Shown piece by piece: positions 1-64,000 of a stretch of DNA of 64,000 nucleotides (position 1 is its first letter; each line of letters opens with the position of its first letter). A program made the position numbers and the translations under genes. Origin of the DNA: Sphingobacteriaceae bacterium (GTDB lineage Bacteria; Bacteroidota; Bacteroidia; B-17B0; Aurantibacillaceae); NCBI GenBank assembly GCA_002319075.1, contig NVQB01000001.1, positions 4,340,001 to 4,404,000 on the forward strand, in the 5' to 3' direction. The notes below the pieces were generated by a model. That model was not told where the DNA came from, searched no databases, and saw only the letters and a program-made list of their open reading frames with translations.

Positions 1-448
1 TAACATAGGTTACATGTTTTCTGGCAACATCGATCGTTACGAGGCAGAATGTGACAGTGGGCGCATCAAAGAAAAAAAGTGCTGGTGTTTTGAAATACCT
101 ATTGAGGCTTACGACAAAATAATTTATTTTAAAAAGAAGAAAGAAATCCGCTTAAAAGTCCCCTATAAGTACAGGAACTATGCCGTGAAATTGTTTATTC
201 CTGCGGCTGACACGCTGCTTCCGCTTAAAAAAACCGGAAACTCAGAAAGAAAATATGCCTTTAAAGAACCGTTGCCTGAGACCTATATAGTACTGTATAA
301 TGAAACTGCAAACGCTTCGGATAAGAGAGCTTATGACGGACATGTATATCTTGGAGAGGTAAAAACAAAGTACAATAAGCGTCACCACTACTACAAAGCC
401 AAACTAAAGAGGAGACAAGTAAGGAAGGCTATCTCCAATAATTCCTGA
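1..448 (+). CDS. Hypothetical protein, probably 5'-truncated by the window edge
   Basis: The reading frame is open from the first base. The first ATG is at 14, but nothing marks it as the true start, so the gene probably begins upstream. The visible 144 residues are Lys/Arg/Tyr-rich with alternating hydrophobic positions (for example RLKVPYKYRNYAVKLFI) and a strongly basic C-terminus (KAKLKRRQVRKAISNNS). I see no membrane segment or recognisable motif. The basic, beta-rich character could fit a small secreted or nucleic-acid-binding protein, but I do not recognise a family. The next gene lies 117 bp downstream on the same strand, and no clear terminator separates them. Confidence 0.55.
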   Translation, partial: NIGYMFSGNIDRYEAECDSGRIKEKKCWCFEIPIEAYDKIIYFKKKKEIRLKVPYKYRNYAVKLFIPAADTLLPLKKTGNSERKYAFKEPLPETYIVLYNETANASDKRAYDGHVYLGEVKTKYNKRHHYYKAKLKRRQVRKAISNNS

Positions 449-565
449 AGCGCAGTGTAGAAAAAATTAGCACAAATGTTTTAAATTTTACTCACTTTAT
501 GCGAATACCGCGGCTTTAGCGCTGGCACGGGTTTGTAACAGTAGAGTAGAACTAAATTACCACTA

Positions 566-889
566 ATGAAAAATACTTTTCTTTCCACTATAAAAGTTGC
601 AGCGATAACTTTTTTGCTTAGCGCTGCAGCTTGCAACGAAAACACTCCTTCGGAGGTTCCGGGCGAAACATCTACCACTTTGAGCGACACTTTAGATAGT
701 CAATTAACGCCTGCTACAAGCACCGTTATGAATGCAGAAGGGACAGGGACAGTAGAGTCGAGACAGATTCAGGGAACAGATGGAGCAGGTGGTGCGCCCG
801 GATCAGATGCAGTAATGTCCGCTTCGGCCCCTGCGTCAGCCAGTGCAAACGGATCGACACCAACACCTGCTGGAGCAGCTAAAAAATAA
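566..889 (+). CDS. Small Ala/Gly/Ser/Thr-rich lipoprotein
   Basis: This 107-residue protein starts with a classic type II signal peptide: MKNTFLSTIK, a hydrophobic stretch, then the lipobox LSAAAC with the acylated Cys at about residue 23. The mature part is low complexity, rich in Thr, Ser, Ala, Gly and Pro, and ends in a dibasic KK. No fold is evident; it resembles small surface or periplasmic lipoproteins of unknown role. It is followed by about 170 bp without a gene and then a strong hairpin terminator. A longer open frame on the opposite strand (769-1098) overlaps it but lacks coding character. The lipoprotein call is solid from the lipobox; the function is unknown. Confidence 0.7.
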   Translation: MKNTFLSTIKVAAITFLLSAAACNENTPSEVPGETSTTLSDTLDSQLTPATSTVMNAEGTGTVESRQIQGTDGAGGAPGSDAVMSASAPASASANGSTPTPAGAAKK

Positions 890-1061
890 GTTTGATTTTG
901 AAAATGACTGGTAAATCTGAAGATCCGATAGTTGTCAGGTTGGCGCAATAGCAACGAGAACAGGGCAATTTCCCAACCTTCCTGCCCTGACCAACGAAAC
1001 GGTAGACGAGCTTGTACCCTATTGATGTCAGACATTCCGATTTTTCCAATCCATTTTCCGG

Positions 1062-1092
1062 AAAAGGAGCAGAGATTTTTGCTCCTTTTTTT
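1062..1092 (+). terminator. Bidirectional rho-independent terminator
   Basis: A 10-bp perfect stem (AAAAGGAGCA / TGCTCCTTTT) closes an 8-nt loop and runs into a T tract on the plus strand. On the minus strand the stem is preceded by A residues and followed by TTTT, so it can also end the gliding operon whose last stop codon is at 1098. It sits between convergent genes. Confidence 0.85.
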
Positions 1093-1097
1093 ATTCA

Positions 1098-2894
1098 TTA
1101 ATCTTTTCTTGGAACTTCCCTGATAACATCATCAGAACTTATTTTGGTTTCTGTGCCGCCTGAAATGAATGCGCTGAAGGTGAAGTAACCGTCTTTTGAA
1201 AGGCCAATGTTTTTTTCACCGGGATACCCGGAAATTTCTGTGGAACGAAGAGGCTCGTAGTTGGGCTCTTTTAAAAGGCTGGTAGTTTTTGTTCCAACGT
1301 AAAAACTACCAAAAACCTGGATGTCTTTTTCAGTTTTGAAGTTTAGGGTCATGCTTGTATCAGCGGTATTTTTTGAAAAATTAAAAATTACGGTGTTATG
1401 TTTCATGCCGTATCTGCTGGCTGTGAGTTGATAGGTTTTTTCTTTCTCCAGCAAAACCGTCATGTAACCTGATGTAATTTCTAAGTTAAGGGCAAGCGAA
1501 TCTGTTTGGTTAGAGAGTTTGTAGCTGGTATTGTCAAAAATAGTGAGATCTCTTAAAATCAGTGAATCGTTCCTGATTGTAAATGTGAGAGGTAATTCTT
1601 CAGAAAAGCTATAGATATCTTCCGCTCCTTTACCGTTGAAACGATCGGAACTAAAAAAACCGCGGGGCTGATCTCCGTCGAAAACAATTCCAAAGTCGTT
1701 GGCGATAGAGTTAATGGGTGGTTTCAAATTGTGTACATTGTTCCATTCCCCATTTATTTTAGTGGCTCTGAAGACGTCCAATTGCCCCATTCCGGGATGT
1801 GCGTTTGAAGAGAAGTATAATTCTCCTGTAGCAGAAATGTTAGGAAATAATTCGTGACCGAAAGTATTTACTTTGTTCCCTGCATTCACAGGAGCTCCCC
1901 AGCTACCTTTAGCGTTTTTCTGAGAATAATAAATATCTGTTTTTCCAAAACCACCGGGCTTATCCGACATAAAATAAATGGTTTGTCCGTCTTGCGAAAT
2001 ACTGGGGTGACCTACCGAATAATTAGCACTGTTAAAATCGAAAGCGCTAACCGGAACAGACCAATGGCCTGCTGTATCTTTTTTACTATAAAAGACCTGA
2101 AGTGTTCCAAGTATTTCATTGGTTTCTTTATCGCGTTTGCCTTTAATGGTTTTCGTAAAATACAGTTCAGTGCCTTCGTTTGAAAAACAAGCGGGCCCTT
2201 CGTGCAAGGGAGTGTTAATCTCTTTGAAATTAACAAGAGTGTTTTGTATGTTTTGCTTTTCTTCAATCTTATCAATGTTGATGGTGTAAAGATCAAGTCG
2301 GTGGATGTCGCCGCCACCATCAAAGCTTATCAGGGCCCGTTTACTTCCTTCGCGCGAAGAGGAGAAGTAAAGTTCTTTTGGAGTTAAAAAGGTTGGACTG
2401 AAATCAGCAAGCTCTGTATTTATGTTTTCCAGGTTTTTCACTTCCTTTCCTAAGGTTTGGTCGAGCCAGAGTTGAGCAGAATCGCAGGATTGTAAATATA
2501 CAAGACCCATTTTGTCTTCTGGTTTCATTTTAACGTACTCCTGCAGCTGAACACTGGCCTCTGCATACTTTGCACTGTTTTTTAAAGCCAGGCCATAATT
2601 TAAATAATTAAGAGGTTCTTTCTTTTTCTTTCTCAGAATTTTTTTAAATGTTTCTTCCGCCTTTTCAAATTCGCCGCTAATACGGTAACAGTTAGCCATT
2701 TTTTGAAGTGCATATTCCGCTACTTTTTTACTTTTTGAATGAATGTCCATTTCATAGTATTTAATAGCCATTTCAAATAAATTCTGATCAAAATAGCGGT
2801 CTCCTTTTTCTGAATTTTTCTGTGAATACAGCAAGGAAGTCATGCATAAGAAGAGCAAGATGACTTTTGTTTTTAGTATAGCGGGTAAATTCAT
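1098..2894 (-). CDS. TPR / PD40 beta-propeller secreted protein of the gliding operon
   Basis: This 598-residue protein is last in the operon. I chose the ATG at 2894 over the upstream one at 2972 because it starts a clean signal peptide (MNLPAILKTKVILLFLCMTS ending LLYSQ) and leaves 16 bp after the preceding PorP/SprF gene instead of overlapping it. Residues about 30-140 form TPR-like helices (YALQKMANCYRISGEFEKAEE). Residues about 150-430 carry PD40/WD40-like blades with repeated YFSS/YFMSD and DIYYS motifs. The remainder is beta-rich with no OmpA peptidoglycan-binding domain, unlike the PorE-type TPR-PD40-OmpA proteins. PD40 proteins next to PorP/SprF are usual in Bacteroidota and are thought to be accessory to type IX secretion; the exact role here is inferred from context. 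Confidence 0.8.
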   Translation of the reverse strand: MNLPAILKTKVILLFLCMTSLLYSQKNSEKGDRYFDQNLFEMAIKYYEMDIHSKSKKVAEYALQKMANCYRISGEFEKAEETFKKILRKKKKEPLNYLNYGLALKNSAKYAEASVQLQEYVKMKPEDKMGLVYLQSCDSAQLWLDQTLGKEVKNLENINTELADFSPTFLTPKELYFSSSREGSKRALISFDGGGDIHRLDLYTINIDKIEEKQNIQNTLVNFKEINTPLHEGPACFSNEGTELYFTKTIKGKRDKETNEILGTLQVFYSKKDTAGHWSVPVSAFDFNSANYSVGHPSISQDGQTIYFMSDKPGGFGKTDIYYSQKNAKGSWGAPVNAGNKVNTFGHELFPNISATGELYFSSNAHPGMGQLDVFRATKINGEWNNVHNLKPPINSIANDFGIVFDGDQPRGFFSSDRFNGKGAEDIYSFSEELPLTFTIRNDSLILRDLTIFDNTSYKLSNQTDSLALNLEITSGYMTVLLEKEKTYQLTASRYGMKHNTVIFNFSKNTADTSMTLNFKTEKDIQVFGSFYVGTKTTSLLKEPNYEPLRSTEISGYPGEKNIGLSKDGYFTFSAFISGGTETKISSDDVIREVPRKD

Positions 2895-2910
2895 AAAACT
2901 GTTTTCTGAA

Positions 2911-3846
2911 TTAAAAATAATAACGGGGGTGAATTTCTTTTTGTGTGGGTGGCGGAGGCAGTTTAATACCATAAGTGATCATGAGTTCGTGCGCTCCTTT
3001 AACAAATGGTGAAAGTTTGGAAAGCGTGATGTCATAAGCGTAAGAAATACGAAGGCTTTCAGTAATATTTATTCGCAGCATGGTTACAAGTGCATCACCT
3101 GTACGGTACTGAATGCCTGCCCCAAAGCGTTCGTTATAATAAACCAGTGCGTTTAAATCAAGTTGTAAAGCGCTTGAAGGCTGGTATTTTAAAAGCAGCG
3201 AAGGTTCAATACTTAAGTTTTTAGAGATATCGAAAATATTACCGGCCAGGAAATAATAATGGTTATAAAGATGTGCCTGCGAAGTAAAAGGTGCAGCGTG
3301 ATCAAATGTTTTATTGAAAAGATGGTAATTTGAGAAGCCTGCATAAAATTGTTTTTTTTGATAGTAGATTCCGAACGAAGCGTCAGGGATAAGAGAGGAA
3401 GCGGCATTGGGAGGAAGAGCATTGTCGCCGCGATCGTTTACAATAAGACTCTGGTAATTTGTTTTTTTATTGTAGAGGCCTGCTTCAATGCCTACTGATA
3501 ATTTTCCACCGGCAAAATTGAGATGATAAGAAAGCTGCGCCGCTGCATTAAGGTTTGTCATTACACCCATTTTATCATTCACAAGTTTAAATCCAACACC
3601 GATGTGTTTTTTTTGAATGGGTGCGTGAATATTAAAGGTTTGAGTTTTGGGATGGCCGTTGATACCGGAAAATTGATTGCGGTATTTCAGGGTTGCAGCA
3701 ACCCAGTTTGAACTGCCTGCAAATGCTGGATTTATAAGCATTTTATCAAACATGTAAAGTGAGTACATAGGATCCTGCTGCGCAGAAAGTGTTAGAGTTA
3801 GCCCAAGGGTAATGGTCCACAAAAAAAGCCGGGTAATGTGTTTCAT
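2911..3846 (-). CDS. PorP/SprF family type IX secretion membrane protein
   Basis: The 311-residue protein has a signal peptide ending LSAQQDPMYSLYMFDKMLIN and then the family hallmark NPAFAGS near residue 37. The body consists of amphipathic beta strands alternating with Gly/Asn/Asp turns. The C-terminal region contains the characteristic RISYAYDITLSKLSPFVKGA followed by HELMITYGI. PorP/SprF proteins are outer-membrane barrels needed for secretion or surface attachment of particular type IX substrates, and are usually encoded just after the substrate. Here the gene starts 4 bp after a gliding C-terminal-domain protein (3851-5194), which is its likely substrate. Confidence 0.92.
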   Translation of the reverse strand: MKHITRLFLWTITLGLTLTLSAQQDPMYSLYMFDKMLINPAFAGSSNWVAATLKYRNQFSGINGHPKTQTFNIHAPIQKKHIGVGFKLVNDKMGVMTNLNAAAQLSYHLNFAGGKLSVGIEAGLYNKKTNYQSLIVNDRGDNALPPNAASSLIPDASFGIYYQKKQFYAGFSNYHLFNKTFDHAAPFTSQAHLYNHYYFLAGNIFDISKNLSIEPSLLLKYQPSSALQLDLNALVYYNERFGAGIQYRTGDALVTMLRINITESLRISYAYDITLSKLSPFVKGAHELMITYGIKLPPPPTQKEIHPRYYF

Positions 3847-3850
3847 TTTT

Positions 3851-5194
3851 TTATCGTTTTATGAGGATACAGTTGGATACAATTTTTTCACCATTCCCGA
3901 AATCAAATATGTAGTAGTACAGAGCGTCAGGAAGGTCATGGCCGCTTTCTGATTTTCCATTCCAGTTATTGGTGTAGGGGGAAGCTTTATAAAGGAGTAG
4001 TCCCCAGCGATCAAAAATCATGAGTGAGTTTTGTGGGTAATCAGTAATCTTATCGATTTCAAAAAAGTCGTTCAGGCCATCACCGTTCGGTGTAATAGCA
4101 GTTGGCAGAGGTACTATTACAGTGATAGTAACAGAATCTTTTGTGATACAGCCATGTTCATCTGTTAGTGTAAGTTGGTAAAGCGTTGTATTTAAAGGGT
4201 CGGCAAGGGGTGTAAAACTTTTTGGATCACCCAAGTATTCGGGATTATTCCATTCGGGATTTCCATTTCCACTGCCCTGGAGATTTATTTTTTCGTTTCG
4301 CGTTATAGTAACATCCTCACCGGCACTGGCTGGATTTGCATTGTGCAGGGCTATAACTGCAGGTACTGTGGTCTCAGCAGGGCAAATGCCGTTTTTTACA
4401 GTGGCTTTATACCAGTTGGTTTGTGTAACATTTGAATAAGTGGTAAAAGCACCAGTGTCTGGCAGCAGATTCCAGAGGGTTCCGTCTTTGGATGAAAACC
4501 AGGAAACTATTTTCCCGGCATATCCTGTGAGTCGCAAAGTATCGCCTGGCGCCCCGTAACAAAGAGAATCGCTTTTTGCAATGATTCCTGCTATGGTTTT
4601 TTGCTGGATGTTAAAAGAAAGAGCGGAAGTGGTGTCATCAGGACAACCAGGAATGGTATGAAGTACAACTCTGTATTTTGTGTTTTGCGTAATGACGCCG
4701 TGATTTAATTGGGTGGAGGTGTTGTTAATTGAACTCCAGTCTGCTCCTTCAGTAGTAGAAAATTGCCAGTATTTGATGTTGCCGGGTGGATTATTAAGGG
4801 CCATACTTCCAGGCTCTGCCTGATTGCAAAAATTTCCACCACCGCTTAAAGTACCAGTGTTTCCTTTCACATAAACGGTTACCGTTGAAATTGAAGAAGT
4901 GTCTTCCGGCAATTGTCCGTCGCGAACAATAGCTCTGAAGCTACTTGTTTGCTTTAGCCTGTTGTAACTTTGTGTGGAAGTGGTATTGGGTAAGTTAATC
5001 CAGGTTAGTCCTTTGTCGGTAGAAACTTCCCAACGCTGAATCTGGCCTGAATGAAGGGTCAGAGAGATAAAGCCGGAGTTTAAGGAATCGCAATATTGCA
5101 CAGCACCGGTTGTAATTCCCCCCACAGATTGGGCGGACATGCAGGATGCGAGTGGGGCAGTAACGAATAACAGAACTATTTTTCTAAAGGACAT
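3851..5194 (-). CDS. Secreted protein with gliding-motility C-terminal (type B sorting) domain
   Basis: The 447-residue protein has an N-terminal signal peptide (MSFRKIVLLFVTAPLASCMSAQ). Residues about 25-330 hold four Ig-like or SprB-related beta repeats, each about 85 residues, with motifs such as YWQFSTTEGADW and WFSSKDGTLWNLLPDTG. The last 85 residues form the CHU_C/TIGR04131-type sorting domain: PTAITPNGDGLNDFFEI, SLMIFDRWGLLLYK, W.G.S.SG.DLPDALYYYIF. This domain directs export by the type IX system without proteolytic removal of the classical type A kind. It is probably a surface protein exported with the help of the adjacent PorP/SprF (2911-3846). The ligand is unknown. Confidence 0.9.
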   Translation of the reverse strand: MSFRKIVLLFVTAPLASCMSAQSVGGITTGAVQYCDSLNSGFISLTLHSGQIQRWEVSTDKGLTWINLPNTTSTQSYNRLKQTSSFRAIVRDGQLPEDTSSISTVTVYVKGNTGTLSGGGNFCNQAEPGSMALNNPPGNIKYWQFSTTEGADWSSINNTSTQLNHGVITQNTKYRVVLHTIPGCPDDTTSALSFNIQQKTIAGIIAKSDSLCYGAPGDTLRLTGYAGKIVSWFSSKDGTLWNLLPDTGAFTTYSNVTQTNWYKATVKNGICPAETTVPAVIALHNANPASAGEDVTITRNEKINLQGSGNGNPEWNNPEYLGDPKSFTPLADPLNTTLYQLTLTDEHGCITKDSVTITVIVPLPTAITPNGDGLNDFFEIDKITDYPQNSLMIFDRWGLLLYKASPYTNNWNGKSESGHDLPDALYYYIFDFGNGEKIVSNCILIKR

Positions 5195-5206
5195 GGCAGA
5201 GTTTAT

Positions 5207-5650
5207 CTATTTTTTAAAACCTAAGATATTTAATCCGCAGCCTTTTTTTTCTCCTTCAAAAAAAGCTTCAACATAATACACACCTGTAGCAGAGCAGATG
5301 TAATTTAATGTGCCGTAAAATTTTTTGTTGCTTTTTAAATAATTTGTGGCAATGAGTTTTTTATTGCGATCTAATAAATTAACCACCATTTTTTTTCCGG
5401 CTTCGTCCTGGTCGCAAACAACAATGCGATAGTTTATACCACGGCTTAGAACATAGGAGTACTCATCTTTGTCGCCTGTTTTAGAGGTTTCGATTGGAAA
5501 AGATTTGATAAAAACATAGTCATCGAGTGATGCCGCGTATTTTTTTAAGAGTTCCTCCGGATCGCAGGTATCGCTTAAAGTAAAGGAACTGATCAATAAA
5601 CAAACGCTGATTTTCGCTAAAAGTTTTGAGAATTTTGTAAGTGATGTCAT
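5207..5650 (-). CDS. Small secreted protein, paralog of the 57499-57978 protein
   Basis: The 147-residue protein has an N-terminal hydrophobic segment (LLAKISVCLLISSFTLS) consistent with a signal peptide or anchor. The mature part has the pattern SRGINYRIVVCDQD, KKFYGTLNYICSATGVYYVE and a terminal EGEKKGCGLNILGF. The same pattern (NRGVRYKFF, KKFYNELEFECKTTGNYCLSF, GCALGVF) appears in the 159-residue protein at 57499-57978, so the two are paralogs by eye. Conserved Cys residues suggest a disulfide-stabilised beta sandwich. It sits inside the type IX operon between a PorP/SprF and a gliding C-terminal-domain protein, so it may be an export or surface accessory factor. I do not recognise a named family. 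Confidence 0.75.
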   Translation of the reverse strand: MTSLTKFSKLLAKISVCLLISSFTLSDTCDPEELLKKYAASLDDYVFIKSFPIETSKTGDKDEYSYVLSRGINYRIVVCDQDEAGKKMVVNLLDRNKKLIATNYLKSNKKFYGTLNYICSATGVYYVEAFFEGEKKGCGLNILGFKK

Positions 5651-5700
5651 GGATACTGAATTTTAAAATATATTTCTGTTTGAATTATTTTTTTTAAGCG

Positions 5701-6702
5701 TTAAAATTTGGGGCAGGAAACAAGTACCAATTTTGTTTTTCGCTTCTTGGGATTGCAGAGCTGAAACGACAGTGTGACTTCGTGCGCGCCCTTTGAGTAG
5801 CGGGAGAGATTAGAAATAGTTTTATCGTAACTGTAACCCACTTTTATTCTTTCGGTTTGCAAGCCCACTATAAGAGAAATTGCATCGTTGTTAGCGTAGC
5901 CTTTTTTATAGGCTTTTAAGCCCGGAATCCCTCTGTACCAAAGGCCCACAGTAAGAATGTGCTTTGTGAAATAACAGCCCAGGTCAACCTGATCAAATTT
6001 ATTTTCGGCACGGTAATGAATTACCGGACTGATGTATCTTTTCAGACGTTTTTCTTTTTCTTCTTTGTCGAGGTCATATTTTGTACCCATGTGCAGGCTG
6101 TATTTTACGGGCAGTGTATTTAAGGGGTCGTTATAAAAGGACTCATTAGATTGAGTAAGGTGATAGGCGGAAACGCCTACCCAATAATCGGAGTTAATGT
6201 AGAGTGCGCCCGCACCAAGATCAAAGTAGGCTTTGCTTTGAGGGAGCTGTTCAACCGTTGCAACATTGCCGCCACGATAAATCTGATCGCCAAAAACAAG
6301 ATTATTAAAATTGATACTTTTAATGGCGAAACCCGGTTGCAAGCCGAAGCGAATGGCGGAAACGCGATTGATTTTTGCCTGGTAAGAGACAGATGGATTA
6401 ATGAGTGTTGTTTTTAAATTTCCTGAACCGGCATCATCCTGAGCAAAAGTAATTCCCATCCCAAAATTGCTGTTCTTAATACCATGCTCAGCCGAAACGA
6501 GTTTCGAGGTGTAAACATTCGAAATGCCCGGCCATTGACTTCTGTAGATAAGCGTTACTTTTGAGCAGGCGTTTGCTCCTGTAAAAGCAGGATTTAAATA
6601 CATGGGAGCCGCGTAGAATTGCGTGAACTGAATATCCTGGGCCACAGAGCGCTGCAGCTGTAAAAGCAGAATTAAAAAACTGAGTTTAAGTAGTGAGTTC
6701 AT
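5701..6702 (-). CDS. PorP/SprF family type IX secretion membrane protein
   Basis: The 333-residue barrel protein starts with a signal peptide (LILLLQLQRSVAQ) and then DIQFTQFYAAPMYLNPAFTG, the PorP/SprF N-terminal signature. The C-terminal third has VGYSYDKTISNLSRYSKGAH followed by EVTLSFQL, homologous to the matching region of the 2911-3846 paralog. In flavobacteria SprF is required for secretion of the giant adhesin SprB and is encoded immediately after it. This gene starts 8 bp after the 3350-residue SprB-like gene, the same arrangement, so a cognate export role is likely. The two PorP/SprF copies are only moderately similar, consistent with different substrates. Confidence 0.93.
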   Translation of the reverse strand: MNSLLKLSFLILLLQLQRSVAQDIQFTQFYAAPMYLNPAFTGANACSKVTLIYRSQWPGISNVYTSKLVSAEHGIKNSNFGMGITFAQDDAGSGNLKTTLINPSVSYQAKINRVSAIRFGLQPGFAIKSINFNNLVFGDQIYRGGNVATVEQLPQSKAYFDLGAGALYINSDYWVGVSAYHLTQSNESFYNDPLNTLPVKYSLHMGTKYDLDKEEKEKRLKRYISPVIHYRAENKFDQVDLGCYFTKHILTVGLWYRGIPGLKAYKKGYANNDAISLIVGLQTERIKVGYSYDKTISNLSRYSKGAHEVTLSFQLCNPKKRKTKLVLVSCPKF

Positions 6703-6710
6703 CTATTAGT

Positions 6711-9700
6711 TTATCTTAATAAGGTAAGGTTGCCAGACTTTCTGAATTTTTTTCCGTTACTCAGGTGCACATTTGCTTTCCACACGTATACTCCCACCTG
6801 GCACAACTTTCCTTTATAGTAGCCGTCCCAGCCATATGCAAGGTCTGTTGATTCAAAAATTAATTCGCCCCAGCGGTTAAAAATCTGGAGGTTGTAATCC
6901 GTTACACCGGATGTGTATGGAAAAAATACGTCGTTGCTGAGACTTGAAGCACTGTAAGCGCCAAGGCTGGAGCCGTTAGTATTAGGTGTGAATGCATTAG
7001 GAAAAACAATGTCTGCGTTTGTGTTCACATACCTGTAAGCAGTGTCCAGGCAACCATAGTTTGAAATGGCTATCAATTGAATTTTTATATCACCTAAACT
7101 TTGCAGCTCAAATTGAGGGCTGTGAAGGGATGAATTCCCATCCTGCCCGAAAGTCCAGTTGTAATTAACAGCGCCGGTAGACTGGTTGGTAGCTTTCAGA
7201 ATATCGTAAGGGAGATCCAGTGAGTCTGAATTTAAAACAAAGGCTGCAAAGGGTTTTGGGTAGGCATGAATAATAACAGGAGTTGAAGTGTTTGTATTGG
7301 TGCACCCTCTATCTGTGGTTACTTCCAGATTTACAGTATAGGTTCCAGCCTCTGTATAGGCATGTGTTGGGTTTTGTTCTCCTGAAAATGTTCCATCGCC
7401 AAAGTCCCACATCCACGACATAAGCGGATCTGCTGAGTTTACAGGTTTTGATTTATCGGTAAAATGAATGTTACCAGGCGAACATGTACGCAGCGTATCG
7501 GATAAAAGATCTACCAGCGGAAGGTCGTTAATTTGCACCGTAATAGAGTCCGCCAGAGATAAACCACAGGAGTTTGAAACGTTCACAATATAAGTTGTTG
7601 CTTTTTGAGGTGTAACAATATGAGGGCCGGCTTTGGGTTGAAGGCTATTGTTCCATGAGAATTTAAGCGGACCTGTGTTTCCATAGGTGGTAGCTTCGAG
7701 TATGCTGCTTCTGCCAGGACATACAAGATCGAGGCCGTCGATAGTAATATTTGCAGCGGTAAGATTATAAACGGTTATTGTGCTGGATGCATCTTTACCA
7801 GCGCAGCCGTTCTCGTCGAAGGCGAGTACTGTGTAAATTACGTTCGCAGAGGCAGTAAAGCTCAGAGATCCGGAATTGGTAACAGCTCCTGGAAGCCAGG
7901 TGTAATGATAGTTACCGGCACCGCCACTACCAATGGCTGTGAGAACTCCGGTTTGTCCATAACAGATAGTATCTGTTTTAGTTACTGAGGTCATAACCTG
8001 TGAGGGCTGTGTTATGCTAATAGTTTTTTGAGTGACACAATTGTTCAGATCTTTTATTTTAACTGTATAGTTTCCACTCACAACCGAACTCAGGATGTTT
8101 CCGGTTTGCACGGGATTGCTGTTCCATGAATAGCTATAAGGGATTTCACCGCCCGCAGCAGAAACAGTAGCGTTTCCGGTGCCACTGTAACAATGCGCGT
8201 TTTCTATACCGGTAACGGTGGATGTAGTTGGTTCGGGTTGCGGTATATTAGCAGAGATAGAAACAGTACAGTTGTTTGCGTCTTTTAATTTTACCGTGTA
8301 AGATCCTGCCGCCAGATTAGTAATGTTATTTCCGGGGAAGTTTGTATTCCAAAGATAAGTGTAGCCCGGTGTTCCTCCAGTAGCTATAACAGACACAGAG
8401 CCGTTAGTACCCGCAAAACAGGATACTTTTTTAAGCGAAATAACCGATGCAACCAGCATAGACGGTTCGTTGATTAAAGTTGTTTTTGTAGCCACACATC
8501 CTAAAGCGTCAGTAACGTTGGCGGTGTAAGTCCCAGCCAGTAAAGAAGTTGCTGTGGTAGTACTGCCGCCAAATGGAGCCCAGCTTATGGAAAAAGGCGC
8601 TGTTCCCTGGCTGATATTTAAGGTGGCAGAACCTGTATTGCCTCCAAAGCATGAAGCGTTTTTAGTAAAAGGAATGGTAAGTCCTGGACCTGGGATATTG
8701 ATAAGCGAAGCCGTGAAGTTTTTTATACAACTTTGTGCATCTGTAGTTTGAAGTGTATAGGTTCCGGGTGCAAGATTATTTAAACCATTAGGGGTTAAAG
8801 CACCAGGTTGCCAAAGATATGTGTAAGGTCCCGTACCGCCCGAGATTTGAGGGAGGATGGAACCATTGGGAAGATCGCACGAAGAATTAATGGCTACCAG
8901 ACTTCCTGTAATTTCAGAAGGTTGTTGGATGATAACAGGGAGACTCGTCTGGCAAAAATTTTGATCCGTTACTACTACTGTATAGGTTCCGAAACTCAAG
9001 CCTGTGGCTGTTTGTGAAGATCCGCCAGAAGGTGACCAAAGATAGGAATAACCAGGGGTTCCTCCCGCAGGCGTTACTGTAGCTGAACCATTTGTACCCC
9101 CAAAGCAGCTCACTGCAGATGTACTGTCGATTACTGAAAGGGCCTGGGAGGGTTGAGTAATACTAACGGTTGCGTCAGTAGTGCATCCATTATTATCGGT
9201 AATAATTGCGGTATAGGTTGCCGCTGAAAGAGAAGTGGCAGAAGCGGCGTTTCCTCCTGAAGGAAGCCAGTTATAAAAGTAGACCGGTGTTCCGCCATTT
9301 GCAGCAATAGTAACGCTTCCGCTTGATGCTCCAAAACAGCCCACCTGACCTGATGATACCAGGGCTACATTTAAAGCCGATGCGGGTTCGGCGATTGCAA
9401 ACGTTGCGCTTTGAACGCAGGAGTTTGCGTCCTGTGCTAAGATCGTATAATTACCGGCACTTAGTGCTGAGAGAGGACTCGTAAACGAAGCTCCTGCAGG
9501 CAAAATATAAGTATATCCGGGCGTTCCACCGGCGCTGATAAAAGATGCAGAACCATTGTTGCCACCGAAACAGCTTACAGAAAAGGTTGTAACGTTCGTA
9601 GCTATAGGCAGGGGTTGGGTGATGACTGAGCTGGACGAAATAACTGTACATCCATTGGAGGCAATCACCTGGATGGAATAGATTCCCGCAGGAAGTCCAG

Positions 9701-12700
9701 AGGCTGTCGCAGAACTTCCTCCAGCCGGTAGCCAGGTATACAAGAAAGGACCGGAACCACCCGAAACAGAGGCACTCGCTATGCCATCGGCTCCGGCAAA
9801 GCAGCTCACATGGCTTAATGTTGCAATCGAAACCAAGGGTGCGGGATTATCGATTACTGTTTCTGTAGCAGTGCTTACACAACTGTTTGCATCGGTAACG
9901 GTTACCGTATAGTTGCCGGAGATCAAGTTAGTAGCCTGTGCATTTGTTCCACCTGAAGGACTCCAGGTATAAGTGAACGCATTGGCGCCGCCGCTGGCCG
10001 TTACAGAAAGTTGACCGTTAGCCAAACTGCAATTGGAATTTAACGCGGCGATGCTAAGTTGTATAGCGGGAAATTGACTTACGGTAATGGCGTCTGAAAC
10101 AGAACAGCCTTTTGCATCGGTCGCACTTAATGTATAACTGTTTGCAATTAAATTAGAGATAGAGGAGCCGTTAATATTACCGGGCAACCAGTTAAAACTA
10201 TAAGGGAATGTTCCGCCAGAAGATGCAACAGTTGCTGAACCGTTAGTTCCTCCGAAACAAGACACGGGAAGACTTGCAAGAGAAATGCTCAGTGCTGCAC
10301 TTGGCTGAGCAATGGCAAACGTAGCTGTTTTAACACAAGCATTAAGGTCAGTTACTTCTATAGAATAAGTTCCGGCGCTAAATCCTGCTGCAGTACTGGT
10401 TGTTGAAACACCTGTTTGCCAGGTATAAGCAAAGGCTCCAGTACCTCCGCTTACAAAAGCAGATGCTACACCATTAGTTCCATTAAAACAACTTACCTCT
10501 GTTGTAGTAACAGCTATAAATAATTGAAAAGGTTGTGTGATCAAAGGACTTTCAGTCATAACAGTGCAGCCATTTGCAGAGCTTACTAGTACCGAATAAT
10601 TTCCTGCAGTTAAACCCGTTCCGGTGTCAGCTGTTCCGCCATTCGGCATCCAGGAATAGGTAAATGGTCCTGTACCTCCTGTTACTACTGCGGCAGCGGC
10701 ACCGTTGGCACCATTAAAACAACTCACATTTGTAACGGATGAAATGGAAACAAGCGGTTCGGGATTATTTAAAAGCGTTTGACTCGCACTGGAGACGCAG
10801 TTATTCCCGTCGGTTGCGATAACCGTGTAATTCCCGGCAAATAAATTGGATGCAAGAGAGGATGTTCCACCAGCGGGTAACCACGTATAAACAAACGCAC
10901 CTGTGCCACCGGCAGCGGTAACAGAAACCTGACCATTTGCCAGACTACAATTTGCGTTTACGGCGCCCGTACTCAGACTTATAGGTAGAGGTTCGATAAC
11001 CGAAATAACTGTTGATGCAGTACAAGATTTAAAGTCACTTGTAAGAACTGTGTAGGAGCCCGCACTTAAATTCGAAATAGTTTGGCCGGCACTATTCACT
11101 GGCTGTAAAACATAATTGTAAGGAGCTGTTCCGCCCGATGCTGTGGAAGAAACACTTCCATCACTTGCTCCAAAACAAGAAACCGAATACGCCACAGCGG
11201 AAACACTTAAAGGTGCTGCAGGCTGCGTAACTGCAAACGTTACACTTTCTATACAGCTCTGCGCATCTGTCACAGAGAGTGTATAGACATTTGCAGAGAG
11301 TCCTGAAATGGTTGTTACGCCGGATGCGCTTGGTAGCCAGTTATACGTATAGCCAGGAGTTCCACCCGATATATTTGCAGAAGCCCCTCCGTTACTACCT
11401 CCAAAACAATTTACGTTTGAAGGAAACACACTCAACACAATAGGAGGGGGTTCTGCAAGTAGTGAACTTGTTGCCAGACCTATACAACCGGCATTATCTG
11501 TAATTTGAATAACATAAAGGCCGGAGCTCAGATTGGTAGCGGTTAAGGCGGTGCCGCCAGACGGACTCCATGAATACGTGGTAGCACCCGTTCCGCCAGT
11601 GAAAGCAGCACTTAGAGCACCGTTAGATCCGCCATTGCAGGTTACATTGGTGTACGATGAAATACTTACCACGGGGCCGTTGACATTATTAATATTTACA
11701 ATTTTAGTAGACACACACCCTATGGAGTCTGTTACCTGTACCGAATAGCTGCCCGCAAACAAAGCCCCTGTAACAGAAGAAGTGCCTCCCGCCGGTAACC
11801 AGTTATAGGTGAATGGCGGTGTTCCGCCACTGGTAACAGAAATAGAGGCAACACCGTTTTGCTGCGCACAATCGGCATCTGTAAAACTTGTGGCTGTGGA
11901 AATATTGATGGGTTGATTTATCGAAATGGTAGTGTTATTGGAACAGTTTTGCGCATCGCTGGTAAGGATGGAATAAGTTCCGGGTTGCAAGTTGGTAAAG
12001 TTGGCGCCAACAATATTTCCAGGCATCAGAACATGTGTGTAAGGAGAAGTGCCGCCACTCATAGCAATGGATATGGCACCGTTCGATCCACCATTACATA
12101 TAACATTCGAAATGGAAGGGATTAAATTTAAAGGTGCGGGCTCCGCGATACTAACGGTATTCCCTGTGACGCATCCGTGACTATCGGAAGCAGTAACGCT
12201 GTAAATTCCTGTTGAAAGGTTATTGGCCAGGTTCGCGGTCACGGCTACAGGACTCCAGGTATATGAATAATTAGGGGTGCCACCAGAACCAACGGCAGTG
12301 GCAGAGCCGTCGTTGCCTCCATTACAACTTACATTTACCAGATTTGTAAATGAAATAGCTACAGGCGCGGGCTGACTGATAATTGCAGTTGTACTGGAAG
12401 TGCATCCCAGAATATCGCTTGCATAAACTGTATAAGTGCCACTGGCAAGATTGGAAATAGACGCCGTTGTGAACGAACCAGGCTGCCACAGATAAGAGTA
12501 ACTAGCTGTACCACCCGAAGCCTGGGCAACGGACGTTCCGTTATTTAAATAATCGCAGGTCTCATTGGTAACAGTAGCAGTTATAACTAAGAGAGAGGGC
12601 TGGGAGATGCTAACCGTTTTACTTGCGCTGCAACCCAGGTTATCGGTTACTGTAAGAGTATAGATTCCTGCTGGCAAACCACCAATGCTTGGGGTAGATA

Positions 12701-15700
12701 TAGCGCCATAACTCCAGTTAAACGTATAGGGGGCATTGCCGCCAGTTATCGAAGAAGTTATTTTTCCGTTAGTGCCGCCAAAACAGCTCACCTGCGTAGT
12801 GGTAAATACAATGGTAATGCTGGCTGATTGGCTCAGGGCATATGTGGAGCTGGCGGCGCAATTATTGGCGTCGAGTACATTAACCGTGTAAGTGCCTGCT
12901 GTTAAATTGGTGGAAGAAGGAGTTGTTTGACCTCCTGGTAACCAGAAATAAGTATAGGGAGATGTTCCTCCCGCAGGACTAAGAGAAAGAGAACCGTTGT
13001 TGCCTCCAAAGCATGCTACCGGGCCGGCAGTAATGGCGAGGGTGATAGAAGAGGGCTGAGTAATGGTAACCGTGGCTTGCGCTGCACAGGATTTACTATC
13101 GGAAACAAGCACCGTGTAAATTCCCTGACTAAGATTGGCAAGTACCGCTCCGCTAGAACCTGAAGGCAACCAGGTATAAGAATAATTGGCTGTTCCTCCG
13201 CTGGCGCCGGCGCTGGCAGATCCGTTAGTACCGCCGGGGCAACTTACCTGGGTTACATTGCTTATAGTGGCGCTTAAAGGGGCCGGCTCTCCAATTGTTA
13301 CCAGGGTATTAACTGTGCATCCATTAGAGTCAGTGGCTGTAACGCTGTAATTGCCGCTTGCTAAATTTGAAAGTGTTGCCGTTGTTACAGCGCCGGGTTG
13401 CCATAGAAAAGAATAGCCAGGAGTGCCGCCCGACAACGTAACACTTGCTTTTCCATCGTTTAGATAGTTGCAGGTTTCGTTGGTAAAGCTTGTTGAAATT
13501 ACAAGTAAAGAGGGTTGAGTGATGCTTACTGTTTTTTCAGCGCTGCAATTAAAAACATCGGTAGCATAAAGTGTATAGGTTCCTGCGGTTAAGCCCGAGA
13601 GAGCAGATGCTGTGGATGTTCCAGGGCTCCAGCTGTATGAAAAGTTTCCGTTTCCGCCTGATAATAGCGAGCTTAATGCTCCATCACTGCCGTTGAAACA
13701 AGTTACAGGTGTTTGTGTAAACGCTATGGTTATAGAGTTCGTTTGCGTCAGTGTCTGCGTGGCGGATATGGTACACCCTTTTACATCCGTTACCAGGGTG
13801 GTGTAAGTACCGGCACTAAGTCCCGTTATAACGGAAGCTGTCTGACCGGAAGGTAGCCAGAAAAAGGAGTAGGGCGAAGTGCCACCAGTAACTGTAGAGG
13901 TGGCGCTGCCATCGCTGCCTCCGAAGCAAGTAATGTTTGTCTGCGTGTTGCTCAGTGTTAAGGAAGAAGGTTGAGAAATGGTTAAGGAGGCTGTGGTAGT
14001 GCAGGATTTTGTATCGCTCACCACCAGCGTGTAACTTCCGCTGCCAAGATTTGTATAGGTTGCCGAAGACGAAGCTAAAGGCGACCACGAATAAGTATAG
14101 CTGGGAGTTCCGCCGGAAACATTGGCTGTCACACTGCCTGTAGTTCCGCCAAAACATTTTACAGCTGTTGGATTGATAAAGTTTATGAGTAACGGGCCAG
14201 GCTCTGTCACAGTGAGTACCGTTGTTTGCGAGCATCCTTTCACATCCGTAACCTGTAACGAATAATTTCCACTTGTTAGATTCGAAATTGCACTTGTTGT
14301 GAAAGAACCGGGTAGCCATAAATAAGTGTATCCTGCGGTGCCACCCGAAACAAGTGCTCCCGCAGATCCGTTATTAAGATAGCTGCAGCTTTCATTAGTT
14401 ACTGTGCTTGTTACGGTTAATGAACTGGGCTGTGTGATACTAACGGTTTTTGCAAGCACGCAGTTGAGATTGTCTGTTATGGTCAAACTGTATATAGCAG
14501 CTGTCAGGTTTGAAATGGCTGGAGAGCTTGCTCCACCGGGATTCCAACTATAGGTGTAAGGAACCGAGCCGCCGCTTACTAGAGCACTGATACTGCCATT
14601 TGATCCGTTAAAACAGCTTACCTGTGTTTGAGTAAAAGCAACTGCAAGCGAAGAAGGTTGAGTAACAGGCAGAGTACTGGTTAATATGCAGTTTTTTGAA
14701 TCGGTTACTTTAACCGAATATGTGCCTGCGGTTAAATTTGTAAGTGTTGCAGTGGTTTGGTTTCCGGGTGTCCAGGAGTAAGTGTAAGGCGCTGATCCTC
14801 CAACTACAGCAACACTAAGTGAACCGTTAGTTCCCGCAAAACAGGAAACATTGCTGAGAGTTGAATTTAGTGCTATGGGCAAAGGTTGGGTAATTGCAAC
14901 AGTTTCCTGCCGTTCGCAGCCAATAGCATCTTTAACCGTTACAGAATAAATACCCAATGAAAGATTGGATGCAGTTGCTGTGCTCTGCGTGGGCACGGTG
15001 GTCCAAAGATAAGTATGAGGTCCCTTTCCTCCGGCCACGTTTACCGACGCAGTACCATTACTTCCACCATAACAACTTATTGGATTTGTAAAACTGGAAA
15101 CCGTTCCGGTGAATCCTGAATAATAGATGGTAATTAAATCTGTTGCAGAAGGACAGGCGCCGCTACCAGTAGTGGTTAGAGAAAGAGTTACGAAACCTGC
15201 CGATAATTCAGAAGCGCCGGGGGTGTAGAATAAATTAGAAGTGGTAGTATTATTGGGGCTAAAAGTTCCTGTACCACCAGACCATAGGCCTCCACTGGCG
15301 CCAGTTACAGTGGCATTTAAAGAAGTAACAGGACTTGTAATACAAACCGTTTTGTCGGCTCCCGCATTAACAGAAACAGGAACAGAATAAGAAATGACAA
15401 CGGCTGAACTATAGGCGGGCGGACAACCCGAAGCATCTGTTAATTTAATGTTGTAGGTGCCAGCGCCCACACTAATGGTTTGCGTTGGATTTATATTGTT
15501 CCATAAATAAGTATAAGGCGGCGTTCCCCCGGATCCAAGGGCAGAAAGAGTAGTGGAGGTTTGTCCATTGCAAAGGGCAGGATTTCCGGGAGTTATAGAC
15601 ACACTGAGTGGTGGATTAAAATACACTCTGAAAGTATCGCAAACATTATTTGCCAGGCAGTTAGTGGCGATACCGCAAACAACAAAGTCGGCGTAGGGAG

Positions 15701-16763
15701 GCGGAGTGCCAGTTGTAGCTGCTATTGTGGGACTGAGGCAGCCGGAGGTGCAGGATAAATATCCGTTATAGGCTCCCGGTGTACCTGGATAAATCGATTG
15801 CCAGGTTGCAGAGGTTGATGTAATACCGGTAGCAGTTACTTTTACCGAGCAGCCATTATTAATTGTCATGTTTGAAACAGCCAGTGTTGGCGGAGGAGCG
15901 GGGCAGTTTAACACATTAAATTGAAAGTCGCGAAGGGTTTGAGAAATGTAAACGCCGTTACGGTATTCTTTCACCCGGACACCTACAACAAACTGCCCTA
16001 TTGTGGTGGGAGTACCCGTTAATATTCCTGTGGCAGAATTTAAATTAAATGGCGTAGCCCCCAATGGATTGTTGGTGGTGTAACCACTTTGATAAACAAC
16101 TTGCGGAAAAAATGCAACGTTGTTAGTGTAGGTAGGAGCAGTATTGTCGTCGTAAGGCGTGTATAAAGAGTATACCAGCGAATCGCCGTTGGCGTCGGTG
16201 GCAGAATGATTAAATGAAAAAGGCTGGTTTGCACAAATAAATAAAGGAGGAAAAAGCGAAAAGACCGCATTGCTGTTTGAATTAGAGCTCACGGTATTGT
16301 CCGGTATATACGCATAGAAGCTTTCTCCAATGCAGTTGCAGGCGCCATTAATATTGGTGAGAGAAAGATTACGTGCAGAAACCTGGTAGTATAGATGATA
16401 GCCGCCCGTATTTGCAGGCAATGAAATGGTTTGTGTATAGATGCCTTGCTGAACACATGGAACCGGATTGGGCGCCACCGCACACGGCATAAGGTTAGCT
16501 GATAAAGTCGTTATTGTTCCAAGACTTATAGTCAGGTCTTTGCTTGGCGAAAAGTTGGCGCCATTGTTTCCTTTAATTTTAATGGTTGCACTATTGGGAA
16601 AAGAAGCCGAAGAGGAACCGCAATCGCGGTAAAGCTTTAAGGTAATTGTATAAATGTTTCCGCCGTTGTAGGTGTAGTTTAATACGCCACCCACAATATG
16701 CGTAGAAAATGATAAATATGGTAGTGATAAGAAAATCAGCCATAGTGTTATTTTTTTTAGCAT
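6711..16763 (-). CDS. Giant SprB-like repeat adhesin with PKD and gliding C-terminal domain
   Basis: This 3350-residue surface protein has a signal peptide (LWLIFLSLPYLSFS), a beta-rich N-terminal region of about 550 residues, then about 31 SprB-type repeats from about residue 560 to 2930. Each unit is about 76 residues and opens with a motif such as VSCFGGTNGSASVxxSGG, followed by PYTYxWxPGG, LxAGTYTVxVTDxxGC and SITQPS. A PKD domain (WMWDFGDGTFSGEQNPTHAY) follows near residue 3110. The last 100 residues form the type B sorting domain (FPNAFTPNTNGS, LQIFNRWGELIFES, GWDGYYKGKLCQVGVYVWKA). In Flavobacterium johnsoniae SprB is the mobile cell-surface adhesin that drives gliding. The downstream PorP/SprF supports the same export route here. 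An adhesin or gliding role is well supported; the ligand is unknown. Confidence 0.93.
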   Translation of the reverse strand: MLKKITLWLIFLSLPYLSFSTHIVGGVLNYTYNGGNIYTITLKLYRDCGSSSASFPNSATIKIKGNNGANFSPSKDLTISLGTITTLSANLMPCAVAPNPVPCVQQGIYTQTISLPANTGGYHLYYQVSARNLSLTNINGACNCIGESFYAYIPDNTVSSNSNSNAVFSLFPPLFICANQPFSFNHSATDANGDSLVYSLYTPYDDNTAPTYTNNVAFFPQVVYQSGYTTNNPLGATPFNLNSATGILTGTPTTIGQFVVGVRVKEYRNGVYISQTLRDFQFNVLNCPAPPPTLAVSNMTINNGCSVKVTATGITSTSATWQSIYPGTPGAYNGYLSCTSGCLSPTIAATTGTPPPYADFVVCGIATNCLANNVCDTFRVYFNPPLSVSITPGNPALCNGQTSTTLSALGSGGTPPYTYLWNNINPTQTISVGAGTYNIKLTDASGCPPAYSSAVVISYSVPVSVNAGADKTVCITSPVTSLNATVTGASGGLWSGGTGTFSPNNTTTSNLFYTPGASELSAGFVTLSLTTTGSGACPSATDLITIYYSGFTGTVSSFTNPISCYGGSNGTASVNVAGGKGPHTYLWTTVPTQSTATASNLSLGIYSVTVKDAIGCERQETVAITQPLPIALNSTLSNVSCFAGTNGSLSVAVVGGSAPYTYSWTPGNQTTATLTNLTAGTYSVKVTDSKNCILTSTLPVTQPSSLAVAFTQTQVSCFNGSNGSISALVSGGSVPYTYSWNPGGASSPAISNLTAAIYSLTITDNLNCVLAKTVSITQPSSLTVTSTVTNESCSYLNNGSAGALVSGGTAGYTYLWLPGSFTTSAISNLTSGNYSLQVTDVKGCSQTTVLTVTEPGPLLINFINPTAVKCFGGTTGSVTANVSGGTPSYTYSWSPLASSSATYTNLGSGSYTLVVSDTKSCTTTASLTISQPSSLTLSNTQTNITCFGGSDGSATSTVTGGTSPYSFFWLPSGQTASVITGLSAGTYTTLVTDVKGCTISATQTLTQTNSITIAFTQTPVTCFNGSDGALSSLLSGGNGNFSYSWSPGTSTASALSGLTAGTYTLYATDVFNCSAEKTVSITQPSLLVISTSFTNETCNYLNDGKASVTLSGGTPGYSFLWQPGAVTTATLSNLASGNYSVTATDSNGCTVNTLVTIGEPAPLSATISNVTQVSCPGGTNGSASAGASGGTANYSYTWLPSGSSGAVLANLSQGIYTVLVSDSKSCAAQATVTITQPSSITLAITAGPVACFGGNNGSLSLSPAGGTSPYTYFWLPGGQTTPSSTNLTAGTYTVNVLDANNCAASSTYALSQSASITIVFTTTQVSCFGGTNGKITSSITGGNAPYTFNWSYGAISTPSIGGLPAGIYTLTVTDNLGCSASKTVSISQPSLLVITATVTNETCDYLNNGTSVAQASGGTASYSYLWQPGSFTTASISNLASGTYTVYASDILGCTSSTTAIISQPAPVAISFTNLVNVSCNGGNDGSATAVGSGGTPNYSYTWSPVAVTANLANNLSTGIYSVTASDSHGCVTGNTVSIAEPAPLNLIPSISNVICNGGSNGAISIAMSGGTSPYTHVLMPGNIVGANFTNLQPGTYSILTSDAQNCSNNTTISINQPINISTATSFTDADCAQQNGVASISVTSGGTPPFTYNWLPAGGTSSVTGALFAGSYSVQVTDSIGCVSTKIVNINNVNGPVVSISSYTNVTCNGGSNGALSAAFTGGTGATTYSWSPSGGTALTATNLSSGLYVIQITDNAGCIGLATSSLLAEPPPIVLSVFPSNVNCFGGSNGGASANISGGTPGYTYNWLPSASGVTTISGLSANVYTLSVTDAQSCIESVTFAVTQPAAPLSVSAVAYSVSCFGASDGSVSSTASGGTAPYNYVLQPVNSAGQTISNLSAGSYTVLTSDFKSCTASTVISVIEPLPISLSTGAVNANCSLANGQVSVTAAGGTGAFVYTWLPAGGTSSLASNLFAGNYTVIATDGNNCVSSASQTLLNNPEPLVSISSVTNVSCFNGANGAAAAVVTGGTGPFTYSWMPNGGTADTGTGLTAGNYSVLVSSANGCTVMTESPLITQPFQLFIAVTTTEVSCFNGTNGVASAFVSGGTGAFAYTWQTGVSTTSTAAGFSAGTYSIEVTDLNACVKTATFAIAQPSAALSISLASLPVSCFGGTNGSATVASSGGTFPYSFNWLPGNINGSSISNLIANSYTLSATDAKGCSVSDAITVSQFPAIQLSIAALNSNCSLANGQLSVTASGGANAFTYTWSPSGGTNAQATNLISGNYTVTVTDANSCVSTATETVIDNPAPLVSIATLSHVSCFAGADGIASASVSGGSGPFLYTWLPAGGSSATASGLPAGIYSIQVIASNGCTVISSSSVITQPLPIATNVTTFSVSCFGGNNGSASFISAGGTPGYTYILPAGASFTSPLSALSAGNYTILAQDANSCVQSATFAIAEPASALNVALVSSGQVGCFGASSGSVTIAANGGTPVYFYNWLPSGGNAASATSLSAATYTAIITDNNGCTTDATVSITQPSQALSVIDSTSAVSCFGGTNGSATVTPAGGTPGYSYLWSPSGGSSQTATGLSFGTYTVVVTDQNFCQTSLPVIIQQPSEITGSLVAINSSCDLPNGSILPQISGGTGPYTYLWQPGALTPNGLNNLAPGTYTLQTTDAQSCIKNFTASLINIPGPGLTIPFTKNASCFGGNTGSATLNISQGTAPFSISWAPFGGSTTTATSLLAGTYTANVTDALGCVATKTTLINEPSMLVASVISLKKVSCFAGTNGSVSVIATGGTPGYTYLWNTNFPGNNITNLAAGSYTVKLKDANNCTVSISANIPQPEPTTSTVTGIENAHCYSGTGNATVSAAGGEIPYSYSWNSNPVQTGNILSSVVSGNYTVKIKDLNNCVTQKTISITQPSQVMTSVTKTDTICYGQTGVLTAIGSGGAGNYHYTWLPGAVTNSGSLSFTASANVIYTVLAFDENGCAGKDASSTITVYNLTAANITIDGLDLVCPGRSSILEATTYGNTGPLKFSWNNSLQPKAGPHIVTPQKATTYIVNVSNSCGLSLADSITVQINDLPLVDLLSDTLRTCSPGNIHFTDKSKPVNSADPLMSWMWDFGDGTFSGEQNPTHAYTEAGTYTVNLEVTTDRGCTNTNTSTPVIIHAYPKPFAAFVLNSDSLDLPYDILKATNQSTGAVNYNWTFGQDGNSSLHSPQFELQSLGDIKIQLIAISNYGCLDTAYRYVNTNADIVFPNAFTPNTNGSSLGAYSASSLSNDVFFPYTSGVTDYNLQIFNRWGELIFESTDLAYGWDGYYKGKLCQVGVYVWKANVHLSNGKKFRKSGNLTLLR

Positions 16764-16816
16764 GTTCGGTTCTCGTTTTTAGATTAATAGAGATGGTTTT
16801 GATAGTAACGTTAGGT

Positions 16817-16930
16817 TTAACTGATTAGCAGATATATCAAGCAGATATTCATAACTATGGCGAAAATGGCAAACGCTATTCTCAATAAGATTTCTCTGGG
16901 ATCCAGTTCAGATTTTAGCTTCAGATTCAT
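16817..16930 (-). CDS. Small 37-residue membrane peptide ahead of the adhesin operon
   Basis: An ATG at 16930 opens a 37-codon frame: MNLKLKSELDPREILLRIA then FAIFAIVMNICLIYLLIS and stop. It has a short charged N-terminus followed by one strong transmembrane helix of about 22 residues. It is co-directional with the giant adhesin gene, whose start is 54 bp downstream. A TAATTTTG box, the Bacteroidota -7 form, ends only 4 bp before the ATG, so the message would be leaderless or nearly so. No homolog is recognised. It could be a genuine small membrane protein of the secretion operon, or just part of the adhesin 5' leader; the clean helix favours the former moderately. Confidence 0.5.
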   Translation of the reverse strand: MNLKLKSELDPREILLRIAFAIFAIVMNICLIYLLIS

Positions 16931-16934
16931 AGGA

Positions 16935-16942
16935 CAAAATTA
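16935..16942 (-). promoter_or_regulatory. Candidate -7 box for the adhesin/type IX operon
   Basis: On the minus strand this reads TAATTTTG, a perfect match to the Bacteroidota -7 consensus TAnnTTTG. It is the only such box I found ahead of the giant adhesin operon. A GCCTTACAC element starts 29 bp upstream of it (plus strand 16963-16971), resembling one half of the repeats seen at the che and sia promoters. No convincing -33 TTG is present at the usual spacing. Confidence 0.5.
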
Positions 16943-17092
16943 TCCCCGCAACCCTCGTAAATGTGTAAGGCAATAATTTAAAAACAGATAAAAAAACGCT
17001 TAAAAGCAAATGCAGATTTCTAAGGAAAAAGCCTTAGAAGGATCTAAATAAAACACTTAGAAAGAGCCTCTCCGGTTTACCGGTAAAGTGGA

Positions 17093-17124
17093 ATAAAAAA
17101 ATCCTGAAAGTTTTCTTTCAGGAT
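17093..17124 (-). terminator. Rho-independent terminator after the SiaC-fusion gene
   Basis: A perfect 10-bp stem (ATCCTGAAAG / CTTTCAGGAT) with a 4-nt loop is followed on the minus strand by a run of seven T residues. It lies 34 bp after the stop codon at 17159, ends the 19598-17159 unit, and isolates it from the adhesin operon promoter. Confidence 0.9.
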
Positions 17125-17158
17125 TTAAATGAGAATTTGATTTAAAATGCAGTGGGGC

Positions 17159-18283
17159 TTAGGCGCTGATAAGATCGGCTGGTGAAGTTGAAATGAAATT
17201 GAATGATCTGTTAATAATTGAGGCGTAGTGCTCTCCGGTTTCTTTCATTTCCTCATCATCTTCTTCAAAGTGCCAGTAAAATTTTACAGAACATCCTTTC
17301 GTTTCGAGCTCCAGAGACTTTTGCATAAGTTGAAGGATAATTTTTGAGGCGTAGGTATTGAAGAAGTTAAGGTTAAAATGGACTGAGAAACTGTCGGGTG
17401 CTGTATCTTTTAATTTCTCAAGCCAGTAAAACACAGGTTTGTAAAAATTAAGCGGATGATTGGTCATAGAAATTCCTTCCATTTCAATACGATTCTGAAG
17501 ACTATTTAAAATAACTTTCGGACTCCGCTCTGTTGCTGGAATTTCAATACGCGGAAGGCTGCTTATGTTTACAATTATTTTTGATGAAAGGTCGTTAAGA
17601 GTCAGGTTATACTCTCCAAGTAAATTCATTACCGCACCTGCGTACGGCAGAACATCGCCTTCCTTTATTCCGTAATTACAATCGTGGTCGCAAAGGGATA
17701 TGATTTTAAAAAGCATGTTGTTAACCGATTTTATGTTTCGGACCCAGATCTTAAAACGGAAAGCAGGATTGTAGATAACTCTAAAGCCATCTATTACTTT
17801 AATATAATCAGGTGGTTCATGTGTAAGTAGTAACGAGTCGTGGTAGTCTTCTTCCTTTGGCTCATCAGAAAAAAATAATTCTTTGATCCTTCTTGTTTGA
17901 TTTTGATTGTAAGAGAATATTTCTGCAATACAAAATAGAGCCCGGTCAAGATGTGTGTTGTTTTCTTGCTTATTGTATTTAATGAGTTTGAGAACAAGTG
18001 TTATAAAGATAAGTTTCTGATGCGGATTCATGTTCAGGCGAACCTTATCCGCTAGCCGGTTTATCTCGATAATAAGTTTGGTGGGATGCTGATATTTTTC
18101 CAGCAGGAAATAATGATCGGCAAGATTAAAAATAGACTTTAAGATAGCATGGTATTCAGACTCGTTAACCAATGAGCTGAGAGAAGATCTCAATTCATTG
18201 TAGTTTATCCTTTTGGGTTTGGCAATCAGTTTTTGGCAATGCAAAAACAAACTGACATTATTTTTTTGAGTTTCTCTATTCAT
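17159..18283 (-). CDS. TerB-like helical domain fused to a SiaC (DUF1987) domain
   Basis: Translation from the ATG at 18283 gives 374 residues; an upstream TTG at 18328 would add 15, but the ATG is preferred. Residues about 15-150 are helical and resemble a TerB-type bundle (KLIFITLVLKLIKYNKQENN, IKELFFSDEP). A beta-rich segment follows (FKIWVRNIKSVNNMLFK). The last 130 residues form a SiaC domain: NFYKPVFYWLEKLK, FNLNFFNTYASKIILQLM, FYWHFEEDDEEMKETGEHY. The Thr of FNT (about 310) corresponds to the likely phospho-acceptor of SiaC. The same N-terminal arrangement appears in the proteins at 52309-53382 and 53379-56396. SiaC proteins are phospho-switched regulators controlled by a SiaB kinase and a SiaA phosphatase. 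The gene is probably co-transcribed with 18387-19598. Confidence 0.75.
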   Translation of the reverse strand: MNRETQKNNVSLFLHCQKLIAKPKRINYNELRSSLSSLVNESEYHAILKSIFNLADHYFLLEKYQHPTKLIIEINRLADKVRLNMNPHQKLIFITLVLKLIKYNKQENNTHLDRALFCIAEIFSYNQNQTRRIKELFFSDEPKEEDYHDSLLLTHEPPDYIKVIDGFRVIYNPAFRFKIWVRNIKSVNNMLFKIISLCDHDCNYGIKEGDVLPYAGAVMNLLGEYNLTLNDLSSKIIVNISSLPRIEIPATERSPKVILNSLQNRIEMEGISMTNHPLNFYKPVFYWLEKLKDTAPDSFSVHFNLNFFNTYASKIILQLMQKSLELETKGCSVKFYWHFEEDDEEMKETGEHYASIINRSFNFISTSPADLISA

Positions 18284-18386
18284 TATCAGGGGTAGGTTTG
18301 GTAAGTGGTACTTGCTGTTTTTTTTCAAAAGAATATTTTTTTAACTGCTTATTGCTTTTAGTTCTTACTTACCAGTACTCAGTTTA

Positions 18387-19598
18387 TTATTTTGACCTGC
18401 TTTTATTTTTCATGGCTTTATTAAAGGCATTAAAGCGAACTGAAATTCCAGCTGAAATAAAATAATCAGGAGATATTTCACTTAAACCAATTCCACCAGA
18501 ACAGTCTAACTGGATATTGTTGTTGATCAAATAAGTAAAGCCCCCATCCAGGCGATTATCTGCTGCTGCATTTTCTTTGAGAAAGCCGTATGCTTCTACA
18601 AACATTGACAAATTGCGGCATACAGATATTCCCAGTGAAGCTGTGTAGATCTCTGTAGACACACTAGAGCCGTCTTCCCATTCAGCACCAAGATTATAAG
18701 AAAAAGTAAATCTGTCATTTAAAGTATGTGCAAACAAAAAACGAAAACGTGGAATGATATTTATGGGTTTATAATTGTCGGAGCCGAAAAACGGAAGTTC
18801 AAGATGTGTAATTAAGCTAATTTCGGGTATTATACCATGTTGTTTCTGAAGTGCTATTTTCGAACCTATTGCAATAGGATTAAATCCACTCATGGTAAAA
18901 GTAGTGTCAGGCAGATCGGAGCGGCCTTTAAATTGCATTTTATCTGCAGCATATTCGGTAATCAAACGTAATTCAAAATTTTTCGTAACCCCATATTTCC
19001 AAAGCGTTGTGTTGTACAGGGAGCTTTGTGTTTTCACTTTATTGATTTTATCCTCGTCGTATTCTGTTTGAGTACCAATTTCTATCTGAAAAAATCCAAC
19101 CGGTGTTAATTGAGGGGCTTCTGTTTGATCGGGACGATCGGTTACAATATTTTCAGGAAAGTCTTCGTAAAGATTAATTGTGGGAGAGGCGATGCCACCG
19201 GTATCATGCGTGGTGCTTAATTTTGGCTTAAGATCAGCCGGATAAGGTGCATTTGTAAGATCGAAAAATTTATTTGCATAGTAAACTTCAATAAACCGTT
19301 TAGCTGCCACTGATCTTTTAATATCGCTGCAACTTACACCTTCAAGATAACTTATTAAATCTATAACTGTTGATTCTACGTCTTCCGTTAGATCATTTTC
19401 AAGGGTTCTTGCCTCGTTAGACAAATAGTGTTCGAAGATAACGATAGCTTCTTCCAAAGAAACAATTTCATCTTTGTTTTTATCTACGTATTTGATACTT
19501 GGAGGCAGTTTCATTTTATCGTCGTTGCCATCTTCACCCGCAATTACGAGTTGGTTCATCCCCAGGAAAACCATCAGTAAGAGTATTATTTTTTTCAT
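18387..19598 (-). CDS. Outer-membrane barrel (MetA-pathway-like transporter) with N-terminal EF-hand
   Basis: The 403-residue protein has a signal peptide (IILLLMVFLGMNQLVIAG). At residues about 38-50 it has a canonical EF-hand loop, DKNKDEIVSLEE, with D1, N3, D5, S9 and E12 ligands. A helical region follows to about residue 110. The C-terminal part resembles the phenol-degradation MetA family of transporter-like barrels, with the diagnostic ENIVTDRPDQTEAPQLTPVG and FFQIEIGTQTEYD, then alternating beta strands (ISLITHLELPFFG, FRFLFAHTLNDRFTFSYNLG). It probably sits in the outer membrane; the substrate is unknown. The EF-hand suggests Ca2+-dependent folding or sensing. The upstream block at 19635-19698 closely matches the promoter of the MCP operon, so co-regulation with chemotaxis is likely. 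Confidence 0.75.
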   Translation of the reverse strand: MKKIILLLMVFLGMNQLVIAGEDGNDDKMKLPPSIKYVDKNKDEIVSLEEAIVIFEHYLSNEARTLENDLTEDVESTVIDLISYLEGVSCSDIKRSVAAKRFIEVYYANKFFDLTNAPYPADLKPKLSTTHDTGGIASPTINLYEDFPENIVTDRPDQTEAPQLTPVGFFQIEIGTQTEYDEDKINKVKTQSSLYNTTLWKYGVTKNFELRLITEYAADKMQFKGRSDLPDTTFTMSGFNPIAIGSKIALQKQHGIIPEISLITHLELPFFGSDNYKPINIIPRFRFLFAHTLNDRFTFSYNLGAEWEDGSSVSTEIYTASLGISVCRNLSMFVEAYGFLKENAAADNRLDGGFTYLINNNIQLDCSGGIGLSEISPDYFISAGISVRFNAFNKAMKNKSRSK

Positions 19599-19634
19599 CT
19601 TGCTTTGTTTTTTAAATTTTCGGTATTTTTTTTG

Positions 19635-19698
19635 TAAAGGTAGATGGGCCCTTATGCGCGACTTATAGTGACTTTATATAATTTTTGTAAGTGATTTC
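19635..19698 (-). promoter_or_regulatory. Promoter block D, matching the MCP-operon promoter
   Basis: On the minus strand the block begins GAAATCACTTACAAAAA, continues TTATATAAAG and ends 56 bp later with TACCTTTA, a -7-like box (TAnnTTTR). The first 38 bases match the block at 30457-30520 at 32 positions, and the distance to the -7-like box is identical (56 bp). Outside these elements the two regions differ, so the match is not a simple recent duplication. The start codon it serves is at 19598. Confidence 0.75.
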
Positions 19699-20200
19699 TA
19701 CTACAGTTTTATTTTCGGCTTAAGGTTTTTCAGAGGCAAAAAGTTGCTGACTGCTTTTCTTGTTGGGGGAGATTGAACGAGTTGGCCTGGTGTTTTTTTA
19801 TAAAGCCGAACAACTTACATGAATTGCAGTAACCAGGTTTGGAAATGAAACTATGGCAGAAATTATTTTAAGAGGCAAAATGGATCATTAAACGACGCAA
19901 TTTTGGATCTTAAACAGCGGTTTTCGTCTTATTTTTTCTTGTTTGAAGATTAATATTCTTACTTTTGATAGACACACCGTTTATTTATAGTATCTGGCAG
20001 CTGAGTCTGTTTAATTTCTTTGTTAGTTTTTTTAATTAGAAATGTGTTTATGCGCATGCTTCCCGTAAAAAAATATCTCTCACCCGTTATGTAAAAGAAG
20101 ATAATTTGGCTGCGCTATTTAAATACAAACAGATAGGATTTGAAATGGAGTGGATTGATAAAAGAGTTTGCAATTTGTGAAACATTTAATTGATCAATTT
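19699..20200. other. Intergenic region between divergent units
   Basis: About 500 bp without a convincing gene, AT-rich. It holds a plus-strand promoter candidate at 19939-19967. Beyond that lies a long potential leader (about 230 nt) containing only a 14-codon reading frame (20050-20094), which I do not consider a gene. No tRNA, known riboswitch or strong hairpin was seen. Confidence 0.5.
19939..19967 (+). promoter_or_regulatory. Bacteroidota-type promoter (TTG-N18-TACTTTTG)
   Basis: A TTG at 19939-19941 is followed after 18 bp by TACTTTTG at 19960-19967, fitting the Bacteroidota -33/-7 consensus. It points toward the small gene starting at 20201, which would give a leader of about 230 nt. 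The long leader is unusual. Confidence 0.5.
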
Positions 20201-20617
20201 ATGACGATAAAGGATTACAATACCGGCGTTAAAATTTTGGCTCAAGCTACCATTACGATTTACACAATAACCTATAGAGACGATGGCATTTTGAACGGCC
20301 ATGTATCTAAGGGCGGTAAATGGAAACCCGAAGATTACGAAATCCTGTTTCCCGCGATTGGTGAAATGGTAAATTATAAGAAAGTTCCGCTGCTGGCTAC
20401 TTACGACAAAGGTGTGTTCCCTACCGCCGAATCTACTGCCTATTGGGCTGATCCTAAGACTACCTGTCCGTATTTTTCCTGCGAAGCGTTAATTATGGAT
20501 TCTCTTCCATTAAAAATTCTTGGCAATTTTTATGTGGAGTATAAAAAGCCTGCCCGCCCAACAAAGATTTTTGACAATCATGAAAAAGCAGTGGAGTGGC
20601 TAAAATCATTTTTGTAA
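20201..20617 (+). CDS. STAS/SEC14-like small cytoplasmic protein
   Basis: Translation from the ATG at 20201 gives 138 residues; an in-frame TTG at 20168 would add 11. There is no signal peptide. The sequence alternates beta strands and helices (KILAQATITIYTITY, ILFPAIGEMVNYKKVPLLAT) and ends in EKAVEWLKSFL. The downstream protein at 20804-21217 shares the pattern KKVP, an acidic/aromatic central segment, ALxxDS...NFYxE, P..F....KAxxWLxxF, so the two are paralogs. The layout resembles small STAS or SEC14-fold proteins common in Bacteroidota, whose function is mostly unknown. The location between a SiaC-fusion unit and the chemotaxis operon suggests a partner-switch role, by inference only. Confidence 0.6.
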   Translation: MTIKDYNTGVKILAQATITIYTITYRDDGILNGHVSKGGKWKPEDYEILFPAIGEMVNYKKVPLLATYDKGVFPTAESTAYWADPKTTCPYFSCEALIMDSLPLKILGNFYVEYKKPARPTKIFDNHEKAVEWLKSFL

Positions 20618-20619
20618 CA

Positions 20620-20639
20620 TTACGCAAACGTTTGCGTAA
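20620..20639. promoter_or_regulatory. Perfect 20-bp palindrome resembling a LacI/GalR-family operator
   Basis: The sequence TTACGCAAAC followed directly by GTTTGCGTAA is a perfect inverted repeat with a central CG. Its core ACGCAAACGTTTGCGT closely matches the PurR/LacI-family operator pattern (ACGCAAACGTTTTCGT type). It begins 3 bp after the stop codon at 20617 and precedes the gene starting at 20804. No LacI-family gene lies in the window. Confidence 0.6.
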
Positions 20640-20764
20640 AGGGGAAATTAATTTTTGCATAAAATTAGGCCCCCAAAACGTTGGGTTTATCTAAAATACG
20701 GGCAGAATTGTGTTTTTATTTGTGAAAATTATTTCTTTAACATCTGTATACCAGATCATCCTGA

Positions 20765-20772
20765 TACCTTTG
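20765..20772 (+). promoter_or_regulatory. Candidate -7 box (TACCTTTG) for the 20804 gene
   Basis: A perfect TAnnTTTG match lies 31 bp before the ATG at 20804. No clear TTG is seen at -33. The LacI-type palindrome lies about 125 bp upstream. Confidence 0.5.
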
Positions 20773-20803
20773 CGCTTTATTTTCCAGTACGGAAAACAAT
20801 GCA

Positions 20804-21217
20804 ATGAAAAATTCAACAAAATCAAAACGTCAAACAGAGAACGAGGCCCTTATTTCTCTGAAATTAAATTCAAAAAACATTGTTGAGATCGAGTTAGCGC
20901 CAACTCTTTCTAAAATCAGAAAAAGCCATCTGCTGTATATTAACAAAAATATCCAGGATCTGGGTGGAGGTAAAAAATTGCCTGCATGCATTCATTTTAC
21001 TGGCTTTATGATGCTTTCAAAAAGTGCAATTAAATACCGTTCAACAGAGGAGTACGCCAGGTACAGGCTTGCTAACGCGTTTTTAGTCGATTCCTTTTCC
21101 AAAGCTGTTATCTATAATTTTTACCTCGAGGCCGACACTTCCAGCGTACCGGTGGCCTCCTTTAAAGAACAAAAAAAAGCGTTTGACTGGTTAGAAACCT
21201 TTATGGTAGCGGCTTAG
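20804..21217 (+). CDS. STAS/SEC14-like small cytoplasmic protein (paralog)
   Basis: This 137-residue protein has no signal peptide and a Lys/Arg/Ser-rich N-terminus. Its core resembles the preceding protein: KKLPACIHFTGFMMLSKSAI, EYARYRLANAFLVDSFSKAV, YNFYLEA and a C-terminal KKAFDWLETFM. The pattern fits small STAS/SEC14-like proteins. Its stop codon overlaps that of the convergent CheC/CheX-like gene by 4 bp (TTAG), so the two transcripts must run into each other. Function is unknown; a phosphorelay or partner-switch regulator is one possibility. Confidence 0.65.
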   Translation: MKNSTKSKRQTENEALISLKLNSKNIVEIELAPTLSKIRKSHLLYINKNIQDLGGGKKLPACIHFTGFMMLSKSAIKYRSTEEYARYRLANAFLVDSFSKAVIYNFYLEADTSSVPVASFKEQKKAFDWLETFMVAA

Positions 21218-21855
21218 GCAAAATCATTCACCTCCAGTTTTGTAATGTTCGCATTGTCAAGTGCAAAAGATTTGATACTATCTAAAAACGTTGTGTCAAA
21301 TAGCCAAATAAATTCCGGATTAAAATTTAGTTGCGAAGACTTGAACTGCGTATTGAAATTAATAATGTAAAGGTCTTGCAAAAAATGAGAGGTCATGTAG
21401 TCGTTCATTTCCACAGAGCTAAGTTTTTTCAGTTCAGGCACGCCACCATATATTTTATGGTTGAGAATGTTTGAGAACTGAGTAATTACTGAAGCCGAAA
21501 TGATATTGTCGACTTCCAGCATAATGGCGTCTGACATTTCAGCCATGAGCTCAGGGTTAGAAACTATTTCAGGAGGAAGGGCAGTATGACGTAATTTGTC
21601 GGCTTCCTGCTCTGAAAAAATCAAACAACATACTCCTTTTAATTCGCCAATAACATTTGTGATTAAAAGGTGAATATTTTCGCCTGATTTTTGTGTGAAG
21701 TTTGTATCCGGGTTTAATTTATTAATACTAAAACTCAGTTCTTTGAAGCTGATTTGTTCTTTCATAAAAAATGAAAGCGACTCGGCAGCCTTCGATAGCC
21801 CCTGGTTGATGATTGATTTTGCAGCAAATAATTCTGTGGTATTTAAATTTTCCAT
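21214..21855 (-). CDS. CheC/CheX-family CheY phosphatase-like protein
   Basis: The 213-residue cytoplasmic protein carries the CheC-type active-site pattern: EVDN, then exactly 22 residues, then Pro (LEVDNIISASVITQF ... GGVP). In CheC and FliY the ExxN pair orients water for CheY-P hydrolysis. The position four residues before the Glu is Ala where the family usually has Asp or Ser. A second motif further on is not evident, so it may have one active site rather than two. It is the last gene of the MCP-CheR-CheD-CheB-CheY operon. CheD usually partners with CheC, and both are present here, so a CheC-like phosphatase function is likely. Confidence 0.75.
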   Translation of the reverse strand: MENLNTTELFAAKSIINQGLSKAAESLSFFMKEQISFKELSFSINKLNPDTNFTQKSGENIHLLITNVIGELKGVCCLIFSEQEADKLRHTALPPEIVSNPELMAEMSDAIMLEVDNIISASVITQFSNILNHKIYGGVPELKKLSSVEMNDYMTSHFLQDLYIINFNTQFKSSQLNFNPEFIWLFDTTFLDSIKSFALDNANITKLEVNDFA

Positions 21856-21912
21856 TACTCTTTTTAATTCTTTATTTTAAATTTTACTTTAACCCAAAGG
21901 CGTAACTCCTGA

Positions 21913-22284
21913 CTAGTTAAGATCAAGTGCCAGCTTATCCATGCGTTCGATAAGACTTTCGTTGCTGAATGGCTTAACGAGGTAATCATCGGCACCTGAA
22001 TTTCTGCACTCCTGAATAATACTTTCCTGGCCAACAGCGCTTACCATAATTATTTTTGCCGAAACTTCTTCTTTTCGCAGTTCTTTAATAATGTCGATAC
22101 CAAGCATGTCTGGTAAAATATTATCCATTGTGATAATGTCGGGTTGAAGATCAAGCGAAAGTTCAATGCCCTGGTCGCCCGTTGCTGCCTCGCCTACCAC
22201 GAGGTATTTTCCGCTGTTAATCAACGTGCTTTTAATAGATTGTCTCATAAATAGAGAGTCGTCAACGATAAGTACTTTTTTCAT
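21913..22284 (-). CDS. cheY: CheY-like single-domain response regulator
   Basis: The 123-residue receiver domain has all key residues: the acidic pair in IVDDS (D8, D9), the phospho-acceptor D54 in IITMDNILP, a Ser at the Thr/Ser switch position (KIIMVSA) and Lys in YLVKPF. It contains no output domain. It sits directly between CheB and the CheC-like phosphatase, so it is a probable target of CheA phosphorylation and CheC dephosphorylation. A second CheY is encoded at 33111-33479 next to CheA. Because the organism lacks flagella in view, the output is more likely gliding, the Sia network or pili than a flagellar motor. Confidence 0.9.
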   Translation of the reverse strand: MKKVLIVDDSLFMRQSIKSTLINSGKYLVVGEAATGDQGIELSLDLQPDIITMDNILPDMLGIDIIKELRKEEVSAKIIMVSAVGQESIIQECRNSGADDYLVKPFSNESLIERMDKLALDLN

Positions 22285-22292
22285 GGTTCTGT

Positions 22293-23838
<1,546 letters not shown>

Positions 23839-24738
23839 TTAAAATACGATGTTTTCACTATCTGCAAATAAAAAGTCATTACCATCAGAAGAAAAGATGT
23901 CGTTTTGCGATCCTGAGTTTTCAGATTCTTTAATGCGAATAGAGAATAAACTGCCTTTATCTTTTTCACTTTCCAGCATTATTTCGCCTTCCAGAAGTTC
24001 CAGCAGCGATTTTGTAATGCAAAGTCCAAGCCCATGTCCACCATAAGTTTTGGTCGATCCTTCTTCTATCTGGCGAAAGCGGTCAAAAATAATAGTTCTG
24101 TTAACTTCACTTATTCCCGGCCCACTGTCTAAAATGGCAAAGCATAATTGTCCTTCTTCGATTTCAAATCTTATTTGAACAGATCCGCCCACCTTACTAA
24201 ATTGTATAGCATTAGAGAGAAGGTTGCTCAGAATTAAATGGAGTTTTTCAGGGTCGGAGCAGAAGGTAGCGTTCGTATTTATGGAGCTGCTAAGATGTAA
24301 ATGGATGTGTTTTTTCTCTACCTGATGTTTAAAAGAAGAGATCGTGTTCTCTACCAGCGATACTATGTTCACTGAAACAGCAGATACGATTGCTTCGCCG
24401 GCTTCAATTTCTGCTGAAGCGAAAATATTACGCAACTGAAAGTCTAAACCAAAGGTTTCACTATAAATAAGCTTGGCGAATTTTTTAATGTTTTCTGCAC
24501 TCATGTTGCCTTCCGAAATATTTTTTGCCAGTTCGAGAATAGATGCTACCGGGTTATTAATTTCGTTTCGTATGTTGGATAAAAAATTACTTTTTAATCC
24601 TTCAGAAACTACCAGTTTTTCATTGACACTTTTAAGTTCTGTCATTAGCAAAAGCTGCTCTCTGAATAGCTGTTCGTTTTTTTCGAAACGCTCTTTTAAT
24701 TCATTTATGAGTTCTGTATCTGTAAGCGTAGTTGTCAT
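23839..24738 (-). CDS. Histidine-kinase-like protein with His replaced by Asn
   Basis: The 299-residue cytoplasmic protein starts with a coiled coil (about 10-50). It then has a HisKA-like helix reading FLSNIRNEINNPVASIL, where family members read FLANMSHEIRTPLNAIL. The phospho-acceptor His is therefore Asn58. The ATPase domain is otherwise intact: the N box around NLLSNAIQFS, DSGPGI, FDRFRQ and GGHGLGL. It may bind ATP and act as a scaffold or pseudo-kinase, or transfer phosphate to another partner. It is embedded between CheR and CheD, where a kinase gene is not usual. The sequence shows the substitution directly; loss of autophosphorylation is inferred. Confidence 0.8.
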   Translation of the reverse strand: MTTTLTDTELINELKERFEKNEQLFREQLLLMTELKSVNEKLVVSEGLKSNFLSNIRNEINNPVASILELAKNISEGNMSAENIKKFAKLIYSETFGLDFQLRNIFASAEIEAGEAIVSAVSVNIVSLVENTISSFKHQVEKKHIHLHLSSSINTNATFCSDPEKLHLILSNLLSNAIQFSKVGGSVQIRFEIEEGQLCFAILDSGPGISEVNRTIIFDRFRQIEEGSTKTYGGHGLGLCITKSLLELLEGEIMLESEKDKGSLFSIRIKESENSGSQNDIFSSDGNDFLFADSENIVF

Positions 24739-24739
24739 G

Positions 24740-25600
24740 CTATTTGATTTTTCTGAAAATGGTGGGTTTAATTTGTTTTAGCGGAACATTAATTCCGGTG
24801 ATGGACTCAGAGTGGCCCAGGAAAAAGTATCCATCGGGCTTTAGGTGCTCACACAATTTATTTATTACTTTTTCTTGTGTGGGTCTGTCAAAATAGATCA
24901 GCACGTTTCTGCAAAAAACCACGTCGTGATTTCGGGGAATCTGCTGATATTCATTATCCATCAGGTTAAGGCGCGTAAAGTTTGTTCTCTGTCTTATGTC
25001 TGAAACAATGCGCACGCTTGGGTTTTCTCTGTTTTTGCTTTTTAGTAAATATTTTCGTTTAAGACTTAAAGGGATATTTGCCACACGGTCTTCGGTGTAT
25101 ACTGCGTTAGCTGCTTTATCGAGAATACGTGTAGATATATCGGTTCCTAGGATAGAGTAATCAAAATGATTTTTACCATTCAGGTATTCATTAATCACCA
25201 TGCCAATAGTGTAAACTTCTTCGCCGCTCGAACAGGCAGAGCTCCATACTTTGAGTGTGTCTCCCGACGAGGTAGTTTGAAATTCAGGCAAAACAGTGGA
25301 GTGCATAAAATCAAAATGGGCAGCTTCACGGTAAAAATCTGTTTTATTCGTTGATACCACGTCGATCATCTGAATTACTTCCAGATCGCCATTTTTCATA
25401 GAAAGCACAAAATCACAATAGTCTTTAAAAGAACTCATATTGTTTTCACGCAACCTTCCCTGCAGTCTTGCTTGTAGCATGCCTTTTTTAGCGGGAGGCA
25501 TTTTTATTCCGTAGTTGGAATATATAAACTGACTCAGCCGTCTGAAATCAGCGTCGCTCAACTCTTTATTATACTGATTTATAAAATTCTGTGCTTGCAT
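24740..25600 (-). CDS. cheR: CheR, chemoreceptor glutamate methyltransferase
   Basis: The 286-residue protein has the CheR N-terminal helical domain (DFRRLSQFIYSNYGIKMPPA, KKGMLQARLQGRLRE) and the SAM-binding domain (VWSSACSSGEEVYTIGMVI, ILGTDIST). It ends with DVVFCRNVLIYFDRPTQEKV and GYFFLGHSESI. It methylates receptor glutamates using SAM. The two receptors in the operon end in aromatic pentapeptides (DYESF and DYEKF) of the kind that tether CheR in enterobacteria. Confidence 0.95.
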   Translation of the reverse strand: MQAQNFINQYNKELSDADFRRLSQFIYSNYGIKMPPAKKGMLQARLQGRLRENNMSSFKDYCDFVLSMKNGDLEVIQMIDVVSTNKTDFYREAAHFDFMHSTVLPEFQTTSSGDTLKVWSSACSSGEEVYTIGMVINEYLNGKNHFDYSILGTDISTRILDKAANAVYTEDRVANIPLSLKRKYLLKSKNRENPSVRIVSDIRQRTNFTRLNLMDNEYQQIPRNHDVVFCRNVLIYFDRPTQEKVINKLCEHLKPDGYFFLGHSESITGINVPLKQIKPTIFRKIK

Positions 25601-25626
25601 GATAATTTTTGCGTTGAGTCTTTTTA

Positions 25627-27330
25627 TTAAAAACTTTCGTAATCACTGTCTGCCAAATCTAACTTCTGAGTTTTAGCAGTCGGTTTTCGTGATACAGGCA
25701 TTTTAGAGTAGGGCGATGTTTTTTGTTTTACCGGATTAGTTTTGGAAGTGGTGGTAACCGTTGAACTGGTTTCTTTTTTTGTGTGCAAAGAAAGATTCTC
25801 TTCTAATTTAAAAAACGAAACCATCTCTTTCAGGCTTTCTGCCTGGGCGTTTAACTCCTCTGCTCCGGCAGCCATTTCTTCTGCGGTGGCAGCGTTTTCC
25901 TGAACTACCTGGTTTAACTGTTGAATAGCATTATTTACCTGGTCGGCTCCGGCATTTTGCTCCACACTCGAAGCGCTTATTTCCTGAACCAGGTCGGATG
26001 TTTTTTGAATGTTGGGAACCACACTGTTTAAAAGCTCGCCAGATTTTTGTGCAATGTCTACACTAGCGGAAGACACTTCGTTAATTTCTGTAGCAGCTAA
26101 CTGACTGCGTTCGGCTAATTTTCTTACTTCTGCAGCTACCACAGCAAAGCCCTTTCCGTGTTCTCCTGCTCTGGCAGCTTCTACAGCTGCATTTAAGGCC
26201 AATAGATTTGTTTGGCGCGAAATTTCTCCGATGATTGAAATTTTAGTGGCAATGGTTTTCATAGAGTGTACTGTTTTACCAACGGCCTCATTGCTTTCTG
26301 TTACGTCTTTTGCCGCATTTCGTGCAATTTTTTCGGTTTGCTTTGAATTATTGGTGTTTTGTTGAATGTTAGCCGCCATTTCTTCCATCGACGAAGAGAT
26401 TTCTTCTACCGAACTCGCCTGTTCGTTTGCTCCTTCCGACATTTGTTGGGCCGATGAACTCATTTGATTGCTGGCTGTAGAAATGCTAAGCGATGTTGCA
26501 ACTACTCCCGAAATAACTTCATTCAGTTTTTCCATCATCACTTTAAGATCTTTGTATAAACCTACTTCACGTGTTTTTGTATATTCCCAGGTTAATTTAC
26601 CGTTGGCCAGGTTGTTGGCAATGCTGGCAGCTTCGTATGGTTCACATCCTAACTGTCGTACAATGCTACGGGTTAGTAAAACACCCGAAAGGACAAGAAA
26701 TATCAATACTACAGCGAAGAAAAGAAAAGCTATCTGTTTTATTTTTTTGGCCTGATCTATACTGGCAAGGTATTCTACTTCAGTTTGTTTCGAGCTTATT
26801 TCGGTGAGTTCGTTAATAGCTTCACGCATTTTATCAAAGTCGTTAATGTATTCACCGAAGTACAAAAGGGATGCGTCTGTGAATTTTTTATCCTTAATAA
26901 GCTGCTCCAGTGAAATTGACATGTCTTTTACGGAGTTGAATTTTTTGTCAAACACATCAAATGAGGAAGTGTTTTTTCCGCCCGTAGAAAGAAAAGTTGT
27001 TTTGAATTTACCAAAGCGTGTATTAAGCTGCTCAAGATTTTCATTAACATCTTTAAAGTCTACTGTTAACTTCTTGCTGCTATCGTCTTTTGCTACAAAT
27101 GCCGTATTAATAACTTCACTGATGGTGAGGCGCGACTGGTAGGCGTCACGGTCGCCTTCTAATAAGGCAGTAATACTCAGCAAGCGATTGCTGTATATGC
27201 TGGTAACGTTTTGCGTGATCCCATCCAGATTAATAATGTTATAAGCAATGTTTACAATGTAAAGCGTGGTAATAACAATAAAGGTTATTAATACGCGCTG
27301 TCCTACTTTTAAATTTGAGAGTGATTTCAT
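25627..27330 (-). CDS. Methyl-accepting chemotaxis protein with 4-helix sensor
   Basis: The 567-residue receptor has transmembrane helices at about 13-33 and 195-217. They flank a periplasmic four-helix-bundle-type sensor of about 160 residues. A HAMP-like region follows ([20 protein letters not shown]), then the signalling domain with hairpin tip [20 protein letters not shown] at about 365-385. The C-terminus ends DSDYESF, a likely tether for CheR/CheB. Its signalling domain is nearly identical in protein to the receptor at 28657-30435, though codons differ. Its start codon overlaps the stop of the porin gene (ATGA at 27327-27330), showing translational coupling to that gene. The ligand is unknown. 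Confidence 0.93.
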
Positions 27331-28670
27331 TTTTGTATGTCTATTTTTACGTTTGGTTGGTTTTCTGATTTTTTACTTTTAAAAAAAGTGGGACTAATGG
27401 TTACTACTGCATAAACATATTGTTTTTGTTTACTGACTTTTCCGCCAAAAAAGGCATCTAATGTAGGAGTACCAAACATAATGCAATGGCCCAGACTTGC
27501 TTTTATTGTTGATGACACTTTATAGTGTAAACTAAAATCATTTTCTGTGCCCAGGTAGCTTGGCAGTGTTATGTCCTTGTTTTTAGTGTCGTTTATTTTC
27601 GCATCTGTTTCAAAATAGTGTACATCATTTTCCAGAGAAAGTTTTGATGTAATCTTTAGTTTTGTTTTAAGATACATGTCTCTGATGCCGCAGAGTGTTG
27701 GTGTGTTTACATAAAAATAATCGAGTTGTCCGAAGTGCGCATGGGGCGATCCATATAGCCTGTCGAAGGTTTGCGATTTAGTATAAGAAGCGTCTTTCTG
27801 GTGGTTTTGACTCGTACCTGATCCAACATCCAGGCCCAGTGTCAGATCAAGAAATTTAGTCATCTTATAAGTAAGGTTCGCAGAATAGAAGTAGGCCGAT
27901 ACCTCTTTTTTGCTGGTGTTTTTTCCCATTTGGTAATAGAATAAACCTTTGAAAGAAAATCTTTTGCTGATTTCAAAACTCAGGTCAGGGCCAAACGTTT
28001 GGGTATAGTATATATTTGTAGTCGTGTCGCCTTTTTCCATACCATGGTTAAGGAAGATAAAAGAGACTTTAGCTTTTGTGAAATCCTGGTGCAACCATAA
28101 AAATTGCATGTTTTTGTAGAACTTATAAATATAGGGTTCGCGCTTCAGGTCCTGTCCGTTAGCGTTAAAAGCAAAACCCAGGTGCGACTTGAACGAAAAT
28201 TTTTCAAATTTCAGTAAGCCGGCATCGTGCGCTCTTGTTCCCACCCAGTTAGGATCACTGAGTAAATATTCTGAATCATAAACAAATCCTTGTCTGCCTG
28301 CACGCACTGAAAAAGAAGGCGTAAAATGTTTTTCTACCCATCCCCTGTATAGCGCTATGTTTGGTAAATCGTCGCGGTCGCTTTGATCTCCCCAGAAGCG
28401 TCTATCCTGAATGATAATTTCGGCATCGAGATCATTTTCTTTTTTAAATCCAAAAATGATCCGGGTACGTTGAAGATTAAAAAAAGACGGTTTGTCTCCG
28501 GCATAGTGTGGCTTTCTGAAGCCCATGGAGTATAAGGGATTTAGTCTGAACTCGCCGTCAATACTTATCTCCTGTGCCTTTGTAGCAGTGTTGAATGCCA
28601 TTGCCAGGCTGAAACAAAAAAGCAATCGGGTAGGAAGCTTCATCCTTGTTATAATCTTAAAATTTTTCAT
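27327..28670 (-). CDS. Alginate-export-like outer-membrane porin within the chemotaxis operon
   Basis: This 447-residue protein, or 438 residues from the alternative ATG at 28643, has a signal peptide ([22 protein letters not shown]). It resembles the alginate_exp family of 18-strand barrels: [30 protein letters not shown] and [17 protein letters not shown]. The start at 28670 overlaps the MCP stop by 14 bp, while 28643 avoids overlap; both are possible and the second gives the cleaner signal peptide. The stop overlaps the next MCP start (ATGA). Encoding a porin between two receptors suggests it delivers or senses a ligand for them. The substrate is not inferable from sequence. Confidence 0.75.
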
Positions 28671-30435
28671 AGTCGCTATCTAATGCTAATACGGGCTCCG
28701 CCTGCAGGTCTAGTTTTACTTCTTTTATTTTTTTTGCCATTTTTGATGTGGTTGCGTGCAAATTTCGCAGCGCTGAAGGTTGGTGTGATTTTTGTTTTAC
28801 GAGGTTTAGCGTACCCGATTCAATTTTAAAAAACGAAACCATGTCTTTAAGACTTTCCGCCTGCGCATTTAATTCTTCCGAACCGGCGGCCATTTCCTCG
28901 GCGGTAGCGGCATTTTCCTGAACTACCTGATTGAGTTGTTGGATGGCGTTATTCACCTGGTCGGCTCCGGCGTTTTGCTCCACGCTTGAAGAACTGATTT
29001 CCTGAACCAGATCTGATGTTTTTTGAATGTTAGGAACTACACTGTTTAAAAGCTCACCTGATCTTGTTGCAATATCAACACTTAGAGAAGAAAGCTCGTT
29101 GATTTCAGTTGCAGCTAGCTGACTTCTTTCGGCTAGTTTTCTTACCTCGGCAGCCACAACAGCAAATCCTTTTCCGTGTTCGCCGGCTCTTGCGGCTTCT
29201 ACTGCTGCGTTAAGAGCGAGTAAATTAGTTTGTCGAGAAATTTCACCAATAATTGAAATTTTATTGGCAATTGTTTTCATTGAACCTACTGTTTTTGCTA
29301 CGGCCTCGTTGCTTTCAGTAACATCTTTTGCTGCACTGCGCGCTATTTTTTCTGTCTCTTTTGAGTTGTTTGTGTTTTGTTGAATGTTAGCGGCCATCTC
29401 TTCCATAGAAGAAGAGATCTCTTCTACTGAACTGGCTTGCTCGGTGGCTCCTTCAGACATTTGTTGGGCTGACGAACTCATTTGGTTGCTGGCCACGGAA
29501 ATGCTTTGAGAAGCGCTAACTACAAAGCCAATAACCTCCTGGAGCTTGGTTGCCATTTTTTTCAAAGAAGCTGCCAGGTCTCCCACTTCATCTTTTTGCT
29601 CGATAGTAATGGTCGCCGTAAGGTCTCCGTTTGCAATCTTTTCTGCAAGTTCCGAAGCTGCTTTTAAAGGACCGGCAATAGATTTGGTAATAGCCATGCC
29701 AATGAGTATGGATACTAAAATACTTGCCAGTGAAGTTATAAGAATGCCTGTAATAGAAGCCGCTACCAGGTCATCGGTGGCTTTCGCAGAACCTTCAACG
29801 ATAAGGGCAATGTCATCCTCTGTCTTGAGTAATTCTGCATTCACACTATTTGCAATTTTGTCGAAAGCGTGGTCAGTCTTACTAAGTTCCTTCTTAGTGG
29901 TTTCAAGTAATACTTTAAATTTCTCTGTTTCCACGGGATTTGCTATAGCGTGAACCTGGCTTGTGTTTTCTAAAAGTTTTAGGTACTCGATTTTCTGAGC
30001 ATGAAGTTTATTAAATAGGGGGGTAAGCTCTGTGTTATGCGTTTCATCAAGGGTTCGGGCTATTTTACTGACCCTTTCTTTTATGGTATCAAATTTTAAA
30101 CCCCATTCTTTAGTACCACAAAGCTCTTGTATGATATTAATATTTTTGTCGAATCCTTTTATGGCCTCGGTGTGATTGGTTACCTGCTCCTCTACTTCTT
30201 CAGTAGCTTCAGAAGCTAAAACTTCCATTACCAGTTGTTTATCCCAGGTGAGATTATATTTCGCTTCGTTAAGCGCATCTGAAAGCTTCATGCTTTCGGT
30301 GATGTCGTTGCCTTGCTTATCGATCTGGTTAAGAGTGTAAACTATAGAGCAGGAGAGACCAATGAGTATTAACGTCACGAGTCCAAAAGCAACGGTTAGT
30401 TTAAATTTTATTTTTAAATTTTTTAATAATTTCAT
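28657..30435 (-). CDS. Methyl-accepting chemotaxis protein with HAMP
   Basis: The ATG at 30435 is preferred over one at 30477 because it gives the standard [20 protein letters not shown] leader and lies 21 bp after a -7 box. The 592-residue receptor has transmembrane helices at about 13-33 and 225-248. A helical periplasmic sensor lies between them. HAMP follows ([20 protein letters not shown]) and then the signalling domain with [20 protein letters not shown]. It ends DSDYEKF. It is the first gene of the second che transcription unit, with promoter block C at 30457-30520. The sensor differs from that of the second MCP, so a different ligand is expected. Confidence 0.94.
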
Positions 30436-30456
30436 TTTTGTTTTATTTAATGTTTG

Positions 30457-30520
30457 TAAAAGTAGGTCCAGTACCAACGTTAACTTGTAATTGCTTTATA
30501 CAGTTTTTGTAAGTGATTTC
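30457..30520 (-). promoter_or_regulatory. Promoter block C of the MCP operon
   Basis: Read on the minus strand it begins GAAATCACTTACAAAAA, continues CTGTATAAAGCAATTACAAG and reaches TACTTTTA (-7-like) 56 bp from its start. CACTTACA recurs 22 bp later as CAATTACA, a direct repeat spaced two helical turns. It matches block D (19635-19698) at 32 of the first 38 bases with the same distance to the -7-like box. Confidence 0.8.
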
Positions 30521-30538
30521 CCTTAGCTACACTTACAA
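30507..30538. repeat. 9-bp inverted repeat overlapping promoter block C
   Basis: TTGTAAGTG (30507-30515) and CACTTACAA (30530-30538) form a perfect inverted repeat with a 14-nt spacer, lying between the CheW stop and the MCP promoter. No T tract follows in the minus direction, so an operator is more likely than a terminator. Confidence 0.5.
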
Positions 30539-30541
30539 GTT

Positions 30542-31057
30542 TTAAGCGACCTGGTTTTCGGTTTTAGGTTCCAGAATCGCTTCCAGGTCTTGCGAGGTGA
30601 AAACTTTATCAATGTCTAACAGCATCATGAACTGATCTTTCTCCTTAATCATTCCCTGGATAAAATCTGCGCGGTATTTTGAGCCAATGCTTGGAGAGGG
30701 TTGAATGTATTTTTCCTCCATTTCAAATACTTCGGATACAGAATCCACCATGGCGCCAACCGTTACTGTTTCGTCATTCAGGCCAATACTTAAAACGAGA
30801 ATACATGTATCCACAGTCATTTCAATGGGTTGTAAGCCAAATTTGATACGGGCATCGATTACCGGCAACACGCCGCCTCTCAGGTTTACCACGCCTTTTA
30901 AAAAGTCGGGCGCGTGTGGAACTTTGGTGATTTTTGGAACTTCCAGAATTTCCATAATTTTCATTACTTCTATGGCGAAATGTTCTTCCGCTAGTTTGAA
31001 CGATAAAAATGATTTTGTAGCTTCTGTTTTTTCGTCCCTGATTAATTTAGTTGCCAT
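30542..31057 (-). CDS. cheW: CheW, receptor-kinase coupling protein
   Basis: The 171-residue protein is a single CheW SH3-like fold: FLSFKLAEEHFAIEVMKIME, VPKITKVPHAPDFLKGVVNL, RGGVLPVIDARIKFGL and VDSVSEVFEM. It links receptors to CheA in the signalling array. It is the last gene of the first che unit. Its start overlaps the CheA stop by 16 bp, so translation is probably coupled and expression matched to the kinase. Confidence 0.96.
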   Translation of the reverse strand: MATKLIRDEKTEATKSFLSFKLAEEHFAIEVMKIMEILEVPKITKVPHAPDFLKGVVNLRGGVLPVIDARIKFGLQPIEMTVDTCILVLSIGLNDETVTVGAMVDSVSEVFEMEEKYIQPSPSIGSKYRADFIQGMIKEKDQFMMLLDIDKVFTSQDLEAILEPKTENQVA

Positions 31058-33111
31058 GATTTTTCTTCGGTTTGAATTTTTTTAATGAATAATTCTATTA
31101 GTTTGTTTGTATCGAGTACAAGCGCAATAGTGCCATCACCCAGAATGGATGCGCCTGAAACAAAATCTTGTTTTGTATAGTATTTGCCAAGGGGTTTTAC
31201 AACTGCCTGGTATTCTCCAATAATAGTGTCAACACTTATTCCTACTTTACGTTCGCCGTTGTTAACCACTATCATTTGCGATTGAGCGTTTGGCATAGAA
31301 GAGTAGCCAAATTCATCTCTTAAATGAATAAAGGGAACTTGTTCTTCATCGAGTATGAGCAGGTTATTAAAACTACCCATCATGTCTTTATTATTTACTG
31401 CATAGCATTTGGTTATCACCGATAGTGGAATGATATAATTTACATGGTCGATCACTACCAGTAAGCCGTCAATAATAGAGAGGGTAAGTGGAAGTTTAAT
31501 GGTAAGGGTAGTACCTTCGTCTATTTTCGACTCTACTAAAATCGTTCCTTTTAAATCCGTTATATTCCGTTTTACAACGTCCATTCCTACGCCTCTCCCT
31601 GAAACGTCTGTTACTTTTTGCGCTGTTGAAAAACCCGGGTAGAAGATGAGGTCGAAAATTTCTTTCTCACTCAAAAAGTCGGTTGATTTAATAATTCCTT
31701 TGCTGATGGCTTTAGAACGAACAGCGTCTACATCAATTCCTTTACCATCATCCACAATCTGAATGTATACAAACACTCCTGAATAAAAGGCTTTTAGTAC
31801 TACCTTGCCTGAACGGGATTTACCTTTAGCCTCGCGCTCTTCGGCCCTTTCGATACCATGATCAAGACTGTTTCGGAGAATATGCATCAAAGGGTCCGTC
31901 AACGTTTCGATAATGGTTTTATCAAGTTCTGTTTCGCCGCCTTCTGTCAGAAATTCAATTTCTTTTCCCAGCACTCCCGATACATCTCTTACCATGCGTT
32001 GAAAACGTCCGAACATATTATTTATGGGAACCAGCGTCATTCCAAAAGCAATGTCTCTTAATCTTCTTGAAAGTTTTTCAACGTTTTCGGTAATGACTTC
32101 TAATTCGGTAATTTTATTGTTAGCTGCAAACAAAGACAAGCCCGCTTGCGTTGTTACAAGCTCACTCACAAGGTTCATGAGTTCATCCAGTTTGTCAGAT
32201 GAAACGCGTATGCTGGAGATGGTTTTTTCTACTTTTTCCTTTTTAACAGATTTTAGTTCTGTTGTTTTTACCGTTTCAGCTGTTTCCGTTTTACCACTGC
32301 TTAGCTCCTGTAGTTTTCCTGCGAAAGCTTTTATTTCTTCCAGGTCGGTTTTTACATGCTTATAAATACCACGGTTAATGAATGCATCAAATTCTTTATT
32401 GTTTACAAGGTCTAGCGATCCTAGTTCTGTTATTTCTATTTTTGAACTGTCTTCTACAAATACAAAAACATCCATAAGGTCTTTGTCATTTTTTTCTGTT
32501 TCGAGGTAGATATCCCAGTAGGTAAAACAGCTTTCTGAAGCAAATTCCTGATTTTCTTCCGGCACTTTAAAATGGGGAATCATTTTACTTACGCCCATCG
32601 CCGCGAGTTCGCTTATTAAGAAAAGTGGATTGGTACCATTGTTAAAGATGCTCGCGTGAGGTTCAAAATAAATATGATAGGTTTTTAAAGTGTGTTCTGA
32701 GTTTGCCTGCTCTTGTTTGCCTGTGCTTAAGCCTTTTTGATTAATAAAATTAGTGATCTGGTGAATGAGCGTTTCGTGGTTGTTTTTATTTACAGGGTTC
32801 GAAAGATCTGAGTCGTGAATAATTATTTTTAGGTGATCGAGACATGAAAAAGTACAGTCGAGCAATTCTTTACTTAACTGCATTTCCCCCAGGCGGATCT
32901 TGTCATAAATGGTTTCGAGGTCGTGCACAAATTCGGCTATTACAGGCAAGCCAAACATGCTGCTATTGCCCTTAAGCGTGTGCATAACGCGAAACACTTC
33001 TTCAATGTAGGATTTATCGTTTGCGTTTGTTTCTAAAGCAAGCAAAGCTCTTTCCAGGTTCGATAGCAAATCGTTTGCTTCTTCCAGGTAGGTAGTTCTC
33101 ATTGCGTCCAT
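31042..33111 (-). CDS. cheA: CheA chemotaxis histidine kinase
   Basis: The 689-residue kinase has an HPt domain with His44 in FRVMHTLKGNSSMFG, a linker of about 200 residues (possibly P2-like), a dimerisation helix pair (SSDKLDELMNLVSELVTTQA), an ATPase domain (DPLMHILRNSLDHGIERAEE, DDGKGI, FYPGFSTAQKVTDVSGRGVG) and a C-terminal CheW-like P5 domain. It phosphorylates CheY, CheB and possibly other receivers nearby. Its start overlaps the CheY stop (TGATG at 33109-33113). Confidence 0.96.
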   Translation of the reverse strand: MDAMRTTYLEEANDLLSNLERALLALETNANDKSYIEEVFRVMHTLKGNSSMFGLPVIAEFVHDLETIYDKIRLGEMQLSKELLDCTFSCLDHLKIIIHDSDLSNPVNKNNHETLIHQITNFINQKGLSTGKQEQANSEHTLKTYHIYFEPHASIFNNGTNPLFLISELAAMGVSKMIPHFKVPEENQEFASESCFTYWDIYLETEKNDKDLMDVFVFVEDSSKIEITELGSLDLVNNKEFDAFINRGIYKHVKTDLEEIKAFAGKLQELSSGKTETAETVKTTELKSVKKEKVEKTISSIRVSSDKLDELMNLVSELVTTQAGLSLFAANNKITELEVITENVEKLSRRLRDIAFGMTLVPINNMFGRFQRMVRDVSGVLGKEIEFLTEGGETELDKTIIETLTDPLMHILRNSLDHGIERAEEREAKGKSRSGKVVLKAFYSGVFVYIQIVDDGKGIDVDAVRSKAISKGIIKSTDFLSEKEIFDLIFYPGFSTAQKVTDVSGRGVGMDVVKRNITDLKGTILVESKIDEGTTLTIKLPLTLSIIDGLLVVIDHVNYIIPLSVITKCYAVNNKDMMGSFNNLLILDEEQVPFIHLRDEFGYSSMPNAQSQMIVVNNGERKVGISVDTIIGEYQAVVKPLGKYYTKQDFVSGASILGDGTIALVLDTNKLIELFIKKIQTEEKSWQLN

Positions 33112-33479
33112 CAGCGTACAACTTTTTTTATAACGTTTATAAGTTTTTCTTTAGAGAATGGCTTTATGATCCAACCTGTAGCACCGGCATTGCGAGCCTC
33201 CTGTTTCTTTGCTTCCTGCGATTCGGTGGTTAGAATTATAACGGGCAGGTATTTGTGTTTTTCAGATTTACGAACCTCTTTCAAAAAACTAATGCCATCC
33301 ATTACCGGCATATTTAAATCGGTGATAATTAGCTCAAGTGAAGGGTTGGCAGCAAGACATTTTAGTCCGTCTTCACCGTTTATTCCTTTAATAACAGTGT
33401 AGCCTGCACTTTCAAGTCCTGTAGCAATTACTTCACGTATGCTCTCAGAGTCATCGATTATTAAAATGTTTTTTTTCAT
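33111..33479 (-). CDS. CheY-like response regulator next to CheA
   Basis: The 122-residue single receiver keeps the acid pair (IIDDS, D9/D10), phospho-acceptor D54 (LIITDLNMPVMDG), Thr at the switch (VIILTTE) and Lys in WIIKPFSKEKL. It is the second CheY of the locus. It is translationally coupled to CheA, so it is the more likely primary phosphate acceptor. Splitting signal between two CheYs is common in systems without CheZ, where one serves as a phosphate sink. Confidence 0.92.
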   Translation of the reverse strand: MKKNILIIDDSESIREVIATGLESAGYTVIKGINGEDGLKCLAANPSLELIITDLNMPVMDGISFLKEVRKSEKHKYLPVIILTTESQEAKKQEARNAGATGWIIKPFSKEKLINVIKKVVR

Positions 33480-33489
33480 GCGTTTTTCG

Positions 33490-33876
33490 TTAATCCGTTA
33501 ATTTTGTTTTTGTAAGCAATGCCATTAAACCGGCATTAAATAATAATGACCTGTCTTCTTTTGATAGTTCAGCATCAAGACTGATATGTTTGTTAGAAAG
33601 GGCAGCGTTTGTTTTGAGTAAATGCGCTACCTGAATAGCAGCAAGGTCTATCTGCTCAATGTTTTTTAAAGTAATATCTATGAAATCATAGGCGTGCAAC
33701 GACAGGGATATTTTTTCCTTAACAAACCCTGCGTTTTGAAGAGTAAACATTCCTTCAATAAGAATACTTATCTTTTTTGTTTTTTTTCTTTTTGAAGGCT
33801 GGAAAGACAGTTTTACGCCCTGTTCCTCTACGATGGAAGGAAGAAAATCGGCATTGGTATCGAATTCTGCTGACAT
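33490..33876 (-). CDS. STAS-domain protein of the che operon
   Basis: The 128-residue protein has a 45-residue polar N-terminal extension and then a STAS fold (ISILIEGMFTLQNAGFVKEK, IDITLKNIEQIDLAAIQVAH). At the loop where anti-anti-sigma factors carry DSSG or chemosensory STAS proteins carry DTAGLQ, this one reads DLAAIQ. The usual Ser/Thr phosphoacceptor is absent. STAS proteins beside CheA/CheY/CheW are frequent in chemosensory operons but poorly understood. It may act by binding rather than by phosphorylation. It is second in the operon, 10 bp before CheY. Confidence 0.75.
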   Translation of the reverse strand: MSAEFDTNADFLPSIVEEQGVKLSFQPSKRKKTKKISILIEGMFTLQNAGFVKEKISLSLHAYDFIDITLKNIEQIDLAAIQVAHLLKTNAALSNKHISLDAELSKEDRSLLFNAGLMALLTKTKLTD

Positions 33877-33877
33877 T

Positions 33878-34366
33878 TTATTGTAATGAAGTGTTTAGTT
33901 GTGTTGGGTAGTACGAAATTTTCTTTTCCGCGTCTGACGCATTTTGATCTGAAACAGACAGTGTGCCGCTGGTGTAACTTTCATGTACAAACTCATAGTA
34001 GCTGGTAATTAACACCCTGTCGGGGTGTCTTCTGTAATGAAATTTTACCAGCTTCTTGAGCTCATCTTCTTTTATTCTTTTATCGTCAGCCACGCAGAGT
34101 AGCTGATTATCTTTTAAAATCCAGCTTCCGGCTTTATACCATACATAAAGATCTTTCTCAATTTTGTTATCATAGATTCCAAAATTGAGAAAACTGCCAT
34201 CTGCGTAGAAAATGAGTTCAGCAGATTTGTGCGCCGAGAGGGAATCACGGAGCGCGAATTTTTTATAGATGGCCTTTTCCTGGGTTTGTGTGTGTATGGC
34301 GCCGGTTGACAGTAAATACAACACGCATATCAGGAGGGTTTGTTTTTTATAAAGGAAATTGAACAT
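33878..34366 (-). CDS. Secreted hypothetical protein, first gene of the CheA operon
   Basis: The 162-residue protein has a signal peptide (KKQTLLICVLYLLSTGAIHT) and a mature domain with beta-strand patterns (SAELIFYADGSFLNFGIYDN, YVWYKAGSWILKDNQLLCV) resembling small lipocalin-like or META-like repeats in which a measured value and an output line are compared; I do not recognise a family. Its stop is 1 bp from the start of the STAS gene. It is odd that a secreted protein leads a cytoplasmic chemosensory operon. The promoter block A lies 23 bp upstream. Confidence 0.7.
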   Translation of the reverse strand: MFNFLYKKQTLLICVLYLLSTGAIHTQTQEKAIYKKFALRDSLSAHKSAELIFYADGSFLNFGIYDNKIEKDLYVWYKAGSWILKDNQLLCVADDKRIKEDELKKLVKFHYRRHPDRVLITSYYEFVHESYTSGTLSVSDQNASDAEKKISYYPTQLNTSLQ

Positions 34367-34389
34367 ACTTTCGCTAATTGATCAGGACT

Positions 34390-34457
34390 CAAAATTACCG
34401 GCTCTATTCTGAAAGAAAGTAAGGGTTGTTTTTAGAAAAACTAAGGGTTTTATTTAG
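34390..34457 (-). promoter_or_regulatory. Promoter block A of the CheA operon, with paired CCCTTA repeats
   Basis: Minus-strand order: CTAAATAAAACCCTTAG (34457-34441), an AT-rich spacer, a second CCCTTA at 34425-34420 and TAATTTTG at 34397-34390. The two CCCTTA copies start exactly 22 bp apart and the second lies 28 bp ahead of the -7 box. The same elements at the same spacings occur at 49719-49786. The start codon at 34366 lies 23 bp beyond the -7 box. Confidence 0.85.
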
Positions 34458-34502
34458 TGCAAAATAGGTGATTAACTCCAGTGGAATCCTTTACCGGTTT
34501 TT

Positions 34503-34510
34503 TACTTTTG
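34503..34510 (+). promoter_or_regulatory. Candidate -7 box (TACTTTTG) for the sensor kinase gene at 34579
   Basis: A perfect TAnnTTTG match lies 68 bp before the ATG at 34579 on the plus strand. No -33 TTG is visible at normal spacing. It lies in the divergent region shared with promoter block A. Confidence 0.5.
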
Positions 34511-34578
34511 TCTGAAATGAGCCGGTATGCCCAATAACCAGTAAATAGAACCTAGGAATGACACTTTGTAAGTGAAAA

Positions 34579-37500
34579 ATGACAAGAACGAATACTATAC
34601 TGTTATTGGAAAAAGATACCGTTATAGCGAGGGACATTGAGTCGACTCTTCGCAATTTTGGGTATGGTGTTTCAGATCATAAAACTAAATCATCCGATGT
34701 TTTTAGTTGGATATTGAAAGAAAAACCTGACTTACTTATAATGGAGGTAGAGTCTGGTGAAGAACAAAAATATTTAGAAACCGCCAGGTTGGTTTATCAA
34801 AACTATCAAATTCCGGTGGTGTTTCTCACAACAGTGGAGGGTAAGGAAGTAATGCGAAAATTAAAGTCTTCCACCTTACACGATTTTGTTTTAAAACCTG
34901 TTGTAGAAAAAGAGTTGGTTGACACCGTAGAACTAACTTTGTTTCGTCATGCCATGAAATGCAAGCTCCAGGAAAGCGAAAAAAAATACAATGAACTTTC
35001 TAACGCAATTCTTCAAACCGTTATCGAATGTGACCTCGGGGGAAAGATACTTAAACTCAACCGGCATGGTATGGAGATGTTTGGCATTACGGAAATTGAA
35101 ATAGAACGTGGCCTTATGCTAACGGATTATATTTCCGGCAATGAATCGGGCTCTGTTTTAGAAGTAAGTAAGCAAAGTTGTTTTATTGATTCTGTGAATG
35201 TTAAGAGAGAGTTTTTGCTAGTAAACACCTTCAAAAAGGAATATAGTATTGAGGCAGCTTTAACTCCTTTATACGTAGATTACAAGCATAGCGGCTATAG
35301 GGGCATTTTGGTAGATGTAACGCACAAAAAGATTAAAAAAGAATTATTTGAACTTTTAGATAAGCTGAGTTTTTTATATGATCGTTCCGATGCCGACATC
35401 ACAGAAGTAACAACCTATGTTGCCAGCGAGATAAGCAAAATAATTCCGGATTTGGATGCTGTTTGGTTTGAAGATTTTAATGGGCAAACTTCTCCATCTG
35501 AGTTTCTAAATACACAAAAGTCTGCACCGAGTTTTGCGGGCTATGCCGAATTTGTTGCAGGTTCAAAGAAGCCTTTGTTGCTGCGTGGAAAAGAGTTTGA
35601 AGTATTTAACCGTAAAGAAAAATTCCAAAATCCTTTAAATCTCAGCGCTTGCTGGATGGCCTTCCCCATAGAGGTTAAGAACGCGTCTTTGGGTGTATTC
35701 GTGCTAAATTCAGAAAGAAACCGCAGTGCATTGTCACTTGAAGATTTCGACAACTTAAATTGGTTTTTTAAAAGTGTTAATCTGTTTCTCGACAAATTAA
35801 ACTGTATGAAAGAGTTATCGAGAAGCGAAAACCTTTTTAAAACGGCAGTTAACGCAAGTAATGAAGGATTTATTAAAATTGATTTAGATTCTAAAGTTGT
35901 TTTTGCTAATACCAAATTAGGTGAATTGTCTGGCTACACGAATGAAGATGTACTGGGCCGGAATTGTAGATTTTTTCTGCAGCGCAAAGATTTTAAACAA
36001 CTGGCAGACACTATTGCCACGCGGAAAAAAGGTTTGAGTAGCCGGTACGAACTGAGAATAAAAACGAAATCCGGGGAGTTGAAGAATTTTTATGTCAGCG
36101 GAACGCCTTACCACGATGAAAACGGAAAGGTGATTGGCTCTATTGCAACTTTAACCGATCTTTCCGTTAAAAAAGAACAACTAGCTCTGTATGCGGCTAC
36201 TGAAACGCTTTTACGTGAAATTACCAGTAAAAGCGACGTAGCTTTCTGGGTCTTTTCTTTCGAAACCAAAAGTATTCAATATTTAAGTCCGGCTTTTAAA
36301 CTGCTGTATGAAATAACACTGGAGGAAATGTATAAAGTAGAAGGCCTTCGCAAATATATTCATCCCGATGATGTAGATAAAGTGCTTGGAAGAACCCTTA
36401 AAAACCTGAGCAGCGACGAACATGTTGTAAAGTACAGGATTATTACACCAGATGGGCGCCTGAAGTGGATTTGTGATAAGTCAATCGTTGTAAAAAATTC
36501 AGAAGGACGAGCCACAAAACTAATTGGTTACGCTCAGGAAATTACGAAAATTAAATTGCTTGAAGAGGAATGGCTCGGTGGAGAATTAGAAAAGGCAAAG
36601 ATCATACGCTCTATTGCAGATTCTTTCATGATCGTTGACCAGGAGGGTAAAATAATTCAGTCTTATTTCAGAAAGAGCGAAAAATTATTTTTGCCTCACA
36701 AATCAGCACACATTGCAGGTAAAAAAATTGAGGAAGTAGTTGATGAAAGAGTTGCCGGGCGTATTCTCGAAAATGCCGGTAAAATTAACGGTACGCTCAC
36801 TACTGCGGTGGTTGAAGTAGATGTTTACCGCAACGAACTGTTCAACTGGTACGAAATAAGAATGACTTCTTTTAAAGACGGAAGAATACTCATGATTGTA
36901 CGCGATATAACTTCCAATAAAAACAGCATTGATAAAGTTCATAAGCTTTTTAATCTTGCAGAGCAAACTCACGAATTAATAGTGATAACCGATCGAAGCG
37001 GTAAAGTGGAATATGTTAATCCTATGTTTACAAACGTTACAGGTTACGAGTTTCATGAAGTTATTGGCAACACTCCTGATCTTCTGAGATCTGGCAGGCA
37101 CAGCAAATCATTTTACAAAAACCTCTGGAATACTTTGAAATCAGGCCAGCCTTTTAAAGCAGATTTTTACAACAAGAATAAATTTGGCGAAGTCTTTATT
37201 GAAGAGAAAATTATTACGCCTTACTTAGACATCAAGGGAGAAATCACTAACTTTATATCTACAGGAAGAGATGTTACACACGAAAGGCAGGAGGCTCTTA
37301 AAACTGTTAGAAACAATCATCTTGAACAAACACTGGCAATTAAGAGACAAAAAAGCAGAACTCTGTCATTAGCTCAGGGGCATGAAAACGAAAGAAGGAA
37401 GTTTGCAAAAGAGATTCATGAAGGGCTAAATCAGATGCTTTCAGTGGCTATGATGAATCTTGAGAATATTGGAGATAATGAGTTAATTACTGTTGAACAA

Positions 37501-38007
37501 AAGAATAAAATTGAATTTGTAAATAAGATTATCGGAGAAATTATGAAAGATCTAAGAGGCCTTTCGAGCAATCTTTCTCCTGTAAGTCTTTTTGAATTTG
37601 GTTTGTATGCTGTCTTTGCTCAACTGGTTAAAAAACTCCATACTGAGTTTAAAACCCTTGATATTACGTTTAAGTCGAATATAGAAAATCTAAGATTTCC
37701 CGAGGCAGTGGAACTTAATTTTTATAGGATAATACAGGAGGCTTTGCAAAATGCGCTGAAACATTCGGGGGCAAGCACTATAAACATGGCACTGAATTAT
37801 CGCGATGGCAAACTTATGTTTCTTATAAAAGACAATGGAATAGGAATAAACAAAAGAGAATTGGCTGCAAAAAAGAAAAAACTTTTTGGCCTTTCAACTC
37901 TTGAACAAAGAGCGGTGCTTATTGGAGCAGAATTAGAAATAACCACTACTAAAAATAAAGGTTTCGAAATTAATATAGCGGTAAAAACAAAAACAATAAA
38001 ACTATGA
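34579..38007 (+). CDS. Multi-PAS NarL-type histidine kinase with degenerate N-terminal receiver
   Basis: The 1142-residue cytoplasmic kinase has, in order, a receiver domain (1-125), a PAS domain (about 140-250), a GAF-like domain (about 255-405), PAS domains at about 410-530 (FIKIDLDSKVVFANTKLGEL), 540-660, 665-780 and 790-905, and a HisKA_3/HATPase core from about 935. His947 in KEIHEGLNQML is the phospho site, and the ATPase includes IIQEALQNALKHSG and DNGIGI. In the receiver the phospho-acceptor is Glu56 (LLIMEVESG) instead of Asp, while the FVLKP lysine is kept. The gene overlaps its cognate response regulator by 4 bp (ATGA). No transmembrane segment was found. Confidence 0.9.
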   Translation: MTRTNTILLLEKDTVIARDIESTLRNFGYGVSDHKTKSSDVFSWILKEKPDLLIMEVESGEEQKYLETARLVYQNYQIPVVFLTTVEGKEVMRKLKSSTLHDFVLKPVVEKELVDTVELTLFRHAMKCKLQESEKKYNELSNAILQTVIECDLGGKILKLNRHGMEMFGITEIEIERGLMLTDYISGNESGSVLEVSKQSCFIDSVNVKREFLLVNTFKKEYSIEAALTPLYVDYKHSGYRGILVDVTHKKIKKELFELLDKLSFLYDRSDADITEVTTYVASEISKIIPDLDAVWFEDFNGQTSPSEFLNTQKSAPSFAGYAEFVAGSKKPLLLRGKEFEVFNRKEKFQNPLNLSACWMAFPIEVKNASLGVFVLNSERNRSALSLEDFDNLNWFFKSVNLFLDKLNCMKELSRSENLFKTAVNASNEGFIKIDLDSKVVFANTKLGELSGYTNEDVLGRNCRFFLQRKDFKQLADTIATRKKGLSSRYELRIKTKSGELKNFYVSGTPYHDENGKVIGSIATLTDLSVKKEQLALYAATETLLREITSKSDVAFWVFSFETKSIQYLSPAFKLLYEITLEEMYKVEGLRKYIHPDDVDKVLGRTLKNLSSDEHVVKYRIITPDGRLKWICDKSIVVKNSEGRATKLIGYAQEITKIKLLEEEWLGGELEKAKIIRSIADSFMIVDQEGKIIQSYFRKSEKLFLPHKSAHIAGKKIEEVVDERVAGRILENAGKINGTLTTAVVEVDVYRNELFNWYEIRMTSFKDGRILMIVRDITSNKNSIDKVHKLFNLAEQTHELIVITDRSGKVEYVNPMFTNVTGYEFHEVIGNTPDLLRSGRHSKSFYKNLWNTLKSGQPFKADFYNKNKFGEVFIEEKIITPYLDIKGEITNFISTGRDVTHERQEALKTVRNNHLEQTLAIKRQKSRTLSLAQGHENERRKFAKEIHEGLNQMLSVAMMNLENIGDNELITVEQKNKIEFVNKIIGEIMKDLRGLSSNLSPVSLFEFGLYAVFAQLVKKLHTEFKTLDITFKSNIENLRFPEAVELNFYRIIQEALQNALKHSGASTINMALNYRDGKLMFLIKDNGIGINKRELAAKKKKLFGLSTLEQRAVLIGAELEITTTKNKGFEINIAVKTKTIKL

Positions 38008-38660
38008 TAAAAATACATCTCGTTGAAGATCACCACATCGTGAGATATGGAATCAAGAATATGCTGGACCTGAATCCTGAATTTAAAGTAATTGGCGAGT
38101 CAGATAATGCTGAAGATCTTTTGCTGGAGCTCCCTGCCTTAGATGCCGATCTCGTAATCACTGATATTTCTATGGAAGGAATGAACGGCATTGAACTTAC
38201 CAAAAAAGTGCGGAAGATCAGGAACGGTGCAATAAAAGTTCTGGTTATCAGTATGCATGCCGATGATCTTTATATTAACCAGTGTTTCGAAGCTGGCGCA
38301 AATGGCTATCTTTTGAAGGATTTTAAAAAGAGCGAACTCTACGCAGCCATTGAGAAAATCGTAAAAGGTGAAAAATACATTAGCAGGTCAGTATCACAAA
38401 TTCTGGCGGATAATTTTATTAATAAAGAATACAATAGTAAAACCGCCGGAGGTTATAAAATTGAAATAACAAAGCGTGAAAAGGAAATTATACAACTTAT
38501 AAGTGAAGGGTTAAGCAATAAGGAAATTGCCTCCAACCTTCTCTTGAGCATCAGCACAGTGGATGCTCACAGGTATAACATCTTAAAAAAACTGGAAGTG
38601 AAAAATACAGCTGAGATGATTACCAAAGCCATAAAGCTTAAACTTATTATTATTAATTAG
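38004..38660 (+). CDS. NarL/FixJ-family response regulator
   Basis: The 218-residue regulator has an intact receiver (VEDHHIV, phospho Asp in LVITDISMEGMNG, LLKDF) and a LuxR-type HTH near the C-terminus (KREKEIIQLISEGLSNKEIA, STVDAHRYNILKKLEVKN). It pairs with the HisKA_3 kinase upstream, whose stop overlaps its start (ATGA). It could be the regulator of the che/sia promoter blocks, but nothing in the sequence proves which sites it binds. Its stop is 12 bp from the convergent 38672-40537 gene. Confidence 0.92.
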   Translation: MIKIHLVEDHHIVRYGIKNMLDLNPEFKVIGESDNAEDLLLELPALDADLVITDISMEGMNGIELTKKVRKIRNGAIKVLVISMHADDLYINQCFEAGANGYLLKDFKKSELYAAIEKIVKGEKYISRSVSQILADNFINKEYNSKTAGGYKIEITKREKEIIQLISEGLSNKEIASNLLLSISTVDAHRYNILKKLEVKNTAEMITKAIKLKLIIIN

Positions 38661-38671
38661 GGAGTCTTTGT

Positions 38672-40537
38672 TCAGCGTTCTGACTCAAAATAACAGTCAA
38701 TATTTATAAGTTCTTCGGCAATTAACCTGAAATGATCCATAAGGTCTTCTGTTGAAGCACTTTTGTGGATCTTTGGCAAGTCCTTTAAATACTCACGCAG
38801 CAGTTCAACACCAAAATAGCTGGTGTAATTATTCAGTTCGTGAAATATTTTACTTTCCGTCGAATAGTCATTTGCCTTAATAATAGAATCTACTTCTAAA
38901 ATCCCTTTTTTTACAAGGTCTTTAAAATGATTCATCCAGTTTTTGATCAGTTTTTGGTCGCCGTTGCTAAGGATGTTTAACCGGTCTAAATTGTACTGGT
39001 TCACCTCTTTAACCTGTATTGCAATGTTTGCGAAGTTTTTAACTTTTGCCACAGCGTTTGGATTTTTGTTTTTTTCAAACTCACCTAAAACTATTTTGTG
39101 AAGATCGCTTATTTCAAAAGGTTTTAATAGAAAAGAATTCATACCCGCATCTTTGCATTTTTCGAGGGAGCTTTTGTCTGAATATCCTGATATGGCTATA
39201 ATGGGAGTTTGTATGGCATGTCGGTTCCGTATAACTTTTGTTACCTCAATCCCGTTTAATAAAGGAACATTCACGTCCATTAAAATAACATCGTAGGGTT
39301 GACTTAAAATTTTTTCCAGAGCTTCTTCACCGTTGGTGGCAATTGTAGTATGCGCTCCGTAACTTTGAAGTACGCTTTCAATCAGGCGTTGATTCAATTC
39401 GCTGTCTTCTACCACTAAAATGTTTTTTCCCGAAAAAGACGCACAGCTTGGTTTTTCTTCACGCTGTGTTTTGTGTACAAAGCGTTCTAACGAAATTTCA
39501 ATCGCGAAATTGGGGCTTAAAGAAGCCCCTGGTGTACTTGTAATTTTTCCATTAACAAAAAGTAGAAGTTCTCTTGCAGTGAGCAGGCTTATTTCATGCA
39601 AAGACGAGCTGTCATAGGTTTCGGCCACAAATCCTTTTTCTTTGTAAAGATTATTAATCTCCAGTAAAATAACATCGTATTTATCACGCCGTTCTTTTAC
39701 GCTTGCTGTAACAGTAATAAACCCTTTTTCAGACTGATTAAGCAGCGCACTAACAAGCCGCACTAATGCTTGCAGCAATTTATTTTTATTGCCTGTGTAT
39801 AAGTCAGGAACGGCATGAGCATCAATTACAAAATTATTCGCGGTGTTTTTTAGCGTAATGTCTACTTTGGTCTGAAGAATTTCTAACAGTTCTTTTAACC
39901 TGAACACTTCTTGATTTTCTTTACTGTTATTTGGTTCCTCTGTATATACCAGGTCGGTTAAATTGCTGGTGAATTTCATGATGGCATTTACCGAGGCATT
40001 AATTTGTTCAAGGCTTATTTTAAAAGCTTCGGGAAACGAATTTTGGGAAAGGAGATCGGAGTTTTGCAGGAGCTGTGAAAGGGGAGTTGTAATACCGTTA
40101 CTGATATTTTTTAAAACATAAGATCTGAACCGCAGTTCTCTTTCCAGGTTCTCTCTTTCTGTTTTTTGTTTGAGGTGATTTTTTATTCGTAAAATTAATT
40201 CATCCGGGTTAAAAGGCTTCGCAATGTAGTCAGCTCCACCCGCATCAAAACCGTTTTTAATGCTTTCAATTTCAACCGATGCTGTTAAAAAGATTATGGG
40301 AATTCTGCAAGTAGAGTCGTTTTGTTTTAACGCTTCACATACTTCGAAGCCATTCATCTCAGGCATCATTACATCGAGCAGTATCAGGTCGGGCTGTTTG
40401 CCTGCCGCCAGTGCCAGCGCTTGTTTACCTGTGAGGGCGGCCAGTATGTTAAAGCCGGCGTTTTTTAAACTATTGCCAAGTAACTTGAGATTTTCTGATG
40501 AATCATCAACTATGAGTATGGTTGTATGGGTGGTCAT
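38672..40537 (-). CDS. Receiver - pseudo-histidine-kinase - receiver - HPt protein
   Basis: The 621-residue protein has a receiver at 1-125 (D55 in LILLDVMMPEMNG), a HisKA-like helix reading VLKNISNGITTPLSQLL where the phospho His is Asn147, and an ATPase remnant with no recognisable N, G1 or G2 box. A second intact receiver follows (VILMDVNVPLLNG, SFLLKPFEI) and then an HPt-like domain with a candidate His in FHELNNYTSYFG. The kinase core looks dead while both receivers and the HPt are kept. It probably works as a phosphorelay hub fed by neighbouring kinases. It is the last gene of the operon beginning at 49607. Confidence 0.85.
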   Translation of the reverse strand: MTTHTTILIVDDSSENLKLLGNSLKNAGFNILAALTGKQALALAAGKQPDLILLDVMMPEMNGFEVCEALKQNDSTCRIPIIFLTASVEIESIKNGFDAGGADYIAKPFNPDELILRIKNHLKQKTERENLERELRFRSYVLKNISNGITTPLSQLLQNSDLLSQNSFPEAFKISLEQINASVNAIMKFTSNLTDLVYTEEPNNSKENQEVFRLKELLEILQTKVDITLKNTANNFVIDAHAVPDLYTGNKNKLLQALVRLVSALLNQSEKGFITVTASVKERRDKYDVILLEINNLYKEKGFVAETYDSSSLHEISLLTARELLLFVNGKITSTPGASLSPNFAIEISLERFVHKTQREEKPSCASFSGKNILVVEDSELNQRLIESVLQSYGAHTTIATNGEEALEKILSQPYDVILMDVNVPLLNGIEVTKVIRNRHAIQTPIIAISGYSDKSSLEKCKDAGMNSFLLKPFEISDLHKIVLGEFEKNKNPNAVAKVKNFANIAIQVKEVNQYNLDRLNILSNGDQKLIKNWMNHFKDLVKKGILEVDSIIKANDYSTESKIFHELNNYTSYFGVELLREYLKDLPKIHKSASTEDLMDHFRLIAEELINIDCYFESER

Positions 40538-40557
40538 ATTTGGGAGGGTATGGGGGT

Positions 40558-42147
40558 TTATTTAATTTTAACTCCAATTAAAAGCATATCGTCGGTTTGT
40601 TCACCATTGCCTTTCCATTCTGAAATGGCATTTTGGAAAATTGTTTTCTGTTCAATCATCGGTTTTGCGTTTGCTGAAAGTATAATTTTTTCTAAATTTT
40701 TTTTCATGAATTTTTTTTGTTTGCTCCCGCCAATCTGGTCTGTTATACCGTCTGAAAGCAGGTATACACAACTTCCTTGTACGGGATGAATGAGATGCTT
40801 TTGGAAGGTTTTGTTAGCGTTCCCGTCTCCAATATCATGGCGACTGGCTTTCACTTCAAAGATATCGTCTCCGTGTGCCATCAGCAGTGAGCGTTTTGCT
40901 CCCGCATAATTAAGAGTGCCTGATTTTCTGTCAAACACGCAAATTGCCATTTCAAGCCCCACATGCATGCCGCCGTTTTTTTGTTTAAGGGTTTCTGCTA
41001 CCAAAACATCCATTTGTGAAAGAATTTTTTCAGGAGAGGTAATCTTATTATCTTTTACAAGGCGTTCGAGTAATACTATACTTATGGTAGTTAATAAGGC
41101 ACCTGGAACTCCATGCCCCGTGCAATCGCCAAGCACAAGAATGTCTTTGTTTCCCGAACGGTGCGACCAGTAAAAATCACCACTGACTTTTTCTTTGGAG
41201 TTAAAAAGTATAAAGTGATCCGGGAACTGTTTATTCAGTATTGCTTGCTGTGGATAAATAGATTTTTGAATGTAACTCGCGTAAGACAGGCTTTCCTGTG
41301 TTTCAGTATAAATGTCTTTAAGCTTTTTGTGATAGTCGTTGGCCCTTATTGCATATTCTTTTTTTTCGGTAATGTCGGTTCCGTTTACAAGGCACCCAAC
41401 TATTGAGCCTTGTTTATTCTGGATAGGCTCCAAGAGATATTGAAACCAGTAGTGCTTGTTATCTGCATCGTATTTCCGTTCAAAAGAAAGTGTTTTCCCG
41501 GTAAATACGCTTTTTACTTTTGTTTCAAAGGAAAGTCTGTTAGCAAGAGGAATGTAATGTAATATTGAATCACCGATCCTATACAATTTTTGGTTAAAAA
41601 GAAATTCTCTTTCGTTTGCTATTTCATTAAACGCAACGATCTCGAGTTGCTTATTAAGCGTTATAAAAGAATGATACCTGCTTTCAAAAAGCGCACCTAA
41701 TTGCCCTGAAGAGGTGTGTGTTTTTAAATGATTTTTTACACGCGCCAGTACTTCCGGGGGGTTAAAAGGTTTCCTGATGTAATCCACGGCTCCCAGTTCA
41801 AGTCCTTTTAAAAGACTCTCGGTTTCCGAAAGTGCGCTGATAAAAATAATGGGAATTTCCCGGGTCTTTTTTTTGGATTTTAGAAGGCTGCATACTTCAA
41901 ATCCATTCATGTCAGGCATCATCACATCAAGCAGTATAAGGTCGGGGAGTTTTGATTCGGTAATCAGCACTCCTTTGCGGGCATCCAAAGCTGTAAGTAC
42001 TTCGTAACCTTCTTTGCTCAGTAAAGATGCTATGATCTTTACGTTGGCCGAAGAGTCATCTATAATCATGATGCGCGGCCGGTTAAGACGGCTGTGGTGC
42101 TGGTCTATCGCTGTGTGCGACGTTGTATAGAGTTGCGGATCAGTCAT
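40558..42147 (-). CDS. Receiver-PAS-PP2C (SpoIIE/RsbU-type) phosphatase
   Basis: The 529-residue protein has a receiver (LILLDVMMPDMNGFE, DYIRKPFNP), a PAS domain (about 160-270, with YHSFITLNKQLEIVAFNEIA) and a C-terminal PP2C domain with SGDFYW, LVLGDCTGHGVPGALLT and YLLSDGITDQIGG. Metal-binding Asp residues are present. Such proteins dephosphorylate STAS or SiaC-type partners in response to receiver phosphorylation. Its start overlaps the stop of the upstream hybrid kinase by 8 bp. It is a good candidate link from the kinases to the SiaC-type proteins at 17159, 51926 and 52309, by inference. Confidence 0.9.
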   Translation of the reverse strand: MTDPQLYTTSHTAIDQHHSRLNRPRIMIIDDSSANVKIIASLLSKEGYEVLTALDARKGVLITESKLPDLILLDVMMPDMNGFEVCSLLKSKKKTREIPIIFISALSETESLLKGLELGAVDYIRKPFNPPEVLARVKNHLKTHTSSGQLGALFESRYHSFITLNKQLEIVAFNEIANEREFLFNQKLYRIGDSILHYIPLANRLSFETKVKSVFTGKTLSFERKYDADNKHYWFQYLLEPIQNKQGSIVGCLVNGTDITEKKEYAIRANDYHKKLKDIYTETQESLSYASYIQKSIYPQQAILNKQFPDHFILFNSKEKVSGDFYWSHRSGNKDILVLGDCTGHGVPGALLTTISIVLLERLVKDNKITSPEKILSQMDVLVAETLKQKNGGMHVGLEMAICVFDRKSGTLNYAGAKRSLLMAHGDDIFEVKASRHDIGDGNANKTFQKHLIHPVQGSCVYLLSDGITDQIGGSKQKKFMKKNLEKIILSANAKPMIEQKTIFQNAISEWKGNGEQTDDMLLIGVKIK

Positions 42148-45100
42148 TGGGGTAGTCGTTCAAAACGGTTTTAAGTGCATAAAAAGCAGCATTCATTTTT
42201 TCAATATCAAAGTTTTCAGCATGTTTTAATAAATTCTCACAATGTGTTTCCAATGATTTACTGTGAATGGTAGAAGCATAGGTGCTCAATTTATTTGTAA
42301 AGCTAATGATGTCGTCTATACTCATAAGTTTTGATATTTTGAGCCAGTGGTTCCAGAAGTTGGCGCTAAGCTCTTGTCGTAAATCTTCTGAAAGATCATT
42401 CACAAGAAATTCTTTTTGTTCCGGCAAAGGCATTCTTTCTTCGTCTGTGCGAATTTTATGTGCAAGGTAGCAACTGAGCACACTCACAAGATTTTTTTTA
42501 CTCACGGGTTTTCGCAAGTAGTCGTTGCACAAGGCCCTGATCTCTATCTCACTTTGTTTTAAAGCTGATGCAGTAAGAGCAATAACAGGAATATTCAGAT
42601 ATTTCCTTTTTTTACGGATAATTTTTACAGCAGTGTACCCATCCATTACAGGCATCATCATATCCATTAAAATAAGATCGGGTGTTTCCTTCTTAAGCAA
42701 GTCTATAGCGTCCTGCCCGTTTTCGGCAATAATTATCTGAAGATTTAAAGGTTCGAGAAATCCTTTTATTATTTCGCGGTTGGAAGCAACATCTTCTACA
42801 AGTAAAATTTTTTGGCCCATGAACTTATAATTAAACTCATGTCCCGCGCATTCATCTTCTTCTATACTCGATACACTTACGTCCGGTATCATAACAGAAA
42901 AAGTGGATCCTTTTTCGGCTTCACTTTCGAGTGTAATGTTTCCATTCATAATGTCAACGAGTCGTTTCGTAATGGTTAATCCAAGACCTGTTCCTCCATA
43001 TTTGCGATTACTTTGCCCGTCTTGTTGTTTAAAAGATTCAAAGATAAGCTGATGCTGATTTTCGGGAATACCAATGCCCGTATCTATTACTTTAAAAAGT
43101 AAAGAGATCTTACTTTGGTCTCTTGTTTTATTTATGCTTTCTATCGAAAGGGTAACCGATCCCTGGTGTGTAAATTTCAGCGCATTGCCTAAAAGGTTAA
43201 ATAATACCTGACGAATACGTGTTTCATCGATGAGTATATTTTTTGGTAATTCGTTTTCAAAGCGGATAATGAAGTCTAAGCCTTTTTCGTAGGCTTTGTG
43301 AGAAAATAATTGTTTGAATTCACTAGCCAGTTTCTCCAGGTTTACCGCCATGCTTTGAATGGTCATCTGTCCGGCCTCAATTTTTGAAAGGTCAAGAATG
43401 TCACCAATAAGTGAGAGTAAATTTTTTCCGCCGGATAGAATACCATCAATGTAACTTTCGTATTTTGGCCCTTTAGTGTTTCCTTTTAAGAGTTCCGAGA
43501 ATCCTAAAACAGCGTTCAAAGGGGTACGTATCTCATGACTCATGTTCGCTAAAAACTCCGTCTTGGCCTTATTTGCTCTTTCAGCTTCTTCTTTAGCCTC
43601 AAGTATTTTAAGCTGAGCTTCTTTCATATCATCAAATTCTGAGATATAACCGTACCATATTCTTGAATTGTCTTCCTGTTTTTCAGGACTAGCTTCCATT
43701 TTTTTCCAGGAAATTTTTCCACCCTGGTCTTCAAGTATGGTCCTGTATTCGAGGTTAATACTTTTTAGAGTACGTGAAGATTCAGCAAAGGCAAGTTTCA
43801 TCCGCTCCAGGTCTTCAGGATGGATTTGTTTCCAGGATAATTCGGCATTTTGTTTTAGTACTTCCACATCAACTCCTAATCGTGTGGCAGCCTTCTCGCT
43901 GAGTGAATTAAATCGCCGTTCGCCTGTTTCAAAAATCTGGTATTCAAAAATAATGCCGGGTACCTGGTCATTCAAACGCTTATAAGCTCCGTTTATTTTT
44001 TTAAGTTTTAATTCGGCACGCTTTAACTGAGTGATGTCCTGTATAATTCCAAGTGACCGGTATTGTTTTCCGTGGTCATCAAAGTAAGTGATGCATTTGT
44101 CTGTAATCCATTTTATTCTACCGTCTTTCATCAACAGCCTGTAAGAAATTTCGTATTCGGTAATTCCGTCTTTCAGGGCTTTTTGGTAGGAACGCAAAAC
44201 ATAAGGAGCGTCTTCCGGGTGAATGTATTTTGTATAGAGATCGTCGGATGATTCTATCTCGTGGGGCTCCAGTTCCATCAGCCGGTACAAACCTTCAGAC
44301 CATAAAAGTTTATTGGATGGAACATGTAATTCCCACCAGCCTATTTTCGAGAAATTCTGTAAAACCGTAAAATCGCGCAGTATGTGTTTTTGTTCTTCGG
44401 TGTCGGTAGCAATAATACAGACGGATGTAACCTGTTTGTCTTTCTTTATGGGGATAAACTTTATAGCATACACTATAGTTGTTTTTCCCTCCAACAACAA
44501 AGGTATTTCTAAATAGTCAATATTTCCAAAGTCAAAACAATGTGAGAGTGTTTTTAGAAAAGTAGCTTTTAGGTTAACAGGCACAATGTGGAGGATGGCG
44601 TCTGCCATAAAACCAGATCCTTCGGACGGAAATGTATTGGTATTCGTGTCAATCACACAAAGTTCTTTGTCGATCACAAAAACAATGTCATTGTCATTCT
44701 TTTTAAGCAGGACATTCTCTTCAATAGGAGCATTTAATTTTTCGCTCTCTTTTAAAAGGAAAGGAATTATTTTTTGTACCTGTTGGATAAAATAGGTAAG
44801 TGATTTTTGACTGCAGAATACATGAGGCTCTTCAAAACCCAGCACTAACGAGCCCAGCGAACGCCCTTCATTTACCATTCCGATATAATTAAGGCTCGAG
44901 CATTTTAAACCATAAAGGGAAAGTGAATCGTCTGGCAAACACTGTGTGAATGTTTCAGCAAGCACAGTAGCACCCATTAAACTTTCATTCAGCCAGGTAG
45001 CTTTGATCAGGCGACGGTTCGCCGTTTCAATAGAGCCGGATACACAATGTGTTTCCAGTAGTGCTGTCTTTTCTTTAAAAATGTTAATCAGGCACCAGCT

Positions 45101-45253
45101 CGCTCCGGATAAGGTTAACGCGTCGTCGCAAATGGTTTGCAGCGACAAATGTGTTTTATCATGCCCAAAATAGTTAGATAAGATGTCGAGCAGATGGTCC
45201 TGACTATCCGGTTCTCTGCTCAAAGTTGCTTCTGTAGGTCGTTTTATTTCCAT
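42140..45253 (-). CDS. Hybrid histidine kinase with GAF/PAS sensors and C-terminal receiver
   Basis: The 1037-residue protein has a GAF-like N-terminal region (about 20-165), PAS domains (about 180-295, 300-420, 425-545), HisKA with the intact His (FLANMSHEIRTPLNAVLGFS), HATPase (LFNLLGNALKFT, DTGIGIP, KYGGTGLGLTITKRL) and a receiver (LILMDMMMPVMDG). A helical tail of about 80 residues follows with no phospho His (HCENLLKHAENFDIEKMNAA). No membrane segments. The C-terminal 450 residues closely match the 45273-49607 kinase, indicating tandem duplication with divergent sensor parts. Confidence 0.92.
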   Translation of the reverse strand: MEIKRPTEATLSREPDSQDHLLDILSNYFGHDKTHLSLQTICDDALTLSGASWCLINIFKEKTALLETHCVSGSIETANRRLIKATWLNESLMGATVLAETFTQCLPDDSLSLYGLKCSSLNYIGMVNEGRSLGSLVLGFEEPHVFCSQKSLTYFIQQVQKIIPFLLKESEKLNAPIEENVLLKKNDNDIVFVIDKELCVIDTNTNTFPSEGSGFMADAILHIVPVNLKATFLKTLSHCFDFGNIDYLEIPLLLEGKTTIVYAIKFIPIKKDKQVTSVCIIATDTEEQKHILRDFTVLQNFSKIGWWELHVPSNKLLWSEGLYRLMELEPHEIESSDDLYTKYIHPEDAPYVLRSYQKALKDGITEYEISYRLLMKDGRIKWITDKCITYFDDHGKQYRSLGIIQDITQLKRAELKLKKINGAYKRLNDQVPGIIFEYQIFETGERRFNSLSEKAATRLGVDVEVLKQNAELSWKQIHPEDLERMKLAFAESSRTLKSINLEYRTILEDQGGKISWKKMEASPEKQEDNSRIWYGYISEFDDMKEAQLKILEAKEEAERANKAKTEFLANMSHEIRTPLNAVLGFSELLKGNTKGPKYESYIDGILSGGKNLLSLIGDILDLSKIEAGQMTIQSMAVNLEKLASEFKQLFSHKAYEKGLDFIIRFENELPKNILIDETRIRQVLFNLLGNALKFTHQGSVTLSIESINKTRDQSKISLLFKVIDTGIGIPENQHQLIFESFKQQDGQSNRKYGGTGLGLTITKRLVDIMNGNITLESEAEKGSTFSVMIPDVSVSSIEEDECAGHEFNYKFMGQKILLVEDVASNREIIKGFLEPLNLQIIIAENGQDAIDLLKKETPDLILMDMMMPVMDGYTAVKIIRKKRKYLNIPVIALTASALKQSEIEIRALCNDYLRKPVSKKNLVSVLSCYLAHKIRTDEERMPLPEQKEFLVNDLSEDLRQELSANFWNHWLKISKLMSIDDIISFTNKLSTYASTIHSKSLETHCENLLKHAENFDIEKMNAAFYALKTVLNDYPND

Positions 45254-45272
45254 GCGCTTGCAAATTAAATAC

Positions 45273-48200
45273 TTACTTAGGGCAGTCTGTTGGATCTTCG
45301 ATTAACCTGGAGAAGACTAAAAAAGTGGCGTTCATTTTTTCTATCTCAAAATTATCGGCAAATTCCAAAAGCATTTTACTGTACTCTTCCAGATCACTGT
45401 TTCTCGTTTTAATGGCGTAACCCAGCAGAAGTTGACCAAATTTAATAATGTCATCTATGCTCATTAATCTGGCGGCCTCCTTCCAGTAATCAAGAAAATT
45501 TTGTCTTAAGAGTTCTCTTGCTTCAAACGATAATTCAGGAAAAGTTTTATCACGTTGGGGTTTAGTGATTTTCTTTTTTTTATGGGTGAGTTTATGCTCC
45601 AGAAAATTACCCAGCACCTGCACCAGAGCTTTTTTACTTACCGGTTTTCTTAAATAGTCGTTACAAAATTCTCTGATCTCTAATTCACTTTGTTTTAATG
45701 CTGAAGCTGTAAGGGCAATGATCGGGATTTTATCGTAGCGCGGTTTTCCACGAATAATCCTGGTGGCAGTGTATCCATCCATAATTGGCATCATCATGTC
45801 CATTAAAATAAGGTCGGGAAGGCTTGATTTTAAAATATCCAGCGCATCCTGTCCGTTTTCCGCAATGGTGATTTCCAGGTTCAGAGGCTCTAAAAATCCT
45901 TTAATAATTTCTCTGTTGGATGGAACGTCTTCTACCAGTAAAATTTTTTGTCCCTCAAAAGTGTAGTCAGGAGATTCAACGATCGCTTCATCATCTTCTT
46001 CTCTTACCACTGCTATGTCAATGTCGTGAAGGGTAACAGAAAAACTAGCGCCTTTGCCGGCTACGCTTTCCAGGTGAATGGTACCATTCATCATATCTAC
46101 CAGGCGTTTTGTGATCGTTAACCCAAGGCCTGTGCCACCGTATTTACGATTGCTTTGTCCATCTTGTTGTTTAAAGGATTCAAAAATAAGGGTGTGCTGA
46201 TTTTGTGGAATGCCTATGCCGGTGTCGCTTACCTTGAATATCAGCGAGATTTTGCTATCCTCATGGCTTGCTATCTCAGATATCGAAAGTGTTACAGAAC
46301 CCGTGTGTGTGAACTTAAATGCATTGCCAAGAAGGTTGAAGAGTACCTGGCGAATACGTGTTTCATCAATAAGTATGTTTTTCGGAAGTCCCTTTTCAAA
46401 ATCTATAATAAACTCAATTCCCTTCTCCTCAGCCTTTTGAGCGAAAAGTTGCCGGAACTCATTTGCCAGTTTTTCTACATTTACAGATACATTCTGAATA
46501 TTCATCTGCCCTGCCTCAATCTTAGAAAGATCCAGAATGTCATCGATCAAAGAAAGCAGGTTTTTACCTCCTGAAAGAATACCGTTTATATAGCTTTCGT
46601 ATTTTGGCCCTTTGGTGTTCCCTTTTAAGAGTTCAGAAAATCCTAACACCGCATTCATAGGTGTGCGTATTTCGTGACTCATGTTCGCAAGGAATTCGGT
46701 TTTTGCTTTGTTAGCTCTCTCGGCTTCTTCTTTAGCTTCCAGTATTTTTAACTGGGCCGATTTCATTTCGTCAATGCCGCCCAGGTATCCGTAGAAAATG
46801 ATATTGTCGTTGTTATCACGTTCGGGAGTTGCTTGTAAAAGTCTCCAGGAATAGCTGTTTGTGAGGTCTGATTTTAGCCTTATTTCCATGTTAATGGAAC
46901 TCATTTGCTTTGTAGACGTGTCGAGGATATTCAGTAAAGCATTCCTGTCTTCCGGGTGAATGATATCGAAAACCTGGCTCAAATGAGGCATGGTACTGTA
47001 ATAATCCTTTCCGGGAGGTTTCAAAAGATCACTCAGGAAAATAAATTCGGTTTCTCCTTCGTTTGAGATTTTTAATTGAAAAACGGTTCCGGGAATTTGG
47101 CGGATGATCTTTTTGATAAAATCATGCGAACGTTTTGCTTCTTCTTCAGCCTTTAAAATCTTTCGCTCGTAATTTTTTTGGAAATCAATATTGGCAACAT
47201 ACCCGTACCATACCACTGAGTTGTCTTTCTGCAACTCCGGCGTGGCTTGTATACCCTGCCAGAGTGGTAGTTCATGATCAGGATGATTTACCCTGAATTC
47301 AACATTTAGATCCTCTAAGGTTTGTGCCGATTTCTGAAAGCCCTGGATTAATTTAAGTGTGTCGTCGGGATGTACATTTCTCCAGGCATCTGAAGCGTCT
47401 TCTAAAAGTCCGTCGGTATCTATGCCCAGCAGCGGTTTAAACTTTTGACTCATGTACATGAAATTTGAACTCCCATCCGATTTCATGCGGAATTGAAAAA
47501 TTAGGCCGGGTACCTGGTAGATTAATTTTTCATAAAGTCTGTTGTTTTTCTCAAGTTGTTTTTCGGCAATTTTCCGGGCGGTTATATCAGAGGTTACTCC
47601 GTTTACCCGCGAGCGATTGTCTTTGTCGTCTTTAATCAACCATACCCTAACAAAAAAGTAAATGTTCTTACCATCCTTAACTGAGCTTTGTTCGAATTCG
47701 CAATAGCCTTTTTCAAACAGCTCTGTTCTTTTCAGATATCTAAGTTGAACGTCTTCGGGCTGATATAAATTTTGCCAGAGAACTTTTTCAGCGTTAAATT
47801 CTTTAAGTGTGTATCCGAATAATTTTTCCCCCGCAGGATTAATATAAAGCATTTCACCTTGCGATAAACTAATAGACCAGATAGCGTCTTCAATAGAGGT
47901 GAGCACATTATCAAGCCTGTTTTTAGTGAGTTTTAATTCAAACTCGTTATGTTTTTTTTCAGTAATATCATTCCTGATAAATAAATATTCTTCAATTTTT
48001 CCAACAGTGTTTTTAATCGGAATCACAAAGGTATCGGTCCAGAAATAAGAACCGTTTTTTGCCTTGTTTTTTATTTCTCCGCGCCACACAAGGCCACTGG
48101 ATACTTGAGCATGCCGACGCTCCCAAAAAGCAGGCGAATGATAGTGCGCGTTAATTAATAAATGTGATTTTCCAATTAATTCGGCGGCAGAAAAACCACT

Positions 48201-49607
48201 GATGTTTTCAAAATTTTGATTTACGAAAGTAATAATTTCGTTTTCATCTGTCTTGGAAATAATGCTGGCCTCATTTAAAGCAAACTGAAATTGAGCTAAT
48301 TGGTTACTTGTTGTTTTTTGTTCGTCTGCTAAAGTTTTGAGCTCGGTAATGTCTTGCGTTGTGCCATACAGTCCGGTAATATTATTGTTTTCAAATTTTG
48401 GTTTAGAAAAGTGTTTAAGCCATTTTTTGTTTCCATCAAATGTGGTTTGGTGGGCCTCAAAGGAAAAACTTTGTCCCAATTGTTTTGCTTTGAGGATAGA
48501 ATTGATCAGTATTTTTTGATCATCCCACTCAAAGGTTGAAAATATTTTATCAAAAGAAGTTATGGTCCCTTTTTTTAGCCCATAGATATCAGAAAGGGCT
48601 TCACTCGACACTATTGTGTTCGACTCAAAATCGAGCTCCCATCCGCCAAACTTAGCCAGGTGACCGGCTTGTTCAAAAATAAGTTTTTGTTTATTCAGCT
48701 TGTCAAGCAGTCGCTCATTTTCTGTTACATCGGTCGAAATGATGTACACAGATTCTACCGATTTGTTACTGAGCAAAGGAATAAACTGCATAGAATACCG
48801 TGTTTTGGCGCTATTCGGACCCCAGGCAGTCATTTTACCGCGAACTATTTTTTTTGTTTCGAAGGCTTCTTTAAGCCACGAGTCAAAAAGTTGCTTGTAT
48901 TTTTGCGGCACAAACGTCAGGATGTTTTTTCCAAGAAGATCAGAAGCTTTGTTAAGCTTACTTTTATTTATAAAAAGTATCTCTCTCTCTTTATTAACTA
49001 TTTGCAGAAGATCAGGAGAGTTCTCAGATATAACCTTAAGCTTTAGCTTCTCTTCCGAAAGTTCTCGTTCCTTTTCGATGCGCAACATCAAACGCCCTAT
49101 ATGTTTTGCGAAATATTCGATCTCTTCATTGTACTCAATCTGCTGATCTCTTTTTAAAACAAGTACCAGGTCGCCAACCACTTTTTCTTTATCAAATAAA
49201 CCGAGCCTGTAGAGTTTTCCAATGTTGAATGTTTTTTTAAGAACGTCGCCAATTATATTTTTGAAAAAGCTATTGGCATCCTCCAGTTCTCCGAGGTATA
49301 CCAATGAATGGGATTGCATGCCATTAGAGAGCTGCTCATCCAATGGCCACTCTTTGCCAATCAGCTTTTGCTTAAATAGACCGAAGATTTTTTGAATATT
49401 TTTCTGAATACCAGATACCGCTACCGTTTTTGTGGTTTGTCCTCCAGGCGTGAGCAAATTTAAGACCACGTAAGATGCCTCCGATAGATGAAGCATATCA
49501 TCACAGATGCTTTCTACCGATATTTCATCGAACGATAGTTCCAGATACTTCGACGAAAGCTCAAACAAAAGCTTTTGCTTTTCAATTAAGTTGTGTAAAG
49601 GGCTCAT
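45273..49607 (-). CDS. Large multi-PAS hybrid histidine kinase
   Basis: The 1444-residue cytoplasmic sensor has an N-terminal GAF-like region, then about six PAS domains up to about residue 970 (for example LKVISENSPDLLQIVNKERE, ITFVNQNFENISGFSAAELI, SNFMYMSQKFKPLLGI). After the conserved linker AQLKILEAKEEAERANKAK come HisKA (FLANMSHEIRTPMNAVLGFS), HATPase (KYGGTGLGLTITKRLVDMMN), a receiver (DLILMDMMMPIMDGYTA) and a helical tail. It heads a four-gene operon of sensors on the minus strand, with a TACATTTG box about 60 bp upstream. The ligand is unknown. Confidence 0.92.
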   Translation of the reverse strand: MSPLHNLIEKQKLLFELSSKYLELSFDEISVESICDDMLHLSEASYVVLNLLTPGGQTTKTVAVSGIQKNIQKIFGLFKQKLIGKEWPLDEQLSNGMQSHSLVYLGELEDANSFFKNIIGDVLKKTFNIGKLYRLGLFDKEKVVGDLVLVLKRDQQIEYNEEIEYFAKHIGRLMLRIEKERELSEEKLKLKVISENSPDLLQIVNKEREILFINKSKLNKASDLLGKNILTFVPQKYKQLFDSWLKEAFETKKIVRGKMTAWGPNSAKTRYSMQFIPLLSNKSVESVYIISTDVTENERLLDKLNKQKLIFEQAGHLAKFGGWELDFESNTIVSSEALSDIYGLKKGTITSFDKIFSTFEWDDQKILINSILKAKQLGQSFSFEAHQTTFDGNKKWLKHFSKPKFENNNITGLYGTTQDITELKTLADEQKTTSNQLAQFQFALNEASIISKTDENEIITFVNQNFENISGFSAAELIGKSHLLINAHYHSPAFWERRHAQVSSGLVWRGEIKNKAKNGSYFWTDTFVIPIKNTVGKIEEYLFIRNDITEKKHNEFELKLTKNRLDNVLTSIEDAIWSISLSQGEMLYINPAGEKLFGYTLKEFNAEKVLWQNLYQPEDVQLRYLKRTELFEKGYCEFEQSSVKDGKNIYFFVRVWLIKDDKDNRSRVNGVTSDITARKIAEKQLEKNNRLYEKLIYQVPGLIFQFRMKSDGSSNFMYMSQKFKPLLGIDTDGLLEDASDAWRNVHPDDTLKLIQGFQKSAQTLEDLNVEFRVNHPDHELPLWQGIQATPELQKDNSVVWYGYVANIDFQKNYERKILKAEEEAKRSHDFIKKIIRQIPGTVFQLKISNEGETEFIFLSDLLKPPGKDYYSTMPHLSQVFDIIHPEDRNALLNILDTSTKQMSSINMEIRLKSDLTNSYSWRLLQATPERDNNDNIIFYGYLGGIDEMKSAQLKILEAKEEAERANKAKTEFLANMSHEIRTPMNAVLGFSELLKGNTKGPKYESYINGILSGGKNLLSLIDDILDLSKIEAGQMNIQNVSVNVEKLANEFRQLFAQKAEEKGIEFIIDFEKGLPKNILIDETRIRQVLFNLLGNAFKFTHTGSVTLSISEIASHEDSKISLIFKVSDTGIGIPQNQHTLIFESFKQQDGQSNRKYGGTGLGLTITKRLVDMMNGTIHLESVAGKGASFSVTLHDIDIAVVREEDDEAIVESPDYTFEGQKILLVEDVPSNREIIKGFLEPLNLEITIAENGQDALDILKSSLPDLILMDMMMPIMDGYTATRIIRGKPRYDKIPIIALTASALKQSELEIREFCNDYLRKPVSKKALVQVLGNFLEHKLTHKKKKITKPQRDKTFPELSFEARELLRQNFLDYWKEAARLMSIDDIIKFGQLLLGYAIKTRNSDLEEYSKMLLEFADNFEIEKMNATFLVFSRLIEDPTDCPK

Positions 49608-49666
49608 GCAATTCTATTGTTTATCCGGGTGTGACGAATTCTCAATAGTATGTAGTTACTATACAT

Positions 49667-49674
49667 CAAATGTA
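49667..49674 (-). promoter_or_regulatory. Candidate -7 box (TACATTTG) for the hybrid-kinase operon
   Basis: On the minus strand TACATTTG fits TAnnTTTG and lies about 60 bp before the ATG at 49607. A single CCCTTA lies 27 bp ahead of it, one base off the spacing of the paired repeats in blocks A and B; no second copy is visible. Confidence 0.5.
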
Positions 49675-49718
49675 CTTAAATTACCTCTTTTTTTATAAGG
49701 GGGAAACACTATTCTTAC

Positions 49719-49786
49719 CTAAATAAAACCCTTAGTTTTTTTACAAACAACCCTTAGATTTTTGCCAGGTTGGCAGGGTAATTTTG
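49719..49786 (+). promoter_or_regulatory. Promoter block B of the sia operon, with paired CCCTTA repeats
   Basis: Plus strand: CTAAATAAAACCCTTAG at 49719-49735, a second CCCTTA at 49751-49756 and TAATTTTG at 49779-49786. The CCCTTA copies start 22 bp apart; the second starts 28 bp before the -7 box. Of the 38 bases from CTAAAT to the second CCCTTA, 36 match block A of the CheA operon. The ATG at 49797 is only 10 bp after the box, so the leader must be very short. Confidence 0.85.
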
Positions 49787-49796
49787 TAGCATCATT

Positions 49797-50783
49797 ATGG
49801 AAAAAGAAATACAGATAGTGCCCACGGAATCCATTCAAATGCTGCAAAAGGAAAATGAAAACCTAAAAACAGAATTGAGCGGACTAAAGTTATATTTCAC
49901 AGAACTCGAAGAAACAAATAATCATCTTGTTGCTGCCACATGGCGCGAACGGGAGATGAAAAAGAAGCTTTCTGAAACACTCGACGAACTAAACAATACC
50001 AGGCAAATTGTTGAAAGTCAAAATAAACGTATTACTGAAAGTATTAATTATTCTCGTAAGATTCAGCTGGCAATCAATCCAACAGAGCACGATCTTAAAT
50101 CTTACAATCCGGATAGTTTTATTCTGTATCTCCCAAAAGACGTTATCAGCGGCGACTTCCCCTGGCTGTATGAAACGGGAGATTATCTGTATCTGGCGGC
50201 TGTAGACTGCACTGGTCATGGTGTTCCGGGAGCAATGATGTCGATGATTGGCAACTTATTATTAAACGATATTGTAAACGACGGTGAAATGCTTATGCCC
50301 TCGGTTATCTTAAGACGATTACACGAGGCAGTTGTAAAAACACTGAAACAGGATTCGTCAGACGGTAACTCCAACGACGGTATGGATATTGGCCTCTGCT
50401 GCATTAATAAAAAGAAAGCTGAAGTTATTTTTAGCGGAGCACACCGCCCCCTTTTCTTTTTGCAGGATGGCAAAGTAGAAATAATCAGCGGTGACAAATT
50501 TCCTATAGGGGGCATGCATTACAAAGGACTTAACAAATTTACAGATCATGTGCTCCCTTATAAAAAGGGCGATAGTATGTTTTTGTTCACCGATGGATTG
50601 CCCGACCAGACAGGAGGCCCTGAAAAAAGAAAATTAATGACCCGTAATTTGAAACAGTTCATGGAAGAAAATGCTCACCTCGAAATGCAGTCATTCAAAG
50701 AAACACTCTACACTTATCTCGAAGCGTGGAAGGGCACGAATAAACAGGTAGACGACATTTTAATTTTAGGCCTTAATTTTTAA
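49797..50783 (+). CDS. PP2C-type phosphatase (SiaA/RsbU-like)
   Basis: The 328-residue protein has an N-terminal coiled coil (about 10-85) and no receiver, PAS or membrane segment, unlike Pseudomonas SiaA, which has a membrane HAMP sensor. The C-terminal PP2C domain has SGDFPWLYE, VDCTGHGVPGAMMSMIGNLL, GMDIGLCCINKK and FTDGLPDQTGGP, keeping the metal Asp residues. It is followed within 3 bp by a SiaB-type kinase, so it probably dephosphorylates SiaC-type partners (51926, 52309, 17159). A coiled coil may couple it to an array or kinase. Confidence 0.9.
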   Translation: MEKEIQIVPTESIQMLQKENENLKTELSGLKLYFTELEETNNHLVAATWREREMKKKLSETLDELNNTRQIVESQNKRITESINYSRKIQLAINPTEHDLKSYNPDSFILYLPKDVISGDFPWLYETGDYLYLAAVDCTGHGVPGAMMSMIGNLLLNDIVNDGEMLMPSVILRRLHEAVVKTLKQDSSDGNSNDGMDIGLCCINKKKAEVIFSGAHRPLFFLQDGKVEIISGDKFPIGGMHYKGLNKFTDHVLPYKKGDSMFLFTDGLPDQTGGPEKRKLMTRNLKQFMEENAHLEMQSFKETLYTYLEAWKGTNKQVDDILILGLNF

Positions 50784-50785
50784 TT

Positions 50786-51346
50786 ATGAAAATAGATTTA
50801 ACAAAAAAAATATATGATAAAATGGTAGCCCACCAATTTGTCATGTCAATCATGGGAAGTTTTAATCAGGGTTTGCTGCTGTCGCTCCTGAATATTACCG
50901 ATAAAAAACTAACAAGCCTCGAAATTGATACCACAATTAAGAAAAAGATTTTTCACTTTATGATTGAGTGCGCGCAAAATCTGTCGCGCATCGAACAAAA
51001 CGACCAGTTTACCGGAGATAATATTTTTCTCATTGGAAAAAATAATGATCAGTATACGGTTCATCTCGGCTGCGCCATGAAAAAGTCAGAAACAGATAAT
51101 ATTCAAAAACTACTGGATATAGTAAATAGCCTGGAAACGGAAGAGGTAAAAACAAAATTTTACAGTGAATTAAGTACCAAAGAACTTGCCAACCAAAACC
51201 CTTTACTGATGAGCCTTCTGGACATCTCTAAAAAAACAAAAGAGAAAATAAATTACGAGTTGATTCGCATTGACGATGAAAACACTTTTTTATCTTTTAA
51301 AACAACTATTTCCAATTTAAAACTTACAGATGGAATCTACAATTAA
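50786..51346 (+). CDS. SiaB-family kinase-like protein lacking the glycine-rich lid
   Basis: The 186-residue cytoplasmic protein shares with the next gene the fold FNQGLLLSLLNITDKKL, an N-box-like FHFMIECAQNLSRIE and a YTVHLGCAMKKSETDNIQK segment. The following protein has GGAGLGFIDMVRKSG at the ATP lid; this one has NQNPLLMSLLDISKKTK at the equivalent place, without the glycines. It may be an inactive paralog that forms a heterodimer with the active SiaB. It overlaps the next gene by 17 bp. SiaB phosphorylates SiaC in Pseudomonas. Confidence 0.8.
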   Translation: MKIDLTKKIYDKMVAHQFVMSIMGSFNQGLLLSLLNITDKKLTSLEIDTTIKKKIFHFMIECAQNLSRIEQNDQFTGDNIFLIGKNNDQYTVHLGCAMKKSETDNIQKLLDIVNSLETEEVKTKFYSELSTKELANQNPLLMSLLDISKKTKEKINYELIRIDDENTFLSFKTTISNLKLTDGIYN

Positions 51347-51872
51347 TATCTACGACATTTATAAGACCATGTCGGATAACAAGATTATCCTTATTTACCA
51401 GGGAATTTTTGACCAGGTAATGATAAAGTCTGTAATCTCTATGACAGAGAAAAAATTAATTCAGGAAAATATCGAAGAAGGTTTGCGCCGCAAACTTTTT
51501 AACGTCATGGTAGAAGGTTTGCAAAATATATGCAAACATCAGCTGGTAACAAATGAGCATGTTCAAAATCCTTTTTTAATGATAGGCAAGGAAGAGATGG
51601 CATACAATGTGGTTACCGGAAATTTTATCAAGAATGATAAAATAGCCATAGTGCAAAAGAAAATTGATTTCATCAATTCTTTAAATAAAGACGAGTTAAA
51701 AGAACATTACAAAACGGCTCGTTTAAACAGTGTAATCAGCGAGGTTGGTGGCGCCGGACTCGGATTTATCGACATGGTCAGAAAATCGGGAAATCCTTTG
51801 GATTATAAATTCTATGACTCTGATAATGACTTTTCTTTCTTTATTCTTCACAGTAAAATCAGCAGTAACTAA
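51330..51872 (+). CDS. SiaB-family protein kinase
   Basis: The 180-residue protein has the SiaB/DUF6272 layout: FDQVMIKSVISMTEKKL, an N-box-like VMVEGLQNICKH (compare GHKL N boxes), YNVVTGNFIKNDK and a Gly-rich lid VGGAGLGFIDMV at about residue 138. It ends in a beta-rich DNDFSFFILHSK. SiaB-type GHKL kinases phosphorylate a Thr of SiaC, reversed by the PP2C phosphatase. Order phosphatase-kinase-kinase-SiaC matches the siaABC arrangement, with a duplicated kinase. Confidence 0.88.
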   Translation: MESTINIYDIYKTMSDNKIILIYQGIFDQVMIKSVISMTEKKLIQENIEEGLRRKLFNVMVEGLQNICKHQLVTNEHVQNPFLMIGKEEMAYNVVTGNFIKNDKIAIVQKKIDFINSLNKDELKEHYKTARLNSVISEVGGAGLGFIDMVRKSGNPLDYKFYDSDNDFSFFILHSKISSN

Positions 51873-51925
51873 CATAAACCACAAGCAATTCTATTTACCA
51901 ATACTTTACAAACAAATAATTCCCT

Positions 51926-52303
51926 ATGCAAACGCTCAACATCTCAGCAACAGAAGACACACCAGAAATTACGTTTAACGGTGAGGCAAATGAATTCCTG
52001 ATCTCAGGACGTTCTCTGCCAGAAGACGTAACTACATTTTACAAGCCGGTTTTTGAATGGCTTGAAGTGTTTTCAGACACCGACACGCCAACTACAACTT
52101 TTAAATTCAAACTCGAATATTTCAATACAGCTTCTTCTAAAATTATCCTCGATATCTTAATGAAACTGGAAGATATGATGGAAGCAAAACAATCTAAACT
52201 TAAAATAGAATGGTATTATTTTGAGTCAGACGACGATATGTTAGAGGCTGGCGAAGAATACAAAGAGCTGGTAGAAATTCCCTTCCATTTAATTTCCTGT
52301 TAA
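51926..52303 (+). CDS. SiaC-family regulatory phosphoprotein (DUF1987)
   Basis: The 125-residue protein is a stand-alone SiaC domain: ITFNGEANEFLISGRSLPED, FYKPVFEWLEVF, FKLEYFNTASSKIILDILMK and WYYFESDDDMLEAGEEY. Thr68 in FNT aligns with the Thr that SiaB phosphorylates in Pseudomonas SiaC, from established knowledge. In Pseudomonas unphosphorylated SiaC binds the diguanylate cyclase SiaD and stimulates it. No GGDEF protein is in this window, so the target must be different or encoded elsewhere. Confidence 0.92.
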   Translation: MQTLNISATEDTPEITFNGEANEFLISGRSLPEDVTTFYKPVFEWLEVFSDTDTPTTTFKFKLEYFNTASSKIILDILMKLEDMMEAKQSKLKIEWYYFESDDDMLEAGEEYKELVEIPFHLISC

Positions 52304-52308
52304 AAAAA

Positions 52309-53382
52309 ATGAGAATTCAATCACAGGTTAACCTCTCCGGGTATATTACGGAACTTTTGCGCGCGGGCAAAAAGAAGTCCGACAAGGATTTACTTGCTCT
52401 TGGGAAAACCTTTACCTATAATTCAGAGATAGCAAAACTAAAATCTTTGTTTGCCAGCTTAAGACCCTGGCCAAAAAATGCTATTCCCCTGGAATTTGAT
52501 GTAACCGACCCTGTGGCTGCATTCTACATCTTCGTACTGTTTTTTCATAAATATTTTAATTCCTATTCAAAAAAAAGAGTGCGCGAATCGGAAAATAAAA
52601 TAAGTAAGCTGGCAGAGCTGTTAGCAATTAGTGATGAGGATAAACAGCAGCTCACTTCTTTTTTCCTTAACGAAGAGCCTTATACTGACAAAATTAAAGC
52701 GGTTTATTTTACGGCTCAAAAAAGAGGTGGATTAAATGTTCATGTGGGAGCTCACATTATGCATGCAGCAAACAGAAACAATGAAATTGTTTACCTGAAG
52801 TATTTTGAAAAATACGGCGTGTTCCTTTCTAAAGTTTTTATTAAAGAAAATAACCCTTATCATTTTATAGAAGCAGTAAGCGTTAAAGAAATAGACATTG
52901 TTACGTCAGGAAACTATTTAATGAACGATTTTGGTTACCATACCTTTGACGAAATTGTGGAAGCAGTATTAAGTCACAGGCCTTTTCAATATTACGAACT
53001 GGCTGCTACCAGCAATACGCCTAAAATAGTGCTCGACCCCGAAAACGGGAAAGTTATTATTTCCGGCTCCTCATCCCCTTTTTCGCCCACAAATTTTTTT
53101 ACACCGATTCTTGAATGGCTCGACGGTTATGCCTCTATGGGGAAAAAGCCACTTCAGATTTTTATCATGCTCGACTATTTTAATACTTACACTTCAAAAT
53201 TCCTGGTACGACTATGCAGGCAATGCGATACCATGGCTAAAGACGCTAAAGAGGTGAACATTTACTGGTATTTCGATCCGGAAGATACCGACATGCGCGA
53301 GTTTGGCGAACATCTCGCGGGCATTTATAAAAAGGGTTTTTCAAATTGTTTAATAAGCGACGGAATAGAAGAATTGGTATGA
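52309..53382 (+). CDS. TerB-like domain fused to SiaC domain
   Basis: The 357-residue protein starts 6 bp after SiaC and overlaps the ABC gene start by 4 bp (ATGA at 53379-53382). Residues about 50-150 are helical (FYIFVLFFHKYFNSYSKKRV, QQLTSFFLNEEPYT), residues about 150-225 are beta-rich (EIVYLKYFEKYGVFLSKVFI) and residues about 230-350 form a SiaC domain (FFTPILEWLDGYAS, MLDYFNTYTSKFLVRL, WYFDPEDTDMREFGEHL) with Thr293 at the phospho position. The same architecture occurs at 17159-18283, and the N-terminal part resembles that of the ABC protein that follows. It may connect SiaC switching to the transporter. Confidence 0.8.
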   Translation: MRIQSQVNLSGYITELLRAGKKKSDKDLLALGKTFTYNSEIAKLKSLFASLRPWPKNAIPLEFDVTDPVAAFYIFVLFFHKYFNSYSKKRVRESENKISKLAELLAISDEDKQQLTSFFLNEEPYTDKIKAVYFTAQKRGGLNVHVGAHIMHAANRNNEIVYLKYFEKYGVFLSKVFIKENNPYHFIEAVSVKEIDIVTSGNYLMNDFGYHTFDEIVEAVLSHRPFQYYELAATSNTPKIVLDPENGKVIISGSSSPFSPTNFFTPILEWLDGYASMGKKPLQIFIMLDYFNTYTSKFLVRLCRQCDTMAKDAKEVNIYWYFDPEDTDMREFGEHLAGIYKKGFSNCLISDGIEELV

Positions 53383-56300
53383 GCGAAGAAATTTTAAAGG
53401 CATTAATGCAGCTTTTTGCCATTATTGCTAAACAGGATGGTGTATTGATCGAAAATCACGAAAAGTACGTTTTCGATTTTTTATCTTCACAGTTGAGTGT
53501 AGATCGTGTGCAGGAGTATCTCGATCTTTACAATGAGTTTTTAAATGAAGCAAAACCAGAACCGGTTAACGCTGAAGTGAAAGACAAAGCGCGAACGTCG
53601 ATGAAAGATTCGGTAAGAACGCTGGCTATTTGCAAAAAAATTAATAAGACACTTGCACAAAAACAAAAAACAATTGTATTAATAAGGTTGTTAGAATTCT
53701 TTAAAAACGATTCTCAAAAGTCTATCAACCGTATTCAGATCGTAGAAACTGTTGCCGATGTTTTTAAAATTGAAAAACAGGAGTTCCTGGAAATAAAAAA
53801 CTTTTTATTTGAAGGACAGGAAGAAACAAGTGAAAATGAAATTGTAATTGGAGAAGAAAGTCTCAAGGAGACCTGTAACTGTAAGCACTATCTGCCATTT
53901 CAGCACTACCAGGGTAATTGTAAGTTTATTTATTTAAAAAACATAAACATTATTCTTTTAAAATACCATGGAAGTGTAGAACTGTTTTTAAACGGAGTAG
54001 TTATAAAACCTGAGAACATTTATTTGTTTCCGCACGGCAGCACTTTACGCTTACCGCAAACAACAATTTATTATTCCAACATCATTTCTAAGTTTACCGA
54101 AGATCAGGCCGGAGAGTCTTTTTCTTTTGAAGCACACATTACTGAGCATAAATTTCCTAATGGAAAAAAGGCACTGAATGAATTAAAAATTGCTGAAACT
54201 TCGGGTAATTTAGTAGGAATAATGGGAGCAAGCGGCTCTGGTAAAACTACTTTACTCACACTTCTTTCGGGACAGGAAAAGCCTTCTAACGGCCTGGTGA
54301 AGATTAATGACCTTGATCTGAACAAAAATAGTGAAGAGCTAAAAGGTGCCATTGGTTATGTGCCACAGGACGATCTTTTAATTGAAGATCTTACTGTATT
54401 TGAAAATTTATATTACAATGCAAAACTTTGTTTTAAAGGATTGAGTGAAAATGAAATTACTCAGAAAATCTCCAAAACATTAGTATCCCTGGGACTCGCC
54501 GAAATAGCCACCATTAAGGTGGGAAGCCCTCTGAATAAGAAAATCAGCGGCGGTCAAAGGAAACGTCTCAATATTGCGCTTGAATTGATTCGTGAGCCGC
54601 ACATTCTGTTTTTAGATGAACCAACATCCGGTCTTTCCTCCCGGGATTCTGAAAATGTAATGGATCTTTTGAAAGAGTTGACTTTCAGAGGGAAATTAAT
54701 TTTTGTGGTTATTCATCAACCTTCGTCCGATATTTTTAAAATGTTCGATAAGATACTGATTCTCGACACAGGCGGGTATCCTTCCTATTACGGAAACCCC
54801 ATTGAAGGAGTAATGTATTTTAAAAAAATTACCAACCAGATAAATAGTGAAGTAGGGGAGTGTTATGCTTGTGGAAGTGTGAACCCCGAAACAATTTTTA
54901 ACCTGGTGGAATTAAAAGAAATTGATGAGTACGGAAACTACACGGACAAAAGAAAAATTCAGCCTGTAAAGTTTTATGAATACTACAAAGAGCGGTTTTT
55001 TGAAAAGATAAATGTAAAAACCGTAATGGGCAAACTACAAAGCACCTTTAGCGTGCCGAATAGATTTGTACAAACGAAGTACTTTTTTCTGAGAGATTTT
55101 TTCTCTAAACTATCCAACAAACAATATATTTTGATTAACCTGGTAGAAGTGCCTGTGTTAGTGCTCTTTCTGAGTTTGATCATCCGCTACGTAGATAAAA
55201 CAAAAGAAGAAAATTACAGTTATTTCCACAATACAAATATTCCTTCGTATTTTTTTATGTCCATCATTGTGGCACTACTAGTTGGTTTAACGATAAGCGC
55301 AGAGGAAATTTTTAAAGATCAGAAGATTTTAAAGCGTGAAAAATTTCTTCATTTGAGCAGACTATCTTATTTGTCTTCCAAGGTTATTTTACTTTTTGCC
55401 ATCTCAGCTATTCAATCTGTTTTATTTGTGGCAATAGGCAACCTTGTTCTGCAAATTCATTCGGGTTACCTGAGTTTTTTCTTCATGCTGTTCTCGGTGT
55501 TTTGCTTTTCAAATATTCTGGGACTTATTCTTTCTTCTACTTTTAATAGTCCTGTTACCATTTACATCATCATTCCTTTAATCATCATTCCACAATTAAT
55601 TTTGGGTGGCGCAATGTTCAGCTATTCTAAACTCAGCGCACTATTTGGCGGCGGCTATAAGGTTCCCTTGGTGGCTAACATGATGGTTTCCCGTTGGGCT
55701 TACGAAGGCCTGGCTGTAGATCTTTATACCACTAATCCTTATAATAAAGACAGGTTTATTTATTCAAAAATAGAATCCAAGTTTAATTACAAGTTGGTTT
55801 ATCTTATTCCAAAACTAGAAGAGATCGTAAAAGCAAGAGATCCTCAATTGAAAGATGAGTTCATTGCTAAAACGGATCTTTTAAGAACGGAACTTGAAAA
55901 GGATGCCGTAGAATCTAAAAAACTCGGTTTTAAAGACGAGCTTCCGGATTTTAAAAATTCCGAATCTGTTTTAGCCTATCTGCAGAATTTAAACACCTTT
56001 TATGGAGAAAAATTTAATCATGCTTCGAGATTAAAAGAAGAGTTTATAGCAAAACAGGTAAAGATGCTCGGAAGTGAAGCCAGGTGCGAAGAACAGAAGC
56101 TGAATTATTTTAGCAATAGCCTCGACGAGATTATGACAGGAAGTCTTGTAAAAGAAAAAATCGTTGTGGAAGATAACGCCCTTGTTCAGATTGTAGATCC
56201 CGTTTTTCAGGATCCCGACAATAAAAATACCTTATTCAGCACGCGAACTCATTTTCTTTCGGCAAGTAAATATCTTTTTAACAAGCTTATACCCACTTAT

Positions 56301-56396
56301 TATTTTAATCTTTTAGTTATCTGGTTAATGAATGGTGTCTTATTCCTTTTCCTTTATCTGGATGTGTTTAAGAGAGTTTTTACTAAGATGAAGTAA
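53379..56396 (+). CDS. ABCG-type exporter with N-terminal TerB-like module
   Basis: The ATG at 53379 overlaps the preceding stop and gives 1005 residues. Residues 1-150 are TerB-like helices (LMQLFAIIAKQDGVLIENHE, QKTIVLIRLLEFFKN), followed by a beta-rich segment (CKFIYLKNINIILLKYHGSV). The ATPase has Walker A GASGSGKTT at about 283, Q loop GYVPQDD, signature ISGGQRKRL at about 389 and Walker B ILFLDEPTSG at about 409. Six transmembrane helices follow from about 583 (for example LINLVEVPVLVLFLSLIIRYV, cut here to LVLFLSLIIRYV) with a soluble insertion of about 220 residues before the last helix. It fits an ABCG half-transporter; the substrate is unknown. The operon position makes it a candidate output of the Sia switch. 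Confidence 0.88.
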   Translation: MSEEILKALMQLFAIIAKQDGVLIENHEKYVFDFLSSQLSVDRVQEYLDLYNEFLNEAKPEPVNAEVKDKARTSMKDSVRTLAICKKINKTLAQKQKTIVLIRLLEFFKNDSQKSINRIQIVETVADVFKIEKQEFLEIKNFLFEGQEETSENEIVIGEESLKETCNCKHYLPFQHYQGNCKFIYLKNINIILLKYHGSVELFLNGVVIKPENIYLFPHGSTLRLPQTTIYYSNIISKFTEDQAGESFSFEAHITEHKFPNGKKALNELKIAETSGNLVGIMGASGSGKTTLLTLLSGQEKPSNGLVKINDLDLNKNSEELKGAIGYVPQDDLLIEDLTVFENLYYNAKLCFKGLSENEITQKISKTLVSLGLAEIATIKVGSPLNKKISGGQRKRLNIALELIREPHILFLDEPTSGLSSRDSENVMDLLKELTFRGKLIFVVIHQPSSDIFKMFDKILILDTGGYPSYYGNPIEGVMYFKKITNQINSEVGECYACGSVNPETIFNLVELKEIDEYGNYTDKRKIQPVKFYEYYKERFFEKINVKTVMGKLQSTFSVPNRFVQTKYFFLRDFFSKLSNKQYILINLVEVPVLVLFLSLIIRYVDKTKEENYSYFHNTNIPSYFFMSIIVALLVGLTISAEEIFKDQKILKREKFLHLSRLSYLSSKVILLFAISAIQSVLFVAIGNLVLQIHSGYLSFFFMLFSVFCFSNILGLILSSTFNSPVTIYIIIPLIIIPQLILGGAMFSYSKLSALFGGGYKVPLVANMMVSRWAYEGLAVDLYTTNPYNKDRFIYSKIESKFNYKLVYLIPKLEEIVKARDPQLKDEFIAKTDLLRTELEKDAVESKKLGFKDELPDFKNSESVLAYLQNLNTFYGEKFNHASRLKEEFIAKQVKMLGSEARCEEQKLNYFSNSLDEIMTGSLVKEKIVVEDNALVQIVDPVFQDPDNKNTLFSTRTHFLSASKYLFNKLIPTYYFNLLVIWLMNGVLFLFLYLDVFKRVFTKMK

Positions 56397-56403
56397 GAGA
56401 AAT

Positions 56404-56461
56404 CCCTTAGAAGAAATAAATATAAACTCAATAATAAAATAAAAACAATAAACCAATTTTG
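56404..56461 (+). promoter_or_regulatory. Possible weak relative of the CCCTTA promoter block
   Basis: A CCCTTAG at 56404-56410 lies exactly 50 bp upstream of CAATTTTG (56454-56461), the same spacing as the first CCCTTA to TAATTTTG in blocks A and B. The second CCCTTA is not recognisable at the expected place and the -7 box has C for T, so this may be chance. Confidence 0.3.
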
Positions 56462-56575
56462 CAAAATAAAATAGTCAGACGAATGTGAAGCAAAATGCAT
56501 TGCCAAAACGCCTGTAAAAATTCACTGCTTAGCCCATCCCTAAAAATAATGATAGTTAAAAACAACAGTAAACGT

Positions 56576-57481
56576 ATGAAAAAAATAACAATGATCGCTT
56601 TATCCGCTCTAATCCTTATGAGCTGCGGCAATTCCAAAAACTCAGAGTTGGAAGCGGAATTAATGAATGATTCCGCCGACAGTTCACAAAGTATTTCTAT
56701 TTCAAGAGATGTTTTGGATGAAATGATGCAAACCCTGCCATCGCCTATAGAGACGGCAAATCTGATCACTCAGTCTAAAAGTAGTTTTAAAAAAGAGCTT
56801 TTAATTCCTGCTCAGAATGCAGTAAACTTTCCGAATAAATATACACAGGCTCTTGCCCTTGGTGGTTACGGCGTGGATCTTGGATACATTAACCTTAACA
56901 ATAAGATGCTTTATGTAGTTGAATACCTCGAAAGTGTAAACACCATTTCCAAGGAATTAAAAGTAAACCAATTCCTAGACTTCTCAACCTTAAACAACCT
57001 GGCAAAAAACAGGGACAATGTAGATTCTTTGATCCGTATTTCAACAGAAAACTTTAACCACATCGATGAATACCTTCGCAGCAAAGAACGTGGCGACCTG
57101 AGCGTACTTATTCTTATTGGCTCCTGGGTAGAAGGTCTTCACATGTTTAATAACATCGCAAAAGAAAATCCTTCAGAAGAAATCACTAAACGCATAGGCG
57201 AGCAAAAAATTATCATAAACAATATTTACGCTATTCTCGATAAAATAGATAAGATCGCTTACTACAGAGAATTAAAAGAGAAGTTAAAAGGATTGAAAGA
57301 TGTTTATGCAAACGTAAAAGTCTCTTACGTATACAAAGAACCTGTAACCAAGGAAGTAAACGGTGAGTTGGTGATCGAAGACGGTTCTGAATCGGTAGTG
57401 GAAGTAACGGCTAAAGATCTGGAAGCGATTGACAGAGAAATTACCAAACTAAGAAATGCGATTTTTATAGTTTACAAATAA
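56576..57481 (+). CDS. Helical lipoprotein downstream of the ABC gene
   Basis: The ATG at 56576 is chosen over one at 56495 because it begins a lipoprotein signal (MKKITMIALSALILMSC, Cys at about 17). The mature protein of about 285 residues is mostly helical with heptad-like patterns (LDEMMQTLPSPIETANLITQ, YVVEYLESVNTISKELKVNQ, RIGEQKIIINNIYAILDKID). No catalytic motif is evident. Its position after the ABCG exporter suggests a periplasmic or outer-membrane partner. It is 180 bp from the ABC stop and could have its own weak promoter. Confidence 0.8.
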   Translation: MKKITMIALSALILMSCGNSKNSELEAELMNDSADSSQSISISRDVLDEMMQTLPSPIETANLITQSKSSFKKELLIPAQNAVNFPNKYTQALALGGYGVDLGYINLNNKMLYVVEYLESVNTISKELKVNQFLDFSTLNNLAKNRDNVDSLIRISTENFNHIDEYLRSKERGDLSVLILIGSWVEGLHMFNNIAKENPSEEITKRIGEQKIIINNIYAILDKIDKIAYYRELKEKLKGLKDVYANVKVSYVYKEPVTKEVNGELVIEDGSESVVEVTAKDLEAIDREITKLRNAIFIVYK

Positions 57482-57498
57482 TTTTACGCTCAGGCTAT

Positions 57499-57978
57499 AT
57501 GAAGAAAGTACAGGAAAAAATCAAGCTGCTGGTTCTGGCGCTAAGTTTAATTTTTGTGTGTTCTGGTTTTTTTACTTTTAAGAAAGGAGATTGCAGCACT
57601 TCAAAGATGACCGCAACTGCCGTAGATCAGTTGAAAAAATTTACTATGATCCAGGAATTTCCTTTTTACATGAAGAAAAAAAAGAAAGACGCGGAGACCG
57701 AGTATAAGAAACAAATTATAACATTGAACAGGGGAGTGCGTTACAAGTTTTTTGCCGTAAGAAATGCAGAATATGAAGGCCAGCCAATACTCTGCATTTA
57801 CAACAACGAGAAGCAGGAGTTTCTCTTAGGATCAACCTATAATGTAACATTTAAAAAATTTTATAATGAATTGGAGTTTGAATGTAAAACTACCGGCAAC
57901 TACTGTCTTTCGTTCAGTTTTCTGGATGGTATGGAAGGTTGTGCGCTAGGTGTTTTTTCTTCCCTTGTTAAAGAATAA
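57499..57978 (+). CDS. Small secreted protein, paralog of the 5207-5650 protein
   Basis: The 159-residue protein has a signal peptide (KLLVLALSLIFVCSGFFTFK) and a mature beta-rich domain with the pattern LNRGVRYKFFAVRNAEY, FKKFYNELEFECKTTGNYCL and GCALGVFSSL. It aligns by eye with the protein at 5207-5650, including the Cys positions near the C-terminus. It lies 17 bp after the lipoprotein gene and appears co-transcribed. The family is not recognised. Confidence 0.75.
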   Translation: MKKVQEKIKLLVLALSLIFVCSGFFTFKKGDCSTSKMTATAVDQLKKFTMIQEFPFYMKKKKKDAETEYKKQIITLNRGVRYKFFAVRNAEYEGQPILCIYNNEKQEFLLGSTYNVTFKKFYNELEFECKTTGNYCLSFSFLDGMEGCALGVFSSLVKE

Positions 57979-57990
57979 TACAGATTTAAT

Positions 57991-58488
57991 ATGACGCGCT
58001 TAATTTTAATCATTCTGTTATGCACTACGCATATCGCCTTTTCTCAAAATCCAGTCCTCAATATTTACCTGGATACAAAAGAAGTAAACAAAACAAAAGT
58101 TCCTGTTTATGCTTTTGTGAAATCGAATGGCAAATATTATTCTATTTTAAAAACGCAGGAAAGTAAAATAAATTTACCTGAACATGTTCAACTACATGAA
58201 ATAGAAGCCCTGACATTCATTATTAAAAATGATACAATCACTTTTACGGTAGCAAAGCTACTTGAAGATTTAAAAACACACCCTGAGAAGAACGCCGTTG
58301 ATGAATTGTACTACATGTTTAAGGAAATTAAAAAATGGGATCTGCGGATCGATAATTTTAAATACGCCAGCAAAGAACATCATTTAATAGCGAGTAAGGT
58401 TGAGAAAGAGAAAACTGCGGCAGGGAAAGATTATAAAGTATATAGCCTGCTTACCACTTCGTTTAAATATTATATTGTAAAAGTATAG
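57991..58488 (+). CDS. Secreted hypothetical protein
   Basis: The 165-residue protein has a signal peptide (LIILIILLCTTHIAFSQ-type; MTRLILIILLCTTHIAFSQ) and a mature part with alternating beta and helical stretches (VPVYAFVKSNGKYYSILKTQ, DELYYMFKEIKKWDLRIDNF). No family is recognised. It follows the previous gene by 12 bp and ends the plus-strand run. Its convergent neighbour is the antiporter. Confidence 0.65.
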   Translation: MTRLILIILLCTTHIAFSQNPVLNIYLDTKEVNKTKVPVYAFVKSNGKYYSILKTQESKINLPEHVQLHEIEALTFIIKNDTITFTVAKLLEDLKTHPEKNAVDELYYMFKEIKKWDLRIDNFKYASKEHHLIASKVEKEKTAAGKDYKVYSLLTTSFKYYIVKV

Positions 58489-58493
58489 CTGAG

Positions 58494-58520
58494 AACTACC
58501 TGGTTTGTTGTAGTTTTTTT
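58494..58520 (+). terminator. Weak candidate terminator overlapping the antiporter stop
   Basis: AACTAC (58494-58499) pairs with GTAGTT (58510-58515), followed by a T run. The 6-bp stem is weak, so this is only a candidate end for the plus-strand run 49797-58488. Confidence 0.35.
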
Positions 58521-59743
58521 ACGATCCAGGGCAGGGTAAGTCCCTGTCCAACCAGCGTAAAAATTACCACGGCAACCGAAATAAAAATAAGCGGATCTCT
58601 AAAGGGAAATTTTGAACCGTCTGCTAACTCCTGGGGCAAACCAAGCGCAATAGCCAAAGACACAATACCACGCATACCCGACCAGCTGATTATAATACTG
58701 CTTTTAAAATCCAGTAAGGCATCTTTGGTTATCCTTCTTCTCTGGCCTCTAAAAGACTTAAGTAAGTTACGACGTTGAAGAAAAACGTAAATGATTCTTA
58801 AGAGTAATGCCACAAGTGTAATGATAAAGGCATAGAGCGTAAAGCGCAGAATATCTTCAGGATGAATACTTTTAAGAAGATAAGGAAACTGAAGCCCGAT
58901 TAAAATAAAGATAAGTCCATTTAGAAGGAAAATTATAATGTCCCAAATGGCTTTCGACTGCATTTTAAGGTCTTCCGGAAATATGGTTTTACTGAAGCGT
59001 GAAATCATAAGTCCCAGCATAACAACGGCAATTACACCCGACACATGCACTTCTTCCGCAACCAGGTAGGTAACAAAAGGCATTAATAACATTAAGCCAA
59101 TGGTTACCATAAAATTATGGTGCAGTCTGCTCAAAAAGAATCCTAGCAGCCTGGCCATAATCACGCCCACCAAAAATCCTCCAGCCATAAGAATGACAAA
59201 CTCCAGCGAAGCTTTCCAGAAAACAAATGAGCTTCCCGTAACAGCGGCAACAGCAAACCGGTAGGCTACAAGCGCAGAGGCGTCATTCACCAGGCTTTCA
59301 CCCTCCAGAATAGTGTTTGTAGAATGTGAAAGTCCCAGGCCTTTGGTGATGCTCATGGCGGCAACTGCATCGGTGGCTGAAAGAATGGATCCCAGCACAA
59401 AGGCAAGGGGCCAGGTCATGCCGGGAATTAAATAATAGGCAGCTACAGCAACACCAATGGCGGTCATAAACACAAGGGAAATAGCCAATGTGCTAATGGT
59501 GCTGATATTTGTTTTAAAAGTCGGGAAAGATAAATTAAAGGCAGCATCGTATAATAAAGGGGGAAGAAAAATCAGGAAAATAACTTCCGGGTTTATTTCA
59601 GTTCTTGGTAAAGAAGGAATAAAGCCCAGGCCAATGCCTGCAGCTATCAAAAGTACCGGGTAAGGGATCTTTATCTTATCAGCCAGGGCAGAGAGGCCAA
59701 TCATAATGGCCATAATAACTATAATAACACTGTAATTTTCCAT
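58496..59743 (-). CDS. Na+/H+ antiporter, CPA1/NhaP family
   Basis: The ATG at 59743 gives 415 residues; an upstream ATG at 59791 would add a polar leader (MRISHIFSGRNSGQDF) atypical of the family. The protein has about twelve transmembrane helices. The CPA1 landmarks FLIFLPPLLYDAAFNLSF, LSATDAVAAMSI and EGESLVNDASALVAYRF are present, including the ND pair near residue 150. It exchanges monovalent cations for protons and supports pH and salt homeostasis. It is convergent with the Sia operon and probably unrelated to it. Confidence 0.93.
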   Translation of the reverse strand: MENYSVIIVIMAIMIGLSALADKIKIPYPVLLIAAGIGLGFIPSLPRTEINPEVIFLIFLPPLLYDAAFNLSFPTFKTNISTISTLAISLVFMTAIGVAVAAYYLIPGMTWPLAFVLGSILSATDAVAAMSITKGLGLSHSTNTILEGESLVNDASALVAYRFAVAAVTGSSFVFWKASLEFVILMAGGFLVGVIMARLLGFFLSRLHHNFMVTIGLMLLMPFVTYLVAEEVHVSGVIAVVMLGLMISRFSKTIFPEDLKMQSKAIWDIIIFLLNGLIFILIGLQFPYLLKSIHPEDILRFTLYAFIITLVALLLRIIYVFLQRRNLLKSFRGQRRRITKDALLDFKSSIIISWSGMRGIVSLAIALGLPQELADGSKFPFRDPLIFISVAVVIFTLVGQGLTLPWIVKKLQQTR

Positions 59744-59866
59744 AAAATCTTGCCCCGAATTTCGCCCGCTAAAGATATGGCTTATTCTCATGGCAAACCA
59801 GTTTTAAATAAGTGCTGATTTCGCTCTTTTTAAACCGCGCAATAACATACCATTTAGTATGTTTTG

Positions 59867-59874
59867 TATATTTG
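59867..59874 (+). promoter_or_regulatory. Candidate -7 box (TATATTTG) for the rhodanese gene
   Basis: A perfect TAnnTTTG match lies 16 bp before the ATG at 59891; no -33 TTG was found at normal spacing. Its presence favours the start at 59891 over 59864. Confidence 0.5.
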
Positions 59875-59890
59875 TCTAAATTCAAAATGT

Positions 59891-60253
59891 ATGAAGACTC
59901 TTACTGTTATTGCCTGTGTTTTACTTACTGTGTATTTCACATACAAAACGTACCGTTATTTTACCCTTGAGAAAAAGCTGGTGCAAAAATTAAATCCAGC
60001 AACGGTTATTCTGGATGTGCGAACCGAGCGGGAATATAGAACCGGGCACATAGAAGGGGCTGTAAACATTCCTCTGAGCAAGTTGCATGAAGATTCTATT
60101 GCTCTTGATAAAACCAAAGTGATTGTAACCTGCTGTTCACATGGTCTTAGAAGTGTAAAAGCCGTAACTTTATTAAAGGAGCATGGATTTAAAGAGGTAT
60201 ATAATGGGGGTGCCTGGCCTGACCTGGAAGAAATGATCAGACAAAAAAAATGA
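59891..60253 (+). CDS. Membrane-anchored rhodanese-domain protein
   Basis: The ATG at 59891 follows a -7 box and gives 120 residues. It has one N-terminal transmembrane helix (MKTLTVIACVLLTVYFTY) and a rhodanese domain: VILDVRTEREYRTGHIEGAV, NIPLS, the active-site loop CSHGLRS with its Cys, and GFKEVYNGGAWPDLEE. Rhodaneses transfer sulfane sulfur; single-domain anchored forms are common and of varied role. It faces the antiporter divergently. Confidence 0.88.
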   Translation: MKTLTVIACVLLTVYFTYKTYRYFTLEKKLVQKLNPATVILDVRTEREYRTGHIEGAVNIPLSKLHEDSIALDKTKVIVTCCSHGLRSVKAVTLLKEHGFKEVYNGGAWPDLEEMIRQKK

Positions 60254-60291
60254 CGCCGTAAGACGCCATTCTGTAGTAGTAGGTTAGCGGC

Positions 60292-60714
60292 TTAAGAAAT
60301 GGGATTCATTTTAATCTCATAAATTATATACATGTCTTCTTCTTTACCGTCAAAAAACTTATCGAGTACTTGACGAATGTTGTTACAATAGAAAACGGAA
60401 GGCGCCGGCTTTGTATCGTCGGAGCCAACAATTTTTTTCGCCCAGATCACCGTAAAGGAATGATACTCTTCGCGGTGAGTCTTAATGTAATTTAAAACCT
60501 TGGTAAGCGCGTCTTCTTTCGAAATTTCACTACTAACGGTTGCCAGTGTGAAAAATTCAACAAGCAAAGGATTAAACGTTGTTACTTTTACTTCAAAAGG
60601 ATCTGAATAAGTAAATTGAACCGTGTGTTTGGGATTGGTTTTACGGACTTCTTCCAGTATTTCTGCCTCCAGTAATGCAATGGTCTTAGGATCGGTGGTG
60701 TGTTGAGTTTTCAT
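60292..60714 (-). CDS. Hypothetical cytoplasmic protein
   Basis: The ATG at 60714 gives 140 residues and is favoured because a TACCTTTA box lies just upstream, inside the longer 60744 frame. No signal peptide or membrane segment. Strand/helix alternation is visible (PKHTVQFTYSDPFEVKVTTF, YHSFTVIWAKKIVGSDDTKP, DKFFDGKEEDMYIIYEIKMN). The family is not recognised. It is monocistronic between convergent and divergent neighbours. Confidence 0.7.
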   Translation of the reverse strand: MKTQHTTDPKTIALLEAEILEEVRKTNPKHTVQFTYSDPFEVKVTTFNPLLVEFFTLATVSSEISKEDALTKVLNYIKTHREEYHSFTVIWAKKIVGSDDTKPAPSVFYCNNIRQVLDKFFDGKEEDMYIIYEIKMNPIS

Positions 60715-60934
60715 AATAAACTTTGAAAGTTTAAAGGTAAGCATTTAATAACAGATGTATTTTACATTAGGAGCAAAAGCAAAATGCCAAGCAGTTGGTA
60801 TTTTTTGAAATTTCTTTCCCTATTTTGTGGTGGCAAATCTACATTTAATTTTAAAAAAGCCCGTTTTTACTGGGAAACAGTGCTTGGTACGTTATTGTAA
60901 ATAGTTTAAGTAAATGTTATTAAACTAAACTACT

Positions 60935-61543
60935 ATGAAAAAATTAACTTTACTATTAGCTCTTGTGTCTGGATCCCTGGCATCTTTCGCGCAAAACAAC
61001 AACGATATCATTCCTCCGGCTCCTATCGAAGAATCGAAATTTTCGCTCGGTGTGAAAGGTGGCTTTGGACACGCTTTTTTAATTCCTTATGGAAATTATA
61101 AATTTATGCCATCGTGGGATGCAGGATTGTCGGCAGTTTATTCGCCTTATGTACACTTTGGGTTCGGCCTGGATGCAACTTATTCTACAGAGGGTTCTAA
61201 ACTCCAGAATTCTGATTATACAAGTACAATAGATCTCAATTACATTCGCCTTGCTCCAAAAGCGATTTATTTTTTTAGATCTTATGAAATGGATTTTCGT
61301 CCTAAGATCTCCCTTGCTCCCACAGTTGGGTTCTTAACTAACTCTGCCGATGCCAAAGGATTTAATAAAACAGATTTTGGTGCCAGCGCTTCTTTAGGCT
61401 TTAACTACCGTTTGGTAAGAGCAATCTGGCTGAGCGTTGATGCAAGCTACTATCAAGGGTTAATTGATACTTATCCTTCGAATGGTGTAACAGATCTGAA
61501 TGGGAATGCCCGTTTGGACGTAGGTTTCAACTTCGGATTTTAG
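60935..61543 (+). CDS. Outer-membrane beta-barrel protein (PorT-like fold)
   Basis: The 202-residue protein has a signal peptide (LTLLLALVSGSLASFAQ) and strands typical of the small Bacteroidota barrel family: FSLGVKGGFGHAFLIPYG, WDAGLSAVYSPYVHFGFGLD, LNYIRLAPKAIYFF, KISLAPTVGFLTN and a C-terminal LDVGFNFGF. The final aromatic residue fits BAM-dependent insertion. Function is unknown. A strong terminator follows, so it is monocistronic. Confidence 0.85.
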   Translation: MKKLTLLLALVSGSLASFAQNNNDIIPPAPIEESKFSLGVKGGFGHAFLIPYGNYKFMPSWDAGLSAVYSPYVHFGFGLDATYSTEGSKLQNSDYTSTIDLNYIRLAPKAIYFFRSYEMDFRPKISLAPTVGFLTNSADAKGFNKTDFGASASLGFNYRLVRAIWLSVDASYYQGLIDTYPSNGVTDLNGNARLDVGFNFGF

Positions 61544-61568
61544 TAATTAGTTATTCTCTTGCATAAAT

Positions 61569-61606
61569 AAAGAGCGCTTTAAAAAAGGCGCTCTTTGTTT
61601 TTTATC
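61569..61606 (+). terminator. Rho-independent terminator after the barrel gene
   Basis: AAAGAGCGC (61569-61577) pairs with GCGCTCTTT (61588-61596) across a 10-nt loop, followed by a T-rich tract. It lies 25 bp after the stop codon. Confidence 0.85.
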
Positions 61607-61773
61607 TTTTTTGGTTTTCATTCGTCATTCTAAAATGTACATATACTATACGTTTCCGGGCTTCATTACTTGTAAAAATCTCTGAGATTAGCTATCCGGG
61701 CCGCTTTTATTCAATTATTTATTAAAAAAGAGCCGGGTTATCAACAAAATAGGGCTTTTTTTTGGGTAGACAC

Positions 61774-61804
61774 TTGACAGGCTTAGATAATGCTCTTATG
61801 TTTG
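61774..61804 (+). promoter_or_regulatory. Canonical Bacteroidota promoter of the HU gene
   Basis: TTG at 61774-61776 (within TTGACAG) is followed after 20 bp by TATGTTTG at 61797-61804, matching the -33/-7 consensus at ideal spacing. The ATG at 61843 lies 38 bp downstream. Confidence 0.8.
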
Positions 61805-61842
61805 TGCCAGAATTAAATTGTTTAACCTTAAAAAAAAACAAA

Positions 61843-62124
61843 ATGAACAAAGAAGAATTGATCGAAGCTATCGCAACTGGCTCAAATTTGACAAAAGCAG
61901 ACGCTGGTCGTGCATTAGCTGCAACTATCGAAGCTATTGAAAAATCCCTAAAAAAAGGTGACCGTGTTGGTTTAGTAGGTTTTGGCGCTTTCTCAGTAGC
62001 TAAACGTGCTGCTCGTATGGGACGTAATCCTCAAACAGGAAAAGCTATTAAAATTGCTGCTAAAAAAGTAGTAAAATTTAAAGCTGGTGCTGATTTAGCA
62101 ACTGCTGTTAATAAAGGAAAATAA
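61843..62124 (+). CDS. HU-family nucleoid DNA-binding protein
   Basis: The ATG at 61843 gives 93 residues with the standard HU start [20 protein letters not shown]; the frame also opens upstream at 61762 but would cover the promoter. The HU signature [20 protein letters not shown] and the DNA-intercalating arm [17 protein letters not shown] are present. It bends and compacts DNA. The codons are noticeably AT-rich and simple, as expected for an abundantly expressed gene. It is monocistronic with its own promoter and terminator. Confidence 0.96.
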
Positions 62125-62147
62125 TTTTCGGCAACGAGAATTCAGAA

Positions 62148-62178
62148 AGGATGTTGAGAAATCAACATCCTTTTTTTT
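62148..62178 (+). terminator. Rho-independent terminator after HU
   Basis: AGGATGTTGA (62148-62157) and TCAACATCCT (62162-62171) form a perfect 10-bp stem with loop GAAA, followed by eight T residues. It also separates HU from the convergent serine hydrolase gene. Confidence 0.93.
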
Positions 62179-62188
62179 GGCAATAAAC

Positions 62189-63211
62189 TTAATTTTTAGT
62201 TTGTTTTTTTAGATCTTCCTCAACAAGCATTAAAATGTTGAGGTGGTAAAAAAAGTTGAGTGCCATGTAATCACTGTACACAATGTTTTGCAAAATAATG
62301 ACGCTTGTTTTAGATTCGGGAAAGAAAAAATTAAGTGAGACAAATCCCGGTGTAAATCCTGTTAAACCAAAACTTGTAATATCTCCCTTCTCTTCCCTGG
62401 TAATACCATAGCCGTAGTAGGTGGTTCCAAATAATGGGTGATTGCGGATGGCCATTTTCTTTTGAGTCACCATTAATTCTAAAGTAGCAGGTTTCAGAAG
62501 TTTATTCGCAAACAACGCATTATTCCAGATCAGAAGATCCTCTGCCGTAGAAATAAAAGTTCCCGCGGCCGCATAATTTCGAAAGGAATTATATTCCACC
62601 TGTAAAACACTATTGCTATCTAAAGTGTAACCTTTTGTAAAACCCGGATAGCTCAGAAATTCAGGATGTAAAGTTTTTCCCATACCACAACTTTTAAAAA
62701 GTTCGCTCGAATAAGCAGCAAACGATTTTCCCGATATTCTTTCAATTATCTGTGACAGCAGTTCGTAGCCCAATTGAGAATAGGAGAATTTTGTCCCGGG
62801 CTTAAATTCCGTTGAATTAGTGAGATCTACAATTCCATGTGTGTGAGTAAGAAGTTGGTGCACTGTTACGGTGTCTGCCCATGAAGGTTTTAGCTCCGGA
62901 AGATATAAACTTATAGGAGCAAAGAGATCGATGTGTCCTTTTTCATATTCCTGCAAAATCATAACGGCAGTAAATTGCTTGCTCAATGAGCCAATTACAA
63001 ACTGCTGATCTTTTTTCAAAGGTGTTTTATCCGTAAAGTGTGAATAGCCTTTAACCTTACAATAAATTTGTTTTCCATCCCGACTAATCAAAACTACTCC
63101 ATTAAAACGAAATTTCTTATCTGAGAGCAATGAATTAATTTGTCGGTTTAACTGAGCCGGAAATTTTCCGACAAAAACAAGAAATATTAAAAAGTTTAAA
63201 ATGGGTTTCAA
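62189..63211 (-). CDS. Beta-lactamase-like serine hydrolase (class C fold)
   Basis: The 340-residue protein has a signal peptide (LNFLIFLVFVGKFPAQ) and the serine hydrolase landmarks: the SxxK motif in FVIGSLSKQFTAVMILQ, the YxN-like YSQLGYELL, and HTHGIVDL plus a late GLTGFTPGF in place of KTG. It belongs to the beta-lactamase/DD-peptidase/esterase superfamily; such proteins in Bacteroidota are mostly secreted esterases or peptidases of unknown target. It is co-directional with the lipoprotein upstream (24 bp gap). Confidence 0.85.
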   Translation of the reverse strand: MKPILNFLIFLVFVGKFPAQLNRQINSLLSDKKFRFNGVVLISRDGKQIYCKVKGYSHFTDKTPLKKDQQFVIGSLSKQFTAVMILQEYEKGHIDLFAPISLYLPELKPSWADTVTVHQLLTHTHGIVDLTNSTEFKPGTKFSYSQLGYELLSQIIERISGKSFAAYSSELFKSCGMGKTLHPEFLSYPGFTKGYTLDSNSVLQVEYNSFRNYAAAGTFISTAEDLLIWNNALFANKLLKPATLELMVTQKKMAIRNHPLFGTTYYGYGITREEKGDITSFGLTGFTPGFVSLNFFFPESKTSVIILQNIVYSDYMALNFFYHLNILMLVEEDLKKQTKN

Positions 63212-63234
63212 TTTATTGAAATTGAGTAAGGATA

Positions 63235-63861
63235 CTAAGTTGATTCTAAAAGTTTGGCCTGAACGGGTGGGGGAATCACCAGTTCCTCACTTAGTTCGGG
63301 CATTTCTGTGCGCAGCGTCTTAAGATCTTTGCCAGATGTATCCATAAAATACCAGTGTTTGCCGGCATCCTTTGAAATTACGATCAATACAGATTTGGTG
63401 ATAAGCAATCCGCGTTTAACTTTCATTTCAAGTGTTTCTGTAACGGTTGTCTGCAGTTCATTACCAACGGCAAGAACTTTATTGGGTTCATCAACAAGTA
63501 TTTTAGTTATTGAATTTCCGGCGGTTTTCATTTCTTTGAAACCATTTTTTAAGGCAACTATCATTTCGGCTTCTCCACCGAGTTTATTTACAAGAGCGGG
63601 ATTGGCATACTTTATGAATGATTTGTAATCTTTCTTCAATAGAAAAACATTCATTTGATTAGCCTGGCGCACTATTTCTTTTTTGTATTCCACATCTTTT
63701 TCAAGGGGCGCACTTACTTTAACGCTGTCTTTGCGCGCCATTGGAATACTATCTACCCTTGATTTTAGAGAGTCTTCTTTTACTACTCCAGAAGTAGTAT
63801 CGCGCGAATCGCAGGCTAAAAGAAAAACTAAAGGAAGAAAAAAATGGAGTTTAGAGAACAT
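63235..63861 (-). CDS. Lipoprotein of unknown function
   Basis: The ATG at 63861 is preferred over one at 63885 because it starts a compact lipoprotein signal (MFSKLHFFLPLVFLLAC). The mature protein of about 190 residues has a Ser/Lys-rich linker and then a compact domain (YKKEIVRQANQMNVFLLKKD, FIKYANPALVNKLGGEAEMI, KSVLIVISKDAGKHWYFMDT) reminiscent of small stress or secretion-related alpha/beta domains. No family is assigned. It is probably co-transcribed with the serine hydrolase. Confidence 0.75.
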   Translation of the reverse strand: MFSKLHFFLPLVFLLACDSRDTTSGVVKEDSLKSRVDSIPMARKDSVKVSAPLEKDVEYKKEIVRQANQMNVFLLKKDYKSFIKYANPALVNKLGGEAEMIVALKNGFKEMKTAGNSITKILVDEPNKVLAVGNELQTTVTETLEMKVKRGLLITKSVLIVISKDAGKHWYFMDTSGKDLKTLRTEMPELSEELVIPPPVQAKLLEST

Positions 63862-63905
63862 CTGTTTTTGGTTTAAAATTTTCACGGAAGATCATCTTCG
63901 ATTTT

Positions 63906-64000
63906 TTATTTTCCAATTGCTGATTTATTTCCCAATTGACGGGCTCTTTCATAAAATCCGGTGGCTTGCTGACGCATACCCAAATATTCCATGTAAGCTC
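63906..64000 (-). CDS. C-terminal end of a further gene (partial)
   Basis: One minus-strand frame at the window edge reads AYMEYLGMRQQATGFYERARQ, cut to AYMEYLGMRQQATGFYERAR, then QLGNKSAIGK and a stop at 63906-63908. It looks like the end of a helical, possibly TPR-like protein. Another frame is also open for this short stretch, so the call is tentative. It is co-directional with the lipoprotein gene, 45 bp apart. Confidence 0.45.
   Translation of the reverse strand, partial: AYMEYLGMRQQATGFYERARQLGNKSAIGK

Follow-up and report, generated by a model that had tools for sequence, protein, structure and literature searches.

An ABCG-type exporter as the probable effector of a SiaABC partner switch in a Bacteroidota genome without GGDEF matches

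Six operon genes occupy positions 49797-56396 of the window, the whole stretch of 64,000 nucleotides that was analysed, and their coordinates and order were confirmed by ORF and Pfam checks. The first gene (49797..50783, + strand) encodes a SiaA-type PP2C/SpoIIE phosphatase (Pfam SpoIIE, 7.8e-20) with an N-terminal coiled coil as read from the sequence, and its sole PDB relative at E<=0.001 was the serine phosphatase 6k4e (4.7e-31). At 328 aa it is short compared with the 658 positions of the SiaA model, and it scored 165.3 bits against the NCBIfam SiaA equivalog, below the cut-off of 700, aligning to model positions 384-656 only. No membrane sensor match was found in this protein. It qualifies as the SiaA-type PP2C of a SiaABCD system, without reaching the equivalog cut-off. 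Two SiaB-family proteins follow on the same strand. The first (50786..51346; Pfam DUF6272, 3.2e-24) reached 79.2 bits, below the NCBIfam SiaB-family cut-off of 85, and is predicted to be a pseudokinase, as its G.GLG motif is absent. The second (51330..51872; DUF6272, 7.5e-38) carries the N-box (E..QN) and G.GLG motifs, scored 141.7 bits against the NCBIfam SiaB_fam_kinase model (cut-off 85), and found 6kko_A as its top PDB relative (1.2e-9). With 72.1 bits it did not reach the SiaB equivalog cut-off of 225; it does qualify as a SiaB kinase with intact ATP-binding motifs.

The SiaC phosphoprotein is encoded at 51926..52303 (+; Pfam SiaC, 3.9e-40), and 6kko was among its best PDB relatives, together with 6kkp and 7e6g. 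PDB alignment and residue comparison placed Y65, N67 and T68 at the corresponding positions of Pseudomonas aeruginosa SiaC. Hence the phosphoacceptor threonine expected of SiaC is present, and the equivalog cut-off of 150 was not reached (80.1 bits). Next comes a fusion protein of 357 aa (52309..53382, +), in which an N-terminal module precedes a C-terminal SiaC domain (residues 232-340, 1.6e-27) that keeps the phosphoacceptor Thr, and then the transporter (53379..56396, +). The preliminary description had given the order as PP2C phosphatase, SiaB-like, SiaB and SiaC, followed by a SiaC fusion and a TerB-ABCG transporter; the genes and their Pfam domains (SpoIIE, twice DUF6272, SiaC) agree with both statements. 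The gene content it assigned to 49797-56396 also stood, but its 3' end did not, for the unit reaches 58488.

Three genes follow the transporter on the + strand: one for a lipoprotein (56576..57481), whose lipobox was read from the sequence, and one each for the small exported proteins SM1 (57499..57978) and SM2 (57991..58488), with signal peptides likewise read from the sequence. The genome carries the operon a second time (L017), and there counterparts of all three lie 3' of the transporter, with identities of 65.8%, 62.9% and 37.8%, respectively. Matches to the lipoprotein were found downstream of the transporter in 59/72 loci and matches to SM1 in 34/72, and an SM2 match was present in L078. 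None of the three had a convincing family match, so that they gave no clue to the substrate. On the other side, a divergent hybrid sensor histidine kinase with PAS repeats, kinase and receiver (45273..49607, - strand; NCBIfam hybrid-kinase and PAS matches) precedes the operon, and L078 and L079 likewise have a divergent ORF, with a CheY-like match, next to the operon. We regard this kinase as a candidate input to the operon, the input role being inferred. In a promoter and terminator scan, the counts stayed close to the mean of the shuffles (34 vs 28.3; 7 vs 6.6), and the scan was not used.

The transporter combines a TerB and FHA-like module (about residues 1-245) with an ABCG-type half-transporter, as assigned by Pfam, NCBIfam and fold comparison. 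Its translation probably starts at ATG 53379 instead of TTG 53346, because every one of 73 aligned rows has M-S at this point. Counted from the TTG, the nucleotide-binding domain (ABC_tran, 3.2e-30) spans residues 280-428 and the membrane domain (ABC2_membrane, 5.5e-18) residues 576-767. The protein scored 228.8 bits against TIGR00955, below the cut-off of 736, and ABCG2 aligned over 277-748; with its NBD ahead of the membrane domain in one chain and an ABCG-like sequence, it fits the definition of an ABCG-type half-transporter. TerB was below the Pfam cut-off in the window transporter itself (0.18 for the whole protein, 0.0099 for residues 1-270). The TerB profile matched 71/73 members of the alignment at E<=0.1 (best 9.6e-12), and fold comparison in VIA retrieved the tellurite-resistance protein 2ou3 (Z 7.2) and PG1108 (Z 8.3), so we accept TerB on the profile across the alignment together with the fold. 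Over residues of about 150-245, most of the matches listed by Foldseek and VIA were FHA chains: Foldseek gave a probability of 1.00 with a best E of 9e-3, and VIA gave Z scores of up to 7.8 for 80-90 aligned residues at an rmsd of 3.1-4.0. For this stretch, no match reached E<=0.001 and Pfam gave none to FHA, and the VIA Z scores were middling. The N-terminus would thus consist of TerB and an FHA-like domain, with moderate weight for the modelled FHA fold. In FHA domains, Arg, Ser and Thr-Asn bind phosphothreonine, the Thr-Asn touching it from a loop. In the 73 aligned rows, the FHA-like stretch lacked a conserved Arg and no Thr-Asn preceded the invariant LNG, the loop ahead of it being variable and mostly acidic; S188 was 96% conserved (register by eye).

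We further searched the module for the stalk motif by which SiaC holds SiaD, as built from 4 sequences only. Only 1/73 transporter modules scored above the 95th percentile of shuffles; a SiaD-like SiaC-binding motif was rejected, and the transporter does not have a SiaD-type stalk by this measure. The best-scoring average stretches lay at residues 68-101, around a conserved helix at 75-91. A comparison of Sia-linked with unlinked N-modules (74 vs 26 rows, with 10 undecided rows left out) pointed to helices 75-91 and 116-128. However, the linked rows form one clade, and phylogeny alone could explain this difference.

On the side of SiaC, Y65, N67 and T68 were invariant in 75/75 transporter-linked proteins. 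Two positions that point towards SiaD in the solved structure of the complex stood out: A occupied position 69 in 74/75 and position 107 in 73/75 transporter-linked SiaC. As a set, the SiaD-facing positions were not significantly more divergent than the rest between transporter-linked and other SiaC (p=0.076), and a specialised interface of SiaC as a whole was not accepted.

Comparison at the sequence level indicates that copies of the transporter N-module are fused to SiaC, clearly so in relatives and in an orphan fusion elsewhere in the window, and weakly in the operon itself. The orphan (17159..18328, - strand; SiaC domain, 2.8e-27) has an N-terminus matched by the profile of the transporter N-module at 2.6e-7, and the counterparts in L082, L083 and L163 resemble the module clearly. 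For the fusion at 52309..53382, profile comparison with the transporter module gave 6.7% alone and became strong only with L082, L163 and L119 included. The transporter-only profile gave it 0.069, no better than the top value among 600 shuffles (0.068); the extended profile gave 0.005, the best shuffle being 0.32. It was not among the best eight matches of a profile made from other fusions. In the reverse search its N-terminus found one module (L142) at 1.6e-5 and the module of the window's own transporter at 0.0014. Its structure model was too poor for use (pLDDT 52.7).

The pairing is not confined to this genome. The preliminary description had called for a survey of the operon in Bacteroidota, and a SiaC gene lay directly upstream of the N-module transporter, on the same strand, in 73/80 retrieved loci from this phylum, in records titled Cytophagales, Bacteroidales, Flavobacteriia and others; in two of them (L119 and L163) this gene is itself a fusion. 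Cultured relatives that carry such a locus include Ohtaekwangia koreensis (L157) and Rhodocytophaga aerolata (L115). The 80 loci were retrieved with a profile made from mostly Sia-linked N-termini, so that 73/80 is no estimate of prevalence, and the N-module was matched in 7/395 genomes of a phylum sample, one of them marginally. Among the 57 loci with more than 8.5 kb of upstream sequence, SiaC was present in 53, SiaB in 53 and PP2C in 52, and both CheR and CheB were upstream in 48. The genome's second operon copy has a whole Che cluster as its input side, and the input of the transporter-linked switch would usually be CheR/CheB-linked, as judged from neighbouring genes. As the gene order recurs across Bacteroidota records, the locus is not a chance arrangement; on this evidence the SiaC-transporter pairing is widespread and no local rearrangement. 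In a tree of transporter cores, 77 Sia-linked rows fell into one set of 85 (SH-aLRT 99), which also takes in 7 undecided rows and L085, with 12 Sia-unlinked rows apart, a pattern that would suit a single, old coupling event. Elsewhere in the phylum, in other classes, different genes follow siaC: GGDEF in L187-L189 (true siaABCD), a class III cyclase directly in L205, and AAA+ in L197 or, after a short gene, in L195 and L201.

The preliminary description had noted that SiaD is missing, and had named a SiaD homologue elsewhere in the genome, shown to bind this SiaC, as what would refute its reading. A profile search of the whole genome returned 0 GGDEF matches (controls were matched in 8/14) and no EAL match, on which ground c-di-GMP as the output was rejected; a GGDEF cyclase as effector, which would define SiaABCD, is lacking. 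There were also 0 GGDEF matches in the 45 genomes of the retrieved transporter loci, and in the order to which the genome belongs only 1/87 genomes had one, a 118-aa frame with a stop. Across SiaC genomes of the phylum, GGDEF was found in 0/5 with the N-module transporter vs 16/17 without it (Fisher p 0.0002). This contrast is also one between the window's class and other groups and is not independent evidence. The transporter of one of the five genomes (G045) lies in the unlinked part of the tree.

Taken together, we consider it probable that the SiaABC partner switch has the ABCG-type exporter, and not SiaD, as its effector, and that SiaC gates it through the TerB/FHA-like module, direct binding being inferred. 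This is the best reading of synteny, motif conservation and domain recombination, with no binding data behind it. Since no GGDEF family was found in these genomes and the switch sits beside an exporter, the switch probably controls export and not signal production. The suggestion of export, in place of c-di-GMP, as a possible output thus gained support from 0 GGDEF matches and from the transporter behind siaC in 73/80 loci, physical control remaining an inference. In the proposed mechanism, SiaB would phosphorylate SiaC on the conserved T68, and the PP2C phosphatase, driven by sensor or chemosensory input, would remove the phosphate. SiaC, most likely in its dephosphorylated form as with SiaD, would bind the cytosolic N-terminal TerB/FHA-like module (both binding and active form are inferred) and alter ATPase activity or assembly of the transporter in a direction that is likewise inferred. 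Export of an envelope component would thereby track the signal, and the fusion, in which SiaC is joined to such a module, may either rival the transporter or form a bridge to it.

The form of SiaC that docks could be the opposite one, with the FHA-like domain reading T68-phosphorylated SiaC. By analogy, the dominance of FHA chains (VIA Z 7.8 over 80 residues), the threonine phosphoacceptor of SiaC (PMC7647112) and the docking of phospho-Rv2623 on FHA I of the FHA-ABC protein Rv1747 (PMC5549992) would suit this, but the residues described above, with no conserved Arg and a variable, mostly acidic pre-LNG loop, do not, and PMC8457831 places T68 on a helix of folded SiaC. We think such docking quite unlikely. 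SiaC might also control an unlinked target, such as a transcription factor or another SiaC-bearing system, with the transporter merely co-expressed. The genome holds 8 SiaC and 7 SiaB-family domains, which makes cross-talk possible, and SiaC occurs without a nearby transporter in, for example, L016 and L018. Adjacency in 73/80 loci, from records of several groups, and the recombination of the transporter N-module with SiaC argue against it, and we hold it unlikely, while keeping it in mind. It is highly improbable, finally, that the switch still works through a nucleotide second messenger from an enzyme outside the GGDEF family, with the transporter as a downstream or parallel gene: the cyclase behind siaC in L205 offers a precedent, but Pfam and NCBIfam revealed no cyclase family among the operon proteins, and no GGDEF or EAL match exists in the genome (this search did not cover class III cyclases genome-wide).

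Staying with SiaC-gated export, we tentatively suggest, with less than even confidence, a wider scheme: a chemosensory-type input may set PP2C, dephosphorylated SiaC may gate the exporter ATPase, and the soluble module-SiaC fusion may tune the threshold by serving as a decoy or a bridge. This would be an old route from chemosensing to export in Bacteroidota without c-di-GMP enzymes, with interchangeable effectors after siaC across the phylum.

So far, SiaABC has been known for leading to c-di-GMP and biofilm. With the switch and its phosphoacceptor kept beside an exporter where no GGDEF was found, SiaC would seem to be a general adaptor serving effectors encoded next to it. DUF1987 proteins have been proposed, in general terms (PMC8457831), as modulators of adjacent proteins, and the operon is a concrete, widespread and testable case that joins CheB/CheR-type input to transport. 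By title and start of abstract, no paper on a SiaC-ABCG transporter pairing was found in the open-access literature, subscription journals being mostly outside this scope. In P. aeruginosa, the SiaABC switch turns on the diguanylate cyclase SiaD (PMC7647112, PMC8457831). The operon shares with it the PP2C phosphatase, the SiaB kinase, the T68 context of SiaC and an effector gene after siaC. In contrast, its effector is an ABCG transporter and not a GGDEF cyclase, and it has an additional predicted SiaB-family pseudokinase, a SiaC fusion and a short phosphatase. HsbR-HsbA-HsbD and BgrUVW-BgrR are also partner switches with an effector other than a sigma factor, but these effectors are diguanylate cyclases (PMC7647112). 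The Mycobacterium tuberculosis FHA-ABC transporter Rv1747, which works with Rv2623 and PknF, likewise has a cytosolic FHA-type module ahead of an ABC exporter and is under Ser/Thr phosphorylation control (PMC5549992, PMC3908365); there, a serine/threonine kinase and a universal stress protein take the place of the partner switch, whereas the transporter described here carries TerB next to an FHA-like domain in which clear phospho-binding residues are lacking. Beside these systems, transporter-linked SiaABC is a known switch in a variant with a new output.

The six genes from the PP2C phosphatase to the TerB-ABCG transporter were confirmed at the coordinates and in the order of the preliminary description. 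Within the window operon (49797-58488), gaps of 2, -17, 53, 5 and -4 bases separate the genes from phosphatase to transporter, and the lipoprotein and the small exported proteins SM1 and SM2 follow after gaps of 179, 17 and 12 bases; this spacing is operon-like. The most likely start of the transporter is 53379, inferred from an M-S there that is invariant in 73 aligned rows. A divergent hybrid histidine kinase lies 189 bases upstream of the operon, and at the equivalent position the close relatives L078 and L079 carry an ORF, likewise divergent, that gave a CheY-like match.

A second operon, L017 (C1:5328000-5346000), is present in this genome and consists of nine genes in the same order. Identity to the window copy is 67% for the transporter, 71% for SiaC, 65% for SiaB, 64% for the phosphatase, 49% for the first SiaB, 34% for the SiaC fusion, 66% for the lipoprotein, and 63% and 38% for the small exported proteins. 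It is directly preceded, on the same strand, by a chemosensory series: MCP signalling domain, CheW, CheY-like (labelled from reading the sequence), CheB, CheA, a protein without Pfam match that had been labelled CheX, and CheR. A third transporter with the cytosolic TerB/FHA-like N-terminal part (N-module, about residues 1-245) was found at locus L036, where a related lipoprotein lies nearby (31% identical, 1.2e-39) and no Sia match was detected in the locus neighbourhood; therefore, transporter and lipoprotein may be the basic unit, with Sia as its controller. Separately, L016 (7519-12606) combines a propeller-sensor PP2C with SiaB and SiaC; no transporter was matched in that locus, which makes it a further Sia system of unknown output. 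At L018 (7519-8392), two SiaC genes stand in tandem behind a LytTR response regulator, one with Ser replacing the phosphoacceptor Thr, and no SiaB or PP2C match was found within the 16-kb locus.

A search of the window's whole genome for GGDEF gave no match, and EAL was absent from all 87 genomes of the order, this one included. GGDEF matched in one of the 87, in a frame of 118 aa interrupted by a stop. It was also not found in 45 genomes (completeness not stated) drawn from the 80 transporter loci described below, picked mostly for long contigs and overlapping the order by a few genomes (e.g. L099 and L163). In 44 of these, all except L130, SiaC was recognised directly upstream of the transporter. 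The same search was positive in 8 of 14 control genomes.

To survey the pairing, genome contigs were searched with a profile of 12 transporter N-termini, 11 of them Sia-linked; at least 532 relatives were found, and the best 80 loci were annotated using proteins of the window operon and L017. Since the profile favoured Sia-linked transporters, the counts from these 80 loci are not prevalences. The usual order was CheR, CheB, small protein, long PP2C, SiaB, SiaC, transporter, lipoprotein and small protein. In 73 of these best 80, the gene just before the transporter, in the same orientation, was SiaC. Among 57 loci with more than 8.5 kb upstream, SiaC was present in 53, SiaB in 53, PP2C in 52 (at least 800 aa long in 44) and CheR together with CheB in 48; downstream, the lipoprotein occurred in 59 and SM1 in 34 of 72 loci with room. 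The one long PP2C tested (L037) has HAMP, GAF and PAS matches and a weak Cache match, and GAF was matched by both of the small proteins tested, in one case above the cut-off and in the other below it. Because CheR and CheB stand beside a HAMP-bearing PP2C, we infer that methylation-based adaptation of the sensor is suggested. The N-module was matched in 78 of 87 genomes of the order and in 7 of 395 genomes sampled evenly across the phylum, of which G276 matched only marginally and showed no such transporter in its locus annotation. Some record titles look unreliable, e.g. L156 and L157 are almost identical under different names.

A tree of the transporter core, N-module excluded, was built from 97 rows by a quick method and rooted at the midpoint for display. 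In it, all 77 Sia-linked rows fell inside one set of 85 (SH-aLRT 99), together with seven undecided rows and L085, in which SiaB/SiaC genes stand some 5 kb from the transporter on the opposite strand. The other 12 unlinked rows were outside. We read this as one putative origin of the Sia-transporter coupling, as judged from sequence; the label 'linked' still requires 8 changes on the tree. In L085 and L087-L092, the gene immediately preceding the transporter, which separates it from opposite-strand SiaB/SiaC genes, encodes a protein of some 1,500 aa; this protein had no Pfam match in L085, the only one tested.

The AlphaFold model of transporter residues 1-270 (73 rows, pLDDT 84.4, pTM 0.79) comprises seven helices followed by a beta domain. 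Its first part resembles TerB-type proteins (PG1108, Z 8.3 over 120 residues; tellurite-resistance 2ou3, Z 7.2 over 132 residues) and its second part FHA domains (MEK1 FHA, Z 7.8 over 80 residues); Foldseek on the model gave a best E of 9e-3 and none at 0.001. Pfam TerB matched in 71 of 73 aligned members at E<=0.1, and no clear phosphothreonine-binding residues were found in the aligned FHA-like part. The N-module search also matched the ORF preceding the transporter in G426 (3.8e-12) and G402 (7.7e-9), both N-module-SiaC fusions. In profile comparison, six fusion N-termini matched the N-module at 98.1% probability (E 1.2e-13); the window lineage's three alone reached 6.7%. With the transporter-only profile the window operon fusion scored 0.069, against 0.068 for the best of 600 shuffles; with the extended profile it scored 0.005, against 0.32 for the best shuffle. 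Judging from the alignment and a poor model, it seems to lack the conserved helix 75-91. An orphan N-module-SiaC fusion of 389 aa (17159-18328, minus strand) matches at 2.6e-7, more clearly than the window operon fusion; no SiaB or transporter lies beside it, and it could act in trans. Locus L096 has a stand-alone N-module gene (8891-9622) directly before a full transporter.

All 75 transporter-linked SiaC share the switch residues Y65, N67 and T68. At position 69, 74 of them have A, and P. aeruginosa SiaC and three GGDEF-linked SiaC have S; at position 107, 73 of the 75 have A. Both 69 and 107 are among the three positions differing most from 30 other SiaC, against which the SiaD-facing positions as a set were not significantly more different (p=0.076). 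G.GLG occurs in 73 of 83 SiaB ORFs, fused double SiaB omitted, and the ten without it occur in nine loci, each with another SiaB. Those with the N-box and without G.GLG, beside a G.GLG-bearing SiaB (window 50786-51346, L017 7057-7590, L078 11903-12463), are predicted pseudokinases.

In other groups the slot after siaC is exchangeable. Of 395 genomes of the phylum, 22 contained SiaC, among them that of the window; 20 neighbourhoods were fetched, two of which (L191 and L199) showed no SiaC when annotated. PP2C, SiaB and SiaC are followed by GGDEF in L187-L189, and likewise in broken frames in L192. Over residues 75-275, the L187 GGDEF protein matches the GGDEF chain in the structure of the SiaC-SiaD complex (7e6g, chain A), although other GGDEF chains score higher. 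A class III cyclase follows in L205 (8794-9861), and AAA+ proteins follow directly in L197 (4682-7618) or after one short gene in L195 (3896-7702) and L201 (8087-11866); these are further candidate effectors. The remaining neighbours, a histidine kinase (L190), glycosidase (L200), methyltransferase (L193) and second PP2C (L198 and L203), may be unrelated.

The proposal of a SiaABC-type switch without SiaD, with export as a possible output instead of c-di-GMP, is supported and widened. In P. aeruginosa, SiaB and SiaA balance SiaC phosphorylation at T68 (PMC7647112), and SiaC grips the helical stalk of SiaD unless phospho-T68 prevents binding (PMC8457831). By the simplest transfer, unphosphorylated SiaC would bind the TerB/FHA-like module of the transporter; because no SiaD stalk motif was found there, the mode of binding would have to differ. 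Compared with SiaABCD, the switch is the known one and the proposed effector is new.
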